From: Acanthochlamys bracteata
Lineage: Eukaryota; Streptophyta; Magnoliopsida; Pandanales; Velloziaceae
Assembly (NCBI GenBank): GCA_019914995.1
Contig: CM034136.1
Location: 1,875,270-1,939,269, forward strand
Direction: 5' to 3'
DNA: 64,000 nucleotides
Part shown: one piece after another, positions 1 to 64,000 of the stretch
How positions within the stretch are numbered: position 1 is the stretch's first letter
Layout: every line of letters begins with the position of its first letter
Translations under genes and position numbers: made by a program
Notes under the pieces: model-generated
The model's database searches: none
The model's input: the letters and a program-made list of their open reading frames with translations, nothing else
What the model was told of the DNA's origin: nothing

Positions 1-1617
1 TATCTCCAAAATACAAGAAGCAAGTACACCAGACATGCACGGTAGCATTTAAATGCACTTCACACAAACAGTTAGGGATGGTGCATAGTGATATAGGATC
101 AATCATGCCATAACTGAAACAGAAACATATTCCAAGCACTTGCATGCCCAGATTAGTATTACCTTTGCTGTATCAATGAACACTTCTATGAGCCTGAATT
201 ACATCTATATTAGCATACATTGCAAGTTTCATTTTGCTGGATCAGAAACAATGCCAATACAAATACAAGTATGTCTAGTTGCTCTTAGCTGATGAATTCG
301 ATGAGATTCACAAACCTTGGTCCAACAGTAAGAACAGGGGCAGACCCAGAACAGGGCAAAGTTATAAGAAATCACGACAAAATATAGACACTCTGATTTA
401 ATACATGATATAATGTTTATATTAACTTTTAAAGTCTAATATGCATCACACTCATGTACAACTAGATGAACAATATGATACAATAGAACAATTTCTGGTT
501 CTACTAGAATAATTTATACTTCAACATAAAATAGATCACAAATGAATCACCACAGTCATGCTAGAATGCAAAGTGGGACTAAAGTATTGTTATAACTTCT
601 AAGCATACAAAAACACTTTCTTATCACCATTTGTTTGCAATATCATTAATATAAGGTTCAAAAGTTCTTCCTCTAAATAATTGAAAAGTAGAGATACTGA
701 AAACTCAGTGTAAGAATAAAACAATGTGTAATTATGTTATTGCTATATGGTTTAATTGAAATTATAGAATTTATCTTGCAACAAATTTAAAAGAACTGCT
801 AATTAATAATCACAAAAATTCTCAAAACTAAATGTCTTCAGTCAAGTTCATTTGTTGTAAAATAGATAAAACTGTTTCCTATTTTCGATTGAAAAAGAAG
901 ATAATCTAATTGTATTAATATTGGAAAAGACATGATATATGTATGTTAAAATAAAATTACAAATGTATTTCACCCAATAAAGAAAAACAAATTATTTTGT
1001 CTTACAAAAAATTAAGTACATATAAGGACAACAAAGTATTTAAAGGCAGGAAAAAGGAAGAGAAAAAGATTGGAGCAAAGACTTGAACATGTCACCTCTA
1101 GCTGACCCACTCTTATCCCATCTACTAGGCTACTGATATTTCATTTATTGATTGGGAGACATATAATATACATGGAATTTCTAGGCGGGGCAGTAGCATT
1201 AACCTATAAGGAAATGCTACTGAGTAGGGGGGCAAGATGACTTCCCCCCTCAGTCTGCCTATGAGTAAGAACTTGAAAGATGATCAGGTAACAGGCAACT
1301 AGCCTGTGCTTTTGTAAAAATTTACTGCCAAGATCTCACTACCCAAAAATCACTTCTTAGAAAGTCACTTCCTGTGAAAAGAACACACCTTTCTGGCCAA
1401 GTCCAAATGTTAATGGTCTTTGCATAATCGTCTTTTTGAAGCTTTAAAATAGATAGCTGCAAAATAAATAAAGTTTTACTTGCAGTAGCATGAAGATTGT
1501 CCACGATGCCTTAAGAAACTTAGCACGGTTGACATATCCAACATAAAGTAACACCAAAGACTACCTCTTTAACCATTAATCATCACAAGTTGCAGAAGAA
1601 TGTGATTTCTATATTTT
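1..1617. other. AT-rich non-coding stretch
   Basis: I see no supported gene here. If the NHX gene at 2802-3835 continues, this would be intron or distal sequence, but I found no third NHX exon on the minus strand. A G/C-rich patch near 1180-1265, with runs of G and C, looks like a fragment of a repeat. I could not assign it to a family. Confidence 0.4.
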
Positions 1618-1882
1618 GGGCATGTTTACCTACTGTTAAACTCACTTTTTGAATGTGAGTTTGGATTTGAAATTGAGGTTGATAAAAAATGAGTTTTGTG
1701 TTTACCTTTTATTAAAAGTGAGTTTGGAAGTAAAATTTTTAGTTTAAATTTTGACATATGAAAGTTAAGTTTTTGACTGAAAAATTGAGTTTTGTTTTTG
1801 GTGTTTACTTTGTTTCAAAAGTGAGTTAAAAGTGAATTTTTTTGTGGAAAAAATTGAGTTTATATGGTAGGTAAATATGCCC
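1618..1882. mobile_element. Harbinger-like MITE, about 265 bp
   Basis: The left end reads GGGCATGTTTACCTAC and the right end is its reverse complement with one mismatch (GTAGGTAAATATGCCC). The flanks are TTT on the left and TTA on the right, close to the 3-bp TWA target duplication of PIF/Harbinger elements. The interior is AT-rich and non-coding, with repeated GTGAGTTT-like words. It is a non-autonomous element with no open frame of note. Confidence 0.7.
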
Positions 1883-2801
1883 TTAGAGTTGGTCCCAGAT
1901 CTTGCTCATATACTATCCATTACAAGCGAAAAGGCTTCAAAATTATTCACGTCCTTAAAAATCACTACTACATAGTAGATAGTGTTCCTTGCTGGGCCAC
2001 TTCGTCATCCTTAATTCAGTTTACTTCCCACAATTAATTCAGTTTACTCTTTGGAAAATTTACTCTGGCACCAAATGTTCATCATCTGCTTTTCTTATGA
2101 TGGCATTTTTTTTATAAAAATCAACTACTACACAAGTAGTTGCAGCTCAAGAGCAGCCAAGTCGAGGATACTAACAGATGGTACAAGAGTGCAATCAAGT
2201 TGTAGGCTAACTGCTTCCTCAAAAACCTCAAGAGACAAAGAGATATAAACAGCATCTAGATCTCAACAACTGAAAGTTGATAGGAGCAAATCCATGTAGC
2301 TTTCCTCTAGAACTAAAGCAACCATCCATATTTGTAGTATCAAAAGTTAATATCACATGATTCATGTTAAAAGGGCACAGCAAGTGGACTACTCACAGTC
2401 CATACACTGTTTACCCTCATAAATGCAAAAAAGCGAAACAGATACCACCAAATACTTTAAGATCCATTTCCATGTCCCTGTCCTTCAGAACCAATCTATG
2501 TTCACGAAGCCAAAATCTAACTTTACATCTGACATTTAACAAAATAGTGACTAAAAGATTAACACAAAAAAAGCTCATAATGTATGCTGTCAAGTTTAGT
2601 CAACCCAGAACCTTACAAAATAAACTTGTAAAAATAGGAAGAATTGCAAATTACCAAAATCTATAGGAGGGAATCTGAAATGCTGTTGAATTTCAACATT
2701 TAATGACCAAGTACATGCTTGTAAAGTAAAAGAAATCAGATTATTGCCACACATGCATGATATGTTTGAATTAAGCTAGAAAGAAAGCCAGAGTTAGTTA
2801 C

Positions 2802-3835
2802 CCAGCATTGAATATAATTGGTGGAAGGAGATAGATGAAGAAGAGATCCTCACTAAAGACCAAAATGTGGGAGCTCCTCCCCTTTGTTGTAAGCAGAATC
2901 ACAACTCCTGTGCACAAGCCCTGCAGTATATCAACAAACACAATGATGCCTACTCAACTGATTTGCAATTCTCATAAAGATTCAAACTTTCTTAAAGGAA
3001 ATCAAGATAAAAATTTTGGAGGCAAAAAATTCAATAAATAGAAAACCAACTACAGAAGTCAGCAACTAAAAGGGCTCGTAAATCCCCATGCAAGAATTCA
3101 GGCTTCATCAAGATGAGATACAAGAACAAAAGAACTAAACATTAAAGGTGTGTCTATCCCTCGATTCTCATTAAGATTCATATGGCAAGTGAATGTGAGT
3201 AATGAAGGACGGCAAACAAAAGCAGCATCAGCATCGTCATCAATAACAAGAGTAATCACATGAGAACACCTCAACCAAGCCGCCAATTACGCAATAAAAA
3301 CAACAACCTCTGTCCGCAAACTTCTTAATACCCGCAACAATCTCTTAAAGATTCAACAAGACCAAAAAAAGAAAAAGAAGAAGAAAAAGAAACAGAGAGT
3401 AAAATAAATAAGTCCCGGCACAGAGGATACATCCTATGATTCAAGCAGCAGAAAACAAGTAAATCTAATATGGACCACCTCCTCAATCAAAGAAAAGATT
3501 TCAAACTTTTGCAAAAGAGTAACCGGAGAATTACCCAAAATACAACAGCTAACACAGAATGACAAAATCTTTACTTGACCAACTTTTCAATTCCTCAAAA
3601 GGATTCAAACTTTGGTATAAATAGGTGGAGAGAGAGAGAGAGAGAGAGAGATTGAAAGACTAACGATGATGAGAGCTGTGATGGACTCATTCATCCACCG
3701 GTTTTCTTCAAGAAGATGACCGAGAACGATGCACATGCAAAGCAACGCAACGAATAGATTGATGGCGATAACCGACGCGTGGTCGGAAGTGGAAAGCCAT
3801 CCGCCACTGCCGAAGATTGCTTCAGCAACAGCCAT
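2802..3835 (-). CDS. NHX: Vacuolar-type Na+/H+ antiporter (NHX), first two exons only
   Basis: NHX proteins exchange Na+ or K+ for H+ across the vacuolar membrane. Exon 1 (3835 down to 3665, 57 codons) starts with MAVAEAIFG and holds the family's TSDHAS, NLFVALL and GHLLEENRWMNESITAL motifs, including the first membrane segments. It ends at a GT donor in phase 0. Exon 2 (2920 down to 2802) follows an AG acceptor and reads TGVVILLTTK, then SSHILVFSEDLFF and LLPPIIFNAG, the conserved amiloride-binding region, ending in phase 2 at a GTAA donor. The two exons are open and splice in frame. I could not find exon 3 in the remaining 2.8 kb, so the gene either has a long intron and continues off the window or is a truncated fragment. 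An (AG)n tract lies in intron 1. Confidence 0.85.
3631..3652. repeat. (AG)n microsatellite in NHX intron 1
   Basis: About eleven AG units in a row lie just downstream of NHX exon 1 on the coding strand, where they read as (CT)n near the 5' splice site. Confidence 0.9.
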
Positions 3836-5459
3836 GGCGGCGCACCCTCCAACTCTTCTTCCTCTTCCGCTAAAGAATCAATTCTTGATCTTGGTAACAG
3901 AATAAAGACGACAGATTCCTCGGAAAGAATTGAGGAGAAATTCCACGCTTGATTAATTCCTTTATCTATTTTCTTAAATTTCTTGGAAAGAAACTTTTTT
4001 TTTTTTGGAGTTTCTGGAACTGAAGTGGAATGAACGGAACGATGATTGTGGGGGACTTCCGAAGGATCAACTACGAAACACTGTAAAAAGCAAAACCAAA
4101 ACAAAAACCGAAACAAAAATAAAAATATTGAAACGAATGAATGAAATAAAATTGAATGATTTTTAATTTAATAGATGGACCGGACTCCGGAGGTAAAGAG
4201 AGAAGAAGGAAAAAAAATTTTAATTCGAACAGACGAACACGCCTGATTTTTATTTATTTTTAGGAAAGAGAACAAAATTATTTCTTTTTCTGCTGCATAG
4301 GAGAAATTATAAACAAAGATTTCTTCATTTATTTAGCTAAAACGTTAGACAAACATAATGAGACAAAATATAGGTATTTCTTACTTATAAAACACTCTGA
4401 AATTATTCTTCTTTTATAATTAACTACGTCTAACTATTGCGAACAATTTAAAAGATTCTCTTTCTAATCCAATTAATTTAACTTGTTTTTCTATTTTCTT
4501 TTCTAACCCCTAACATAATGAGACTAGTTAATTGTGTGGTATGCTTTAAAAATTGACTATCATCTTTTATATTAACGGAATAATTGTTTTTAGAATTCAA
4601 TTTTTAATCAAAAATTTAGTTTGAAATATTTTATATTTATCTTTTTATTAAAAAATTTATTTTTTGTCACTTCTTTTTAAATTCTATTTTCCACAATAAT
4701 ATTTTAAAATAAAAATTTTCACTTTAATTTTATTTTAATAATAAATTAATAAAACATTAAGCTCATATTTTAATAGTTATTTTTTATGTAATTTATTTTA
4801 ATAAGCTTATTTTTGTAACTTATTTTTTAAAAAATAACAAGCTCTAAGCTAAGACGTGGAAGAAATACCAACCAAGATTTGTCAAACTTCATTTTATATA
4901 TTTTATTAATATCTCACTTTAGTATTTTAACCAAATTAATAAGTTAGATCATAATTCAAAACATGTCCTAAAGAATTTGAAATACTAAAGTATGATATTA
5001 TACACGACATAAAAATGTGTCACAAAATATTTTTTTTTGAAAATTTGTGGTCATTTTTTTAATTAAAGTTCGTTTCTGTAAAGAAATTTCCCTCCAAAGA
5101 CATGTATAAGAAGTTTATGGGTATGAAGTTGTGCATGACCTATGAAGTTGTGCATGACCTCTACGTCGAGTTGAACCTCTACTACTCAAGTTAAATTTTG
5201 ACCAAACTAAATTAAGTTGAATTTACAATAATGAAAATTTTGATTTTATTATTTGAAAAGAATTCAACTTTTTATGTATTTTAAGTTGAGTAAAAATTTC
5301 TTTGATCAAATTTCCATTACATATAATATAATAATAAAATATAGTTACTAATATAGGTTAGATGTATTTGCTCAAACCAAAATATTGATAAAAAATATAT
5401 TTCTCTAAAAACAAGTACTTCTGTTAGCAATTAATAGGTTAAAAAAAACACACACACAC
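3836..5459. other. Presumed NHX upstream region and AT-rich spacer
   Basis: The first 300 bases, read on the minus strand, should hold the NHX 5' leader and core promoter. I cannot fix a TATA box or start site. The rest is AT-rich (4300-5400) with no supported coding sequence. A (CA)n tract at about 5450-5458 touches the left end of the UTP25 inverted duplication. Confidence 0.4.
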
Positions 5460-8240
5460 TGATCAAGGAACATGTCGCTGCTAAGGATAACTTCGCTCCC
5501 ACTTTTTTTTTTCTTGTTGAGCTTTCTATCATTCTTGGTGACAATATTCTCTGTTCTATATATGTGACTTAACTGCAAAATATGGACATTAAAAACCTAT
5601 TAACTATTGATAGCAAAATTATCGTACATCTAATATAGGTAAGAAATGCTAAGATACACACAATATACATTAGGTAAGCATCCATGACTAAAGAATCTTT
5701 CTTGTGACTTTTGAGATAAAAGGGTTTATTGCCTGCCACAATTTGAAAAACCAATTAGTTTTAGTTTTCACTGGCAAAGGCATCCCTCAAATATGGGAGT
5801 TGCCTGTGTTCATACCAAATGCGTAAGAGTAGACCAGCAAAAGTATGGAAATAGCAAAGGAAGTTGTAAAAATAGAATGATTGCTGGGAATTTTGGTAAA
5901 ATCCTATATTCTTAGATCAAGCAAGCAAGTATTCTATCCTAACTGAAACACATTATACAACTAGAGTTAGAGTACATTAATTTCAACAAGATAATTAGCT
6001 AAAAGAAAACTGATTTTATACTTTCTTATCAAAACATACTAGTTATTCTATGGAGATGTTTCCATATAAGTGGTCGATGAATTAATCAAATGTCTCTAAC
6101 TGCGAATTAGTGAGGTGCATCTCTATTGTGGCTAAGAGTAGCATGCGAATAGTTTTGCCTAGTACAACGCATATAATATTTATGTACCAACAGGCAAACA
6201 TAAAGTTATTCTGCACACATCGCAAAATGCTAATGCATGAACAATCTTACAAAGAAATATGAAAGAAAACGTCAAAATTGTGTACACAATCCAATAGCAG
6301 CCTGTGTCCTCATAGAAGATTCATCCCTTCAAACACAAGACATATGTACACATATCATAAACAAGAATGCCGAATGTATATTGAATTTCAAAATGATTCA
6401 ACAGTTCAAATACATCTCATAGATATAAAAAATTATTCATCATCAAGTAGATCATCGAATCTCTCATCAGATGAATATTAAGAATGCTTATGTTCAACGG
6501 AAAAAGCAAGAATAGAGAATAATGCTTAAAGAGAGAAAAGAAAACACTAGATTTAACGAATAAAAATCATCAGATCTTTTACTGTTATAAATAGTTAGCC
6601 AATGGTCACACAACTTTTATTTTAGCCTATGAAAAGGACAAGTACTGGCCTCCTAAAAAGAAAACAACCAACAAGCTCATATGAGCAATAGCAAAAAAGA
6701 AAATAGATATAAAAGTTGATGTGCACAACTTCTATAACATGAGTGACGCTGATGTTCAGATACAATGAGCACATTGTTTCAAACAATGCAAAAGATATAA
6801 GAAAAGCTAATATCGTACAAATTTTAAAGTGCAAAAAAATAATAAAAAAATAATTTTGAACAATGAAAGACTATAAAGGTCATACGGACGAAGAGTCCAA
6901 GCATACCTGCAATTGCAAAGGTTGTTCTCCTGTACCTATCCACTTAGACATTGGTAAATGAGGTGCAGGTATATCCCATCCGAATTCCATTTTCTTTTTC
7001 ATTAACTTATCAACATTTTCACTTTTCCGATTATGCTCAAAGTGACTATAAAAAGAGCTGCATAAAATTTTGAAACAATTACCTAAACTACATATAATCA
7101 ACTTACTACGACAAGATCAAGAGAAGATTATTCACACTATCCTTTTCAAAATGTGATGCTTTCTTCAATGTTTGATGAAACTTATAGTTCTGCAAGTCGA
7201 AGTAAAACAACTACCTTTGGGTTTTCAACTCGAGATCCTTGTTATCACTCTCAGCGAAAGGAGTCTCATCTCCATCAGAGACGCCACCATCATAGTTCAA
7301 TTCCATAGTATCAGAAGTATTAGTAACTTCTTGATCATCTGTTGAAACAGATGCACCGCTACATCCTGACACATCAAAGCAAGATATGTTTATGTCATGT
7401 AAGATAAGGTACAAGAGCTGACATGTAGATGACAGAATTTCTTCGATTTGATTCAGGTGAAGTTAATTAAACAGATGCTTATTTTGTTAATAATGTAGTA
7501 GCTTATCACCTTCTTCCTCATCAAGACTAATACTGTCGGAGCACAAATCTCCAGCTTCTGCTGAATCAATTGGAGCTTGTTCTTCTAATCTTCTTCCGCT
7601 GCTGCTCAGCAATCCAAATTATTGAGAGCATATGAATAAGATCTTATAAATTAATCATTAAGTGAACATATGATCAAAAGGTTTACTTGGCCACTTGAAG
7701 GTCATTGAGCTTGTTACTAGAAGATCTCAATTTAGTTGCCGCTATCACTCGTTCTTCCTGAACATTCATCAAATCAAATGGAGGTTTTATCTACTATGAA
7801 CTGTTTGTAAAATTTGAAAGACTGAGTCATTAGAAACTAAAAACAAAAACACTTATTACCGTTTTCGAGTTCGGCCCTTATAAATAAGAGATGGCAATTT
7901 TGGACCCGATTTAAAACCACCCGATAAAGTCGGATTCGGATCAAATTTTAACTGAATTTGGGTCAATTTTGGATCAATTCGAAAAAGTCGAGTTCGGCTC
8001 TTGTTAGCCAATTCTTCTTCTTTGCTATTTATGTGTTTGCCGATAGTTTTTTCTGTTTAATTGCTAACATAAACAATCAGAAAAAAAAATAAAATGAAAA
8101 TAGTCACTCAATATAAGAACTAGAAAAAGCGAACACAAACAATACGGCGTAGTTGAAGAAGTGGTATAGTGAAAAAAGATGGAACATTTATTCTTGTTCT
8201 CGTTCTTCTTGTTATTCTTACTGCAATCGAATCTAGCCAT
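5460..8240 (-). pseudogene. UTP25: UTP25/NOF1 pseudogene, truncated left copy (exons 1-8)
   Basis: This is the 5' part of a gene for UTP25 (plant NOF1, animal DEF), a U3 snoRNP/SSU-processome protein with a degenerate helicase fold, needed for 18S rRNA processing. Exon equivalents in order on the minus strand are: start codon at 8240 (MARFDCSKNN), about 7760-7689, 7606-7519, 7367-7216 (acidic STDDQEV/DGDETPF), 7057-6907 (KWIGTGEQ), 6645-6525, 5737-5640 (KPFYLK) and a partial exon 8 cut at 5460. Damage specific to this copy: the GLKQKL region has CAA changed to TAA, the following donor GT is TT, 30 bases encoding the SYRDIMHC region are missing, and exon 8 is frameshifted. It keeps sense codons at two sites where the right copy has stops. 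It cannot make a full protein. Confidence 0.88.
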
Positions 8241-8678
8241 TGATGAAGAAAGAAACCTTTGCTTTGATTTGTGTTGTTCTGCTGTCACAAACTGACAGAT
8301 AGAAAGAGGGTTAATGGGGGCGGCAGTGGCAAAGAATCAATCTTTGTATTCTTATATTAAAGTATATTAAGGGTGAGGTTGTTGTGTTCATTTTTTTTGT
8401 GGCTTTAAATTAGCTGCATGAAGTATATTAAAAGAGCAAGTGAAAAACAAGAAACTATTAATAAAGAAAGTTCTGCTTTTATTTTTACTTGCATGATGGG
8501 CGTGCTTATCAATTTCTTAAACTCTGTTTTTAAAATTTAATTTAATATAAAATAAATAAAGTTTTTAAAAAAAAATTTATTATTAATACAAATTTATAAA
8601 AAAACTATTAATTATTTTAATTTTAATATAATTTTTTAAACTCGTTTTAAAAAAATAATTTTATCTATAGTAAACACA
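5460..8678. repeat. Left arm of the UTP25 inverted duplication
   Basis: This stretch is the reverse complement of 13583-17271. The outer edge is at a TGATCAAGGAACATG junction inside UTP25 exon 8, next to a (CA)n tract. The inner edge is at the end of an AT-rich MITE-like element. In the exon 4 stretch I counted about 6 differences in 151 bases between the arms. The arm lacks the 296-bp MITE present in the right arm and has other small indels. Confidence 0.9.
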
Positions 8679-8689
8679 GATAAAAGGAA

Positions 8690-10330
8690 AAGAAGAAGAA
8701 GAAGATCTTGAAGAATTAGGATTAAGCTACTTTAAAGGTTCGGTGAATCAGGGCTTCTCCAACAGAATGTTGAGGATGTCTACAAAATGCATGATTTACT
8801 ATGCCCCCTGGCTCGACATCTCACTCGAGACGAAGTATGGTGTGAACCTGCCAAAAGATGGAAAGAAGTATTGTTTAAATCATTAGATCTTTCGTCACAG
8901 CGAAAACTTTATCGAGTATACATTTTAACTGAAGCGGAGAAGAAACACATTTCTATTTCGAGGAGAGGGAAGGAGGAAGGCATTTACTTGAGAACATTAT
9001 TGACAGGTGACACAGAATTCTCAATTGATCACTTTGGAAGCCTGGGCCATCTCAGAGTCCTCCGAATTCATCTTCCTGCAGAAAGGCCACATAACTCTTT
9101 AGGAAACCTTATATATTTGAGGTATTTGAATCTACAGAAGAGCGGAATAAGTGAGATGCCAGATAGTATAGGATCATTGAGAAATCTAAAATCTTTTGGA
9201 TTTGTTTGGATGCGATTCTTTACAGAGACTTCCGAAAAGCATTGGTTTATTGACTAACCTACTCTATCTCAATCTCGAACAAACGAACTTAGATAGCATT
9301 CCAGTTGGAGTAAGGAATCTTCAGAAACTTCAGACTAATAAATTTGGGAAGAGCATATTTTGAGAGAAAATGATCCTTTTTGGAAAACACAGCTCATCTA
9401 GATTGTCTTACATTAAGAGGTGGGGGGTACGTTGGTGAAGAAGAAGCAACTTCTCAAGAAGAAGTTGAGGAGGTTATGGAAGAGTTGTGTCCTCCGCAGG
9501 GGCTCCAAGAATTATATACATTCTATCTCCGAACTCGCACATATCCTAGATGGATGGATGAGTCACCATCCGCCCTCTAAAACGTGAGGATATTGAGCCT
9601 TCTCTGTTGCCCTCAATGGAAAGAACTCCCTACATTGTGTCATCTACTCGTGACTGGAGTTGTTGAATATCTTTAGAATATTTTCGGTTGTTGAAATCGG
9701 CCCTGAATATTTCCTCCCACTAATGCAAGACTAGGTGCTTAATAATAGTGAAAGTAGAGTTTGTTCCTTCCCTAAATTAGAGACTCTTTCTTTCAAGAAC
9801 ATGGGCAGTTGGAAAGAATGGCGCTGGATGAACGAGGAGGAAGAACAAAGTAGTGGCATCTTACAATTGTTACCACGGCTGAAAGAGTTGAAAATCTCTT
9901 CTTGCAGCGAGCTGAGATGTCTTCCCCACGCTCTCCCTAACCATGCCACAGTCTTGATAGATTTGCGGATCGTATATGCTTTACAAGTTAGAGGAGGTTA
10001 AAAACCTCCGCTTCATCAGAAAATTAACAATCAGTAAGTGTCATGCTCTAAAGAGAATAAGAGATCTACCGTCTCTTGAATCTCTAGATATATTAAGTTG
10101 TATGAACTTAAAGGATGCGGATGGTCTGCCCGAGCTTCAGAAAGTGCACATTAGATGTGCGGATAGTCTTGTTGAATGACTTTTAAATAATACAGTAGTA
10201 GCAGCAACTAGTTTCTTCTCCAAACTCTAGAATCTCCAGATTGAAGTTGAGAACAAGTTAAGCATTATCCATAGGCTTTCTGATTAGGATGCATCGACAG
10301 CATCAGGCACATCCAGCATGTTGATGTCAA
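8690..10330 (+). pseudogene. NLR (CC-NBS-LRR type) resistance gene fragment, LRR region only
   Basis: The fragment opens with a region just before the MHD motif (LLQQNVEDVYKMHDLL), which marks the end of an NB-ARC domain. Leucine-rich repeats follow: LGHLRVLRIHL, LIYLRYLNLQKSGISEMP (8787-9257), LLYLNLEQT (about 9260-9320, another frame), PQGLQELYTFYL (9380-9580), FPKLETLSFKNM and LPRLKELKISSC (9735-10001), then SLESLDILSCMNLKDADGL (9976-10179). NLRs are intracellular immune receptors. The coiled-coil and the nucleotide-binding P-loop part are absent, and the LRR is split over several frames with stops, so this is a 5'-truncated, decayed copy. It lies between the two UTP25 arms, starting right at the inner edge of the left arm. 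Confidence 0.88.
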
Positions 10331-10835
10331 GACAAACGATGAAGCTGCATTCATTTTGTACACTAAATCTCCCTTCTCCTTTAGGGCGCATATATCGGCC
10401 CATGTCTTAGAATTGGAAGAGTAAAGTCAAAAGTTGACCAGAGCAGGTAACCATTGACTCCCCTCCACGAGCATCCACTACTAGTGCTCACCCGATTTAA
10501 GGATTAATTTTACCACGAGTGCGGAGAAGAAGGCTAGTACATCTCTTACTGCTGCGAAAGCTGCGGATTCCATTTGCGTTCCATCAAAGTGCGCAATCCA
10601 AAAAAAAGAAAGTAATAAGAGCACTGAAATTTGCTGAGTGTCGTAGAATTAATAAGAAATTTATGACAATATATATTTTAGTCTTTATTATCTTATAAGA
10701 ATTACTAATTACTTGTTGATTAATTAAAATTTGTTAATTAAAATTACTTGTTGATACCACCTAAGAATAATATGGTTTCACTTACCAAAGTTCACCTCCC
10801 ATTTGCTAGGGCACATCAGGCAAAGAATAAAACCA

Positions 10836-10927
10836 AGCCCAACCCACTAGAAAACCGGGTGTAACTTGTAATAAGAGAATTCAACTAAACCTATCCTGCA
10901 AATACGAAAACTTTCTGAAAACCCTAA
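10836..10927 (+). promoter_or_regulatory. Site II and telo-box promoter elements of the fibrillarin gene
   Basis: AGCCCA at 10836-10841 is the reverse complement of TGGGCT, a site II (TCP-bound) element. A telo-box AAACCCTAA lies at about 10919-10927, some 34 bases before the start codon. This pairing is known from promoters of plant ribosomal-protein and nucleolar genes. Its place just upstream of a fibrillarin first exon fits, so the promoter came with the fragment. Confidence 0.7.
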
Positions 10928-10960
10928 ACCCTCTCTCTCAAAAATCTATCAGCCGCAATC

Positions 10961-12349
10961 ATGAGGCCCCCAAGAGGTAATCAAAGTATTTCAATATTTC
11001 AACTCTAATTCTCATTGTTTCTGTTATTTAGATAGATTCAGCACTGTAAGACTCGTGTTTCAAATGTTTTTCCCTTCTGAAGTCGGTGATTGATTCGGTT
11101 TTTTCTGCTGTTTGCTCTAGATCCCTTGAAAATTTTGAAAATTTCATTCTGAAGTGGTAATCTGTTAGTGTTAGAAGATCGTTTGAAGTTTTTTATTTGA
11201 GTGCATGTGGAACGTGTTTGATTTCGGGGTTACATTTTGGAACTGCTATAACTGTGTTAGGGCTTGTTAGTCATTATACACAGAAATTTTAGGTTTCGAT
11301 TGGTTATTAAAACTATAGTTGTTTTGTAAGCTTAAAGATTGTTGAAAGTTTCTTTGTTCTTTGATTTCATGTGGAATGCTCGACTTTTGGTGAGCTTTTT
11401 TTCCTTTTAAAGTTTTTTTAAACTTTTATTAAATGACTAGCCGTGTTAAGACTTGTTGGTTGTTATTAGAAACTTTGTGTTTGTTTTTATGTTTCATGTT
11501 TTTGAATCATACCAGGTGGTGGGGATTCTTTTTTTTCTGCATTTCATGTGGAATGTCTTCTTTATATGTTTTTAACTTGTTTTAGTTCCTGTGCTAGGGC
11601 TTGCTAGTCATTGTTTAGTGGAATTTTGTTATTTCATTTTTTCGAAACATGATCAGATGGTAGGAATTTTAGAAGTGGTTAGTAATTGTTTTGGTGATTT
11701 TGGTTTGATTCATGATCAGGTAATGAGAAAAATAGATGTTGTTGTAAGTTTAGATAACTGCATTGATTAGTTTTCTTCCCTTAGGTGAAAATTTTTTATT
11801 TGAAGTGAAGCTCTGATGATGTTATTATCTATCAGAAATTTGTTTTCTGTTATTTTAACATTTCTGAAAGAAATCAGGACGTGGAGGTGGCTTCAGAGGC
11901 CGTAGTGATGGTGGTGGTAGAGGTAGGGGCCGTGGTGGTGGTGGAAGAGGTGAGGGTGGAAGCTTTGGTGGTAGAGGTCGTGGTGGCGGCTGTGGGGCGG
12001 GGAGAGGCTATGGAGGTCGTGGTGGTGGAATGAAGGGAGGAAGCAAGGTTGTTGTTGAGCCACATAGACGTGAAGGTGTTTTCATTGCAAAGGGCAAAGA
12101 AGATGCGCTTTGCACTAAGAACATGGTCCCTAGAGAATCAGTCTATGGTGAGAAGAGGATTGCTGTGCCGGTAATTGCAAAAGCTGCGACTTCTGTGTCA
12201 AGCTTGTGTTTAGTTTGGTGAAAAAGGTATTAATTGGTCTTTGTGGATTGCAGAATGAAGATGGGAGCAAGATGGAGTCCAGAGTGTGGAACCCCTTCAG
12301 ATCAAAGCTTGCTGCTACTATTCTTGGTGGCGTTGACAGTATCTGGATT
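10961..12349 (+). pseudogene. FIB: Fibrillarin gene fragment (exons 1-3, methyltransferase domain missing)
   Basis: Fibrillarin is the box C/D snoRNP 2'-O-methyltransferase of the nucleolus. Exon 1 (10961-10976) gives MRPPR. Exon 2 (11878-12170) gives a glycine/arginine-rich (GAR) segment, then [27 protein letters not shown] and YGEKRIAVP. Exon 3 (12254-12349) gives [19 protein letters not shown] and [10 protein letters not shown], ending at a GTGAGT donor. All three exons join in frame with canonical sites. The next expected segment (the SAM-binding KVLYLGAASGT region) is not in the following 1.2 kb, which is AT-rich and transposon-like. The piece could encode about 135 residues without the catalytic core. 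The intron 1 position just after the MRPP start matches the plant gene layout. Confidence 0.9.
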
Positions 12350-13582
12350 GTGAGTGCTCTTTATTAGTGGATAACTGCTAGCTTAAATTGTTGTTATGTC
12401 TAATAGTGTAAATTGTTGTTTCTTTACAATAAAAAAATGAATGACTTGGTCTTATTCTCTCTGATCGATTTGTTTAGAAATACTTACATAATGAATTTTT
12501 TTGAAAAGAATTTATTTTAAAATTTTATGAAATAAAGTTTGAGTGTTTTATTTGAGATGAAAATTATATATAAATTTTTTATCAAGTATAATTTATTTAT
12601 ATTTGAAATTAAAAAAAACAAATTATTATTAAAAAATTATTAGACAATAAAAAATTATAATACTGATGTATTAGGCCATTTTTCAAGTACACTTAGTTTT
12701 ACGAAACTAAATTTCGTAAAAGTGAAGTTCAAATAGAAGTGGAGCTCGATAAAAGCAGAATTCAAAGTGACATTTGAAATAAAAAAAGTGAAATTTAAAG
12801 TTAAATTTTAATAGAAGCATAATTCGGTGTGAAAGTACAAGTAAAGTTCGAAATAATAATTGAATATGTGAAGTGATCGAATTCAAAATCTGAAGAAAAA
12901 AATAAAGTTCGGTATATTTGAAACAAACAGTTAGACTATTCATTAATTTATCATTCTTCATTTGAAAATTGATTTGATTTGATCTGAAATAAAGTTCGGT
13001 ATATTTTAAAATTAGTGAATAGTTTCGGTACGAATTACAAAACTAGCTCCGTTTTATGTTATATATTGATTGATTTGATTTGTTTACATCCATTTCATTT
13101 TTTTGTTAACTTTGGCACTGAGTATCTAAACTAAGAAAATTTTTTTAAAAAATTTTAAAACTAACTAAGGTTTTATTACTGAATATATACATGTATGTAT
13201 AAATATACATGTCTATGTATATATAAAGTTATTAATATATAATTTATTGATTTGTTTAAATATAATTTAGGATCATGGCAGTGCTTTGGAAAATGCAATT
13301 CCAAAACACTTACATAGAGCAATTTTTTAGGAGGAACTTTGAAAATATTTAAAATAACTTAAAAAAATAAATTTATTTAAAGAATTTCTAAACAATAAAT
13401 TTTTTATTCAAAAATGAAAAAAATATACACATATAATTGATCGGTATTTTTCATATTGTTGGATAAATTATCTTGAGCGATAAGAGAGTAGACGTGATAC
13501 TATGGTTTGCTTGAATAAACCTACAAGATATTCAAATTTCAAATCAATATCCCCTATGGTCCTACCCAAAAAAAGACACATT
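12350..13582. other. AT-rich spacer with MITE remains after the fibrillarin fragment
   Basis: No gene is supported. At 12672 a sequence starting GGCCATTTTTCAAGTAC, preceded by TTA, resembles the end of the MITE at 16334 (both carry AAAGTGAAGTTC-type internal words). I could not find its partner end, so it looks truncated. The rest is AT-rich. Confidence 0.45.
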
Positions 13583-13800
13583 GGGTGTGTTTACGTTGGA
13601 TAATATCACTTTTTAAAAACAAATTTTAAAAATAAATTAAAATTAAAATATTTAATATTTTTTTAATAAATTTTGTATTAATGATAAATTTTTTTAAAAG
13701 ATTTTAAAAAAATTTGATAAAGAATTTTTTTAAAACTTTATTTATTTTATATTAAATTGAATTTTAAAAAAAGAGTTTAAGAAATTGATAAGTACGCCCA
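13583..13800. mobile_element. AT-rich MITE-like element at the inner duplication edge
   Basis: The ends read GGGTGTGTTTACG and, inverted, GGGCGTACTTATC, an imperfect terminal repeat. The interior is nearly all A and T. The counterpart in the left arm is about 8500-8678. A related sequence (GATGTGTTTACTTTG) starts at about 49127. No clean target duplication can be read. Confidence 0.5.
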
Positions 13801-14147
13801 TCATGCAAGTAAAAATAAAAGCATAACTTTTTTGGTATAATAGTTTTTTGTTTTTTACTTGCTCTTTTAATATACTTCATGCAGCTAATTTAAAGCCAAA
13901 ACAAAAAAAAATTCAACATGACAATATAAATAAAATTGCAAAGAAAGAAACAATCTTTTTATTCAATCACGTCAGTAGTTTATTCTATTGAGGTCAGGTC
14001 ATTGCTCAACCTCACTCTTAATATACTTTAATATAAGAATACAAAGATTGAGTCTTCGCCGTCGCTACCCCCGTTAGCCCTCTTTCTATCTGTTAGCTTA
14101 TAACAGCATAGTAGCGCAAATCAAAGCAAAGGTTTCTTTCTTCATCA

Positions 14148-17100
14148 ATGGCTAGATTCGATTGCGGAAAGAATAATAAGAAGAACGAGAACAAGAATAA
14201 AGGTTCCATCTTTTTTCACGATACCACTTCTTCAACTACGCCGTATTGTTTATGTTCGCTCTTTCTAGTTCTGATACTGAGTGACTGCTTTTATTTTCTT
14301 TTTTTTTTTGCTTATTGTTTCTGTTTGCAATTAAACAAAAAAACTATCGGTGAACACAGAAATAGCAAAGAAGAAGAATTGGCTAATAATAGCCGAACTC
14401 GACTTTTTCGGATCGACCCAAAATTGACCAAAATCCGGTTAAAGCTTGACCCGAACTCGACTTTTTCGGTCGATTTTGGATCAAGTCGAAAATTGCCACC
14501 TCTTATTTATAAGGGCCGAAATCGAAAACAGTAATTAAGTGTCGGAGATTTTATTTGTTTTTAGTTTCTAATGACTCCGTCTTTCAAATTCTACAAACAG
14601 TTCATTGTAGATGAAACCTGCAATTTGATTTGATGAATGTTCAGGAAGAATGAGTGTTAGCGGCAACTAAATTGAGATCTTGTAGTAACAAGCTAAATGA
14701 CCTTCAAGTGGCTAGGTAAACTTTTTGATCATATGTTCTCTTAATGATTAATTTATGAGATCTTATTCATATGCTCTCAATAATTTGGATTGCTGAGCAG
14801 CAACGGAGGAAGGTTAAAAGAACAAGCTCCAATTGATTCAGCAGAAGCTGGAGATTTGTGCTCCAACAGCATCAGTCTTGATGAGGAGGAAGGTGATAAG
14901 CTACTACATTATTAACAAAACAAGCATCTGCTTAATTAACTTCACCTGAATCAAATCGAAGAAATTCTGTCATCCACATGTCAGCTCTTGTACCTTATCT
15001 TACATGGTATAAGCATATCTTGCTTTGATGTGTCAGGATGTAGCAGTGCATCTGTTTCAACAGATGATCAAGAAGTTACTGATACTTCTGATACTATGGA
15101 ATTGAACTATGATGGTGGCGCCTCTGATGGAGATGAGACTCCTTTCGCTAAGAGTGATAACAAGGATCTCGAGTTGGAAACCTAAAGGTAGTTGTTTTAC
15201 TTCGACTTGCAGAACTATAAGTTTCATCAAACATTGAAGAAAGCATCACATTTTGAAAAGGATACTATGAATAATCTTCTCTTGATCTTGCCGTAGTAAG
15301 TTGATTATATGTAGTTTAGGTAATTGTTTCAAAATTTTATGCAGCTCTTTTTATAGTCACTTCGGGCATAATCGGACAAGTGAAGATGTTGATAAGTTAA
15401 TGAAGAAGAATATGGAATTCGGATGGGATATACCTGCACCTCATTTACCAATATCTAAGTGGGTAGGTACAGGAGAACAACCTTTGCAATTGCAGGTACG
15501 CTTGGACTCTTCGTCCGTATGACCTTTAAAATCTTTCACTGTTCAAACTTAATTTTTCTTTTATTATTTTTTTGCACTTTAAAATCTGTATGATGTTAGC
15601 TTTCCTTATATCTTTTGCATTGTTTTAAACAATGTGCTCATGGTATCTGAACATCAGCGTCACTCATGTTATAGAAGTTGTGCACATCAACTTTTCTATC
15701 TGTTTTTTTTTTTTTTTTTTTTTTCATGAGCTTCTTGGTTGTTCTATTTTTAGGAGGCCAGTACTTGTCCTTTTCATGGGCTAAAGCAAAAGCTGTGTGA
15801 CCATTGGCTAAGTATCTATAACAATAAAGGATCTGATAATTTTTATTCGTCAAATCTGAGGGCTTTCTTTTCTCTCTGTAAGCATTATTCTCTATTCTTG
15901 CTTTTTCCATTGGCATAAGCATTCTTAATATTCATCTGATGAGAGATTCGATGATGTACTTGATGATGGATGATTTTTTATATCTATGAGATGTATTTTA
16001 ACTGTTGAATCATTTTGAAATTCAATATACATTCGGCTTTCTTGCGTATGATATGTGTACATATATGTCTTGTGTTTGAAGGGATGAATTTTGTATGAGG
16101 ACACAGACTGCTATTGGATTGTGTACACATTTTTGACATTTTCTTTCATATTTCTTTGTAAGATTCACGCATTAGCATTTGCGATGTGTGTAGAATAACT
16201 GTGTTTGCCTGTTGGTATGTAAATGTTGTATGCTACACTAGGCAAAAATATTCGTATGCTACTCTTAGCCACAATAGAGATGCACCTCACTAATTCGTAG
16301 TCAGAGACATTTCATTAATTCATCGACCACTTAGGGCGTGTTTCAAACGCCCGTAACTCCACTTTCTCCGGTCAAATTTTGAGTTCCGAATAGTTCATAT
16401 GTTTTAATTACATAAGCAAATCAGAACTCCACTTCCACATGCAGAACTTCAGTTTCAACTTTCTTATTTACACACTTTCCAATACAACTATATCTTTTAA
16501 TTTTTAACACACTTCCAAAATCTATTGAAACACAGATACTGAACTTCACTTCCACTTTATTTTTCAAGAAATTCTACTTCGTACTTTTCACTTTCACGAA
16601 ACTCAGTTACGGGTATTTGAAACACGCCCTTATATGGAAACATCTCCATACAATAACTAGTATCTTTTGATAAGAAAGTATGAAATCAGTTTCTTTTTAG
16701 CTAATTATCTTGTTGAAATTAATGTACTCTAACTCTAGTTTGTATAATGTGTTTCAGTTAGGATAAGTTACTTGCTTGCTTAACCTAAGAATATAGGGTT
16801 TTACCAAAATTTCCCAGCAATCATTCTATTTTTACAACTCCCTTTGCTATTTCCATACTTTTGTTGGTCTACTCTTACGCATTTGGTATGAACACATGCA
16901 ACTCCCATATTTGAGGGATGCCTTTGCCAGTGAAAATTGAAACTAATTGGCTTTTCAAATTGTGGCAGGCAATAGTTATCGAGACATAATGCACTGCGAC
17001 AAGAAACCCTTTTATCTCAAAGGCCACAGGGAAGATTCTTCAGTCATGGATGCTTACCTAATGCATATTGTGTGTATCTTAGCATTTCTTACTTATATTA

Positions 17101-20100
17101 GATGTACGATAATTTCGCTATCAATAGTTAATAGGTTTTTAATGTCCATATTTTGCAGTTAAGTCACATCCATAGAACACGGGATATTGTCACCAAGAAT
17201 GATAGGAAGCTCAACAAGAATCAAGAAAGTGGGAGGGAAGTTATCTTTAGCAGCGACATGTTCCTTGATCATGGCTTTACTCGTCCGAAGGTAATGGCGG
17301 TGCTGTTATTGGCTTATTGTGTATGGGATGGTTATGGTATTCATTCTTGACAACTCTAGTTACCTAATTCCAATATATGGATATTTTCCCCGCCGACTCT
17401 TTAGTATAATTTATGCTTGTGCTTTCAATTGTAGATTGGTTGGCATTCTCAATCTTCAACTAAAGTTTAGCTAATCTGGATTGGTTGTGTGATAATAGAT
17501 AATAGTGTTTCTCTGATTATGTTAGATATATTTCATTCAATATATTCGAAATATAACACTTCGAGATGATCTGTATTTTCTTTCTTTTATGGTTTACAAA
17601 GTAACCTCAGATTTGACTGACATAGGTGTTGTTGTTATTGCCACTTGCCAGTATTGCATTTCGTGCAGTGATGCGGCTAATTGAACTTTGCCCGCCATCA
17701 AGCAAGGTTTGCAGTTAACTTATAATCTTTTACATGCTTGGCTTTGGTATTTGCTAATATTGTAGGTCTTGTAGCTACATAGGGACTTCAAACTGCTGTG
17801 AGAATTACATAGAAATATGTCTGAAGCAATGTGCATGGATCTACTAGTACCTTAGAGTAAGATGTGGGCATAATTGCTAAATCAGGGTTGTGTTGGGTTT
17901 CGAACTAGGCAAAAATGTTATTAGATATTATAATTATTATTTTGCAGCATGCACTCCTCATCGTGTTAAATGTTAATACTTCATGACTGTATACTTAGCA
18001 ACACTATTGGTACTGCTTCATACTGTATACTTACTTGAGTGTTGGTAGAGGTTGGATGGAAGACACTTTACCGCACTTATAATGAACATAGTAAATGAAA
18101 AATGTGGGAGAATATGATTCGCAGCTATTGCCAAGCAACTATACATGGCCTTTGAATGTTTCATGTACTGTGTTATTTATTATTAACACTGGTTCTGTTA
18201 GGAAGACCCCGTGAATTTTAATCACTACTAATTGAGCTCTTTGTTTTAATGTGTGAAGGCTAATGTTGAGCACATGGATCGCTTTACTCTAGAGTTTGGA
18301 AGTGAAGATGCTGAAGAAGAAAATATTATGGAAGATGGGAATCCAAAATCCCCGAAGACTGTCAAGCCTGCTGATTTTCAAGTCCTTTTCGGTGGAAATA
18401 ACAACGACCACTTTGTGATAGGCATCAAGTTAACAAAGTACCTTCACTCATAAATTTTCTTGAACCATTTGTTTTGAGGTAGTCATTATGCTACATTGGT
18501 TAGAATGTTTACCCATTAGTTACTCTTAAAAAGACTTCTTTAGGTGTTAGTCTGGGTTATGGACATGAAGACCTTTATATTTTCACCGTAAAATAAAATT
18601 CTATACACCATAGTTGTGACTCTATCAGATGAGTTTTTAAGTAATTGCCAATTTTTAAACCTAATTCAATCTGAGAAAGCTAGTTGAGATGGGCTGCAGA
18701 CATTAAGGAAAGAAGGCCATGCGCAAAACCACCAATCCCATCTGTTATCCAATTGAGACAGATTATGGGAAGCATAGAAACTGGCGGAATACATGTGGAA
18801 CATAGTGCCGATCACAAAATTTTTTAATTTTTTGAAATTGAAAGGCTTGCTTACTAGTAAGGTTATGGGTGCTCTGAATTTATCGTGTAATGCTTATTTG
18901 GACAACTTCATGCATGCTAAAGGGATTGATGATATTTGTTCTTTGAATTTTTACTAGACTAACCAATTTATGTTGCTTTATTTTTTGGTTTAATGGATTT
19001 CTTGTGAAATTCTGATATACTTCTCCATGTGTTTCTGTAGGAGAAGCATAAGATTGTACAATGACTTTTATTCGTCAGATGTGATTGTTGCATCTCCTCT
19101 TGGATTAACAACGGTGAGTTTTACCCTGCACTTTTGGATTGTCCGAGCTTTCAGATTATGAATTTTTATAACTGCTACTTTCATGACTGTACATAATGAA
19201 GGATTTGTTATTAAAACAACTGATTGTGTTTTTTCCTGATATACTTTTGAATGTGGGTTATTAAATTTCATGATCTTAGACCAACCACCTTTTTTATTTG
19301 TTGCGTAGGATTTCTGCTTTGAGTCAATAACTCAATCATGAAGGGGGGTAATTTTTGGAGAAATCTATCATACACAAGAAGGATTAGTTATCTGTGCGTT
19401 CACAGTCCCTGTTTCTCAATCATTAGGGAGAGTAGAGATTATTGCCAGTTATCAAATGTTACTTTACCAGCCAAAAATGGTTGTAGTGTGCGGTTGTGTT
19501 GAATAAGTTTTAGTTAAGAACTTGCATACAGGGAATGAAGAAGTATATCCACCTCTCTGTTGTGTTAATTAATTGTTCATTAAACTTGTGAAACGTAATA
19601 TTTCCCAAAAGTCACTGTCATTTTTAATGTCGCTTTTGCCAGTGTGGCATTAGTAGAATTATGTTTATCTTCTTCCCTCATTAGTTGCACCTTTTATTGC
19701 ATTTGCTCCTGATTGTTTGATTTTTTATGAATGGAGTATCATAAAGCAGTTGTGTTCCCAAAACACTAATAGGAAACTAGAATTGTTCTCAGTTTCTGAT
19801 TAGATGTTTCCTGCAGTTCTACAAAGTTTTCTTCATGTTGCTCTTGATGCTTTTTTCAGAAAATAGGAGATGCTCAGTTCGAGAAGGACAAGGATGTAGA
19901 TTATCTATCATCGATAGAGGTATTTTTGAACACTTCATGATTACAGGGAGTGCCCTATGAAGCATGAGAAAAGCTATGCCTTCATGTTTAATTGTCTTAA
20001 TTTTTTTCCTTGCTATGGCGAAAGGTCTTGATCATCGACCATGCAGATATCATCGTTATGCAGGTGACGTAGAGACTATTCCTATGCTATTGTTAAATTA

Positions 20101-22891
20101 ATTATGGAAAGTCGTCAGATGTTATAGCTGTTCTCCATCTGCAGAATTGGTCTCATGTGAAGACAGTTGTTGAACAACTGAATCAGACCCCCTCAAAGCA
20201 GCATGGAACAGATATCATGCGAATTAGGAAGTGGCAAGTTCTAGCACTAGTATTCTGCTATATACTTTTCAATAGGTTCCTTATTTCAATTCCTCTGTTT
20301 CAGGCATTGTTGCTTTTTTTAATCTCATATATGTTTGCACGATCAGCTTCAACTTGTAATCACCTCCCTAAAAATCAGTTTTTGCACACTTTATTTCACA
20401 TTGTACTAATGTAAACTACAAGCTTCTACCGACATTGACCTGGTTTTGTTGAATGATTAGGTACTTAGATGGGCATGCAAAGTTCTATCGCCAGATGATA
20501 CTCCTAGGTGCCTTTTGTACTCCAGGTATCGGAATAATTAACATGTAGATATAATATACCAAGTAATAAGGTTGCTCAAAAAACAGTGTTAGATTTATGT
20601 GTGTAATGGGCTCTTTATTGTTAAAGCGCATTCCACAACTGGATGTTGGTTTGGGTGAATAAATTTTGGTCAGACAATTCTGTGGATGGAAACTTATAGC
20701 ATACTTGTGCCTCCAAGTTTGCATGGAAATGCTTACACTGCTTGTGCCATTTCTGTATTCATCTTTCTTCTCAGACATTCTTCAGCTAATATCTGTTTCT
20801 TGTTTTTTCTTTTTTTTAAAATTTTTTTTGTGCTTGTGCAAAATGGCAGAATGTTATTTTGTACGAGTCTTAAGACTAAAATGTATGTCTAAATTGCTTT
20901 CTGTCATGTTCTTACTTATTATAGAATGGGAACTTTAAGATTTTCGGTCAATTCCTATAATCAGTTTTGTGACTGTTGTAATGATATGTCATACCAGAAG
21001 TAAATGCACTCTTCAATCAGTTCTGCGCTAACTACAACGGGAAGGTATGCATTGAAGTTGAAATCCTGAAGACCCTAAAGATCAAGTAGCTAATGGTATT
21101 ACTTTTCCAGGTTAAGCTTGTTCGTGAATACAAAGGTGTACTTCCTAAAGTGTTACCTGAGTTACGACAGGTAACTTACTGTGGTGATTGTATCTTCTAA
21201 AGTATAATTGTGTAAGGCACCTGATGCAAACAATTTAGAAATCCTTTTCTGAATAATTTACTTCTTACTTTAATCTACTTTTGACCATCAAAATTGCCTT
21301 GATAAAGTACCTTTAGCACCTTTCATAAATAGAGATCAACAATATGCTAAGTTGCTAACCGTATAAAAATCTTTGTAGTTTGTAAATTTTGTTGTATATA
21401 ATCCAATGAAATTCTGCGCTAGGTGTATGAGCGCTTTGATTCACCTTCCATTGTGGGTGCTGATGGTGCACGTCTTGATTATTTCAAAGAAAAGGTATGT
21501 GATATGATACATGATCATTTTTGTCAATAACTATATGATCAGTAGAAATGGCATATTAGAGACATCCATGTATAGACCCAACTGCTTTTAGCATTGTTTT
21601 CCCAAGTTTACTAGTATCTCTGATTCTGTTTCACTTTTGAATGGAATGATAACTTTGAACGAGGTAGAACAACCAAGGAAATAATGGTAGAGAGGACGTT
21701 TTAAGAACAAAGTAAGTTTGGAAGTAATCTTTATATAGATCATTTAACTCTAATCATGATGAGTTTAAGTTCTTAAGCTTTTTTCTTGTTGGGTGTGCGA
21801 CACTTTTGCTTATTTATTCTGACATAGAGCACCTCTGGTATTAATTTGTGCAGGTTTTCCCTAAGATAAAAGACTCTACCGAGGTAAATTTTGCTCGAGT
21901 CAATGGGTTATTGTATAGCTCAACTACATTGGTCTGATCTTTCTCCCATACAGGGTGGAATCATGATATATCAGTTCCTACTTTGAGTACGTGAGAATAA
22001 GGAATTTCTTAAAATTTGAGAAAGCTTCATTTTGCTCTTTGCAAGAGTAAGTACCTTCTGTTTCATATTTAGAGTAATATATGACAAGATTTGCTAGAGG
22101 TGCCAAGTATTGCAAGTTAAAAAAGAGATGAGTTTATTTTCTCCTCTCTATCTCTACAAATGATCCGTGTTTATTTTCCCCTCTCTATCTCTACAAATGA
22201 TCCGTGTCCAGACTGATGCTTTTTAAGTAGTAAAAGTTACACGTTTTGTCATTAATTTTTAGAAATTTCCAGGTATGCAAGCAAAGTGATATATCACGTG
22301 CGAGGGTTTGGTTCTTTCAGGGTACACAAAAGATCATGCTTTACACTGAGAGGGCCCATTTTTATCATCGATATAAGGTCCTTGGTTCTTGTTATTTCAA
22401 CAATTATGCACTTGAAATTAATGTTTTGCGATCGAAACTGAACAATACATGATGCTGCATGCAGATTCGTGGCTTACGGAATCTGATTATTTACTCCTTG
22501 CCAGATAGAAAGGAGTTATATCCGGAGGTTTCTTTGCTCCCTCTGTGGAAACAACTAACAAAAATTTTGAATTTAGCGTGGTTACCTAAGCCGGTATATC
22601 TTTGCTTTTGCTATTTTGTTTATTACAGATTGTCAATATGCTCAAAGGTTCAAAAGATATGGCTTGCAGTGTGCTATTTTCACGATTTGATATGCTCAAG
22701 GTAAGTTTACAGCAATTTCTTAAACTGTTGCTGTGCGCCTGGCCTTCTTTATTTCTTTTCACTGAAAATTGGGATAACATTTCTGCTGGTATTTGACCGA
22801 AATTTAAACGTTTCAGTTGCAGAGGATTGCTGGCACCGCTGCTGCAAAGAGGATGGTGTCATCAGACAAGAGCATCTTTGTCTTCTGTTGA
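14148..22891 (+). pseudogene. UTP25: UTP25/NOF1 gene, near full-length 24-exon copy, likely pseudogene
   Basis: UTP25 acts in the SSU processome in the nucleolus. I place 24 exons: 14148-14202, 14645-14715, 14801-14892, 15037-15187, 15345-15495, 15754-15877, 16969-17069, 17159-17290, 17626-17706, 18259-18437, 19041-19113, 19860-19919, 20025-20063, 20145-20233, 20461-20525, 20998-21044, 21111-21170, 21423-21494, 21854-21883, 21954-22046, 22273-22377, 22465-22527, 22629-22700 and 22817-22891. Family marks include GFTRPKVLLLLPLASIA, LFGGNNNDHF, VASPLGL, LSSIEVLIIDHADI, YLDGHAKFYRQ, YTERAHFYHRYK, RGLRNLIIYSLP and the terminal FVFC. Breaks: TGA at 14651-14653 and TAA at 15183-15185 (the left copy has CGA and CAA), a net 2-base loss in exon 20 that leads to TGA at 21984, and a 1-base loss in exon 21. 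The exon 1/2 phase does not match, so the N-terminus is uncertain. Exons 5-19 are open. Confidence 0.88.
16334..16629. mobile_element. Tourist/Harbinger-like MITE with TTA target duplication
   Basis: This is a 296-bp element in UTP25 intron 6. The terminal inverted repeat begins GGGCGTGTTTCAAA and extends over some 25 bases with few mismatches. It is flanked by TTA at 16331-16333 and 16630-16632. The left arm of the duplication has the unoccupied site with a single TTA at about 6076-6078, which confirms both the borders and the target duplication. It is non-coding. Confidence 0.93.
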
Positions 22892-23259
22892 AGCTGCGAG
22901 CAATTCAACGCAAAGTAAAGAAAAAACCATCTTTCTCATTCTCGCTCATGTTGTAATTTGTAAAACCTTCCAGCAGTGAATCAGTGCGGCAGCAATTTTG
23001 CTAAAGAATATTTATGTACTCCCTGACTTCCACTGCATCAAAGCAATAAACGCTTGCAGCCACCTTCAATTTTACTTGGCTATTGCAGCTCATCCATGAA
23101 AATGAATGGTCCATTCTGAACATCAACCGGATTGTTAACCTTGTCACCATAATACCATTCAGATCCCAGTGTCTGTTAATGGCAGTTGCTGTCAGGTCTG
23201 AGATGAAAAGTGTAACTCGCAATTTCCTAGCAACGAATGCAATGCACAGTACCATTATA

Positions 23260-23456
23260 AAGCAAGCAATTATAAACTTCTACATTCACCGCACATTTGT
23301 TCAACCCACCCAACATGATGTTTCTCAGAAGCGTACTCTTTAATGCCTGCAGATGAACTCTAGTGCGATCATGTTGCGTTTCTATTGCTGCTAATCAGAG
23401 CATGTCTCGAGAATTATCTGAACCACATAATTAGCGAATTGATCTTTCATCATTAT
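23260..23456 (-). pseudogene. Pumilio (APUM) RNA-binding protein, 3' fragment
   Basis: On the minus strand an AG acceptor precedes an exon starting at 23456 that reads IMMKDQFANYVVQ then ILETCSD. This is the last PUF repeat of plant Pumilio proteins, which bind 3'UTRs of mRNAs. Two stops follow at once. The continuation VHLQALK, then EKHH and WVEQMCGE in a second frame, matches the family's C-terminal segment after a frameshift. No upstream PUF repeats were seen to the right, so this is a short decayed fragment. It lies tail to tail with UTP25. Confidence 0.8.
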
Positions 23457-23963
23457 CTGAAGAAAAAAAAGGTCAGGAATCAGAACAATTAGAATAATTA
23501 AAACAAAAGTTTCTAAGCTACAGTATTGAAAAAACAAGGACTCTTCTATAAAATGAGATCCCTCGCAATCAAAAGAAACAACAATTTAAATATCCATCTT
23601 TACGAGTAAATTATCATTTCCTTCTGTTGTCGAAGTATTTCTCAAATAAAAAATTCACAGCTCTGCACTATTGCCATGCACCAAACATTTCTCGATGATA
23701 TTTGATGCAATTTGTCCAGCTAATTTGCTGCTGATTGTTTGACTTCTTTCATGAGGTCATCCCCTCACCAAAGTATGTTGCATGTTTCATAAAGAGAATG
23801 CCAAATTTTATAACAAAATCTTTCTTCTAACAGTTTGTTGTATGTTAGTTTGACACTCTCAGACTTGGAATGTAAAAAATGCATGATGGATTACTTAAAA
23901 CTTTACGAAGCATACCTTCATTGTTGTGCATATGATAATGTAAGATTATGCACTTTATCCAAC

Positions 23964-24378
23964 GTTGTCAAAATTGAGATCTTAAATAAGATCGTTTCGC
24001 TTAAGTATATTGTAAAATCAGGATCTTAAAGTAATACCGTAAGATTTTACATACCGATAAATTTTATGAAATTTTTTTTCAATACTATTAAAAATCTTTT
24101 ATAAAAGTTTTTCTAATATTTTTTCAAAAAAAATTTAGTACATTTAGAAAAATTAAAAATATTTTTAAATTTTATAAAAAATTACTCTATATTTTATAGA
24201 AAATTTTTCAAAATTATAATTTTCCAGAAAACCTTTAACATTTTACAGAAAACTCTCTAAAGTTTTATTAAAAAACCCGTTCAAATATAGTTAATTACAA
24301 AAAATTTATCAAAAATCGTATCAGATCGTATAAAGATCGGGATCTTACCGATTTTAAAATTTAAATCGGGATTTAGGT
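23964..24378. repeat. Dispersed AT-rich repeat, copy 1
   Basis: It starts with a GTTGTCAAA word and carries GATCTTAAA, CCGTAAGATTT and ACCGATAAATTTTATG, all matched in order at 62120-62600. The two ends are weakly inverted (AAATTGAGATCTTAA against AAATCCCGATTTAAA), which suggests a non-autonomous TIR element. It directly abuts the left end of the MULE-centred inverted repeat. Confidence 0.65.
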
Positions 24379-24414
24379 GGGACATCGCAACAAACCAATA
24401 TCTTTGATGCCACT

Positions 24415-24968
24415 TGTTAGAAATAACGAGTGTGTTCGGTTGTCAATAAACGCAGTAGAAATATAAAACACACTCAAAGATCTTACGTAAGCAATACGAA
24501 AATTGAGAAAATAGCAAAATAAACACAAAGACAAGAGATTTATATGAGAAAAAACGAGAAAAATCCTACGGGAAGGCAAACTAGCCTTTAAGGAAATCAC
24601 TAACTCAAAGCAATTACAAACTCTTGTATTACACTTTAAATGGAAATTCTAACTAGAATATTTTGCTTCTATCTCTCACACTTGATGTTCTTAATGGTGT
24701 GATTAATGCTTCAAATAAATACTTCTTACCCATATATATAGTGTGTTAAAAAAGACTCTTGAAGTTACAAACGTTTGTTATTCAATCTTCCTATTAATTG
24801 AGTCCTTTGGCTTTCAATCTTCCATTAGATGCTTCAACTTCTTTAACCTTCCAACTTCATGGGTGGTGTTTTATCTTTCTTAATATTTAGCATTCCAATA
24901 TGAATGTATATTAAATTTGTTACGTTCTAACTAACCACTAATTTATATAGTCTTTACCATATCTAACA
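24415..24968 (-). mobile_element. Copia LTR, inverted duplicate copy (fossil)
   Basis: It is bounded by TGTTAG and TAACA in minus orientation and is nearly the same as the 5' LTR at 33128-33678. The primer-binding-like sequence AGTGGCATCAAAG sits next to it at 24402-24414. No coding part follows; the similarity stops at 24381. It was copied with the inverted arm and is not a separate insertion. Confidence 0.88.
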
Positions 24969-25025
24969 TTTGTAACCAATAAGGTTAAGATGAGGAGGCT
25001 GAAAGAGCTTAGAAATAAAAGCTTC
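24969..25025 (-). pseudogene. Signal-peptide-like exon, inverted copy
   Basis: This is the mirror copy of 33071-33127, directly next to the LTR in both arms. It reads as a start codon followed by a hydrophobic run ending in LVTN on the minus strand. The host gene is not identified. Confidence 0.4.
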
Positions 25026-25469
25026 ATGGGGTTGATGCCAGAGATCGACGTGCCCCGAAGATGATGATGAAGCTGCTGCTGCTGGCGATGGTGTTCGATA
25101 CTCTGTATGGGGAGTACTGTGAGCGCATGCTCTTCTTCTTTGATAATTTAATGGTACAACAACTCAAAGATGCATGTAACTTTCTTAACGGAGAACATAT
25201 TTATTTTATCTCTTAGGATTTTCATTGTTGAATTATACATGTATATAAAGAGATCTTGGAATGTTGAATTATGCATGCTCTTCCGCACCAGCTGTTGCCC
25301 ATTTCGGTCCCAACCCTAGGTAGTGAACTAATATTTGGATATGATTGACCGAACTTTCAAAGTGTTGATCATTTTAAATAATTATTTCATATTTATTCAA
25401 CAAATTTTTTATAATATTTTATAATTATTTTTTTTAATTTTGAAAAATATAAAAGATTATGTGTTGCAA

Positions 25470-25506
<37 letters not shown>

Positions 25507-25739
25507 GATGGGATATAGGCACATCCCATCCCTTTGTGCACATGAATTACTGTAGGCACAGATATTGAATGAACGGCTGTGATGATTTTATCTTATGTTT
25601 TCGACGTTGCAGATGAATCAGCGAGAAGATAAGCAACGCGCACAGCCGTAGGGTTTCATTTGTGCACCGCGCTCATTTCTTTTCCCTCTCTACAGCGGCG
25701 CGACTGGTGCTCCCGAGCGAAATCTAATTCTCCGACCGG

Positions 25740-26300
25740 CTCGGTTTCCTAATTCCAGCCGAAATCGAGTTCTCTTTGGCTCGATTTTACCATTTCGGTC
25801 TTTGTTCGGCTTTTGATCAAGGGCTCGCTCAATTTCGTCTTCGATTTGATTCCGTCTCCGGCTTCGAAATGAGCAAAATTGAGTTCTCGGCGCTCGATTA
25901 CGGCTCGATTTCGTGTGTCGGTGTCCATTTCGGCTGTCGATCGAGATCTGGGCTCAGTTTCGTTGCCGACTTTGGCTCCTGCTTTGAAACGAGCAAATCG
26001 AGTTCTCCTCGCTCGGTTACGGCTCGATGTCGGATCCCGGTGACCATGTTGGCTTGTGATCGATATTTGGGCTCGAATTGATCTCCGGATTCGTCTCCGG
26101 CTCCAATGACACATGTTTTACTATTGGCACACGACTTAGGTCAACGGCTGTGATTCTTGTAGCATTTATGGCTTCAACGATGCAGATGCAGCGGCAGAAA
26201 CGAGCAAAATCGAATTCACCGCTCGGTTACGGCTCGAATCGGCTTCTAGTGTCCATTTTCGGCTTGGCTTTCTCTCCGGCTTCGACTCCAGCTTTATTTT
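25740..26300. repeat. GC-rich tandem repeats inside the MULE TIR
   Basis: Three or more diverged units of about 120-125 bp share the words CTCCGGCTTCGA, ACGAGCAAAATCGA, GCTCGGTTACGGCTCGA and GTGTCCATTTCGGCT. The tract is far more GC-rich than its surroundings. The mirror tract is at about 31790-32340. The open frames crossing it arise from the repeat and do not look like genes. Confidence 0.75.
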
Positions 26301-26339
26301 TTTATTTTTATTTAAATTTTTTATGATTTGTTTTAATTT

Positions 26340-26530
26340 CCGATGATTTGGTTTGATTTTACCGATATATTTTAATTTTCGTTGATTTGATTTATACGGT
26401 GTATTGATTTTTGATTTATACGGTGTATTAATTTTGATTATACGATGTATTGGTTTTGTTATATGGTGTATTGGTTTTGATTTATACGATGTATTGGATT
26501 TGATTTATACGGTGTATTGGATTTGATTTA
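26340..26530. repeat. About 22-bp minisatellite in the MULE left TIR
   Basis: There are about seven imperfect units of the type TTTGATTTATACGGTGTATT. The mirror copy is at about 31505-31690 with slightly different unit content, so the arrays have drifted apart. Confidence 0.85.
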
Positions 26531-26683
26531 TAATGCGGTGGATAGTTGGCTCGTAAATTATATATTGAATGAATACATGGGTTGCCAAGATTGGGACGGG
26601 ATGTTGATTTGTTGTATCACAGCCGTTGTGAAAATTTTCGATACGAGGCAATGATGGAGTTGCTTATAATTTTTTACTACTCA

Positions 26684-26778
26684 CTCCGCACTACCTATTT
26701 AGAGCACACAGCAAGGCAGTTAGGATGGCCATGCATGGCAACCGCTGCAGCTGTGCCTCTATAACAGGTAGTGCGGAG
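26684..26778. repeat. 95-bp foldback (hairpin) in the MULE left TIR
   Basis: The perfect 13-base arms CTCCGCACTACCT and AGGTAGTGCGGAG enclose further pairing (TAGAGCACACAGC with GCTGTGCCTCTA). The centre is a 12-base palindrome GCCATGCATGGC at 26728-26739. A transcript would fold into one long stem with few bulges. No small-RNA evidence can be seen from sequence alone. Confidence 0.8.
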
Positions 26779-27412
26779 AGGGAGACAACTATGGATTGTT
26801 TCCAACAGTCCTCGACAAAGATTGTACCTTGCTTCTCGGTGCCTGACGTAAAAGCATGACTCTGAGCCTCATTCCTCCTTCCTCTTCATTGCTGCTTTGT
26901 TGTTGATGAATGAATGCTGGAAATCTAGATCATGTGATCGTCGCCGTTGTGAAATGCTGGAAGTGTAAATTTAATTCTTCCTTTGTTGTAATCTTCTCAA
27001 TGTAATCTCTTGTCAGAATAGCTTGTAATTTATCTGTTGTGATTCTTTTATAAGAATTCTTAGATTCAAAACTCTGAATGAAATTTTTAAGAATTGCAAA
27101 AATAATATACATTATTATCATCAAATTTTTAAAAAAAACTTTAAAAAAATAAAGTCAAACAAAATGCCATTATTATTAAAATTAATTGAAATATATTAAA
27201 AAAATTCAAACAAAATTAAATGAAACGCCACATGCTCGCTGCATGCATTTTGTCACAAAGCTTGCTGCGTTTAATCACAACGCCATGCCAGACGTAAATC
27301 TTGTCACAACGCCATTCAGTGCATAATAAACACAACTCTAACAATAAATGCTACTTACGTTAATTACAACATTTAATCACACATTATTAAACAATAGCTA
27401 CAGTGTTCACCT

Positions 27413-27720
27413 TTTTTTTTTTCCCCACGCTGTTTAACAACCAAGCCACAATGGACACCTATTTTCTTTCGAGCTCTGTTTCTCTCCAGCATTCTGTTTC
27501 TCTCCCTTTATTTCTCTATTTTTTTTAATCTTAATTTAAAAACAACTAATGGTATAAGTAATAAGCAATAAGAAAATGACGTTATAATCAAAAAGAAAAT
27601 ACAAACATAAAAAGTAATTTTATACATTAGAACAAAACTCATACAATTTTTACAGTTGAACAAAACCATAATTTACACTTAGATAGCTATACAGAATTTA
27701 CAAACTACAGTCATCCAGCT
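27413..27720. other. MULE internal non-coding sequence after the transposase
   Basis: This lies between the left TIR and the transposase stop. It holds a T-run and AT-rich sequence. A terminator cannot be defined. Confidence 0.5.
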
Positions 27721-30175
27721 TCATAAATCAATCTCAAAATCATCACCTATTGATAATTCATCATCACTGCCGTTATGTATACTTTCATTTTCATCACTGT
27801 GTTTGTCTTCGTCGGTATCTTCATCAATAACTGCCAAGTGAAAAATTTGAACAAAAGTTAACACTAATTTTAATTTGAAAACATAGTAAATTAGGAAAAA
27901 AAAATTAAGTAGCAATTATACTTACTTATCTTCTTCTTTCGATTTGAATTTTCAGGACAATTTCGTTTGTCATGTTTAACACCAATCTTGTTACAACAAG
28001 CACATCTCCTATATATCTTAGCTTTGGCTCTTGCAACAGATTTTTTCAAACCACCTTTTATTCTACTACTACCAACGGAAGCTTTTACTTCTTTTTTCCT
28101 CCCCTTGGTGTGTGAAATATTTGGATTCAATAGTAGAACTTGAGACGCATTAACACCAACTTGAGAGCTCTCATTGCCAGTGTATGAACTAACTTTTGAG
28201 CTATCATTAGTCTTCTTTACTTCATTGATTTGCAATGACAATTTTCGTAATATTTGCAACATCAACTGAAAAGTCTCGTCTGTTTCACCTGCATTGTAGG
28301 ACAACTGCTAGAAATCTTCAAGAGTTGGGTAGTTCTTAGTTGGTCAGAATTTGCATGCCCTCGTACTGCTTCACTATCGTACTCAGCTCTATATTTGTTA
28401 GCCCGTTTCATCCACCTCTTAAGAATAAAGTTATCAGGTACTTCCATATCACGGGACTGAAAAACTTTTAAAAGATGTCCACAAGGAATTCCTACAAACT
28501 CAAACAATTTACATTCACAATAACCTTCCTTTGTGGCATGGTTGAATTTAACCTTCCACGAATGATTGTCACCAAGCAACCGAGATTTATATATGTAGGT
28601 CGTGAAGCCATCACTATTCTTTTCATCGTCATATAAGATATACTCTGCTTGAGCTCTCTCAAATTCTTTTTTGAATTTGTCATACACATTTCTCGTATAT
28701 ATATTTGCTGCACTCTTCAACAGAAAGGCATGCCCATCAACAATACGATCAAAGTGTTCGCTAATATAATCCTCTTTTTTTTTTTTCAATAATTTTAGCT
28801 AAACACTTATCGTTCTTCACTACAAACTCGCGAAGAGTTGTAGTTGGATGGAAAAATTTGTTGTAAACAGAATTCATACCTTCTGAGCGTCCTGTCGTGT
28901 TCATACCAGCATAAAAAGTATCCAAGTGATAAACTGGAGCCCATTTCTTTCGAATTTCATATATTCCCTAAAGCCATTTGTTCTCTACCAAATTGTACTT
29001 AAATATCAATTCATTCCATCCCGATTCAAAGGCAGAAGGAGTATAAGTTTTCCGAATACACATTCGAATATCTTTTTTGAATTGTGATTTTTTGAAATAA
29101 ATATGTGGAAGTTTTTATGGAAATTTTTTCATCACATGCCATAAACAAAATCGATGTCGTGTTGTAGGAAATACGTTCTCTATTGCTGCAGTCATAGCTC
29201 GATCTTGATTTGTAATAATAGAAGATGGAGCACGCCCTCCTATAGCTGCATGCCATGTCTCAAACAGCCAAAGAAAAGACTTTTCCGTCTCATCCAAAAG
29301 TAATGCACAACCAAACTGAATTGACTTCATATGATGATTAACTCTAGTAAACAGGGCAAACATCATTTCATACACATTCGTACGATAAGTAGTGTCGAAA
29401 AACATCACATCACCAAAATATTGAAACTGCAGGCGAGATCGACCATCAACCCAAAAAAAATTTATTGCCCTTGCTTCACTATCCATCTGTATTGCATAAA
29501 AGAAATTTGGATCTTCTATAGTTTTCTTCTTGAAAAAATTGAGTGCTACAGTTGCATCCCCTTGGACAGGTTTTTTGTAATCTTTCGATGGTCCTAAATG
29601 ATTCCAACAATTTCTATCATCAAAACTAATCTGTGATCCATTGAGAATATCTACAACTTTATTCACAGGTATACTCTCATCACGAAATGAATCAATCAAT
29701 ATCTTAGCTGCGGCATGCATATACTTACATACAGGCATATGCATCCTTTTAGCTGGACTGACAAAATTGTGGTTATGCTTATCAATATACTGAGTCACCT
29801 TCCACAATCCGGTTGGTTGTTTTGTCACTTTTATTCTTGCAGGACATCCATATTTTACTGTAGACCTACTTCTCTTCTCAGTAGATGCTCGGTTGGATCC
29901 CTCATACGTTTGTTTCTTGGCATGTTCTCTATAATTTCCAAAATGCTGACAAGTTATTAGACAAGCATTGACTTCATCGAAACCCTTTTTCTTCTCAGTA
30001 CTTCGAATAACAGCACTAAATCCGGTTGCTCTTCCATAATATATATAAAGTTCTTTTGCTGCTTCAAGTGTTGGAAAAACCATATCTAAGCATGGTGACT
30101 TCTCCTTCTCTACATTTAAATTTTGAGTTGATGCAGCAGAACACTCGGTTGCATTTGTTTCAAAAGCTATAAAAA
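27721..30175 (-). pseudogene. FAR1/FHY3-type MULE transposase, broken
   Basis: The main exon opens after an AG acceptor at about 30175 (FETNATEC). The FAR1 DNA-binding domain follows (from MVFPTLEAAKELYIYY to VTQYIDKHNHNF), then the MULE catalytic domain (FGDVMFFDTTYR with the first Asp, ITNQDRAMTAAI with the second, SAFESGWNELIFKY with the presumed Glu), then a SWIM zinc finger CECKLFEFVGIPCGH (about 28500) and a CCHC-like knuckle CACCNKIGVKHDKRNCP (about 27960-28010). A last exon at 27721-27835 adds an acidic tail. The FHY3/FAR1 transcription factors derive from this family. Breaks: TAA after HVMKKFP (about 29112), TAG after ENKWL (about 28970), and a frameshift at a 12-A run (about 28780). 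The domain order and length fit the family. Confidence 0.92.
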
Positions 30176-30620
30176 TAGAATTGCGTTAACAATGTAAAAG
30201 CTACAACATAACAGAGATGTATTCTTTTAAAAAAAATTTCGTTCTTCATTCTTTCACTATTATGTTCTACATTTAATATAAAAAAAACTAAAAAGAGCAA
30301 CAGAGCTATTAGATTTTGTATTTGTTATGCTTTTTTTTAAATTCAGTATAAAATATTATAACAAAAAAAATTCACATTATCAAAATATTCGTCTGGTAAA
30401 ACACCTTCACAATTTGAAATGCATGGATTCATGTATAAAAAAAGAAGAGCCCAGTAGCTGTGCTTATTTGTACACGAGAATAAAAATCACACAGATGTAT
30501 TTGTATTTGAGATTTATCTAAACATGTTAGAAACAAGCAAAGAAGAACGAAATAAAATAGTAAAGAATGAAATACGCGCTCGAACAGAACGGAGAAAGAA
30601 ACAGCGCGGGAAAAAAAGTA
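30176..30620. other. MULE 5' subterminal region
   Basis: This AT-rich sequence between the transposase first recognised exon and the right TIR presumably holds the transposase leader, an intron and the promoter. No first coding exon could be placed with confidence. Confidence 0.4.
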
Positions 30621-31261
30621 GGTGAACACTGTAGCTATTATTTAATAATGTGTGATTAAATATTGTAATTAACATAAGTAGCATTTATTGTTAGAGTTGT
30701 GTTTATTATGCACTGAATGGCGTTGTGACAAGATTTACGTCTGGCATGGCGTTGTGATTAAACGCAGCAAGCTTTGTGATTGAATGCATGCAGCGAGCAT
30801 CTGGCGTTTCATTTAATTTTGTTTAAATTTTTTAAATATATTTCAATTAATTTTAATAATAATGGCATTTTGTTTGACTTTATTTTTTCGAAGTTTTTTT
30901 TTAAATTTGATGATAATAATGTATATTATTTCTGCAATTCTTAAAAATTTCATTCACAGCTTTGAATCGAATTACATAAGAATTCTAATAAAAGCATCAC
31001 AACAGAGAAATTACAAGCTATTCTGACAAGAGAATTACATTGAGAAGATTACAACAGAGGAAGAATTAAAATTACATTTCCAGCATTTCACAACGGCGAC
31101 GATTACATGATCTAGATTTCCAGCATTCATTCATCAACAACAAAGCAGCAATGAAGAGGAAGGAGGAATGAGGCTCAGAGTCATGCTTTTACGTCAGGCA
31201 CTGAGAAACAAGGTACAACCTTTGTCCAGGACTGTTGGAAACAATCCATGGTTGTCTCCCT

Positions 31262-31356
31262 CTCCGCACTGCCTGTTATAGAGGCAAAGCTGCAGCGGTT
31301 GCCATGCATGGCCATCCTAACTGCCTTGATGTGTGCTCTAAATAGGTAGTGCGGAG
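31262..31356. repeat. Foldback in the MULE right TIR
   Basis: This is the mirror of 26684-26778, with one mismatch in the outer arms (CTCCGCACTGCCT against AGGTAGTGCGGAG). The GCCATGCATGGC centre is kept. Confidence 0.78.
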
Positions 31357-31504
31357 TGAGTAGTAAAAAATTATAAGCAACTCCATCATTGTCTCGTATC
31401 GAAAATCTTTACAACGGCTGTGATACATCAAACCAACATCCCGTCCCAATCTTGACAACCCATGTATTCATTCAATATATAATTTATGAGCCAACTATCC
31501 ACCG

Positions 31505-31690
31505 CATTATAAATCAAATCCAATACATCGTATAAATCAAATCCGATACATCGTATAAATCAAAACCAATACACTGTATAACAAAGCCAATACATCGTAT
31601 AATCAAAATTAATACACCGTATAAATCAAAAACCAATACACCGTATAAATCAAATTCAATATACCGTATAAATCAAATCAATGAAAATTA
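31505..31690. repeat. About 22-bp minisatellite in the MULE right TIR
   Basis: Units of the type AATACACCGTATAAATCAAA are the reverse complement of the array at 26340-26530. Confidence 0.85.
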
Positions 31691-32571
31691 AAATATATCG
31701 GTAAAATCAAACCAAATCATCGAAAATTAAAACAAATTATAAAAAGTTTAAATAAAAATAAAAAAATAAAACTGGAGTCGAAGCCGGAGAGAAAGCCAAG
31801 CCGAAAATGGACACTGGAAGCCGATTCGAGCCGTAACCGAGCGGTGAATTCGATTTTGCTCGTTTCTGCCGCTGCATCTGCACCGTTGAAGCCATAATGC
31901 TACAAGAATCACAGTCGTTGACCTAAGTCATATGCCAACAGTAAAACATGTGTCACTGAAGCCGGAGACGAAGCCGGAGATCAATTCGAGCCCAAATATC
32001 GATCACAAGCCGACATGGTCACCGGGATCCGACATCAAACCGTAACCGAGCGAGGAGAACTCGATTTGCTCGTTTCGAAGCAGGAGCCAAAGTCGGCCGG
32101 AGTCGAAGCCGGCAAAGAAACTGAGCCCAGATCTCGATCGACAGCCGAAATGGACACCGAGAGACGAAATCGAGCCGTAATCGAGCGCCGAGAACTCAAT
32201 TTTGCTCATTTCGAAGCCAGAGACGGAATCAAGTCGAAGACGAAATTGAGCGAGCCCTTGATCAAAAGCCGAACAAAGACCGGAATGGTAAAATCGAGCC
32301 AAAGAGAACTCGATTTCGGCTGGAATCAGGAAACCGAGCCGGTCGGAGAATTAGATTTCACTCGGGAGCACCAGTCGCGTCGCTGCAGAGAGGGAAAAGA
32401 AATGAGCGCGGTGCACAAATGAAACCCTACGGCTGTGCGCATTGCTTATCTTCTCGCTGATTCATCTGCAACGTCGAAAACATAAGATAAAATCATCACA
32501 GCCGTTCATTCAATATCTGTACCTACAGTAATTCATGTGCACAAAGGGATGGGATGTGCCTATATCCCATC

Positions 32572-32606
<35 letters not shown>

Positions 32607-33070
32607 TTGCAACACATAATCTTTTATATTTTTCAAAATTAAAAAAAATAATTATAAAATATTATAAAAAATTTGTTGAATAAATATGAAATAATTATTT
32701 AAAATGATCAACACTTTGAAAGTTCGGTCAATCATATCCAAATATTAGTTCACTACTTGGGGTTGGGACCGAAATGGGCAACAGCTGGTGGGGAAGAGCA
32801 TGCATAATTCAACATTCCAAGATCTCTTTATATACATGTATAATTCAACAATGAAAATCGTAAGAGATAAAATAAATATGTTCTCGGTTAAGAAAGTTAC
32901 ATGCATCTTTGAGTTGTTGTACCATTAAATTATCAAAGAAGAAGAGCATGCGCTCACAGTACTCCCCATACAGAGTATCGAACTACCACACCACTGATCG
33001 AACACCATCGGCAGCAGCAGTAGCTTCATCATCATCTTCGGGGCACGACGATCTCTGGCATCAACCCCAT

Positions 33071-33127
33071 GAAGCTTTTATTTCTAAGCTCTTTCAGCCT
33101 CCTCATCTTAACCTTATTGGTTACAAA
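33071..33127 (+). pseudogene. Signal-peptide-like first exon cut by the Copia LTR
   Basis: The frame reads M-K then LLFLSSFSLLILTLLVT, a typical Sec signal peptide with a hydrophobic core, and runs straight into the LTR at 33128. The host gene cannot be named. A chance hydrophobic frame is possible, but the same piece is kept in the mirror arm at 24969-25025. Confidence 0.4.
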
Positions 33128-36100
33128 TGTTACATATGGTAAAAACTATATAAATTAGTGGTTAATTAGAACGTAACAAATTTAATATACATTCATATTG
33201 GAATGCTAAATATTAAGAAAAATAAAACACCACCCATGAAGTTGGAAGGTTAAAGAAGTTGAAGCATCTAATGGAAGATTGAAAGCCAAAGGACTCAATT
33301 AATAGGAAGATTGAATAACAAACGTTTGTAACTTCAAGAGTCTTTTTTAACACACTATATATATGGATAAGAAGTATTTATTTGAAGCATTAATCACACC
33401 ATTAAGAACATCAAGTGTGAGAGATAGAAGCAAAACATTCTAGTTAGAATTTCCATTTAAGTGTAATACAAGAATTTGTAATTGCTTTGAGTTAGTGATT
33501 TCTTTAAAGGCTAGTTTGTCTTCCCGTAGAATTTTTCTCGTTTTTTTACGTAAATCTCTTGTCTTTGTGTTTATTTTGCTATTTTCTCAATTTTCGTATT
33601 GCTTACGCAAGAGTTTTGAGTGTGTTTTATATTTCTACTGCGTTTATTGACAACCGAACACACTCGTTATTTCTAACAAGTGGCATCAAAGATATTGGTT
33701 TGTTGCGATGTCGAGCAAATACGAGATCGAGAAGTTCAACGGGAGCAACTACACATTGTGGAGAACAAGACTGTTGGCGGTTCTTACAAAAGAGAACTAT
33801 TTGGGAGCATTAGAGAATCGACCAAGTGATCTTTCGGAGAAAAGATGGCAGAAGATTGGGCGAAATGCTTTGGCACACATTTATCTTACCTTGGCCGATG
33901 ATATCTTGCTAAGAAGACCGCAAAGGAGGTATGGGAGAAGCTGGAATAGACTTATGCGAAGAAGTCACCGCAACATGCCATTTATTTAATGAGAAAGATG
34001 TATTCTCTACGCATGTTGGACTCAGCTTCTACTTCAGGGCACTTAGGTTCATTGGAGGCTTTGTTTTCTCAATTGACAACGTTGGGAAAGAAGATAGAGA
34101 CCAATGAACGTGCCTTTATTCTTCTACAAAGCCTTTCCGATTTCTATGACTAGTAGTGATCAACCTCACTAGTACGACTGATATAGATTCTCTTGTTTAT
34201 GATGAGGTAGCAGCAGCTGTTTTTGAGGAAGAAGGACGCCACAAACGCAAATAAGAGATTGTACCTCGTGGGCACCAAGCGGAAGCCTTGTTGATTACAC
34301 AAGATAGTTTGGATAAAAAATGGAAATTCAATAACGGCTCTAGACAGAAGAAAAACAAGCGACAGGTGAAGTCTTATGCCTGTGAAAAGCTTGGACATTT
34401 CAAAAGAGAATGCAAGACCATGACAAATAAGGTTGGAGGTACAGATCCCTCGAAATCCCTTACTTGTGTGGCGTACAACTCTAATGATGGTGAGGCTCTA
34501 GTGGGATAGACGGTGGTTGCATACAAACTCTCAAATGCCTGGATCTTGGACTCGGGAGCATCCTAGCACATGACTTTTAGAAGAGATTTGTTTCATCACT
34601 ATAAAATTATTTCTAGAGGTGCCGTGCGGATGGGAAATGGACAAGTCCATGAAGTTGCTGGAGTCGGTTCCATCAAGCTTAGAGCAAATGATGGAAGAGT
34701 ATGCATCATCAGTAAGGTACGTCATGTACTTGGTCTTACAAAAAATTTGTTATCTTTAGGACAATTGAATCACCTAGGCTGTAAGACTCGTGTTGAAAGC
34801 GAGATTATAGAGGTCATTAAAGACGGGCAGAAGATCTTGGAAGCTGAAAAGATTGACTCAAACCTATATAAAATGCGTGGGGTGACACTGACGCAAGGAG
34901 AAGCTTGTATTGCATCGAGCAACATTGAGGATATCACGCGAGTGTGACACTTGAAATTGGGGCACATCTCGGAACATGGTCGAAGATCCTCAGTGATCGA
35001 AAGCTCCTGCCACGGTTATCCGATGTAAAATTATCATTCTGCGAGGAATATGTCACCAATAAGCAACACCGGGCAAAGTTTGGGAGATCAGTTTTTAGAG
35101 CCAAAAACAAACTCGACTTGGTTCACTCGGATGTGTAGGAGTCACCTCAACTATCTCTTGGTGGTGCTAAATATTTTGTTTCATTTATTGATGATTTTTT
35201 CAAGAGAAGTTGGGTGTTCCCAATCCGAAAAATGTCGAAAGTTTTTGAGGTATTCAAGTTCTTCAAAATCCGGGTGGAATTTGATTCCAGCAGCAGGATC
35301 AAGTGCCTTAAATCGGACAATGGTGGAGAATACAATAGTGCAGAGTTTGTTACTTTCTTGGCACAAGAAGGGATAAAAAGACAGTCAACGGTAGCTTACA
35401 CGCCTCAGCAAAATGGAGTAGCTGAGCGATTCAATCGAACACTAGCTGAGCGGGTACGTGCTATGCTACAAGAGGCTGGTCTGCCACATAATTTTTGGGC
35501 AGAAGTAGTCAAAACTGTTTACTATATGTTGAATCATATTCCTTCTACTGCCATTGATTTAAAAATTCTAATGAAATTGTGGACTGGTACCACTGTTGAT
35601 TATTCTCGTCTGTATATTCTTGGTTGTCCGATGTATGTGATGTATAATGCCCAGAAAAGAACCAAGCTGGATCCAAAGTCCAGGAGATGCCTATTTTAAA
35701 GGTATGCTAAAGATATTTTGGGGTATCGTTTATGGGATCTCACTGCCCATAAAATTATCTTTAGCAGGGACGTCATATTTACGGAGAACCAGTTGCAAAA
35801 AGTGACTGATGACGATGATGTAAGGAAGAAGGAGGCATCACTCCCAGTGATGACCACATAGGTATTGGAGGAGAATGATGAATTGTTGGTCGGCCCCAAG
35901 TCCTTGGTACCGAATTTACTAGTCAGTTGAGCCTTCAATTGTTAGATGCGATCCATGCTTGGACCTGTTACAAGCATATCATCCATATACAGCAGCAAGA
36001 TGACAAACTCACCTCCCTCAAATCTCTTGATTTACATACAAGAGTGTGAGACAAGTTTGTTATATCCAAGGCTCCAGATACAAGAATCAAATCTCTTATA

Positions 36101-37964
36101 CCAACACCACGGTGCTTGCTTAAGCCCATAAAGAGATTTGGCCAACCGACAAATCAGATCCTCTCTGTTTTTCACGACAAAACCTTCTGGCTGGACCATA
36201 TATATCTCCTCTTCGAGCTCTCCGTGCAAGAATGCCGTCTTGACATTGAGCTATTCAAGATGAAGATTCGAGGATGTACAGTGCTAAGACCACATGAATA
36301 GTTGTCAAACGTACCACTGAAGAGAAGATCTCATCAAAGTCGATCCCTTTCTTTTGTATGTAGCCTTTCACCATTAGCCAAGTACGATATCGTTCTACAT
36401 GATCATTGCTGCATCGCTTGATCTTATAGACCCATTTATTTTCAATAGCCTTACGGCATTGGGGCAGAGGTACCAGCTCCCATGTCCTATTTTTATGAAG
36501 TGCATCAAACTCTTCCTGCATAGCTTCCATCCACAAAGACGCATCTGAACTCTCAAGCGCTTCTTTGAGAAAAGATGGCTCTCTTTTCTCTGTGAATAAG
36601 CAATATACAGGTTGAGATGACTCCATAAAATAGTCTTCATATCTCTCAGGTGTCTTTCTCTTTCGAGTTGAACTCCTAAGGGACGTAGGTCTGGAAACTC
36701 CATCCTCTTCTATGTGCTCATACGCTAGTATGGGCTCCAGATTAGCATCGTCTTTTCTATAGAGAGATTCGGCTGTCTCTGGCTAGCTATCTGAGGAAAG
36801 TGTTGGAGCGGTTTTACATATATGGTGATAAGCCGATGTCTACCTCACTTTCTATTAGTCTCAAACTATCCTCTTTGTTATCCCCTAGTCAGGAGCAAGA
36901 GAGGATAGAGATATCTCGGTACCATATGCATCAGCAGTGGGAAGCCTAATGTATGCCATGATTAGACATTGCACATGCAGTGGGAGTGGTAAGTAGATTC
37001 AAGGCATATCCTGGCATTGAGTATTGAAAGACGGTAAAAAGAATCTTTCGATATGTGAAAAAAATCTTGAATGCTGTATTGTGTTACAGAGGATCTGATT
37101 TTCTTGTCAAAAGGTTTGTTGATGCAAACTACGTAGGTGATTTGATAGGAGAAAATCCAACTCTGATTATGTGTTTATTATTGCAGGTGGTGCTATCAGT
37201 TGGTGCTTTAAACTGCAGTCCGTGATAGCTATGTCTACAACGAAAGCTGAGTATATGGCAGCAACACAGACGTGCAAGGAAGGGATCTGGATAAGAAAAT
37301 TGTTGGAAAAATTTGGGCAAAAACATGAGACTCTATTTCTGTTTTGTGACAGCCTAAGTGCATTGCATCTTACAAGAAATCCAACACTTCATTTCAGAAT
37401 AAAACACATAGATATTCAGATAGTTTTCAGTATGAAATCACAATGGAGAACAGCATTGGATGTGACAAGAAAGCCGAAAGAAAATCACTTCAAGATAACA
37501 ATAAAACCGATGGAAGAAAGTCAGCTAGCATGCGTGCTAGCCCTGCTCCTCTTAGTCGTACTTATTTTTAGTTTTTCGAATTTTGACACGTACATATCGA
37601 TTTTTTGTTATTTTTGGATTGCAATTTACGAAATATCTTTAAGTGAGAGATTTGTTAGACATGGTAAAGACTATGTAAATTAATGATTAATTAGAATGTA
37701 ACAAATTAAATATGCATTCATATTGGAATGCTAAAGATTAAGAAAGATAAAACACCACCCATGAAATTGGAAGGTTAAAGAAATTGAAGTATCTAATGGA
37801 AGATGGAAAGCCAAATGACTCAATTGATGGAAAGATTGAATGACAAAAATTTGAAAATTTAAGAGTTTTTTTGACACACTATATATATGGATAAGAAGTA
37901 TTTGTTTGAAACATCAATCACACCATTCACAACATCAAATGTGAGGGATAAAAGCAAAACATTC
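33128..37964 (+). mobile_element. Ty1/Copia LTR retrotransposon, broken and rearranged fossil
   Basis: The 5' LTR is 33128-33678 (TGTTAC to TAACA), followed by a primer-binding-like sequence similar to the initiator-tRNA type. The parts in order are: gag (about 33708-34500, with a CCHC zinc knuckle), protease region (about 34540-34900), integrase (about 34960-35700, with the DNGGEY and AERFNRT marks), reverse transcriptase (about 35880-36640, on the minus strand, with YMDD), RNase H (about 37000-37560) and a partial 3' LTR (37653-37964) after a purine-rich tract. Integrase before reverse transcriptase marks Copia, and the gag and integrase resemble the Tnt1/Tork group. It is clearly broken, with many breaks and rearranged parts. 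The LTRs differ at about 25 of the first 215 bases by my count, so the insertion is old. Confidence 0.92.
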
Positions 37965-39100
37965 TGTTGAATCTACTGCAAGATCAACTCAAGAGGGAAG
38001 GGGTGAATTGAGTTGATAAATAAAAATTTTCGTAAAATTTAACGATCCTACAGACAGCAAGCGTACAATCAATTCTTAGTAGTCTTGTAACCTGCAGACA
38101 AAAAATGTTAGAGTATATAGCGATTTAGGTAAAGAAGAAAGTACTCGGAGTATTTTACGTGGTTCGGCAAATCTCTTTGCCTACATCCATGGGTGCTCTA
38201 TCACAAAAACTAAAGCTTCACTAAACTTTTAATAAACTACACATACACTAAAAGCAAAGTGCTTAGCCAAGCATACTTACTCTTAAAGAGTTTCTTCACC
38301 AAGACAATCCTTCATAGCTTACTGGACACCACTGTCCCTCTGGCTGATGCGCTAGCTCTATTACAAAGTTTAAGAACTTTCACCAAGCTCCAACCGAGCT
38401 TTTTTACCAAATGCACCAAGCATTTCCGTCACAAGTTTACAAAAATAAAATAAAATAAAATAAAAGAGCAAAGTTAAGCACATGATCAATCTCAAAGTAA
38501 ATAAATGAACTTAAAATTTTCTGTTGAGATGATCAAACTTGTTGCTGCTGAAGATCATGCTCTGTAAGTGATTGGCAACAAGAGGAGTTTCTTTACTTGA
38601 GAAATTGAATCGATGTAGCGCAAGTTTGTTTTTGAATTTTTGCTCGCTATCTCCTCTATCTTTATGTCTTTGTGTTTCTGTGCTTCTTTTAGAATTTTCC
38701 GTTCTTACAGATAGGTGGTTCTTCTCATTAGAAAAATATTCGTTGGTGGGTAGTGGCAGATTTCCAAGATAGAAATGAAGATTGTGTTCAATGGTCAATC
38801 AACTGCCTCAAGATTTCTTTTGGCTAAACTGGTGCAAGTCTTTCATCAGCATTAAATGCATCCAAAAAAGCAATTCAAAAACTCCCATCTGCAGTTTTGA
38901 ATTGTTTCAGCTGAGTTGTATTTTTTAAAGTTTTCTAGCTGAGTTAGCTTCTCTTGATTTGCTATTTTTTTGCTAAGTTGATTGCTTCAAGTGATGGACT
39001 CCAATAGCGTGACTCTGCCGCCTCTGCTTCGTTGCTTCCTACTGTATTCAGTGGGTTTTCATTGCCATCTAGCAATCTATATACTTGAACTTGTTCTTCA
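37965..39100. mobile_element. LTR-like fragment inserted at the Copia 3' LTR (fossil)
   Basis: At 37965 the Copia 3' LTR stops and a sequence beginning TGTTGAATC follows. It contains words common in plant LTRs (GAGGGAAGGGGTGAATTG, TTTTACGTGGTTCGGCAAAT). The right border and a target duplication were not found, so the end given is approximate. A small (AAAAT)n tract lies at about 38446-38464. Confidence 0.5.
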
Positions 39101-41494
39101 ATAATGTGGTGGCTCAATATAGATACACAGTTTTTTTGGATTTTTTTAAAACCATGAAATTCCAACCATAAGCCACCCCAAAATAGATACACAAATGAAC
39201 TGGTAAAACTAAAGACTCTAAAAATTGTTTTAAAACAAAACTGTAGACAGAAAAGAAAAGCAACAAAGAACTAGTGTCAAACGAATTTTCAGAAAGAAAT
39301 AAGAAAATTAATTTCTGAATTCGACACAATTAACGATGAACAAGAAACCCACGATCTAATTAAACAAAAAACCACCAAATAACCAAACATAAACACGATT
39401 TACCTAAATGAAGGAAAGAACAAAAAATTGAGATCATAAAAAACACCTAGAAATTCCTTACATAAACCCTAAGCCCAATGCTAATCTCCAACATTTCACT
39501 CAACAAATTTGTTCAAACACAAGATTCAACTATTTTACTAGTTGGAAGATTCTTGTCATTCACCAGACATTGATTCCTCATGAAGAATTTAATTTCCAAC
39601 CTTCCAATCTCTCCTTGAGTGCTCCAACTAATTGTCCCCCTATTATTTAAAATAGAAATATGCACATGAGTGCTCAATCCACCGTTTCTTTCTTAATTGT
39701 TCCAAAGCGTAGCAAGTGTACATAGCAATGCAAATTTAACACCAGCTTCCGGATAACAAGTGCTTTGGGTTTTGAATAAGCAATATATGCAGTATATTGA
39801 CCAAGCAAACTATACTATTTAAAACTAATACTTGTCTATTTGACACCTGACCAAGCAAGATAAAAAGCTAAAATGTTTAAAGCTTCTACTTCTATCCTAT
39901 CATATTTTACCCAGGATAACATATGCTACATGGATAAGCATGTCTATATACATACAAGAATATGTTAGAGCAGGATAACAGATGGATACTACATAGTCAG
40001 CCATTATAAATAATGATATATAACAAGAATATATCATGAATATGAAAGAACAAGCGACACAATAATAGATCGGCATCTCAGATATTTGTACCTTTCAAAA
40101 AAATACAGCACAGGAATGGAGTGAAATTTATACCTCATACTTTTATACTTTGAGAGGTGTGCTCCTCGTCCAGGTCGCATGAATTTCCCTCCATAATCAT
40201 CAAATATGGGAAAGAAGCAATAACGCTATCTGCACGGTTATTACTGAAACAAATAACCACCATATATAGACATTACAAAATATGATAAGGTTTTAACATA
40301 ACTATTTGGCTACCAATCTACCACAACATTTATATTCCAAAACACCAAATTTCCATTTATGGCCAATTGGTTTACGAGGGAAAATGGATGACTGATTGGG
40401 GCAACCTACGAAGCTTTGGAGCTTATTCAAGCATATAACATCTTTAAGAAATCATAAAACGATTAACCTACAAATTTTAAACTAAGTAGATACTAACAAA
40501 TAGAACATAGTGGAATACCGGACACCATTAACCTAACAATCTTCAGGTATCCACTAAACAGCATTGGTCGATGCAAAAAAAACAATCAAGATGGGGTAAA
40601 AAAAGGTTTCTGAACTTTGCCAAATCACAATACCTCCACGTTTCCAAGCTGCCTACAACATGTGGATACTGAATTTATAAAATTATAAAAAATTCTCCTA
40701 TGGCTCATCAAAAGCATTCAACTTGCTGGATTAGCTCTCTTGTGGCATGCACAATTGCTTCTATCAGAAGACTGCTATACACCTGTCATACACAATATTT
40801 GGTTGTCAAAACTCAAAAGAGAAAGTGGTCGGCTGGAATCCATGCAATTGCCATTACGAAGAAGAGAACAATGCCATTGCGTTTTACCACTTTCTTTCAA
40901 TTAACCATTTCTTACATGACTAAGTCTAGCAAAGCATTTCTTTGTTGCTCGAAAAATTTCAAGCCTTCAAACTTCAAAGAAGCTTTACCATTAGATGTTG
41001 GCATAAAATTTAAAGCGCAAAATGTCATTGGCCAAAAGCTGATAGGCCAACCCTTCAACAAGAGATATAATGCAACTCACTTGTTTTTAATAAGCAATAG
41101 AAATAACATTTGCACATTGAAAGAATAGTGAAAGTTAAGCATTTTTCATAGATGGCATTTAACGTTACCTTTCTAGTCCTTTGCCTATAAGCCTTCTACA
41201 ATCGAATTTTATCATATAATCAACATAAGATCCAGTGGTTTATTAAACGCGCCATTAATACACCATATCCACATCAGACTTACAAAATCAGACTTTGCAA
41301 AATCAGCTTGCCATTTAATAAATTTGCAAAAGTTAGCTAGTGAAGTCATACAAATTCAGTCTACTAATATTGAAATTGCAGAATAGGGGAACTAAAAATA
41401 ATATTTTGAAATAGATTGTAATTTAAAATTGTAAAATCGAAAAACTATTGAAGATAGGTTAAGATTAATTCAAAAATTTCAGATAATCAACTTA
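39101..41494. other. Spacer without a supported gene
   Basis: I see no gene I can support. AAACCCTAAGCCCA at about 39464-39480 joins a telo-box and a site II element, the pairing of nucleolar and ribosomal promoters, but I could not attach a gene to it. An exon-like stretch on the minus strand near 40140-40255, following an AG acceptor, reads DDYGGKFMRPGRGAHLSKYK; I do not recognise it. Confidence 0.35.
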
Positions 41495-42645
41495 TTTTTA
41501 TGCCAGGGAGATCTACTATGAAAGCGATTTACTACTCAGCAAGTTAATGGAACAATATAGAGAAAAGCAGAAAGACCTATATATGATTTTTATAAATTTA
41601 GAACAAGCTTATGATAAGGTACAAAGGAAAGAATTATGGTGTGTTAGAAAGAAAAACCATACCTATTACATATATAAGAGCTATTAAGGATACGTACGAT
41701 AGAGTAATCATTTGAGTGCACTGTAATGGTGATAACAACAGAAAGTTCATATCACTATAGGATTACATCAGCATTCAGCTTTAACTCCTCACATATTTAT
41801 TTTAGTAATGGATGAACTCACTGTACATATTCAGATTGAATACCAAAGTGTATGTTATTCGCCGATGACATAATTTTAGTTTGATGAGTCAAAAAAGTGA
41901 TTAAATTATAAATTAGAATGTTTGAAGTACTTTAGAATTTAAGAATCTTAAATAAACAGGAACAAGATAGAATAGATACATTGACATTTTAGTAAAGAGA
42001 GGATGACAATAACACTGTTATTACTATAGAGGATTGTGTTGTACCACAAAGCGATAGTTTTAAATATTTAAGTTTCATCGTTCAAATGTAAAGAGAAATT
42101 AAAGAAGTTATTATAAGATTAGGACAATGATGGATGAAATGGTGAAGTTCTACTAAAATTTCATATGATAAGAAATCTCATCTTAAAAAGTTATTTTATA
42201 AGACAATCATTTGGCCTGCAATATCTCATAGTTAGTGCTCGGCTGTTAAATGTCAAAATATTCGATAAACATAGCGAAAATAAAAATGCATAAATTGATA
42301 TGTGAGTATACTAAAATGGACTAAATATAAAACGAGAATATTGCGAACAAGCAGCTATTCCGCTGATCATGACAAGTTAATGGAAAGTAAGATTAGATGG
42401 TTCGGACATGTCTTGCACAGACCTAAAGATGTTGTAGTTCATAATAATGTTGTGTTTTTCATAGAACACTTTAGGAAAAAGAATAGACCAAAAATTAACT
42501 TAGCATAGCATAGTGACAAAGGATTTAGAAGAATAACATCTTTCGCTCAATCTAGTGTATAATCGAATGAAATGAAAACACAGATTCAGGTAACCGATCC
42601 CACTCAAGTGGAATAAAAGCTTAGTTTGTTATTGAAAGACTACTT
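41495..42645 (+). mobile_element. RTE-clade LINE remnant
   Basis: Decayed reverse transcriptase reads in several frames. It shows FINLEQAYDKVQRKELW (about 41590-41640), ITIGLHQ and ILVMDELTVHIQ, CYSPMT for the usual FADDI region, and SKIRWFGHVLHRPKD (42380-42430). These are hallmarks of plant RTE-type LINEs, where RLRWFGHV is typical. The 3' tail CCGATCCCACTCAAGTGGAA, then TAAAAGCTTAG and a TTG-rich end, matches the usual RTE 3' end. Many stops and frameshifts show it is old and dead, and the 5' part is missing. Confidence 0.85.
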
Positions 42646-44218
42646 TTTATTTTGTAATTGTTGAGGTTAATATCATGTATTGACCAAAAATTATAATTGT
42701 ATTCACTTATTCTTTTTAAATTAAAAATTATGATTCTATCATAGTACTTAGAAAAGCTATTAAAATATTAAAAATTCTCTTTGTTATAACTATAATTTAT
42801 TACTGAATTTAACGACATCTCGGCTAATATTTAGAACGACTGTGCCACACTAACACCACAAAATCTTGCTTGTCAACTCTAATAAAATAGACACAAGTGC
42901 TATGTCATATAAATATATATCACGCTGAAGTGTAGGTAAAAAGTAAAGTTAAAGTGAACTCAAAACTTATTGGCCAAGGAACATGCAAAGGCTGCTAGCC
43001 TAGGAGCTTGATCAACCCTTATGTGGCTTAGCTTTTAACATTAGGAGCTAGAACGAGGATGCGTTGGATCATGCAAAGTATTATGAAGTAGCACGCAAAA
43101 GAAAATTGGAAATCATGTAAATATAACTCAAATTTGTGAATTCATCAGCCCCAACAAGAAGATGTAAGAAGGGGAAAGCAAGCAATTCCAATTAGAACAA
43201 AATCAACACCTAGGTTAGAATTTGAATGACCTAAGAACTTTGAACTTATATATTTGGCAAAATTCAAATGATGAGCTATATTCTGCTTAGGAGTCAAACT
43301 TGCTGCCAATATTAAAGGGCAAGTATCTCCTAATAACCACTCAATTGTAATCTTCGTTGCAACTAAGAAAACCTTAGCCATTTTATAGGAGAACAACATC
43401 AGCTATTATACAAATTGTGTATAGCATAGTTTCTCAAGAAGAGGAGACAGCAATCGTTTTATGAAGAGTCATATATGAATTTGCTAAAACAATAAAAGTA
43501 TAGGGGATACCTAGCAAAAAAAAAAAAAAAAAAAAAAGAAAAAGAAGTAAAGAACACACGGCAAAAAAAGGAGAAATAACTAACTTGACATAATAAATGC
43601 AAGATTATACCTTTCTTAATAATGGTAATGTCAAATATGACACCACATCCATTGAACACTTTACCAGGAGAACTTGCTTAACACTAGCATGAACAAAAAT
43701 TTTAGCAGACATAATTTGAAAGGAGAGAACCAGGCCCTTTTCACCACCCTTTTACAAAAGCACAACAAGAACCTGATGTGTTAATATTGCTTTGTAACTA
43801 ATTAGGGAAAGTATTAGATCAAGGTTCTCAAATCAGAATGACATACACCCAAATGACCAATCGCTAAAGCCGAAGAAGTTGGTTACTAATGAAATGGTTT
43901 GTTTCATGCTTTAGATTTCAACCAGCAAATTTTACACTATATTACTTATAAGATAAACCAAAATGCAACGGACAAAGGTTTAACCAAAAAGCATTAAACT
44001 AACAAAAACCAATGCACATGTAAACTCTTAACACTGGATTTTTTTTTAAATTTTCTGTACTATGAGAAGAAATTGTTAGGTCAAGAATCCTATAACTATT
44101 ATGGCCTAAAAGGGCTTCTCTGCATATAGATTTCTTGTAGTACTAATGTGTTTACTATAAAAGGCCTACAAGAGCTTCCTACTAGTTACCTTTTAGTCTG
44201 CACAAACAAGTATTTAAG
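42646..44218. other. AT-rich spacer
   Basis: No supported gene. A run of about 22 A lies at 43510-43531. A minus-strand open frame at 43145-43399 begins with a hydrophobic stretch, but I recognise no family and see no splice context. Confidence 0.4.
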
Positions 44219-44864
44219 AAAAAAAGTATAAAACAAGAGTAGAAAATTATTGTACTGGTTTGATCCATGCTTGATTGCAGAACTTCATTTTGCTCTTGTG
44301 TGCTCATTACCTTCTTGAGTATTCAGTGAATTAATGCATTTCTGCCAGCTGTCTAACCAACTTGGCTACTGTTGATCTACATGCACAAAACATTTTACCA
44401 AATAGCAAAGCTTGCAAACATGTACTGCTTTAAGCATATGGAACTCTTGGTTTTTGGGTTTACATAACGCACTAGTGATAGCTTTTTATCTCATCAAGAA
44501 CCAAGCACGTACCAGAGAGAAATTCCATCTACAAATACATCTAAGTAGCAAAATTAAGGGGATGTTTGGGGTTTCTTAATAAGTAGTGGCTTTGTAGAAA
44601 GGAGCTGTTTTGGGTTTTCTTGGGAAAACAAGCTTGTCATTTTTAATTAAAATAATAATATATATACATATAAGAATTCTATGGCCTACAATTCATCCAT
44701 GTCTTCCAAATTTAGAAAAAAAAAATCTAGAACACTAAATTTTTTGCTTTTTACTGTAGCCAAACATCACCTAAATCTCTCTTTTTCCTTTTTTTTAATT
44801 AAATAATTGGCAATGAAAGGAGAATGCAAAGTTGTTGAATATATTGTTCAACTAACCATACAAA
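44219..44864. repeat. Left arm of a third inverted repeat, ending at the assembly gap
   Basis: This is the reverse complement of 45765-46407 with few mismatches and small indels. It ends at the first N, so the real arm may be longer. It contains a MITE at 44558-44771. Confidence 0.9.
44558..44771. mobile_element. Harbinger-like MITE with TAA target duplication
   Basis: The ends are GGGGATGTTTGG and (inverted) GGTGATGTTTGG, flanked by TAA at 44555-44557 and 44772-44774. The length is 214 bp and it is non-coding. The mirror copy is at 45852-46066 in the other arm. Confidence 0.75.
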
Positions 44865-44964
44865 NNNNNNNNNNNNNNNNNNNNNNNNNNNNNNNNNNNN
44901 NNNNNNNNNNNNNNNNNNNNNNNNNNNNNNNNNNNNNNNNNNNNNNNNNNNNNNNNNNNNNNNN
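44865..44964. other. Assembly gap (100 N)
   Basis: Exactly 100 N, the usual placeholder for a gap of unknown size. Confidence 0.99.
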
Positions 44965-45764
44965 ACATTTTATGAGCTAATGATTTCTTGTCATTGTATA
45001 GACTTATTCTAATGTTATAATTTATATAAACTTTGGGAATTGCATTGTGCTTCCTTTAATAATTTGGAATTTGTAACAAAAAGGATTAAGTTACGCTGAT
45101 TAGAATCGAAAGCTTGAAGTACACTTTTTAATTAGTGACCGATTCTTCTTCTTTTTTGTTTGTCATGAGTTGCCTTTTGTAGATGTTAATTTCGAAACCT
45201 CAATTCAAGTGCATCCACTTCAAAATAGTGTTGCTAATGACATTTCATGGTTGCAGCAACTTTATTTCAGTTAGTTGTTATCACTCCAGTTAGGAATAGA
45301 AGAGTGCATATCTTTGACTACGTAATTGATTATTCTTGAGTATGTGTATTGGATATATGTTTCGTAATTCTTCAAAATTAGTTTCTGCATTTCATTCCTT
45401 CATTTTACTAGTATATCATGAGATTCTCTTGAACTTGCCAATGTTTTTCTTAATATTTAAAGAATGGCAGCTCCTGCAACCATAAAATTGAGCAGTGATG
45501 TAATATGTAGGAACTTTGTTTGTGTAATGGATTACAAATTTTTCCGGTTTCAGATTTGAAGTAACCTTTTGGAACAAACCTGACATTTCTTTTCAAAATA
45601 GGGATCTTGCATTGTTAAAGTTCCTTTTGTCATAATCTCTATGCCTTATTTTCAAAAGATCCCTTGATTTAACAAATTCCAGTTATTCACCTTCATACAT
45701 AAGGTTTATTGAAGTCCATCAAGTTTCTTCCTGTTGGATGATTGCCTCTATGAAGATAAAACGT
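44965..45764. other. Unique spacer between gap and right arm
   Basis: This is AT-rich with T-rich intron-like texture. No exon, RNA gene or repeat was recognised. Confidence 0.4.
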
Positions 45765-46407
45765 TTTGTATGGTTAGTTGAACAATATATTCAACAACTT
45801 TGCATTCTCCTTTCATTGCCAATTATTCAATTAAAAAAAAGGAGAGATTTAGGTGATGTCTGGCTACAGTAAAAAGCAAAAAATTTAGTGTTCTAGATTT
45901 TTTTTTTCTAAATTTGGAGACATGGATGAATTGTAGGCCATAGAATTCTTATATGTATATATATTATTATTCTAATTAAAAATGACAAGCTTGTTTTCCC
46001 AAGAAAACCCAAAATAGCTCCTTTTCTACAAAACCACTACTTATTAAGAAACCCCAAAACATCCACTTAATTTTGCTACTTAGAAGTATTTGTAGATGGA
46101 ATTTCTCTCTGGTACGTGCTTGGTTCTTGATGAGATAAAAAGCTATCACTAATGCGTTATGTAAACCCAAAAACCAAGAGTTCCATATGCTTAAAGCAAT
46201 ACACATGTTTGCAAGCTTTGCTATTTGGTAAAATGTTTTGTGCATGTAGATCAACAGTAGCCAAGTTGGTTAGATAGCTGGCAGAAATGCATTAATTCAC
46301 TGAATATTCAAGAAGGTAATGAGCGCGCAAGAGCAAAATGAAGTTCTGCAATCAAGCATGGATCAAACCAGTACAATAATTTTCTACTCTTGTTTTATAC
46401 TTTTTTT
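45765..46407. repeat. Right arm of the third inverted repeat
   Basis: This is the reverse complement of 44219-44864. It starts at TTTGTATGGTTAG, the exact mirror of the last bases before the gap. Confidence 0.9.
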
Positions 46408-49400
46408 AATTAAAAATTATAATTATTTTCTAAAAAATAAAATTTGTTGTATTTCAAAAAAATAAACGGACCAGTTGGTACGTGTGTGGATAAAGTAGAG
46501 ACCTTTTCCAGAAAGAGCAACTTGCAAGTGCAATCTGTTATACATGCAAGTGATGTGTACTTTTGGGAAAGATGAGGTGACGGATGAACACTTTTGTTTG
46601 TGTTGGAATGGTTCCAGTCCGGTCCAGAACCAACCATTCTTGTCTAAACGTGAAAAGTGAAGAGATTTAAAAGAACTTATTAAATTTAAATAAAAATATT
46701 AATCTATAGAAGATAGTTTTCTTATTTTATAATATATTGTAAATTTTGAATAAAATTATGAATTATTATTCAAATATTAAGTTTTTAAAATGCGTTGTCA
46801 GACGAAATTTTTCAAAAAAAACTTTTCAAAAATTTTATAGCTTTCTTAAATATATATTATAATTATTTATAATATATAATTATTTTAAAATTTTTAAAGA
46901 GAATTTTATTGAGCGGTATATGATTTCTTTGAACTTGTAAAATGTAAAAATATTAAAAACATTATGTTAAATATAGCATAAAAAAAGAGAGAAATTCTCA
47001 TCCACAGAATATGATTTCTTTTCCCTCAGCAGTCACCCACCTACCACCAGGACCTTTTTTCTCCAGGATTATCTGTGGGTTCTCTCTTTTCCTAACTCAT
47101 GTTTCTCGTCTGACCTTTTTGTTTGTTAGGAAAGAGATGGAAAGTTTGTGTTAGCTTTTACTTCAGGGTAAGTTATTTTAATTTTAAAAGTGAGTTTTTT
47201 ATAAATAAATTATTAAAAGTGTTATTAAAAGTGATATATTTTTTTAATTGAAAAATTAGTTAATAATAATTTTTTGTATTCTTTTTTAATAAAAAAAATA
47301 AGTTAGAAGTGATTTTTTAGTAAAATAGAACTAATTTCTGTATGCAAAAGAACACACTCTCAGTTTCAAGAATCCTCTTTCAATGATGAAAAGAAAATTT
47401 TCAATATTTTTTTCCTTAATTTTTCTTCCTTTTTAATATGTGTTTTTGCGGTGCTTTAGTCTTTCGAATCTTTAGCGATGTTAACTTAATTAATGGATTG
47501 ATTTGGATCAAATTATTTAATAATTGAATCAAATTCGTTCAACTCTAACCTTATCTATGAATATATATGGATTAAAATTGTCAATCCTAATTCAATTTAT
47601 TAATAATTGGATCAAAATTGGATTGATCCATTTAATAATTAAAATTATTAAATTTTAATACACTTTTAAGTTTCAAATAAATAATAAAATCGATTAGAAT
47701 AAAATTGCACGATATTTGTAGTGAAAATATAGTGAATGTCTTTCAAATTTTACATTCTAATAATTTATTTTTATTCAAACATTGGACATTCAAACATCCA
47801 AAAAAAAATTTTTTTTTTTTTAAAAATATATGGTGATAGCTAAAAGTTTATGATTATAAATACATAATAATAATTTTCATAAAAAAGTTTAATAAATATA
47901 GCTATCTAATACAAAATTTTAACAAAAATCTTTATACGAAATTCAATTTAAATCATCAAAGAAAGATCTCAGATATTAATACTTTCGATAATATTATAAT
48001 TCTCATTTTATATTATTTTATTAATATATAAAAATAATAATTAATTATAAATAAATTTAATTTAATAATTTATATATTATTATTATTATCGATTTTATGT
48101 TATTGCTGATATTTTATTATACGGTAAGAAAAAATCAAAATTATTTCTTTAATATATGACAATTCGAATTAGTGAGTCAATTTCAGATTAACTCGGATCG
48201 AATTATTTAGTAATCGGATCAAATTCGTTCAACCCTAACCTAAGTTATATATTTATACAGGTCAAATTTTTTAATCCTATTTCTAATTAAATAGATCGAT
48301 TTCAGATTGAATTTTTAGGTAAATATCATATATTGTCACCTCCATGAATCTTGCTTTCATATCTTAGTTATCTTTTATAGACTTCTAAAATTGTTCGGCG
48401 TACATGCAACCATTATCTACATAATAGAAGATATGAAAATTTTGTTGAATGAAATGAGAACGTATTATAGATGATATATTCAACTATATATCGTCTTTAT
48501 TGGCATTGAATTTATTTAGATTTGATGAGCTTTTGCAAGCCATGCTTACAGGTTATCTTATTCTTCTAATCCAAAGTTTCAAATCAGATCTTGTGTTTAA
48601 TGCTATAAATTTTCGATTCTTTAAACATTGAAGTTTTGTTTTGAGTAAGCAAATAACTTGTTTGCGATTCTACTAGGAATTACAGAAGATTCAAAGGGGA
48701 TCAAACAAAAAGCAAAGCAAAATTGTAAAAATAATTGAAACTAAACTAGAAAAATATTTGATGATTCATCCCACTTCAGATGTGTTGTTTTGGATTAAAA
48801 TATGAATTAGTAAAAAATACGTTATTAAAAATTAATTATTATTAATAGTGTTATTAAAATTAAATTAAATTTTATATTCTTTTAGTTGAAAGTTATTTAT
48901 TTTGTTTTTTATATAATTGAAACTAAGCTGAACATATTCTTTTTAGTAGAATTATGAGAGTGAAAAGAATATTATCTTTTTCACGAAGCTTATAACTTTA
49001 TAATAAGAAATAGGAGAAAACACCACACAAAAAAAGCAACAAATATTCAAACATTTTAAATCTTCATGCAATCTTGGCTTGCGATCTGGATGACCGTATA
49101 TGTTTGGGATCTTAGCTTTGGATGTGTTTACTTTGATATAAATTTATTTTTTAAAAAATAAAATTAAAATTAAAATATTTAATAAAAAATAAGTTTTTAA
49201 ATTTATTTTGTATTAGTTCTTTTGAAATAAATTTTAAAATTTATTTTTCAATTTTGTATTAGTTCCTTTGAAATAAACTTTAAAATTAAATCTAAAAAGT
49301 AAAATTTTAAAAATAATTTATATTAAACTTTTTATTTATTTTGTATTAAATGTACGTTTTACCATTTTACAAAATTCAAAATTAAGCATTATAGATTTGT

Positions 49401-50570
49401 CATCAGTGACAGCAAGAATGTTTACAAAATTATCCATGCTGCATTTTTTTTCTTACAACAATCAGCAACATATGTACTCATAGTATACAAAATACTTGCT
49501 TTCAATGTCTTCATCAACACGCCTTGACAACAAAATGTGACTTCTTCGATAGATTTTTTCTAACAAAAGTGAAAAAATGTTAGAAATTTTCAATTTATGC
49601 ATAATATAAAAAGTTTAAATAATTAGGGACACTTGAGGTAGGTTGATCAGCAGATACTATAAAAGGCCCCTAACTAAGCATAGGATGAAGATAATTTAGC
49701 TATACTTTATGTTATAGTCTATATGATATACAGTAGGTTTCTACCATAATTTTCCCTTACATAAATAAGGAGAATGCTAATAATCTAAGAGTTTGTCTTC
49801 CCTAAGTATGATTGGTTTTGAAAATTGTTTTTAGCTATTCGTTGTTGTTGGTTAGGTTAGAATTGGATCCTTGCTTACATTTATTTAGAAAATTATATTT
49901 CATATGCATATCACATATATGCAACAAAATAATATAGAGGTATTTACGATTGCTATCTTCGCTAGATCATTAAGATTAGGAGAACGTCAGTGACGGAGTC
50001 TTCTTCTATAAATCATTCCACAACTTGTATATTAGCTTTCTATTTTTTCAGAAGACTTCTTAGCCATGAAATAAGCCGTCCACACTCCTTGTCCTCACAA
50101 AATTACGGCATGAGTAAGCAATCTTTTATGCTTCGTTACTTTTTGCTGCATTCTCCATTATGTCTCCAAACACTTGACTTGAGGAAAAACATCGATCAGC
50201 AATATCGACCTTTAGGATCAGAATCAACAGAGAAATTATAAACACTCCAAGTTAATGTCTACTTCATATTCTTTCGCTATCTTTGCAAAATATACTTCTC
50301 TGGATCAGTTGTTTCGATATTCTTTTTATCAAGAACTTTCAAAGCATGCGAACACAAAATCCAACAAATTCAACTACATGCGAGCATATCATTGATGGCG
50401 TCAAATTTGTAACAGAGCAGGTTTTTTTCCTTTTTAACATTGTGACCGTATAACCATGAATCATGCCAAATTTCACAGCAGGTTTTTTAATGGTGCTAGC
50501 TATATAGAACTAAAATTATCTTGCAAATTAAGTTTCAAATACCTCCGAGGTGTAGAGGAAGGCGTCCTGC
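46408..50570. other. Long AT-rich stretch with repeat traces
   Basis: I support no gene in these 4 kb. A word of about 45 bases built on CAAATTCGTTCAACYCTAACC occurs twice in direct order (about 47500-47550 and 48190-48240). At 49127 a sequence GATGTGTTTACTTTG opens an AT-rich tract like the MITE at 13583-13800. An open frame at 49990-50241 has no family marks. Confidence 0.4.
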
Positions 50571-50974
50571 TGTAACAGTCTTGAAAGGATACTTTTGATG
50601 GTTGATTGACTAGCTCAAAATTCCATGTTACAAAATAATCGAAAACAAGATGAGAATAGAAGACGAACAAGATACGAGTAGAGTGAAAGAGACGAAAATA
50701 GTTGAAAATTTTTAAAAAAAAAATAACTCTTCATATTTATTGAGTTTCAAGCACTTTTATTTATAGCTTAGAACTTATACTTTATAAGTAAACTTCTAAA
50801 TATAATACAATTCATAGGACTTCAACCAAATTGGGACACCTAACACTTTCCTAATCAACCTGATGACAAGTACTCGACTAAACTAAGGACTCCTAACTAT
50901 ATGATCTTTTAGACACATGACTCCTAAGTGATCGAGTCGCTTACTACATAATTTAGCTACTACTATATATAATC

Positions 50975-51700
50975 TCATACCCTAAGTGACAAAAGCTGGT
51001 GCTTCAAAACTATGGTGTTGACTACAAGACCAACCATCTTTATTAGCAGTAGGGGCAATTTGGAAGAAGGGGTTACCATGCCTTCAGGATAATATTTATC
51101 CACATCTCCGAGCATCTCTTTATAACCACTCAAAACATGGCAGACTTCAATGTGTAGCTCCTCACACTCAACATCATGCCAACTTGCAATAGCACTACTC
51201 ACATTGCCAGTGAAACTCACAGAACTAGTTGGCTTCATTCTAACTATTGCATACAATCCACGGAATGCGTCATAGCTTATCATGTGTAAAAAAGAAGAAT
51301 ACGGCGACATGAAGTGTTCCATATGTTATGCTTCAACCCCTAGGCAGAACCCGGCAAGCCTCACTAGAGTTTGGCACTTGATAGCCAACTCTCCAATTGC
51401 CCAACAAGCATCATTTGCTCCAAATACAAATTCCTTTAGCTCATGTTTGTAATGTTGCTCTTCAACAGTTAGAATCAAATCTCCTACAAGAACAAAGGCT
51501 CTTGGACAAATGTCAGCTGCTTCAACAATGCAATATTGCAAAAGCAAGTTCCTGAAGTTGCTCTGTGCAACTAGGCTTTCTTCTCCACTGTCAAGTCCTT
51601 CTAATTAGCCTATATAATAAATCCAGGAAGCAAATAATGAATTCCTTATCATACTGGTCAGCCGCTGTACTAGATAAGTGAGTCGTTTTATTACTGTACT
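50975..51700 (-). pseudogene. TRN1: Transportin-1 (importin beta-2) fragment
   Basis: Transportin carries PY-NLS cargo such as RNA-binding proteins into the nucleus. On the minus strand, from right to left, I read YDKEFIICFLDLL (about 51660-51625), LLQYCIVEAAD and FVLVGDL, then NDACWAIGELAIK (51380-51420), then in the next frame HMEHFM, DAFRGLYAIVRM, AIASWHDVECEELH and EVCHVLSGYKEML (51322-51090). These are HEAT-repeat segments of the C-terminal third, in the family's order. The piece between GELAIK and the TL.RLA..C segment (about 35 residues in the family) is missing. No intron separates the segments seen, so it may derive from RNA. Stops and frameshifts are present. Confidence 0.85.
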
Positions 51701-51739
51701 GACTATATCAATACTGAACCCTTCGGCATTCCCAGGACC

Positions 51740-52259
51740 AGAACTACAAGATGCAAATCCTTTGTAGATTGCACGGCTTAGAACACTATTTCTATGCAGC
51801 GGTCCAATGTTTGGGAATTGCTTAATGACCTGTGATGCAACAGAAATTTGATCTCCAGGATCAATTAAAAACGAGTAATAAGTGTACTTGCGTCATCTCA
51901 CCCATATGAATATCATCCTCTGTGAAGCTAGTGTCTATCCTTGAAGGAGGCAAAATTGCAGAAGAATCCAATGTACCATAGTAAAGCTTTTGAATTGGCA
52001 GCCAACTCCGCTCTAAATTACCAACAGATGAGGCGTCTGTGAATGAGGTTAGTATTCCCAAGCTAAGTAGCTCTCCAGAAAAGAAGTTAGCTGAGGAGTC
52101 GAAGAACATCAAACAAATAAGGTACCATAGTGAAAGTAGGATGCCTCCGATCAACAGATCACCTGTCAGATTGAGTGTAATAAGACACAGAAGGGGTCTA
52201 AGCTCTGAAGGATTGTCTCCTTGGAGGTAATTCACCCACACGAATAGTTTAGAACTCAT
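51740..52259 (-). pseudogene. Unidentified two-exon gene piece beside transportin
   Basis: On the minus strand an open frame from 52259 begins MSSKLFVWVNYL. It has a long hydrophobic part (residues about 20-60, likely one or two membrane segments) and ends HMGEMTQ at a GTACAC donor (about 51885). After an AG acceptor at about 51835 it continues VIKQFPNIGPLHRNS, then AIYKGFASC. The start codon lies within the repeat edge, so the true 5' end is unknown. I do not recognise the family. Confidence 0.4.
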
Positions 52260-52475
52260 ACCTTATAAGTAGAGTTCTCAACTTAATACAACTCATCTTT
52301 AGTTAGGACTTCAACCTAATTGTGACACCTAACACTTTCTTAATCAACCTGACCACAAGTACTCAACTAAACTAAGGACTCCTAACTATATGATCTTCTA
52401 GAGACATAACTCCTAAATGATCGAGTCACTTACGACATAATTAGCTACTACTACATATAATCACATATCGTAACA

Positions 52476-55400
52476 TTCCACCTCCAATTTATTGCATCTC
52501 TCGTCAATCGTCAACAAGCCTATCATATTGTCTGAAAATTAAGAATATAAGATCTTGATCCAGATTCAAACCGTTTTCTCTTATCTTCATCAATTTACAT
52601 AACCAATTATTTACATAACAACTGAGTGCCAAGCCAATTCAAATTCCTCTCCTATTCCCATTCATAAACACAGTGATTGGAATCCATTTTACGAAAGATA
52701 TCGTAAACACATGGTTTAAGTCCTTAGCTGCATTTGGATGGGTATGCCAAATACAGGGACGATATGCGGTGTTGGGCTATACGAAGAGGAATTTGAATGA
52801 CTCAATTGATTCATCATAGAAGGGCGGCACCAAAAACAAAAGTTTGCTCATGATGATTAAAGGGCGTTTAAGATTGCTTATGAATGGAGCTTTTCTGGAA
52901 CGGAGGATATTCTTGTCTTTTTTGAAAAACAAGCTTTATTTTTTTACTTCTAAAAAAATAATAAAAATATGTAATAAAAGATCTCATTACGTAGAATTTT
53001 TCTACACTTTCTAAATTTCTAATAAATTTTCTAAATATTTATAAAATATGTATTGAAAAATATGAAATAGAAAAAATTAAAAAGCAGCTTTTCAAATGGT
53101 ATGCCAAAAACTTCAACGAACGGCACAACCTGTCTTCTATAACCATTTGCTGTCTTATATCTAGTATGAAAGCAAATGACATTGCGAAGTACTTCTAATC
53201 TATTTGCGAGTGATCTCCAGTCACTCCAAAAAATATTTATGAATCCTCTATATCTACCTGTATTGCTGAATAAAACTTTCTGTCATTCATGACTCTTCGA
53301 AGATAGTGCATAACAGCTCCGGCATCTCCAATCTTCTGCCAGAGTCATGAATCTTGTACAGATAACTTTTGAAGTCCATATGAGTAAAAGAAAGCTTATC
53401 ACGACCACTGGCCATTGTGGATAACAAGTTCAAGGTTGGCTTCAGTCATGCCTACATTACCTGCTACTGTAGCTATTACTATTTGAAGTCCTTTCACTTG
53501 CCAGGAGAGTTTTCCCTGAGCAAGAAAGCGGTGCTCGTTCTATCATATTCAAATGTCGTTAATTTCTTGAAGTGGTGAAAATCTATCCGGACAAGTTCTT
53601 TCACTTTTGTAACTGCAAGCCTTCATAATAGTCCACTACAAGATGCTACAGTTGGTGAAGTGGATGAGAAATCTGGACAAGTTGAAGCAGGAATCTATGC
53701 CCCATGAAAACAGGGATTTGTTTAGTTGCCAAACAAACGCTACCGGATCAGTTCAAATTTTGTTTAGAAAAGGGCTGAGTTAAACGAAACAGTAGGTTGT
53801 CCTAACTCTTCTCTTAGTCCACCTCACATAGAAAGGGTTAAAAATTAAATAAGAGAAAGGGCCCTGCAAATATATGCAGAATGTAAAACTGGCAGGGAGA
53901 AGAAATGATATTAACAAAAGATTATCTACATATACATTTTCTTTTACACTTCGCAATTTCAGCATTGCAAGCAGAAGTTTAGGGTGATAAAACTAGAATA
54001 AGCCTTTGTTTGATGCAAACTTATTCTAAGTTTTTCAGCTTCTTAGTCCAGTTGAATTTTTTTTATACAATATTTAGTGTTTAGGTAAATCTTTAATGTG
54101 GTCTCTTTTCTTTTAGGTCACATTTTTGTACGACCAACTAAGTTCTTTTAGTATGGTAAGACCCCTATTAATATTCGAAGTGAACATGTAACTTCACCTC
54201 CCTTTAGTAAGCTACTAAAACATTCTATTCTTGAGATCAGAGCCATAACTAAGTTTCGATTTGCAATACTTGAATAAAGTTAGGATTATTAGTAGAAGGG
54301 CTTATGACTGCATGTTTGTGTTGAGTGGTGTGAATATTACTGAAAAATCATATTAAGGTAAGTGGCTTTTAATGTAGCATGATGCGCTGCTGATTTAATA
54401 GTACCCAGTGTTTGGTTTGAACCATACTTATGTTTTTGTTTGTTCACCAATACGCAATGTAACTTAGATGGTGTAGGTTCAATTCTTCTTGAGGTTGTTA
54501 AAATGTTGTCTCTAAAGACTTTAAAGGTCCACTTTACTGGATAAATTCCAGTTTTCTTTTACTGGATAAATTCCTGTTTCGTTCTTTATATTGATGATTG
54601 GAAAAATGACCCAAAAACCGCTCTGGGTTCCTTTGTTCGTAGGTTGTTGTTGTCTACGATGAATTTCACATACTGCCAATTGTAGATTTCTGCGAATATT
54701 GGCTTTTGACATGTAGTTGCATAAATATGAAATTGCTAGCAAATATCATTACCCTGTTTTGTTTCATGATTTGCTATATCGTAATGCGCAAACATGTTCA
54801 TGTTGATAAAGACTTATCATTACAATCTCTTACCTCTGTTTTCCTACATTTGTAAGCAGAATATGATAATTAAAGGCAACTTAAGAAACTGCCTTGTTTA
54901 TGATTGTTTGGAGAAACTGTTGATTAGTAGTGATGCATCTTAATAGCATAGAAAACTGTGCAACTCGACTTAAACTGATTTTGATAACTATTATCCTTTT
55001 TGATATGCGAACTCCCTGTTGGTAAGAAAGGGTATCTTCATTTTACTTTTCATATATAAACTTTTAGCAGAAAATAGTTTGAAGAAGGTAGGCGTTTGAC
55101 AATTTTCATGAAGTAGTAGGAACATGCTTATGGTGTAACATGATTACTAAGTTTGTGATCTTAATTATAGAAATATTACCTTTCTTTGCATAAATGCTTT
55201 TGCGGTTAGGTACGAAAATTCATGCTTGTTGAAGCTGCTCGATTTTGTTTCTTGATCCTCCTATTATCTCCAACAATTTATACATTTAAGATCTTTAGTG
55301 AATTGGATAATAAACTAAATCATCAGAACCATCTAAAAGAATGTATTCCTAAATAGCATTTTGGCTAGCCTCAATAGCTAGACACTTGTGCAAGTATATC

Positions 55401-55846
55401 AGATTTTCAGCACATAACAGTTTTGTTGTTCGACATTTAAGTGTTACTAGTAAGTAATTTCTCTTGGTTTTATTCGATTGAACAGCCAAAATGATGGTGT
55501 TTCTCTATTGTTTGACTGGCGATTGATGGTATTGCATGATTTTAAAGTATCTATCATACTAATATGTTGTTAAATATCAAAAGCACAAGTCAAGTTAGAG
55601 TTCTACGTGTAATGCTTTTGATGCAATACGCTGTGCAATTAGAAGTAGCTATAACCTGTCAAAGTTGTGGTGATCTAGCTTGACTTGCTGGTTGGGATGT
55701 TAGGATGTTGAACCAACCAGAGGTAGTAGATGGTGAAGATCTTTCCTACCCTCATGCATAAATACAGGTTTAAGATGGCATCCTCATTGAAATGTGATCT
55801 GTGCCTGCTCCAGTACCTTCATATTCTTGTTAGCTTGTATATAGAT
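52476..55846. other. Stretch without a supported gene
   Basis: AT-rich, intron-like sequence. A minus-strand piece near 53520-53590 (KKLTTFEYDR) faintly recalls a P-type ATPase but is too short to call. No repeats with clear ends were found. 52730-53110 has a weak inverted pair (TTTGGATGGGTATGCC and GGTATGCCAAA) that may be another MITE. Confidence 0.35.
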
Positions 55847-55950
55847 GAAGAAGGTAGTTATGTATCCTGGAGCCCATCATCAAGGACCAACTAGTCCAGG
55901 GGCAGAGCGAGGTCCTGGATTTGGACCTGCTCCACCTGGTGGTTCATGGT
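55847..55950 (+). other. Proline/glycine-rich exon-like stretch
   Basis: After a TATATAG acceptor-like sequence, the frame reads MYPGAHHQGPTSPGAERG, then FGPAPPGGSW, and meets a GTGAGG donor. Another PGPPGPSG-rich patch lies at about 56610-56650 on the same strand. The texture suggests a low-complexity region of an RNA-associated protein. I cannot name the gene and found no folded domain around it. Confidence 0.35.
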
Positions 55951-57380
55951 GAGGAGTTCCATTTTGCTTTGGGCCTAACTTTGTTGGATGCATTTTATCA
56001 TGGTAAATCGTTTTTCTAGTCAATATGCATAGTCTTGCGGTATTGCCTTTATTCTTTTGCTTTCTGATGTTTCAGGAGACCTGTTTTGCTTTCTGATGTT
56101 TTAGGAGACCTGTGTTTTTGCAAGTAGCTAACTACTTAATAACAGATGTTTTTAGAGTTCCATATGCAACAATCATTTTACCCGACATTTTTCTTAATAC
56201 TTTTAGCCCATTGATTTCACCGTCCAGATATAGTTAATTCTTCAAACTTATAAACTATTGTCAGATTGCAAAGATATTACTGACCGTTTGATGCATACTA
56301 GTAGCAATATGGATTAAGTTATAACAAAGTTGGAGTTTATTCTGCTGTTTCATTTCAAGTTATCCTGTTTTCTTGCAATATCCTCAGGACTCTGAGAAGG
56401 AGATTTAACTATTAAATACCTTGAATTGATGATTTCTTTTAAACTTCCTGTAGTTTCTTTTGTTTTTCTTTTTTTTTTTTTTTTGCTGCTTTATTATACT
56501 TTCTGATGAGCGGAAACAACATACATAACATGTATTTATAATTCCTTTTTCTGTAGTGACAGCTTATACTTCTTATGCTGCTGGTTGCTGCAGGATTGCT
56601 GATGTCTTCTTTTTGGTGGCCTGCCAGGTCCCCCTGGGCCATCTGGGGTGATGTTAACAATATCTACTAAATTAACTGCTCAAGTAGTTACTTTTTGTCA
56701 AAAGAAGCTTAAAATGGTCATGAAGCTGCTTTTAATATCCACCACTGTTGTGTGTTTTCTCTATGAACATGTCTGTAGACTGTATTGAGGCTACAGTTAT
56801 GTGACATATCAGTACTGAAACTTGCTATGAGGCACGAAGACTGGTAATTGTTACTTGTGTAGAAATATTAACATATACAATGTATCGATGTGATTATTGG
56901 TATTACTTGCACAAAACTGAAATCGACCACAGAAAGGTAATTGTTTTTTTATTCTGACTAAATGGGTTAATTATGCAGTTCATGGATTCAGCAAGAACAA
57001 GATTGTGGTTTTCTTAAAGGTCTCACTTGTTGGTTCTGTGCAAATAGTTTGTAGAGTTTCAATTAAAATTGTGGTTTCTTAACGGTCTCATGTGTTGTAT
57101 GCTAGGCCTGGTCTGAGAATTGATGCTGTGATTTGAGGTAAGCAGTTGAAAAGGCTTAATTGAGCAAAGGAATTGAACATTACTCAAAACGTAGCGTCTT
57201 GTACGCTTTTGATGAATTGAGCAGAAAATTGAAGTTAAGCACTGTTACCATTTTAAGAATAAAATGCTTATCATGCCAATAAGGCTACGCAGCATCTCCG
57301 CCTCTTCTCTTCCACACAGTTCAAAAGAACAACACTACACAGGTGGGAAAAGTCCTACTTCTAGGTCAAAGTGATCGTAT
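55951..57380. other. Stretch without a supported gene
   Basis: T-rich, intron-like sequence with a T/A run near 56461-56485. A PGPPGPSG-coding patch near 56610-56650 is noted with the previous entry. A tandem duplication of about 23 bases (TGCTTTCTGATGTTTCAGGAGACC type) lies at 56057-56113. Confidence 0.35.
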
Positions 57381-57630
57381 GGGCATGGTTTAATTACATA
57401 AACAAAATTTACAAAATTGAATCCCATAAAAATAAAGTTCGATGAGAAATAAATTTTAATAAAATTAAAATTCGAAATGATAATTAAATACATACAATAA
57501 ACTATAAAATTATTTTTTATGGAAGTAAATTTAGCATAAAATTAAAATATTCAAAATACTAATTGAAATACATTACCGAATTTAAATTTTTGAAGAAATA
57601 AGTAAAAATTTTTGCAATTAAAATATGCCA
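57381..57630. mobile_element. MITE, 250 bp
   Basis: The ends are GGGCATGGTTTAATTAC and (inverted) TGGCATATTTTAATTGC. The flanking TAT on both sides may be the target duplication. The internal AAAGTTCGA/AATTGAAATAC words resemble the elements at 12672 and 16334. Confidence 0.65.
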
Positions 57631-58561
57631 TATAAGTTCTTCTAGTGGAAAGTATCGGAAACATGGTAAGAATCATATTTCAGCCGAAATTTTTTTTCTT
57701 CCAACTCAGGTAGCAAGAAATCTTTTCCTCTGCCTGGGCCTAAAGAAGGGAACAAATAAAGAGTAGAGCTTACTAGACAAGGACAACATCATGCATTCAA
57801 CGTAGACGGTACCTCCGATTGAATAGCCTTTATAGTAAGTGACTTTTAAAATAAGTCATTACTGGTTACTTATTTATATACCAAACCAAGCAGTAGTTAC
57901 CAAAATGGTAACTAACTATTAATCTTGCTACCACAACAGATAACAATTAACATTGTTTTGTAAGCTAAAGGTAACATCTCCTACTTAAAACCTCAAAAAT
58001 AGGAACAACAGATGGGAATAACAGCTATTATCAGCAATCATGCTTAGGTGTGTCCTCCAGGTAGTAGATGTCTCTAGAACAGACGGTAAGGCTTTCCCAT
58101 TGTGCTCTTCACGTGCAAGCACACATTTGTTCATTATGCATAGAAAGCACACGAGGTCAGATTGTATTAAAAAGAATTCCTTTGCATATATTAAAGGTTA
58201 ACCATGGCATAAGCTTTAAGAATCCTGTTCTATTGGGAAAATCCAATAACATGACAAACTTAAATTGGAAAAGTAGAAAAAAAGTAACACAAAAACTTCA
58301 GATATTTCAGTTTCTTATTGCCAATAGTTAATGCCCGGCAAATGTGCAGGTGCAGAAGCACTACGACCTGTATCTAACAAGTTAGGTAATAGATTTGACC
58401 AAAGGTCACTAAATGTTATAATGTCTAGGCTAAAAACATTCTAGGGAGTGTTGAAATCTATAAATGAAACTACAAATTATAGGAACAGATAAACAGAGAG
58501 TTTTATACTAACACACAACATTGTCAATATAAAGATGAAAAAGGAGGTAGGAAATACTCAC
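57631..58561. other. Stretch between MITE and RPL10A pseudogene
   Basis: The last RPL10A exon (the family's C-terminal LYLKSTMG segment) should lie here but was not found. No other gene is supported. Confidence 0.4.
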
Positions 58562-60300
58562 CTTTTACCAATTCTTCTTCAACAAAAAAACTAAGAAATT
58601 GACACTCATTTAAACATGCTGAAAAATTTGCTTCTCCTCCACGGCACAGTTTCCAACAGCAACTCCCATGCAAAGAAAGAACCTTCTTGAGTTGAAATTT
58701 CACCATAGCTTTGGTCTTATTAACTTTAGCCTCCAAGAATTCTTGATGTGTGACCAAAGTAGAGAATTTTGCTGTAACGTGACACAAATACATTAATTAA
58801 TAACCAAAGAAACAAATTCCAAGGATGCAGACAGATCTAGGAACTATCTAATAATTGCGATGCAATGCTTTTTTTCTTAATGCCTATTTAAACATGTGGC
58901 AGCAAGAGAATCCGCATAGAACTTCCTTTTAGATTCAACAAATATTTAATAAAATGTTACATTCATATCGTTAAGTGGTAACAACGAACAAAAAGAGTTG
59001 ATTCAGCTGAGAAACCGTAAGGGACTGGAAAGTATCTCAATATGAAAGCTCTTTTTGAAATGGTTGAGCACATCTGTGGAGAGGATTTTCTTCGAACTTA
59101 GAATCCAAGAGGAAATTGTACAACTTCTTACATATCAGTTTATACAATGCTGAACAATCAATTGAACCATCTACAGATGTATAATATAGGAATGCAAGAT
59201 CACGGTATTTGTCCTTGACCATCCTTCATGTATGTAAAGAATTTCAACTTCTTAAGTATATCCCTATGGCAAGCACATGTAGGGAAATCAAGTACAAGGA
59301 TCACAAGTCATATTATGCAGGCAGAATATATTTAGAATATACAAAACAACAAACTAAATCGTGATTTCACCTGAAAGTACTTAAGAATTTATGTAACTTA
59401 ACCTGAATGGTGAAGAAAAAGCAGGAAGTCTTGATGAAGTTAAACAAAGAATGCACTGCAAATACTAAAAGTAGGGATTATGTATTTCAATACTAGTAGA
59501 TGATAGGTATATTCCCTATGGACAGCAGAACCACAAAAACATGTCGAGGTATTTTCACATCTAAAACATAATTCTAACAGCTAGAATATTGGGAGAGCAG
59601 TATGGAAAGAATGTCGGGACTTCCAAGTAGAGAAACAACTTACCTGCCTTGTTAAGTCCGGGCTAAGGAGATGAGGGATCTGCTTAATTATAGCCTCAGA
59701 AGCCAAAAAGCATGATACTTTTTTGCAAGCTTCTTCACCAAGTTGTTTTCGTTTATCTTCTTAAGACTTCCACATCCATACAGTCGAGTCCTATCTTGTC
59801 AACCTGCGCAAAGTACCAACATTAGTTCCTAGAATGTTTAAATAGTAAGATTACAACAATCAAGAGTGACCACAAAGTTGAAGGTTTAAAGGGTGAGACT
59901 GTTTAATATAAAATGTGTGAAATTAACGTAAAGCAAAACTAGCACAAGGCAAATGAAAGTAAGCTAGCAAGCATTCAAAGCAGAAGAAAAAATCATCTAG
60001 AGGAATATAACTTATGAGCAATGGGAATTACAGCTGCATTGGAGCACAGTTCGAAAATATGTATGTAGCATTGATAGGAACAAACCCCTTCCACATGTTG
60101 AGCATCACCGAGCATGCAAATCTTCATCTTTGGACGGAGAAATGGGAAGCTTAACTGAACCACTAAAACACTTATCCTTTAGTGGATCATACTTCTTGAG
60201 TCCAACTTGGAGCTCAATGGTCTCAGTGAACTTGCGCTTTTCCTACTGTGCCTCGCCAACAACCTTGGTGATAGCTTAACACGTCACTCTGCAGCTTACT
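58562..60300 (-). pseudogene. RPL10A: Ribosomal protein L10a (uL1) pseudogene with introns
   Basis: uL1 forms the L1 stalk of the large ribosomal subunit. Three exons are seen on the minus strand. About 60300-60100 reads SKLQSDVL, then [19 protein letters not shown] and CFSGSVKLP, then MLGDAQHVE in another frame. 59803-59644 reads DKIGLDCMDVEVL, then KKLAKKYHAFLASEAIIKQI in a shifted frame. 58771-58562 reads [19 protein letters not shown] and [11 protein letters not shown], then a frameshift. An acceptor TTGCAG right before TAAGCTGCAG fits the intron known just after the start codon of this gene. Intron positions are kept, so it is a duplicated, not processed, pseudogene. It has an early stop (GEAQ followed by TAG), several frameshifts and at least one lost donor. 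Confidence 0.88.
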
Positions 60301-62119
60301 GCAATTTATTTAAAAGAAATCTAAAATAAGCATGAAATATATGCATCCATAAGGATCTAGCATCAACTTTTTTAGCTATTGTGGATAGCCAAAGACTCAG
60401 CGAAAGATATTTGATGAAAACAAATGCATATGTTAAAATCTAGCTACAGATAAGAATGATTATAAACATATTTCAAGCAACATAATAACAACGACATAGT
60501 CATAAACTTTGTTCCTTAACATAGTAGAACATAAACGGCATCATCATTGATGGAGAAATCACCGCGGCACTTGTAAACTATTCAATACACACTCCGTTTA
60601 ATTTAATTTAGCCATATCCTTAGATTAATTGTAATTTAGTTAGGTAGATATTGAGTTACTCTAATGCAATGTTTAATTCTGCTATACCATCTACAAGATG
60701 CTATATTTAAGATGACAAAACTACAATGATAGGAGGATATGATCAATGTCAATTACTAGGTATAAAATCAATAAGATTTGATAACATTAATCTTTGATCT
60801 TCAATGTTCCAGACAAAGATGTGCCATCGCATGCTTAGCCTGTAACATCAAATTGTTGTTTTATAGAAGGTTCTCTCCATAAAAGCTGGCAGCTCAAAAT
60901 TATGGTGGCCCAACAAAGGAGTACCACTCTTATTTGCGGTCAATTCTATTGAAAATTGTAGCCTGCTGTAGTTGTGCTTGTTACCTAATTGTGCAGATTT
61001 TGATTCTCAGTATTCAAAAGCAAGAAGCACCTAATGGGACTCATAAATGAAACACATGGTGTGATAGTATTCTCTTTCAATGAAATAGATGTTGTGCATA
61101 TGTACCTATCTTCAACATAGCTTTGTACTTAATGTCTAACTGATAATTCAAAGTTCTTTTGCTCATCTAAGTTTTTTTCTAGAACAGTTCCTCTTGTTTG
61201 CATTGTTGAGGATTTTCAAGCTTTGCCGTAAAATGCTATCTCTTTGTATTTTGTTGCATATTTCTCCATTATACATAAATAATAATATATCTTTAAAATT
61301 ATTTTTAAAATATACTTATAAACTAATTATTAATTTATAATATTAATTATAAAAAATAATATTTATAAATTGATTATTCATGCAACAAAAAATGTTTAAC
61401 CCAAAAATTAAAATATATATGTAAAAGAATTTCATACAGATACCATTCATTATATAATTGAGGACGGTCCAATAATTTTATACTCTTCTTCCACTTTTCA
61501 ACTCTTCTGTACCAAACACTTTGTTTAGTTTCTTTCACAAAAAAAAAAGTTAATTTTATCAAAACATATAGCTCTTTTTTCAGAAAAGTTCGCAATTAAT
61601 TTTTTTCAAAAAAGAAAAGTTAGAAAATTACCTTTTCAAAAAAAAGTTGAAAGTTTCAGCTTAGCCAAACAGCCCTTAAATTGCTAGGAGCAACCTTGAG
61701 GCTAACCCACAAGGTTAGAAAGTTGGTTTAAGAAAATTTGAAGATGAAGGAAAGCGTAGCTGTAATTAGTCTTACATTAACATGTTATAAGTTTTCAGAA
61801 TTTGTGGTTCTCCTTAGAAGCAGTTACCGGAATTAACATTCATAAGAGCTTGCAACAAGGGTCCAATGATACTATAGTTGCACGAATCACGTCTTTTAAT
61901 AACCACCAGGTGTCCACTAGTCACAATAGATGGGTGTATTAAATTATCCATGTGTGAACAACGTTAATCAAACTATCGTTCTGCTTAGTTAAGGATGAAA
62001 CCAAATGGTGGATCACAATAGTAACTTATCATAGGAGAGAAAGGTTAGCAATAGCTTAAATAACTACCATATACAAGCTACTTTCACTGACCTGTAAACG
62101 TTATTTACATATAAGTAAG
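60301..62119. other. Stretch without a supported gene
   Basis: This may include the first intron and leader exon of the RPL10A pseudogene, which I could not place. At about 61665 GCTTAGCCAAACAGCCCTTAA looks like one end of a MITE; no partner end was found. Confidence 0.35.
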
Positions 62120-62600
62120 GTTGTCAAATTAGGATTTTAGATATAATCATTCCACTTGAGTAGCATCGTAAAATTGAGATTTTAAAGTAAGATCGTAAGA
62201 TTTAAATACCGATAAAATGTATATGCAAATTTTTTTTAATACCATAAACAATCTTTCATTAAGATTTTTTTAATACTTCAAAGATATTCAATACATTTAA
62301 ATTTTTTACAGAACATCCTCTGAACTTATAGAAAATCCCTCCATATTTTATAGAAAACTCCTCAAAATTGTGCTTTAAGAAAATCCCCTCAGATTTAACA
62401 GAAAAAAACTCCCTTATGTTTACAGAAAACCCCTTATTTTCTAAAATCATGTAAAATCGCAATGTAACCGTGATTTTAACGATTTTACGATTCAAATCCC
62501 AATTTCACTCAAACTGTAATTTTTTGATAAATTGGATTATTTTGTTGATGTAAGATGTAGAATTCTAAAACTTTAAGATTTAAATCGAAATTTTGATACC
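62120..62600. repeat. Dispersed AT-rich repeat, copy 2
   Basis: This is the same family and orientation as 23964-24378. The shared ordered words are GTTGTCAAA, GATTTTA, CGTAAGATTTAAATACCGATAAA and repeated ACAGAAAACCCC/ACTCC blocks. Confidence 0.65.
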
Positions 62601-63900
62601 CATGTATACAAGTAGAAACAAAAACAATTAGTAAAACATCTAGACATAGGTGACAAGATACAAGGATTTCTAGGGATTATGATTAAGATAAAACTTGGCA
62701 AGAAATAGTCATAGCCAGTTGCATAAAACAGCATGTAAACATCTAGGCTATGATAAGACCACACTCAGGTGCCTAATGACAAGGAACTTTGTAGATAAGA
62801 AAGCAGAATAGTACAAAACACCAACAAGCTATAGAAGCAACGCATGGCCAACTTGTTCCAACATACTGAATAAAAAACAAAAGGTAAACCTCTCTATCAA
62901 GAAAAGCAAACACATACAACCAAAGAATCCAAGGGCATGTTGCTTTGAATAGTCCTATTATATGTTTCCTCGCAATTCAAAGCTGCTATGTAACAATCTA
63001 TATTACATATATCAAAAATCTCGCTCTACAGAATGGGTCAGGGCTAGAGATTCAACTTGAAAACTAGAAAAAGTTAAAACAGCCGTCTCCTAATACTTAA
63101 TTTGTTTTCTGATCATGGACTAACCAATCTCTTGGATTTTATCTATAGCAATCAATACATGTCAAATTGTACATCATATCTTCCATTTTTCCTAACATCT
63201 AACGCAAACCCTATGATGGTCATGACGGCCGGTGCAGACCAAATTTGCCTAATTTTAACCAACATCCTTATCATTGTTATGCAATTTTCTTCCTATCCTA
63301 CTCGTCCTGTAATCTTAACAGTTCATTCAGTTTCTTTGAAACCAACTGATATCAAATAAAGGGGCCCAGTAATAGCATCAAAACCGCTTAAAAGCACCAA
63401 AGAAATAAATAAGAGAAAATTACTATCCTAAGATTCGAGGAACTATGAGAACCGCGATTTCATCCAATTTAAACTACATGACTACTTGGTGAGATGATTT
63501 AAGGAGAGGAAAAAAAAAAGAAAAAAGCACAACCACATAAAATCGTTTTAATTAAGAAAACGAAAATGCCCAAGAGAAATCACAGCAAGATTGATAAATG
63601 CATAATTAACTAGAACATTGAAGAAACAAATCAAACCAACAAAAACTTCAAATTAAAATACGGACAATCAAAATGAGAACTGCCGAAATATGAAACTAGC
63701 ACCAAGTTGAAAGAAAAAAGACGATACAAATCAAATAAATCAAAGAGTTTTGAGGTTGAATACCTCATGATTAATCTCCCAAGAGCTTTTGCCTCTTTTT
63801 TTTCGCCTACTACATTACAATAGAAGACTTTTGCGTATGAAAAAATGCTAAACAAATCAAAGAATAGAAATCAAAAGATAAAAAAAAAAGGAATAACTAC
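62601..63900. other. Stretch without a supported gene
   Basis: If the exon at 63901-63989 is real, this is its intron and later exons, but I could not recognise any. Confidence 0.35.
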
Positions 63901-63989
63901 CTACTGTAGAAGAAATGCAAACGCCGGGCAAAAGCATGAAGAGAGTTTCCTGAAGCTCCAAATATAGAAGCCCTAATTGCAGTAAACAT
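63901..63989 (-). CDS. Possible first exon with mitochondrial-type presequence
   Basis: On the minus strand, ATG at 63989 opens MFTAIRASIFGASGNSLHAF, then ARRLHFFYSR, ending at a GTAGTT donor. The residues are rich in Arg, Ser and Ala without acidic residues, as in mitochondrial targeting sequences. An ATTAGGGCTTC sequence lies at its start. No downstream exon was identified, so the protein is unknown and the call rests on composition alone. Confidence 0.4.
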
Positions 63990-64000
63990 CACGGCCCAGC

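What the first reader, a model, noticed from the sequence alone, without database searches (positions are those of the whole stretch)
5460..17271. Head-to-head inverted duplication of the 5' half of UTP25
Seen directly: exons 1-8 of UTP25 occur twice, diverging from a 4.9 kb spacer that holds an NLR fragment and a fibrillarin fragment. By my count exon 4 differs at about 6 of 151 bases. Inference: a transcript crossing both arms would fold into a dsRNA hairpin of over 3 kb, a known source of plant siRNAs that could act on an intact UTP25 elsewhere.
Basis: partly seen in the sequence, partly recalled or inferred. Interest (0 to 1): 0.75.

Follow-up and report, generated by a model that had tools for sequence, protein, structure and literature searches.

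The report
Broken inverted copy beside UTP25 pseudogene
A plant ribosome-assembly gene, copied with neighbouring disease-resistance gene remnants to a new chromosome site, has a truncated mirror-image copy beside it; both copies look broken, an intact copy lives elsewhere, and nothing seen here shows that the pair makes silencing RNA.

Summary
The inverted duplication is real: left arm 5460-8678 (-) and right arm 13586-17271 (+) match at 80-91% around a 4,907-base spacer holding an NLR piece and a fibrillarin piece. Two corrections. The right arm is not an isolated half: it opens a full-length UTP25 copy running to 22.9 kb, itself broken by a stop codon and two small deletions; the left arm has different lesions. 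An intact UTP25 lies on contig C8. NLR-then-UTP25 order recurs on C8, C11 and C12, so the left arm is the derived copy; it abuts a truncated NLR. Intron divergences among left arm, right arm and C8 are nearly equal (5.7-6.1%), so the inversion arose at or soon after duplication of the block. The siRNA idea is untested: the copies read away from each other, and spacing and divergence resemble the silent Arabidopsis Col VIM4-VIM2 arrangement. The left arm has extra C-to-T changes, chiefly at CHH sites (46 of 701 against 16 right, 14 C8), compatible with past methylation, but some tests of this are not significant. Most likely an ordinary by-product of segmental duplication.

The parts
5460..8678 (-). 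Left arm: truncated inverted copy of the UTP25 5' half (upstream region to part of exon 8)
   Evidence: alignment; lesions: stop codon and 1-base deletion in exon 6, changed exon 6 splice donor, 30-base deletion in exon 7, cut within exon 8
8680..10743 (+). 3' portion (LRR) of an R13L1/DRL21-type NLR; homology to NLRs on C8 and C12 begins at the arm junction, and the preceding NLR part was not found at 1-5460
10789..12409 (+). 5' fibrillarin gene fragment: about 1 kb of sequence before, and some after, the Gly/Arg-rich and fibrillarin ORF 11868-12221; 95% identical to C9:426242-427927
12671..12934 (.). dispersed repeat in the spacer (many matches on other contigs at 75-80% identity)
13586..17271 (+). 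Right arm: 5' half of a full-length UTP25 copy
16334..16629 (.). 296-base dispersed element with terminal inverted repeats GGGCGTGTTTCAAA and TTA on both sides (Tourist-like MITE by recalled features); absent from left arm and C8 copy
14801..22891 (+). 22 modelled exons (E3-E24) of the C11 UTP25 copy; full length but broken
15183..15185 (+). in-frame stop in exon 4 of the right copy, not shared by left arm, C8 copy or C8 partial copy
21954..22046 (+). exon 20 of the right copy with a 2-base deletion; exon 21 (22273-22377) has a 1-base deletion

Best explanation
This is the scar of a segmental duplication. An NLR-UTP25 block related to those now on C8 and C12 was copied into C11 next to an NHX-like gene. 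At the block's left edge, at or soon after that event, 3.7 kb of its own UTP25 5' half was copied in inverted orientation and joined to a truncated NLR, probably by replication template switching or break repair with end joining. A fibrillarin fragment (time not resolved) and, later than the inversion, a MITE were added. Both C11 copies decayed by independent lesions, while the C8 copy stayed intact. The pair is most likely two pseudogenes with no regulatory role. Shown: arms, full-length right copy, lesions, intact C8 gene, shared NLR-UTP25 order, nearly equal divergences. Inferred: the repair mechanism, the direction of copying into C11, event order beyond the tree, lack of function.
For: NLR then UTP25 in the same orientation at three loci, C8, C11 and C12, makes the right position ancestral. 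NLR homology starts at 8680, directly at the left arm's inner end (8678), and the preceding NLR part present on C8 and C12 has no match at 1-5460. Intron divergence is nearly equal: left-right 5.80%, left-C8 6.12%, right-C8 5.71%. With C12 as outgroup, on the 15886-17175 part only, left and right group by 9 sites against 3 and 0 (ultrafast bootstrap 96). Lesions in the two arms are not shared, and the C8 copy reads open through all 22 modelled exons. 1392-3981 is collinear in pieces with C8:7495426-7497630, a different place from the C8 NLR-UTP25 locus, so the block lies beside unrelated sequence.
Against: Right-copy exons beyond the arm show dN/dS 0.22 against C8 (11 nonsynonymous, 13 synonymous changes), so this copy was probably constrained for much of its history; its lesions may be recent or could be assembly errors. 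The left-right grouping rests on few sites. Mechanism is inferred from two junctions, read by eye, with little or no microhomology.
Confidence: 0.78

Rival explanations
1. A silencing inverted repeat like PAI1-PAI4 or VIM4-VIM2: a transcript crossing the spacer folds into dsRNA, and 21-24 nt siRNAs methylate the arms and lower the C8 UTP25 in trans.
For: An intact target exists. 718 distinct 21-mers are shared between the arms, longest exact run 81 bases, and 87 are also in the C8 coding sequence. Left-specific substitutions are C>T or G>A in 65 of 106, against 31 of 62 (right) and 27 of 83 (C8); left against C8 p = 0.0001, right against C8 p = 0.04. At 701 CHH sites the counts are 46, 16 and 14 (left against right p = 0.0002, and in noncoding 26 against 11, p = 0.02).
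Against: Arms read apart. Spacer is 4.9 kb and identity about 90%. Right arm and C8 lack the CHH excess that siRNAs acting on both should leave. CG plus CHG changes are not raised in the left arm (19 against 15, p = 0.6), although these contexts are usually the most methylated (recalled). The C>T to other ratio does not differ significantly between left and right (p = 0.20), nor does the CHH to non-CHH ratio of C>T (p = 0.07). The spacer's fibrillarin fragment (10 C>T of 21) does not differ significantly from the left arm (p = 0.33), so the footprint may not be special to the arm.
Confidence: 0.1
2. The structure is an assembly artefact: a misjoined or duplicated paralogous contig.
For: The genome has other similar UTP25 copies, and elsewhere in the window a gap is flanked by an inverted repeat (44219-46407), which could be a misjoin.
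Against: No gap in 1-44864. Arms differ at about 10% of sites and by a MITE absent from the left arm, so they are not one sequence assembled twice; they carry distinct lesions.
Confidence: 0.05
3. Promoter donation: the left arm brings UTP25's 5' region upstream of the NHX-like gene on the same (-) strand, giving a chimeric transcript or alternative promoter.
For: The left arm reads leftwards towards the NHX-like ORF at 3605-3877 on the same strand; the NHX name is recalled from sequence similarity.
Against: No transcript data. The left copy has a changed splice donor and a stop codon. Pfam found no family in the 90-residue ORF, and the PF00999 list has nothing nearer than C11:1848112.
Confidence: 0.04
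4. Transposon capture (Pack-MULE or Helitron) assembled the gene fragments.
For: Mosaic of gene pieces (NLR, fibrillarin, UTP25); a FAR1-type MULE transposase ORF lies downstream.
Against: In the whole-window self-comparison (matches over 80 bases, E up to 1e-10) no inverted repeat other than the UTP25 arms brackets the spacer. The NLR-UTP25 order is shared with C8 and C12, so most of the mosaic predates any capture.
Confidence: 0.03

Closest known systems
Arabidopsis VIM4-VIM2 head-to-head inverted repeat (PMC13213937; passages seen)
   Same: Head-to-head inverted copies of a gene with homologues elsewhere
   Different: In Cvi the non-palindromic middle is 50 bp and the arms are 99.86% alike, with small RNAs shown; here 4.9 kb and about 90%, closer to the Col form, for which those small RNAs were not reported; no small-RNA data here
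Arabidopsis PAI1-PAI4 inverted repeat (described in PMC13213937; passages seen)
   Same: Inverted duplication of a gene with unlinked copies
   Different: PAI is tail-to-tail with strong CG and non-CG methylation; here head-to-head with both copies broken and methylation unknown
Partial inverted duplicates of ARR17 (poplar) and PISTILLATA (willow) in sex-linked regions (PMC13064059; passages seen)
   Same: Partial gene duplicates in inverted pairs, with an intact gene elsewhere
   Different: Those are proposed to act in sex determination; nothing here links UTP25 to a trait or a sex-linked region
NOF1/UTP25 (At1g17690; PMC2942902 and PMC5085252, passages seen)
   Same: Same gene by domain; PMC2942902 reports one NOF1 gene in Arabidopsis and recessive embryo-lethal mutants
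   Different: Here at least two full-length copies plus fragments

Membership tests
Small-RNA-producing inverted repeat (PAI/VIM type) | two long inverted arms of one gene | tested here: met
Small-RNA-producing inverted repeat (PAI/VIM type) | near-identical arms with a short middle | tested here: not met
   80-91% identity and a 4,907-base spacer; 718 distinct shared 21-mers
Small-RNA-producing inverted repeat (PAI/VIM type) | transcript crossing the middle | not testable with these tools
   no RNA data
Small-RNA-producing inverted repeat (PAI/VIM type) | 21-24 nt small RNAs from the arms | not testable with these tools
   no small-RNA data
Small-RNA-producing inverted repeat (PAI/VIM type) | non-CG methylation of both arms and of homologues | tested here: inconclusive
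   indirect mutation footprint only: raised CHH C>T in the left arm, not in the right arm or C8; two of the ratio tests left against right not significant
Small-RNA-producing inverted repeat (PAI/VIM type) | intact homologous gene elsewhere | tested here: met
   C8 copy reads open through 22 modelled exons
UTP25/NOF1 | Pfam Utp25_C and UTP25_NTPase-like domains | tested here: met
   right copy, exon by exon
Unprocessed pseudogene pair | introns kept and reading frame broken in each copy | tested here: met
   not checked against reads
Pack-MULE/Helitron capture | transposon ends and target-site duplication around the mosaic | tested here: inconclusive
   no bracketing inverted repeat over 80 bases in the self-comparison; short repeats looked at only in 10600-13950, 25 of 121 inverted pairs shown; Helitron ends not searched

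The most novel reading that the evidence does not exclude
The truncated left arm was for a long time a target, and perhaps a source, of RNA-directed methylation, leaving a CHH-biased C-to-T footprint readable in the assembly, and it tunes the essential UTP25 gene on C8 in trans.
Probability: 0.07. Interest if true: 0.6.

Novelty: new member of a known kind. Interest (0 to 1): 0.27.

Why it matters
If the ordinary reading holds, it shows how an essential gene caught beside an NLR cluster is duplicated, inverted and broken while one copy survives. If the silencing reading held, an essential ribosome-assembly gene would be under control of its own broken mirror copy. Comparing mutation spectra of left arm, right arm and unlinked copy is a cheap sequence-only way to look for past methylation at inverted repeats, though here it is only suggestive.

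Tried and rejected
Right arm as a mere half gene: rejected. C11 right copy as the intact UTP25: rejected because of the exon 4 stop and the exon 20 and 21 deletions. dN/dS on the arm exons as a test of left-arm decay: uninformative, since these exons evolve fast in all three copies (left-right 0.74, left-C8 0.71, right-C8 1.55). Strand-biased deamination during repair: not seen (28 C>T against 37 G>A). Locus-wide methylation: the fibrillarin fragment gave too few sites (21 changes) to tell. The C12 branch (35 C>T, 25 T>C, 30 transversions) cannot be rooted and was not used. A first C>T count on the narrower 14801-17275 stretch (CHH 39, 14 and 13 for left, right, C8) gave the same direction. 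Pfam on the NHX-like ORF gave nothing and PF00999 listed nothing near it, so NHX rests on recall and on a piecewise match of 71-81% to C8:7.495 Mb. A PDB search with the 14115-14534 translation gave three weak unrelated hits. The bacterial promoter scan of 13500-13600 means little in a plant. That the genome is a plant's is inferred from its genes; the species was not identified. Paper searches were keyword listings; no other search for this locus in print was made.
Full report
What is there. The inverted duplication is real: 5460-8678 on the minus strand matches 13586-17271 on the plus strand in three collinear blocks of 80-91% identity, with a spacer of 4,907 bases. The spacer holds LRR exons of an R13L1/DRL21-type NLR and the 5' part of a fibrillarin gene. 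There is no gap in arms or spacer.

The right arm is part of a whole gene. Pfam UTP25 domains continue on the plus strand to 22386, and 22 exons (E3-E24) can be modelled from 14801 to 22891; the exons before E3 were not resolved. An in-frame stop ends exon 4, exon 20 has a 2-base deletion and exon 21 a 1-base deletion; the exon 14 donor is GC. The left copy has other lesions: a stop codon and a 1-base deletion in exon 6, a changed exon 6 donor, a 30-base deletion in exon 7, and truncation in exon 8. None of these is shared by the two arms.

Copies elsewhere in the assembly. C8 (140.9-149.4 kb) holds a copy that reads open through the 22 modelled exons to its stop. A 1.06-kb direct partial copy begins about 7 kb before it, 97% identical. 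C12 holds UTP25 pieces inside an NLR cluster, and C11 near 7.874 Mb has a match to the last exons only. In six-frame searches by two Pfam domains and one protein no further place appeared; these searches score only the best candidates.

Origin. On C8, C11 and C12 an NLR precedes UTP25 in the same orientation. NLR homology on C11 begins at 8680, directly after the left arm's inner end, and the preceding NLR part seen on C8 and C12 has no match at 1-5460. Left of the arm, 1392-3981 is collinear in pieces (71-81%) with C8:7.495 Mb, away from the C8 NLR-UTP25 locus. So the block sits beside unrelated sequence, and the inverted copy lies at that edge. Intron divergences are almost equal: left-right 83 of 1,432 (5.80%), left-C8 88 of 1,438 (6.12%), right-C8 82 of 1,436 (5.71%). 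With C12 as outgroup over the part it shares, 9 sites join left and right, 3 join right and C8, none join left and C8; ultrafast bootstrap 96. The inversion therefore probably happened at or soon after the duplication. The junctions show little or no microhomology (read by eye). Template switching or end-joined break repair fits; this step is inferred. The MITE at 16334-16629 came later, since the left arm and C8 have the empty site.

Is it a silencing hairpin? In favour: an intact target, and 718 distinct 21-mers shared by the arms, 87 of them also in C8 coding sequence. The left lineage has 65 C>T or G>A among 106 substitutions, the right 31 among 62, C8 27 among 83. Left against right for C>T counts gives p = 0.0007; the C>T to other ratio gives p = 0.20 for left against right, 0.0001 for left against C8 and 0.04 for right against C8. 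At 701 CHH sites the counts are 46, 16 and 14; CG plus CHG are 19 and 15 for left and right, 13 for C8. In noncoding sequence CHH is 26 against 11 (p = 0.02) and all C>T 37 against 22 (p = 0.07); the CHH to non-CHH ratio left against right gives p = 0.07. Part of the exon excess (28 against 9 C>T) may be loss of constraint. The fibrillarin fragment, with 10 C>T of 21 changes, is not distinguishable from the left arm (p = 0.33). None of these p-values is corrected for the number of tests. Against: both copies read away from the spacer, and the right arm and C8 lack the CHH excess. The published head-to-head VIM4-VIM2 repeat makes small RNAs in Cvi, with about 96 bp between start codons and near-identical arms; in Col, which lacks them, the figures are about 2.8 kb and 92% (PMC13213937, passages). 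Here start codons, if the first ATG is right (8240 and 14148), are 5.9 kb apart. I put siRNA silencing at about 0.1.

Why the gene matters. NOF1, the Arabidopsis UTP25 homologue, is single copy and its mutants are recessive embryo lethal (PMC2942902, passages; PMC5085252 names UTP25 the NOF1 homologue, passages). Right-copy exons beyond the arm show dN/dS 0.22 against C8 (399 codons), so the C11 copy was probably functional for much of its life and broke recently, unless its small lesions are assembly errors.

Verdict. Confirmed observation, ordinary explanation: two broken UTP25 copies created by duplication of an NLR-linked block, with the intact gene on C8. The left-arm CHH footprint is the one unexplained point worth a methylation check.

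Noticed in passing
window 24381-27435 and 30599-33712: A second inverted duplication, 94% identical, around a 3.2-kb loop with a FAR1/MULE transposase ORF (29115-30185, -). Its right arm seems to run on into a Copia-like element (314-base repeats at 33128-33441 and 37653-37965, 89% identical), so the left arm again looks like the truncated copy.
   Followed up: partly
window 44219-46407: A 96% inverted repeat whose left arm ends exactly at a 100-N gap (44865-44964): possibly a scaffolding misjoin.
   Followed up: no
G000:C8:133630-134686: A partial direct copy of the UTP25 5' end, 97% identical to the intact C8 gene downstream: this gene's 5' part has been duplicated there too.
   Followed up: partly
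window 5460-8678: Left-arm substitutions show excess C>T in CHH context (46 of 701 sites against 16 and 14 in right arm and C8), without strand bias.
   Followed up: partly
window 20145-20233: Exon 14 of the right copy has a GC splice donor where C8 has GT.
   Followed up: no
window 23391-23585: A PUF-repeat ORF on the - strand (below Pfam's cut-off) where homology with C8 ends (23451), followed by a high-copy repeat at about 23956-24382.
   Followed up: partly
window 1392-3981: Collinear in pieces with C8:7495426-7497630 at 71-81% including noncoding parts, as expected of an older duplicated block.
   Followed up: no
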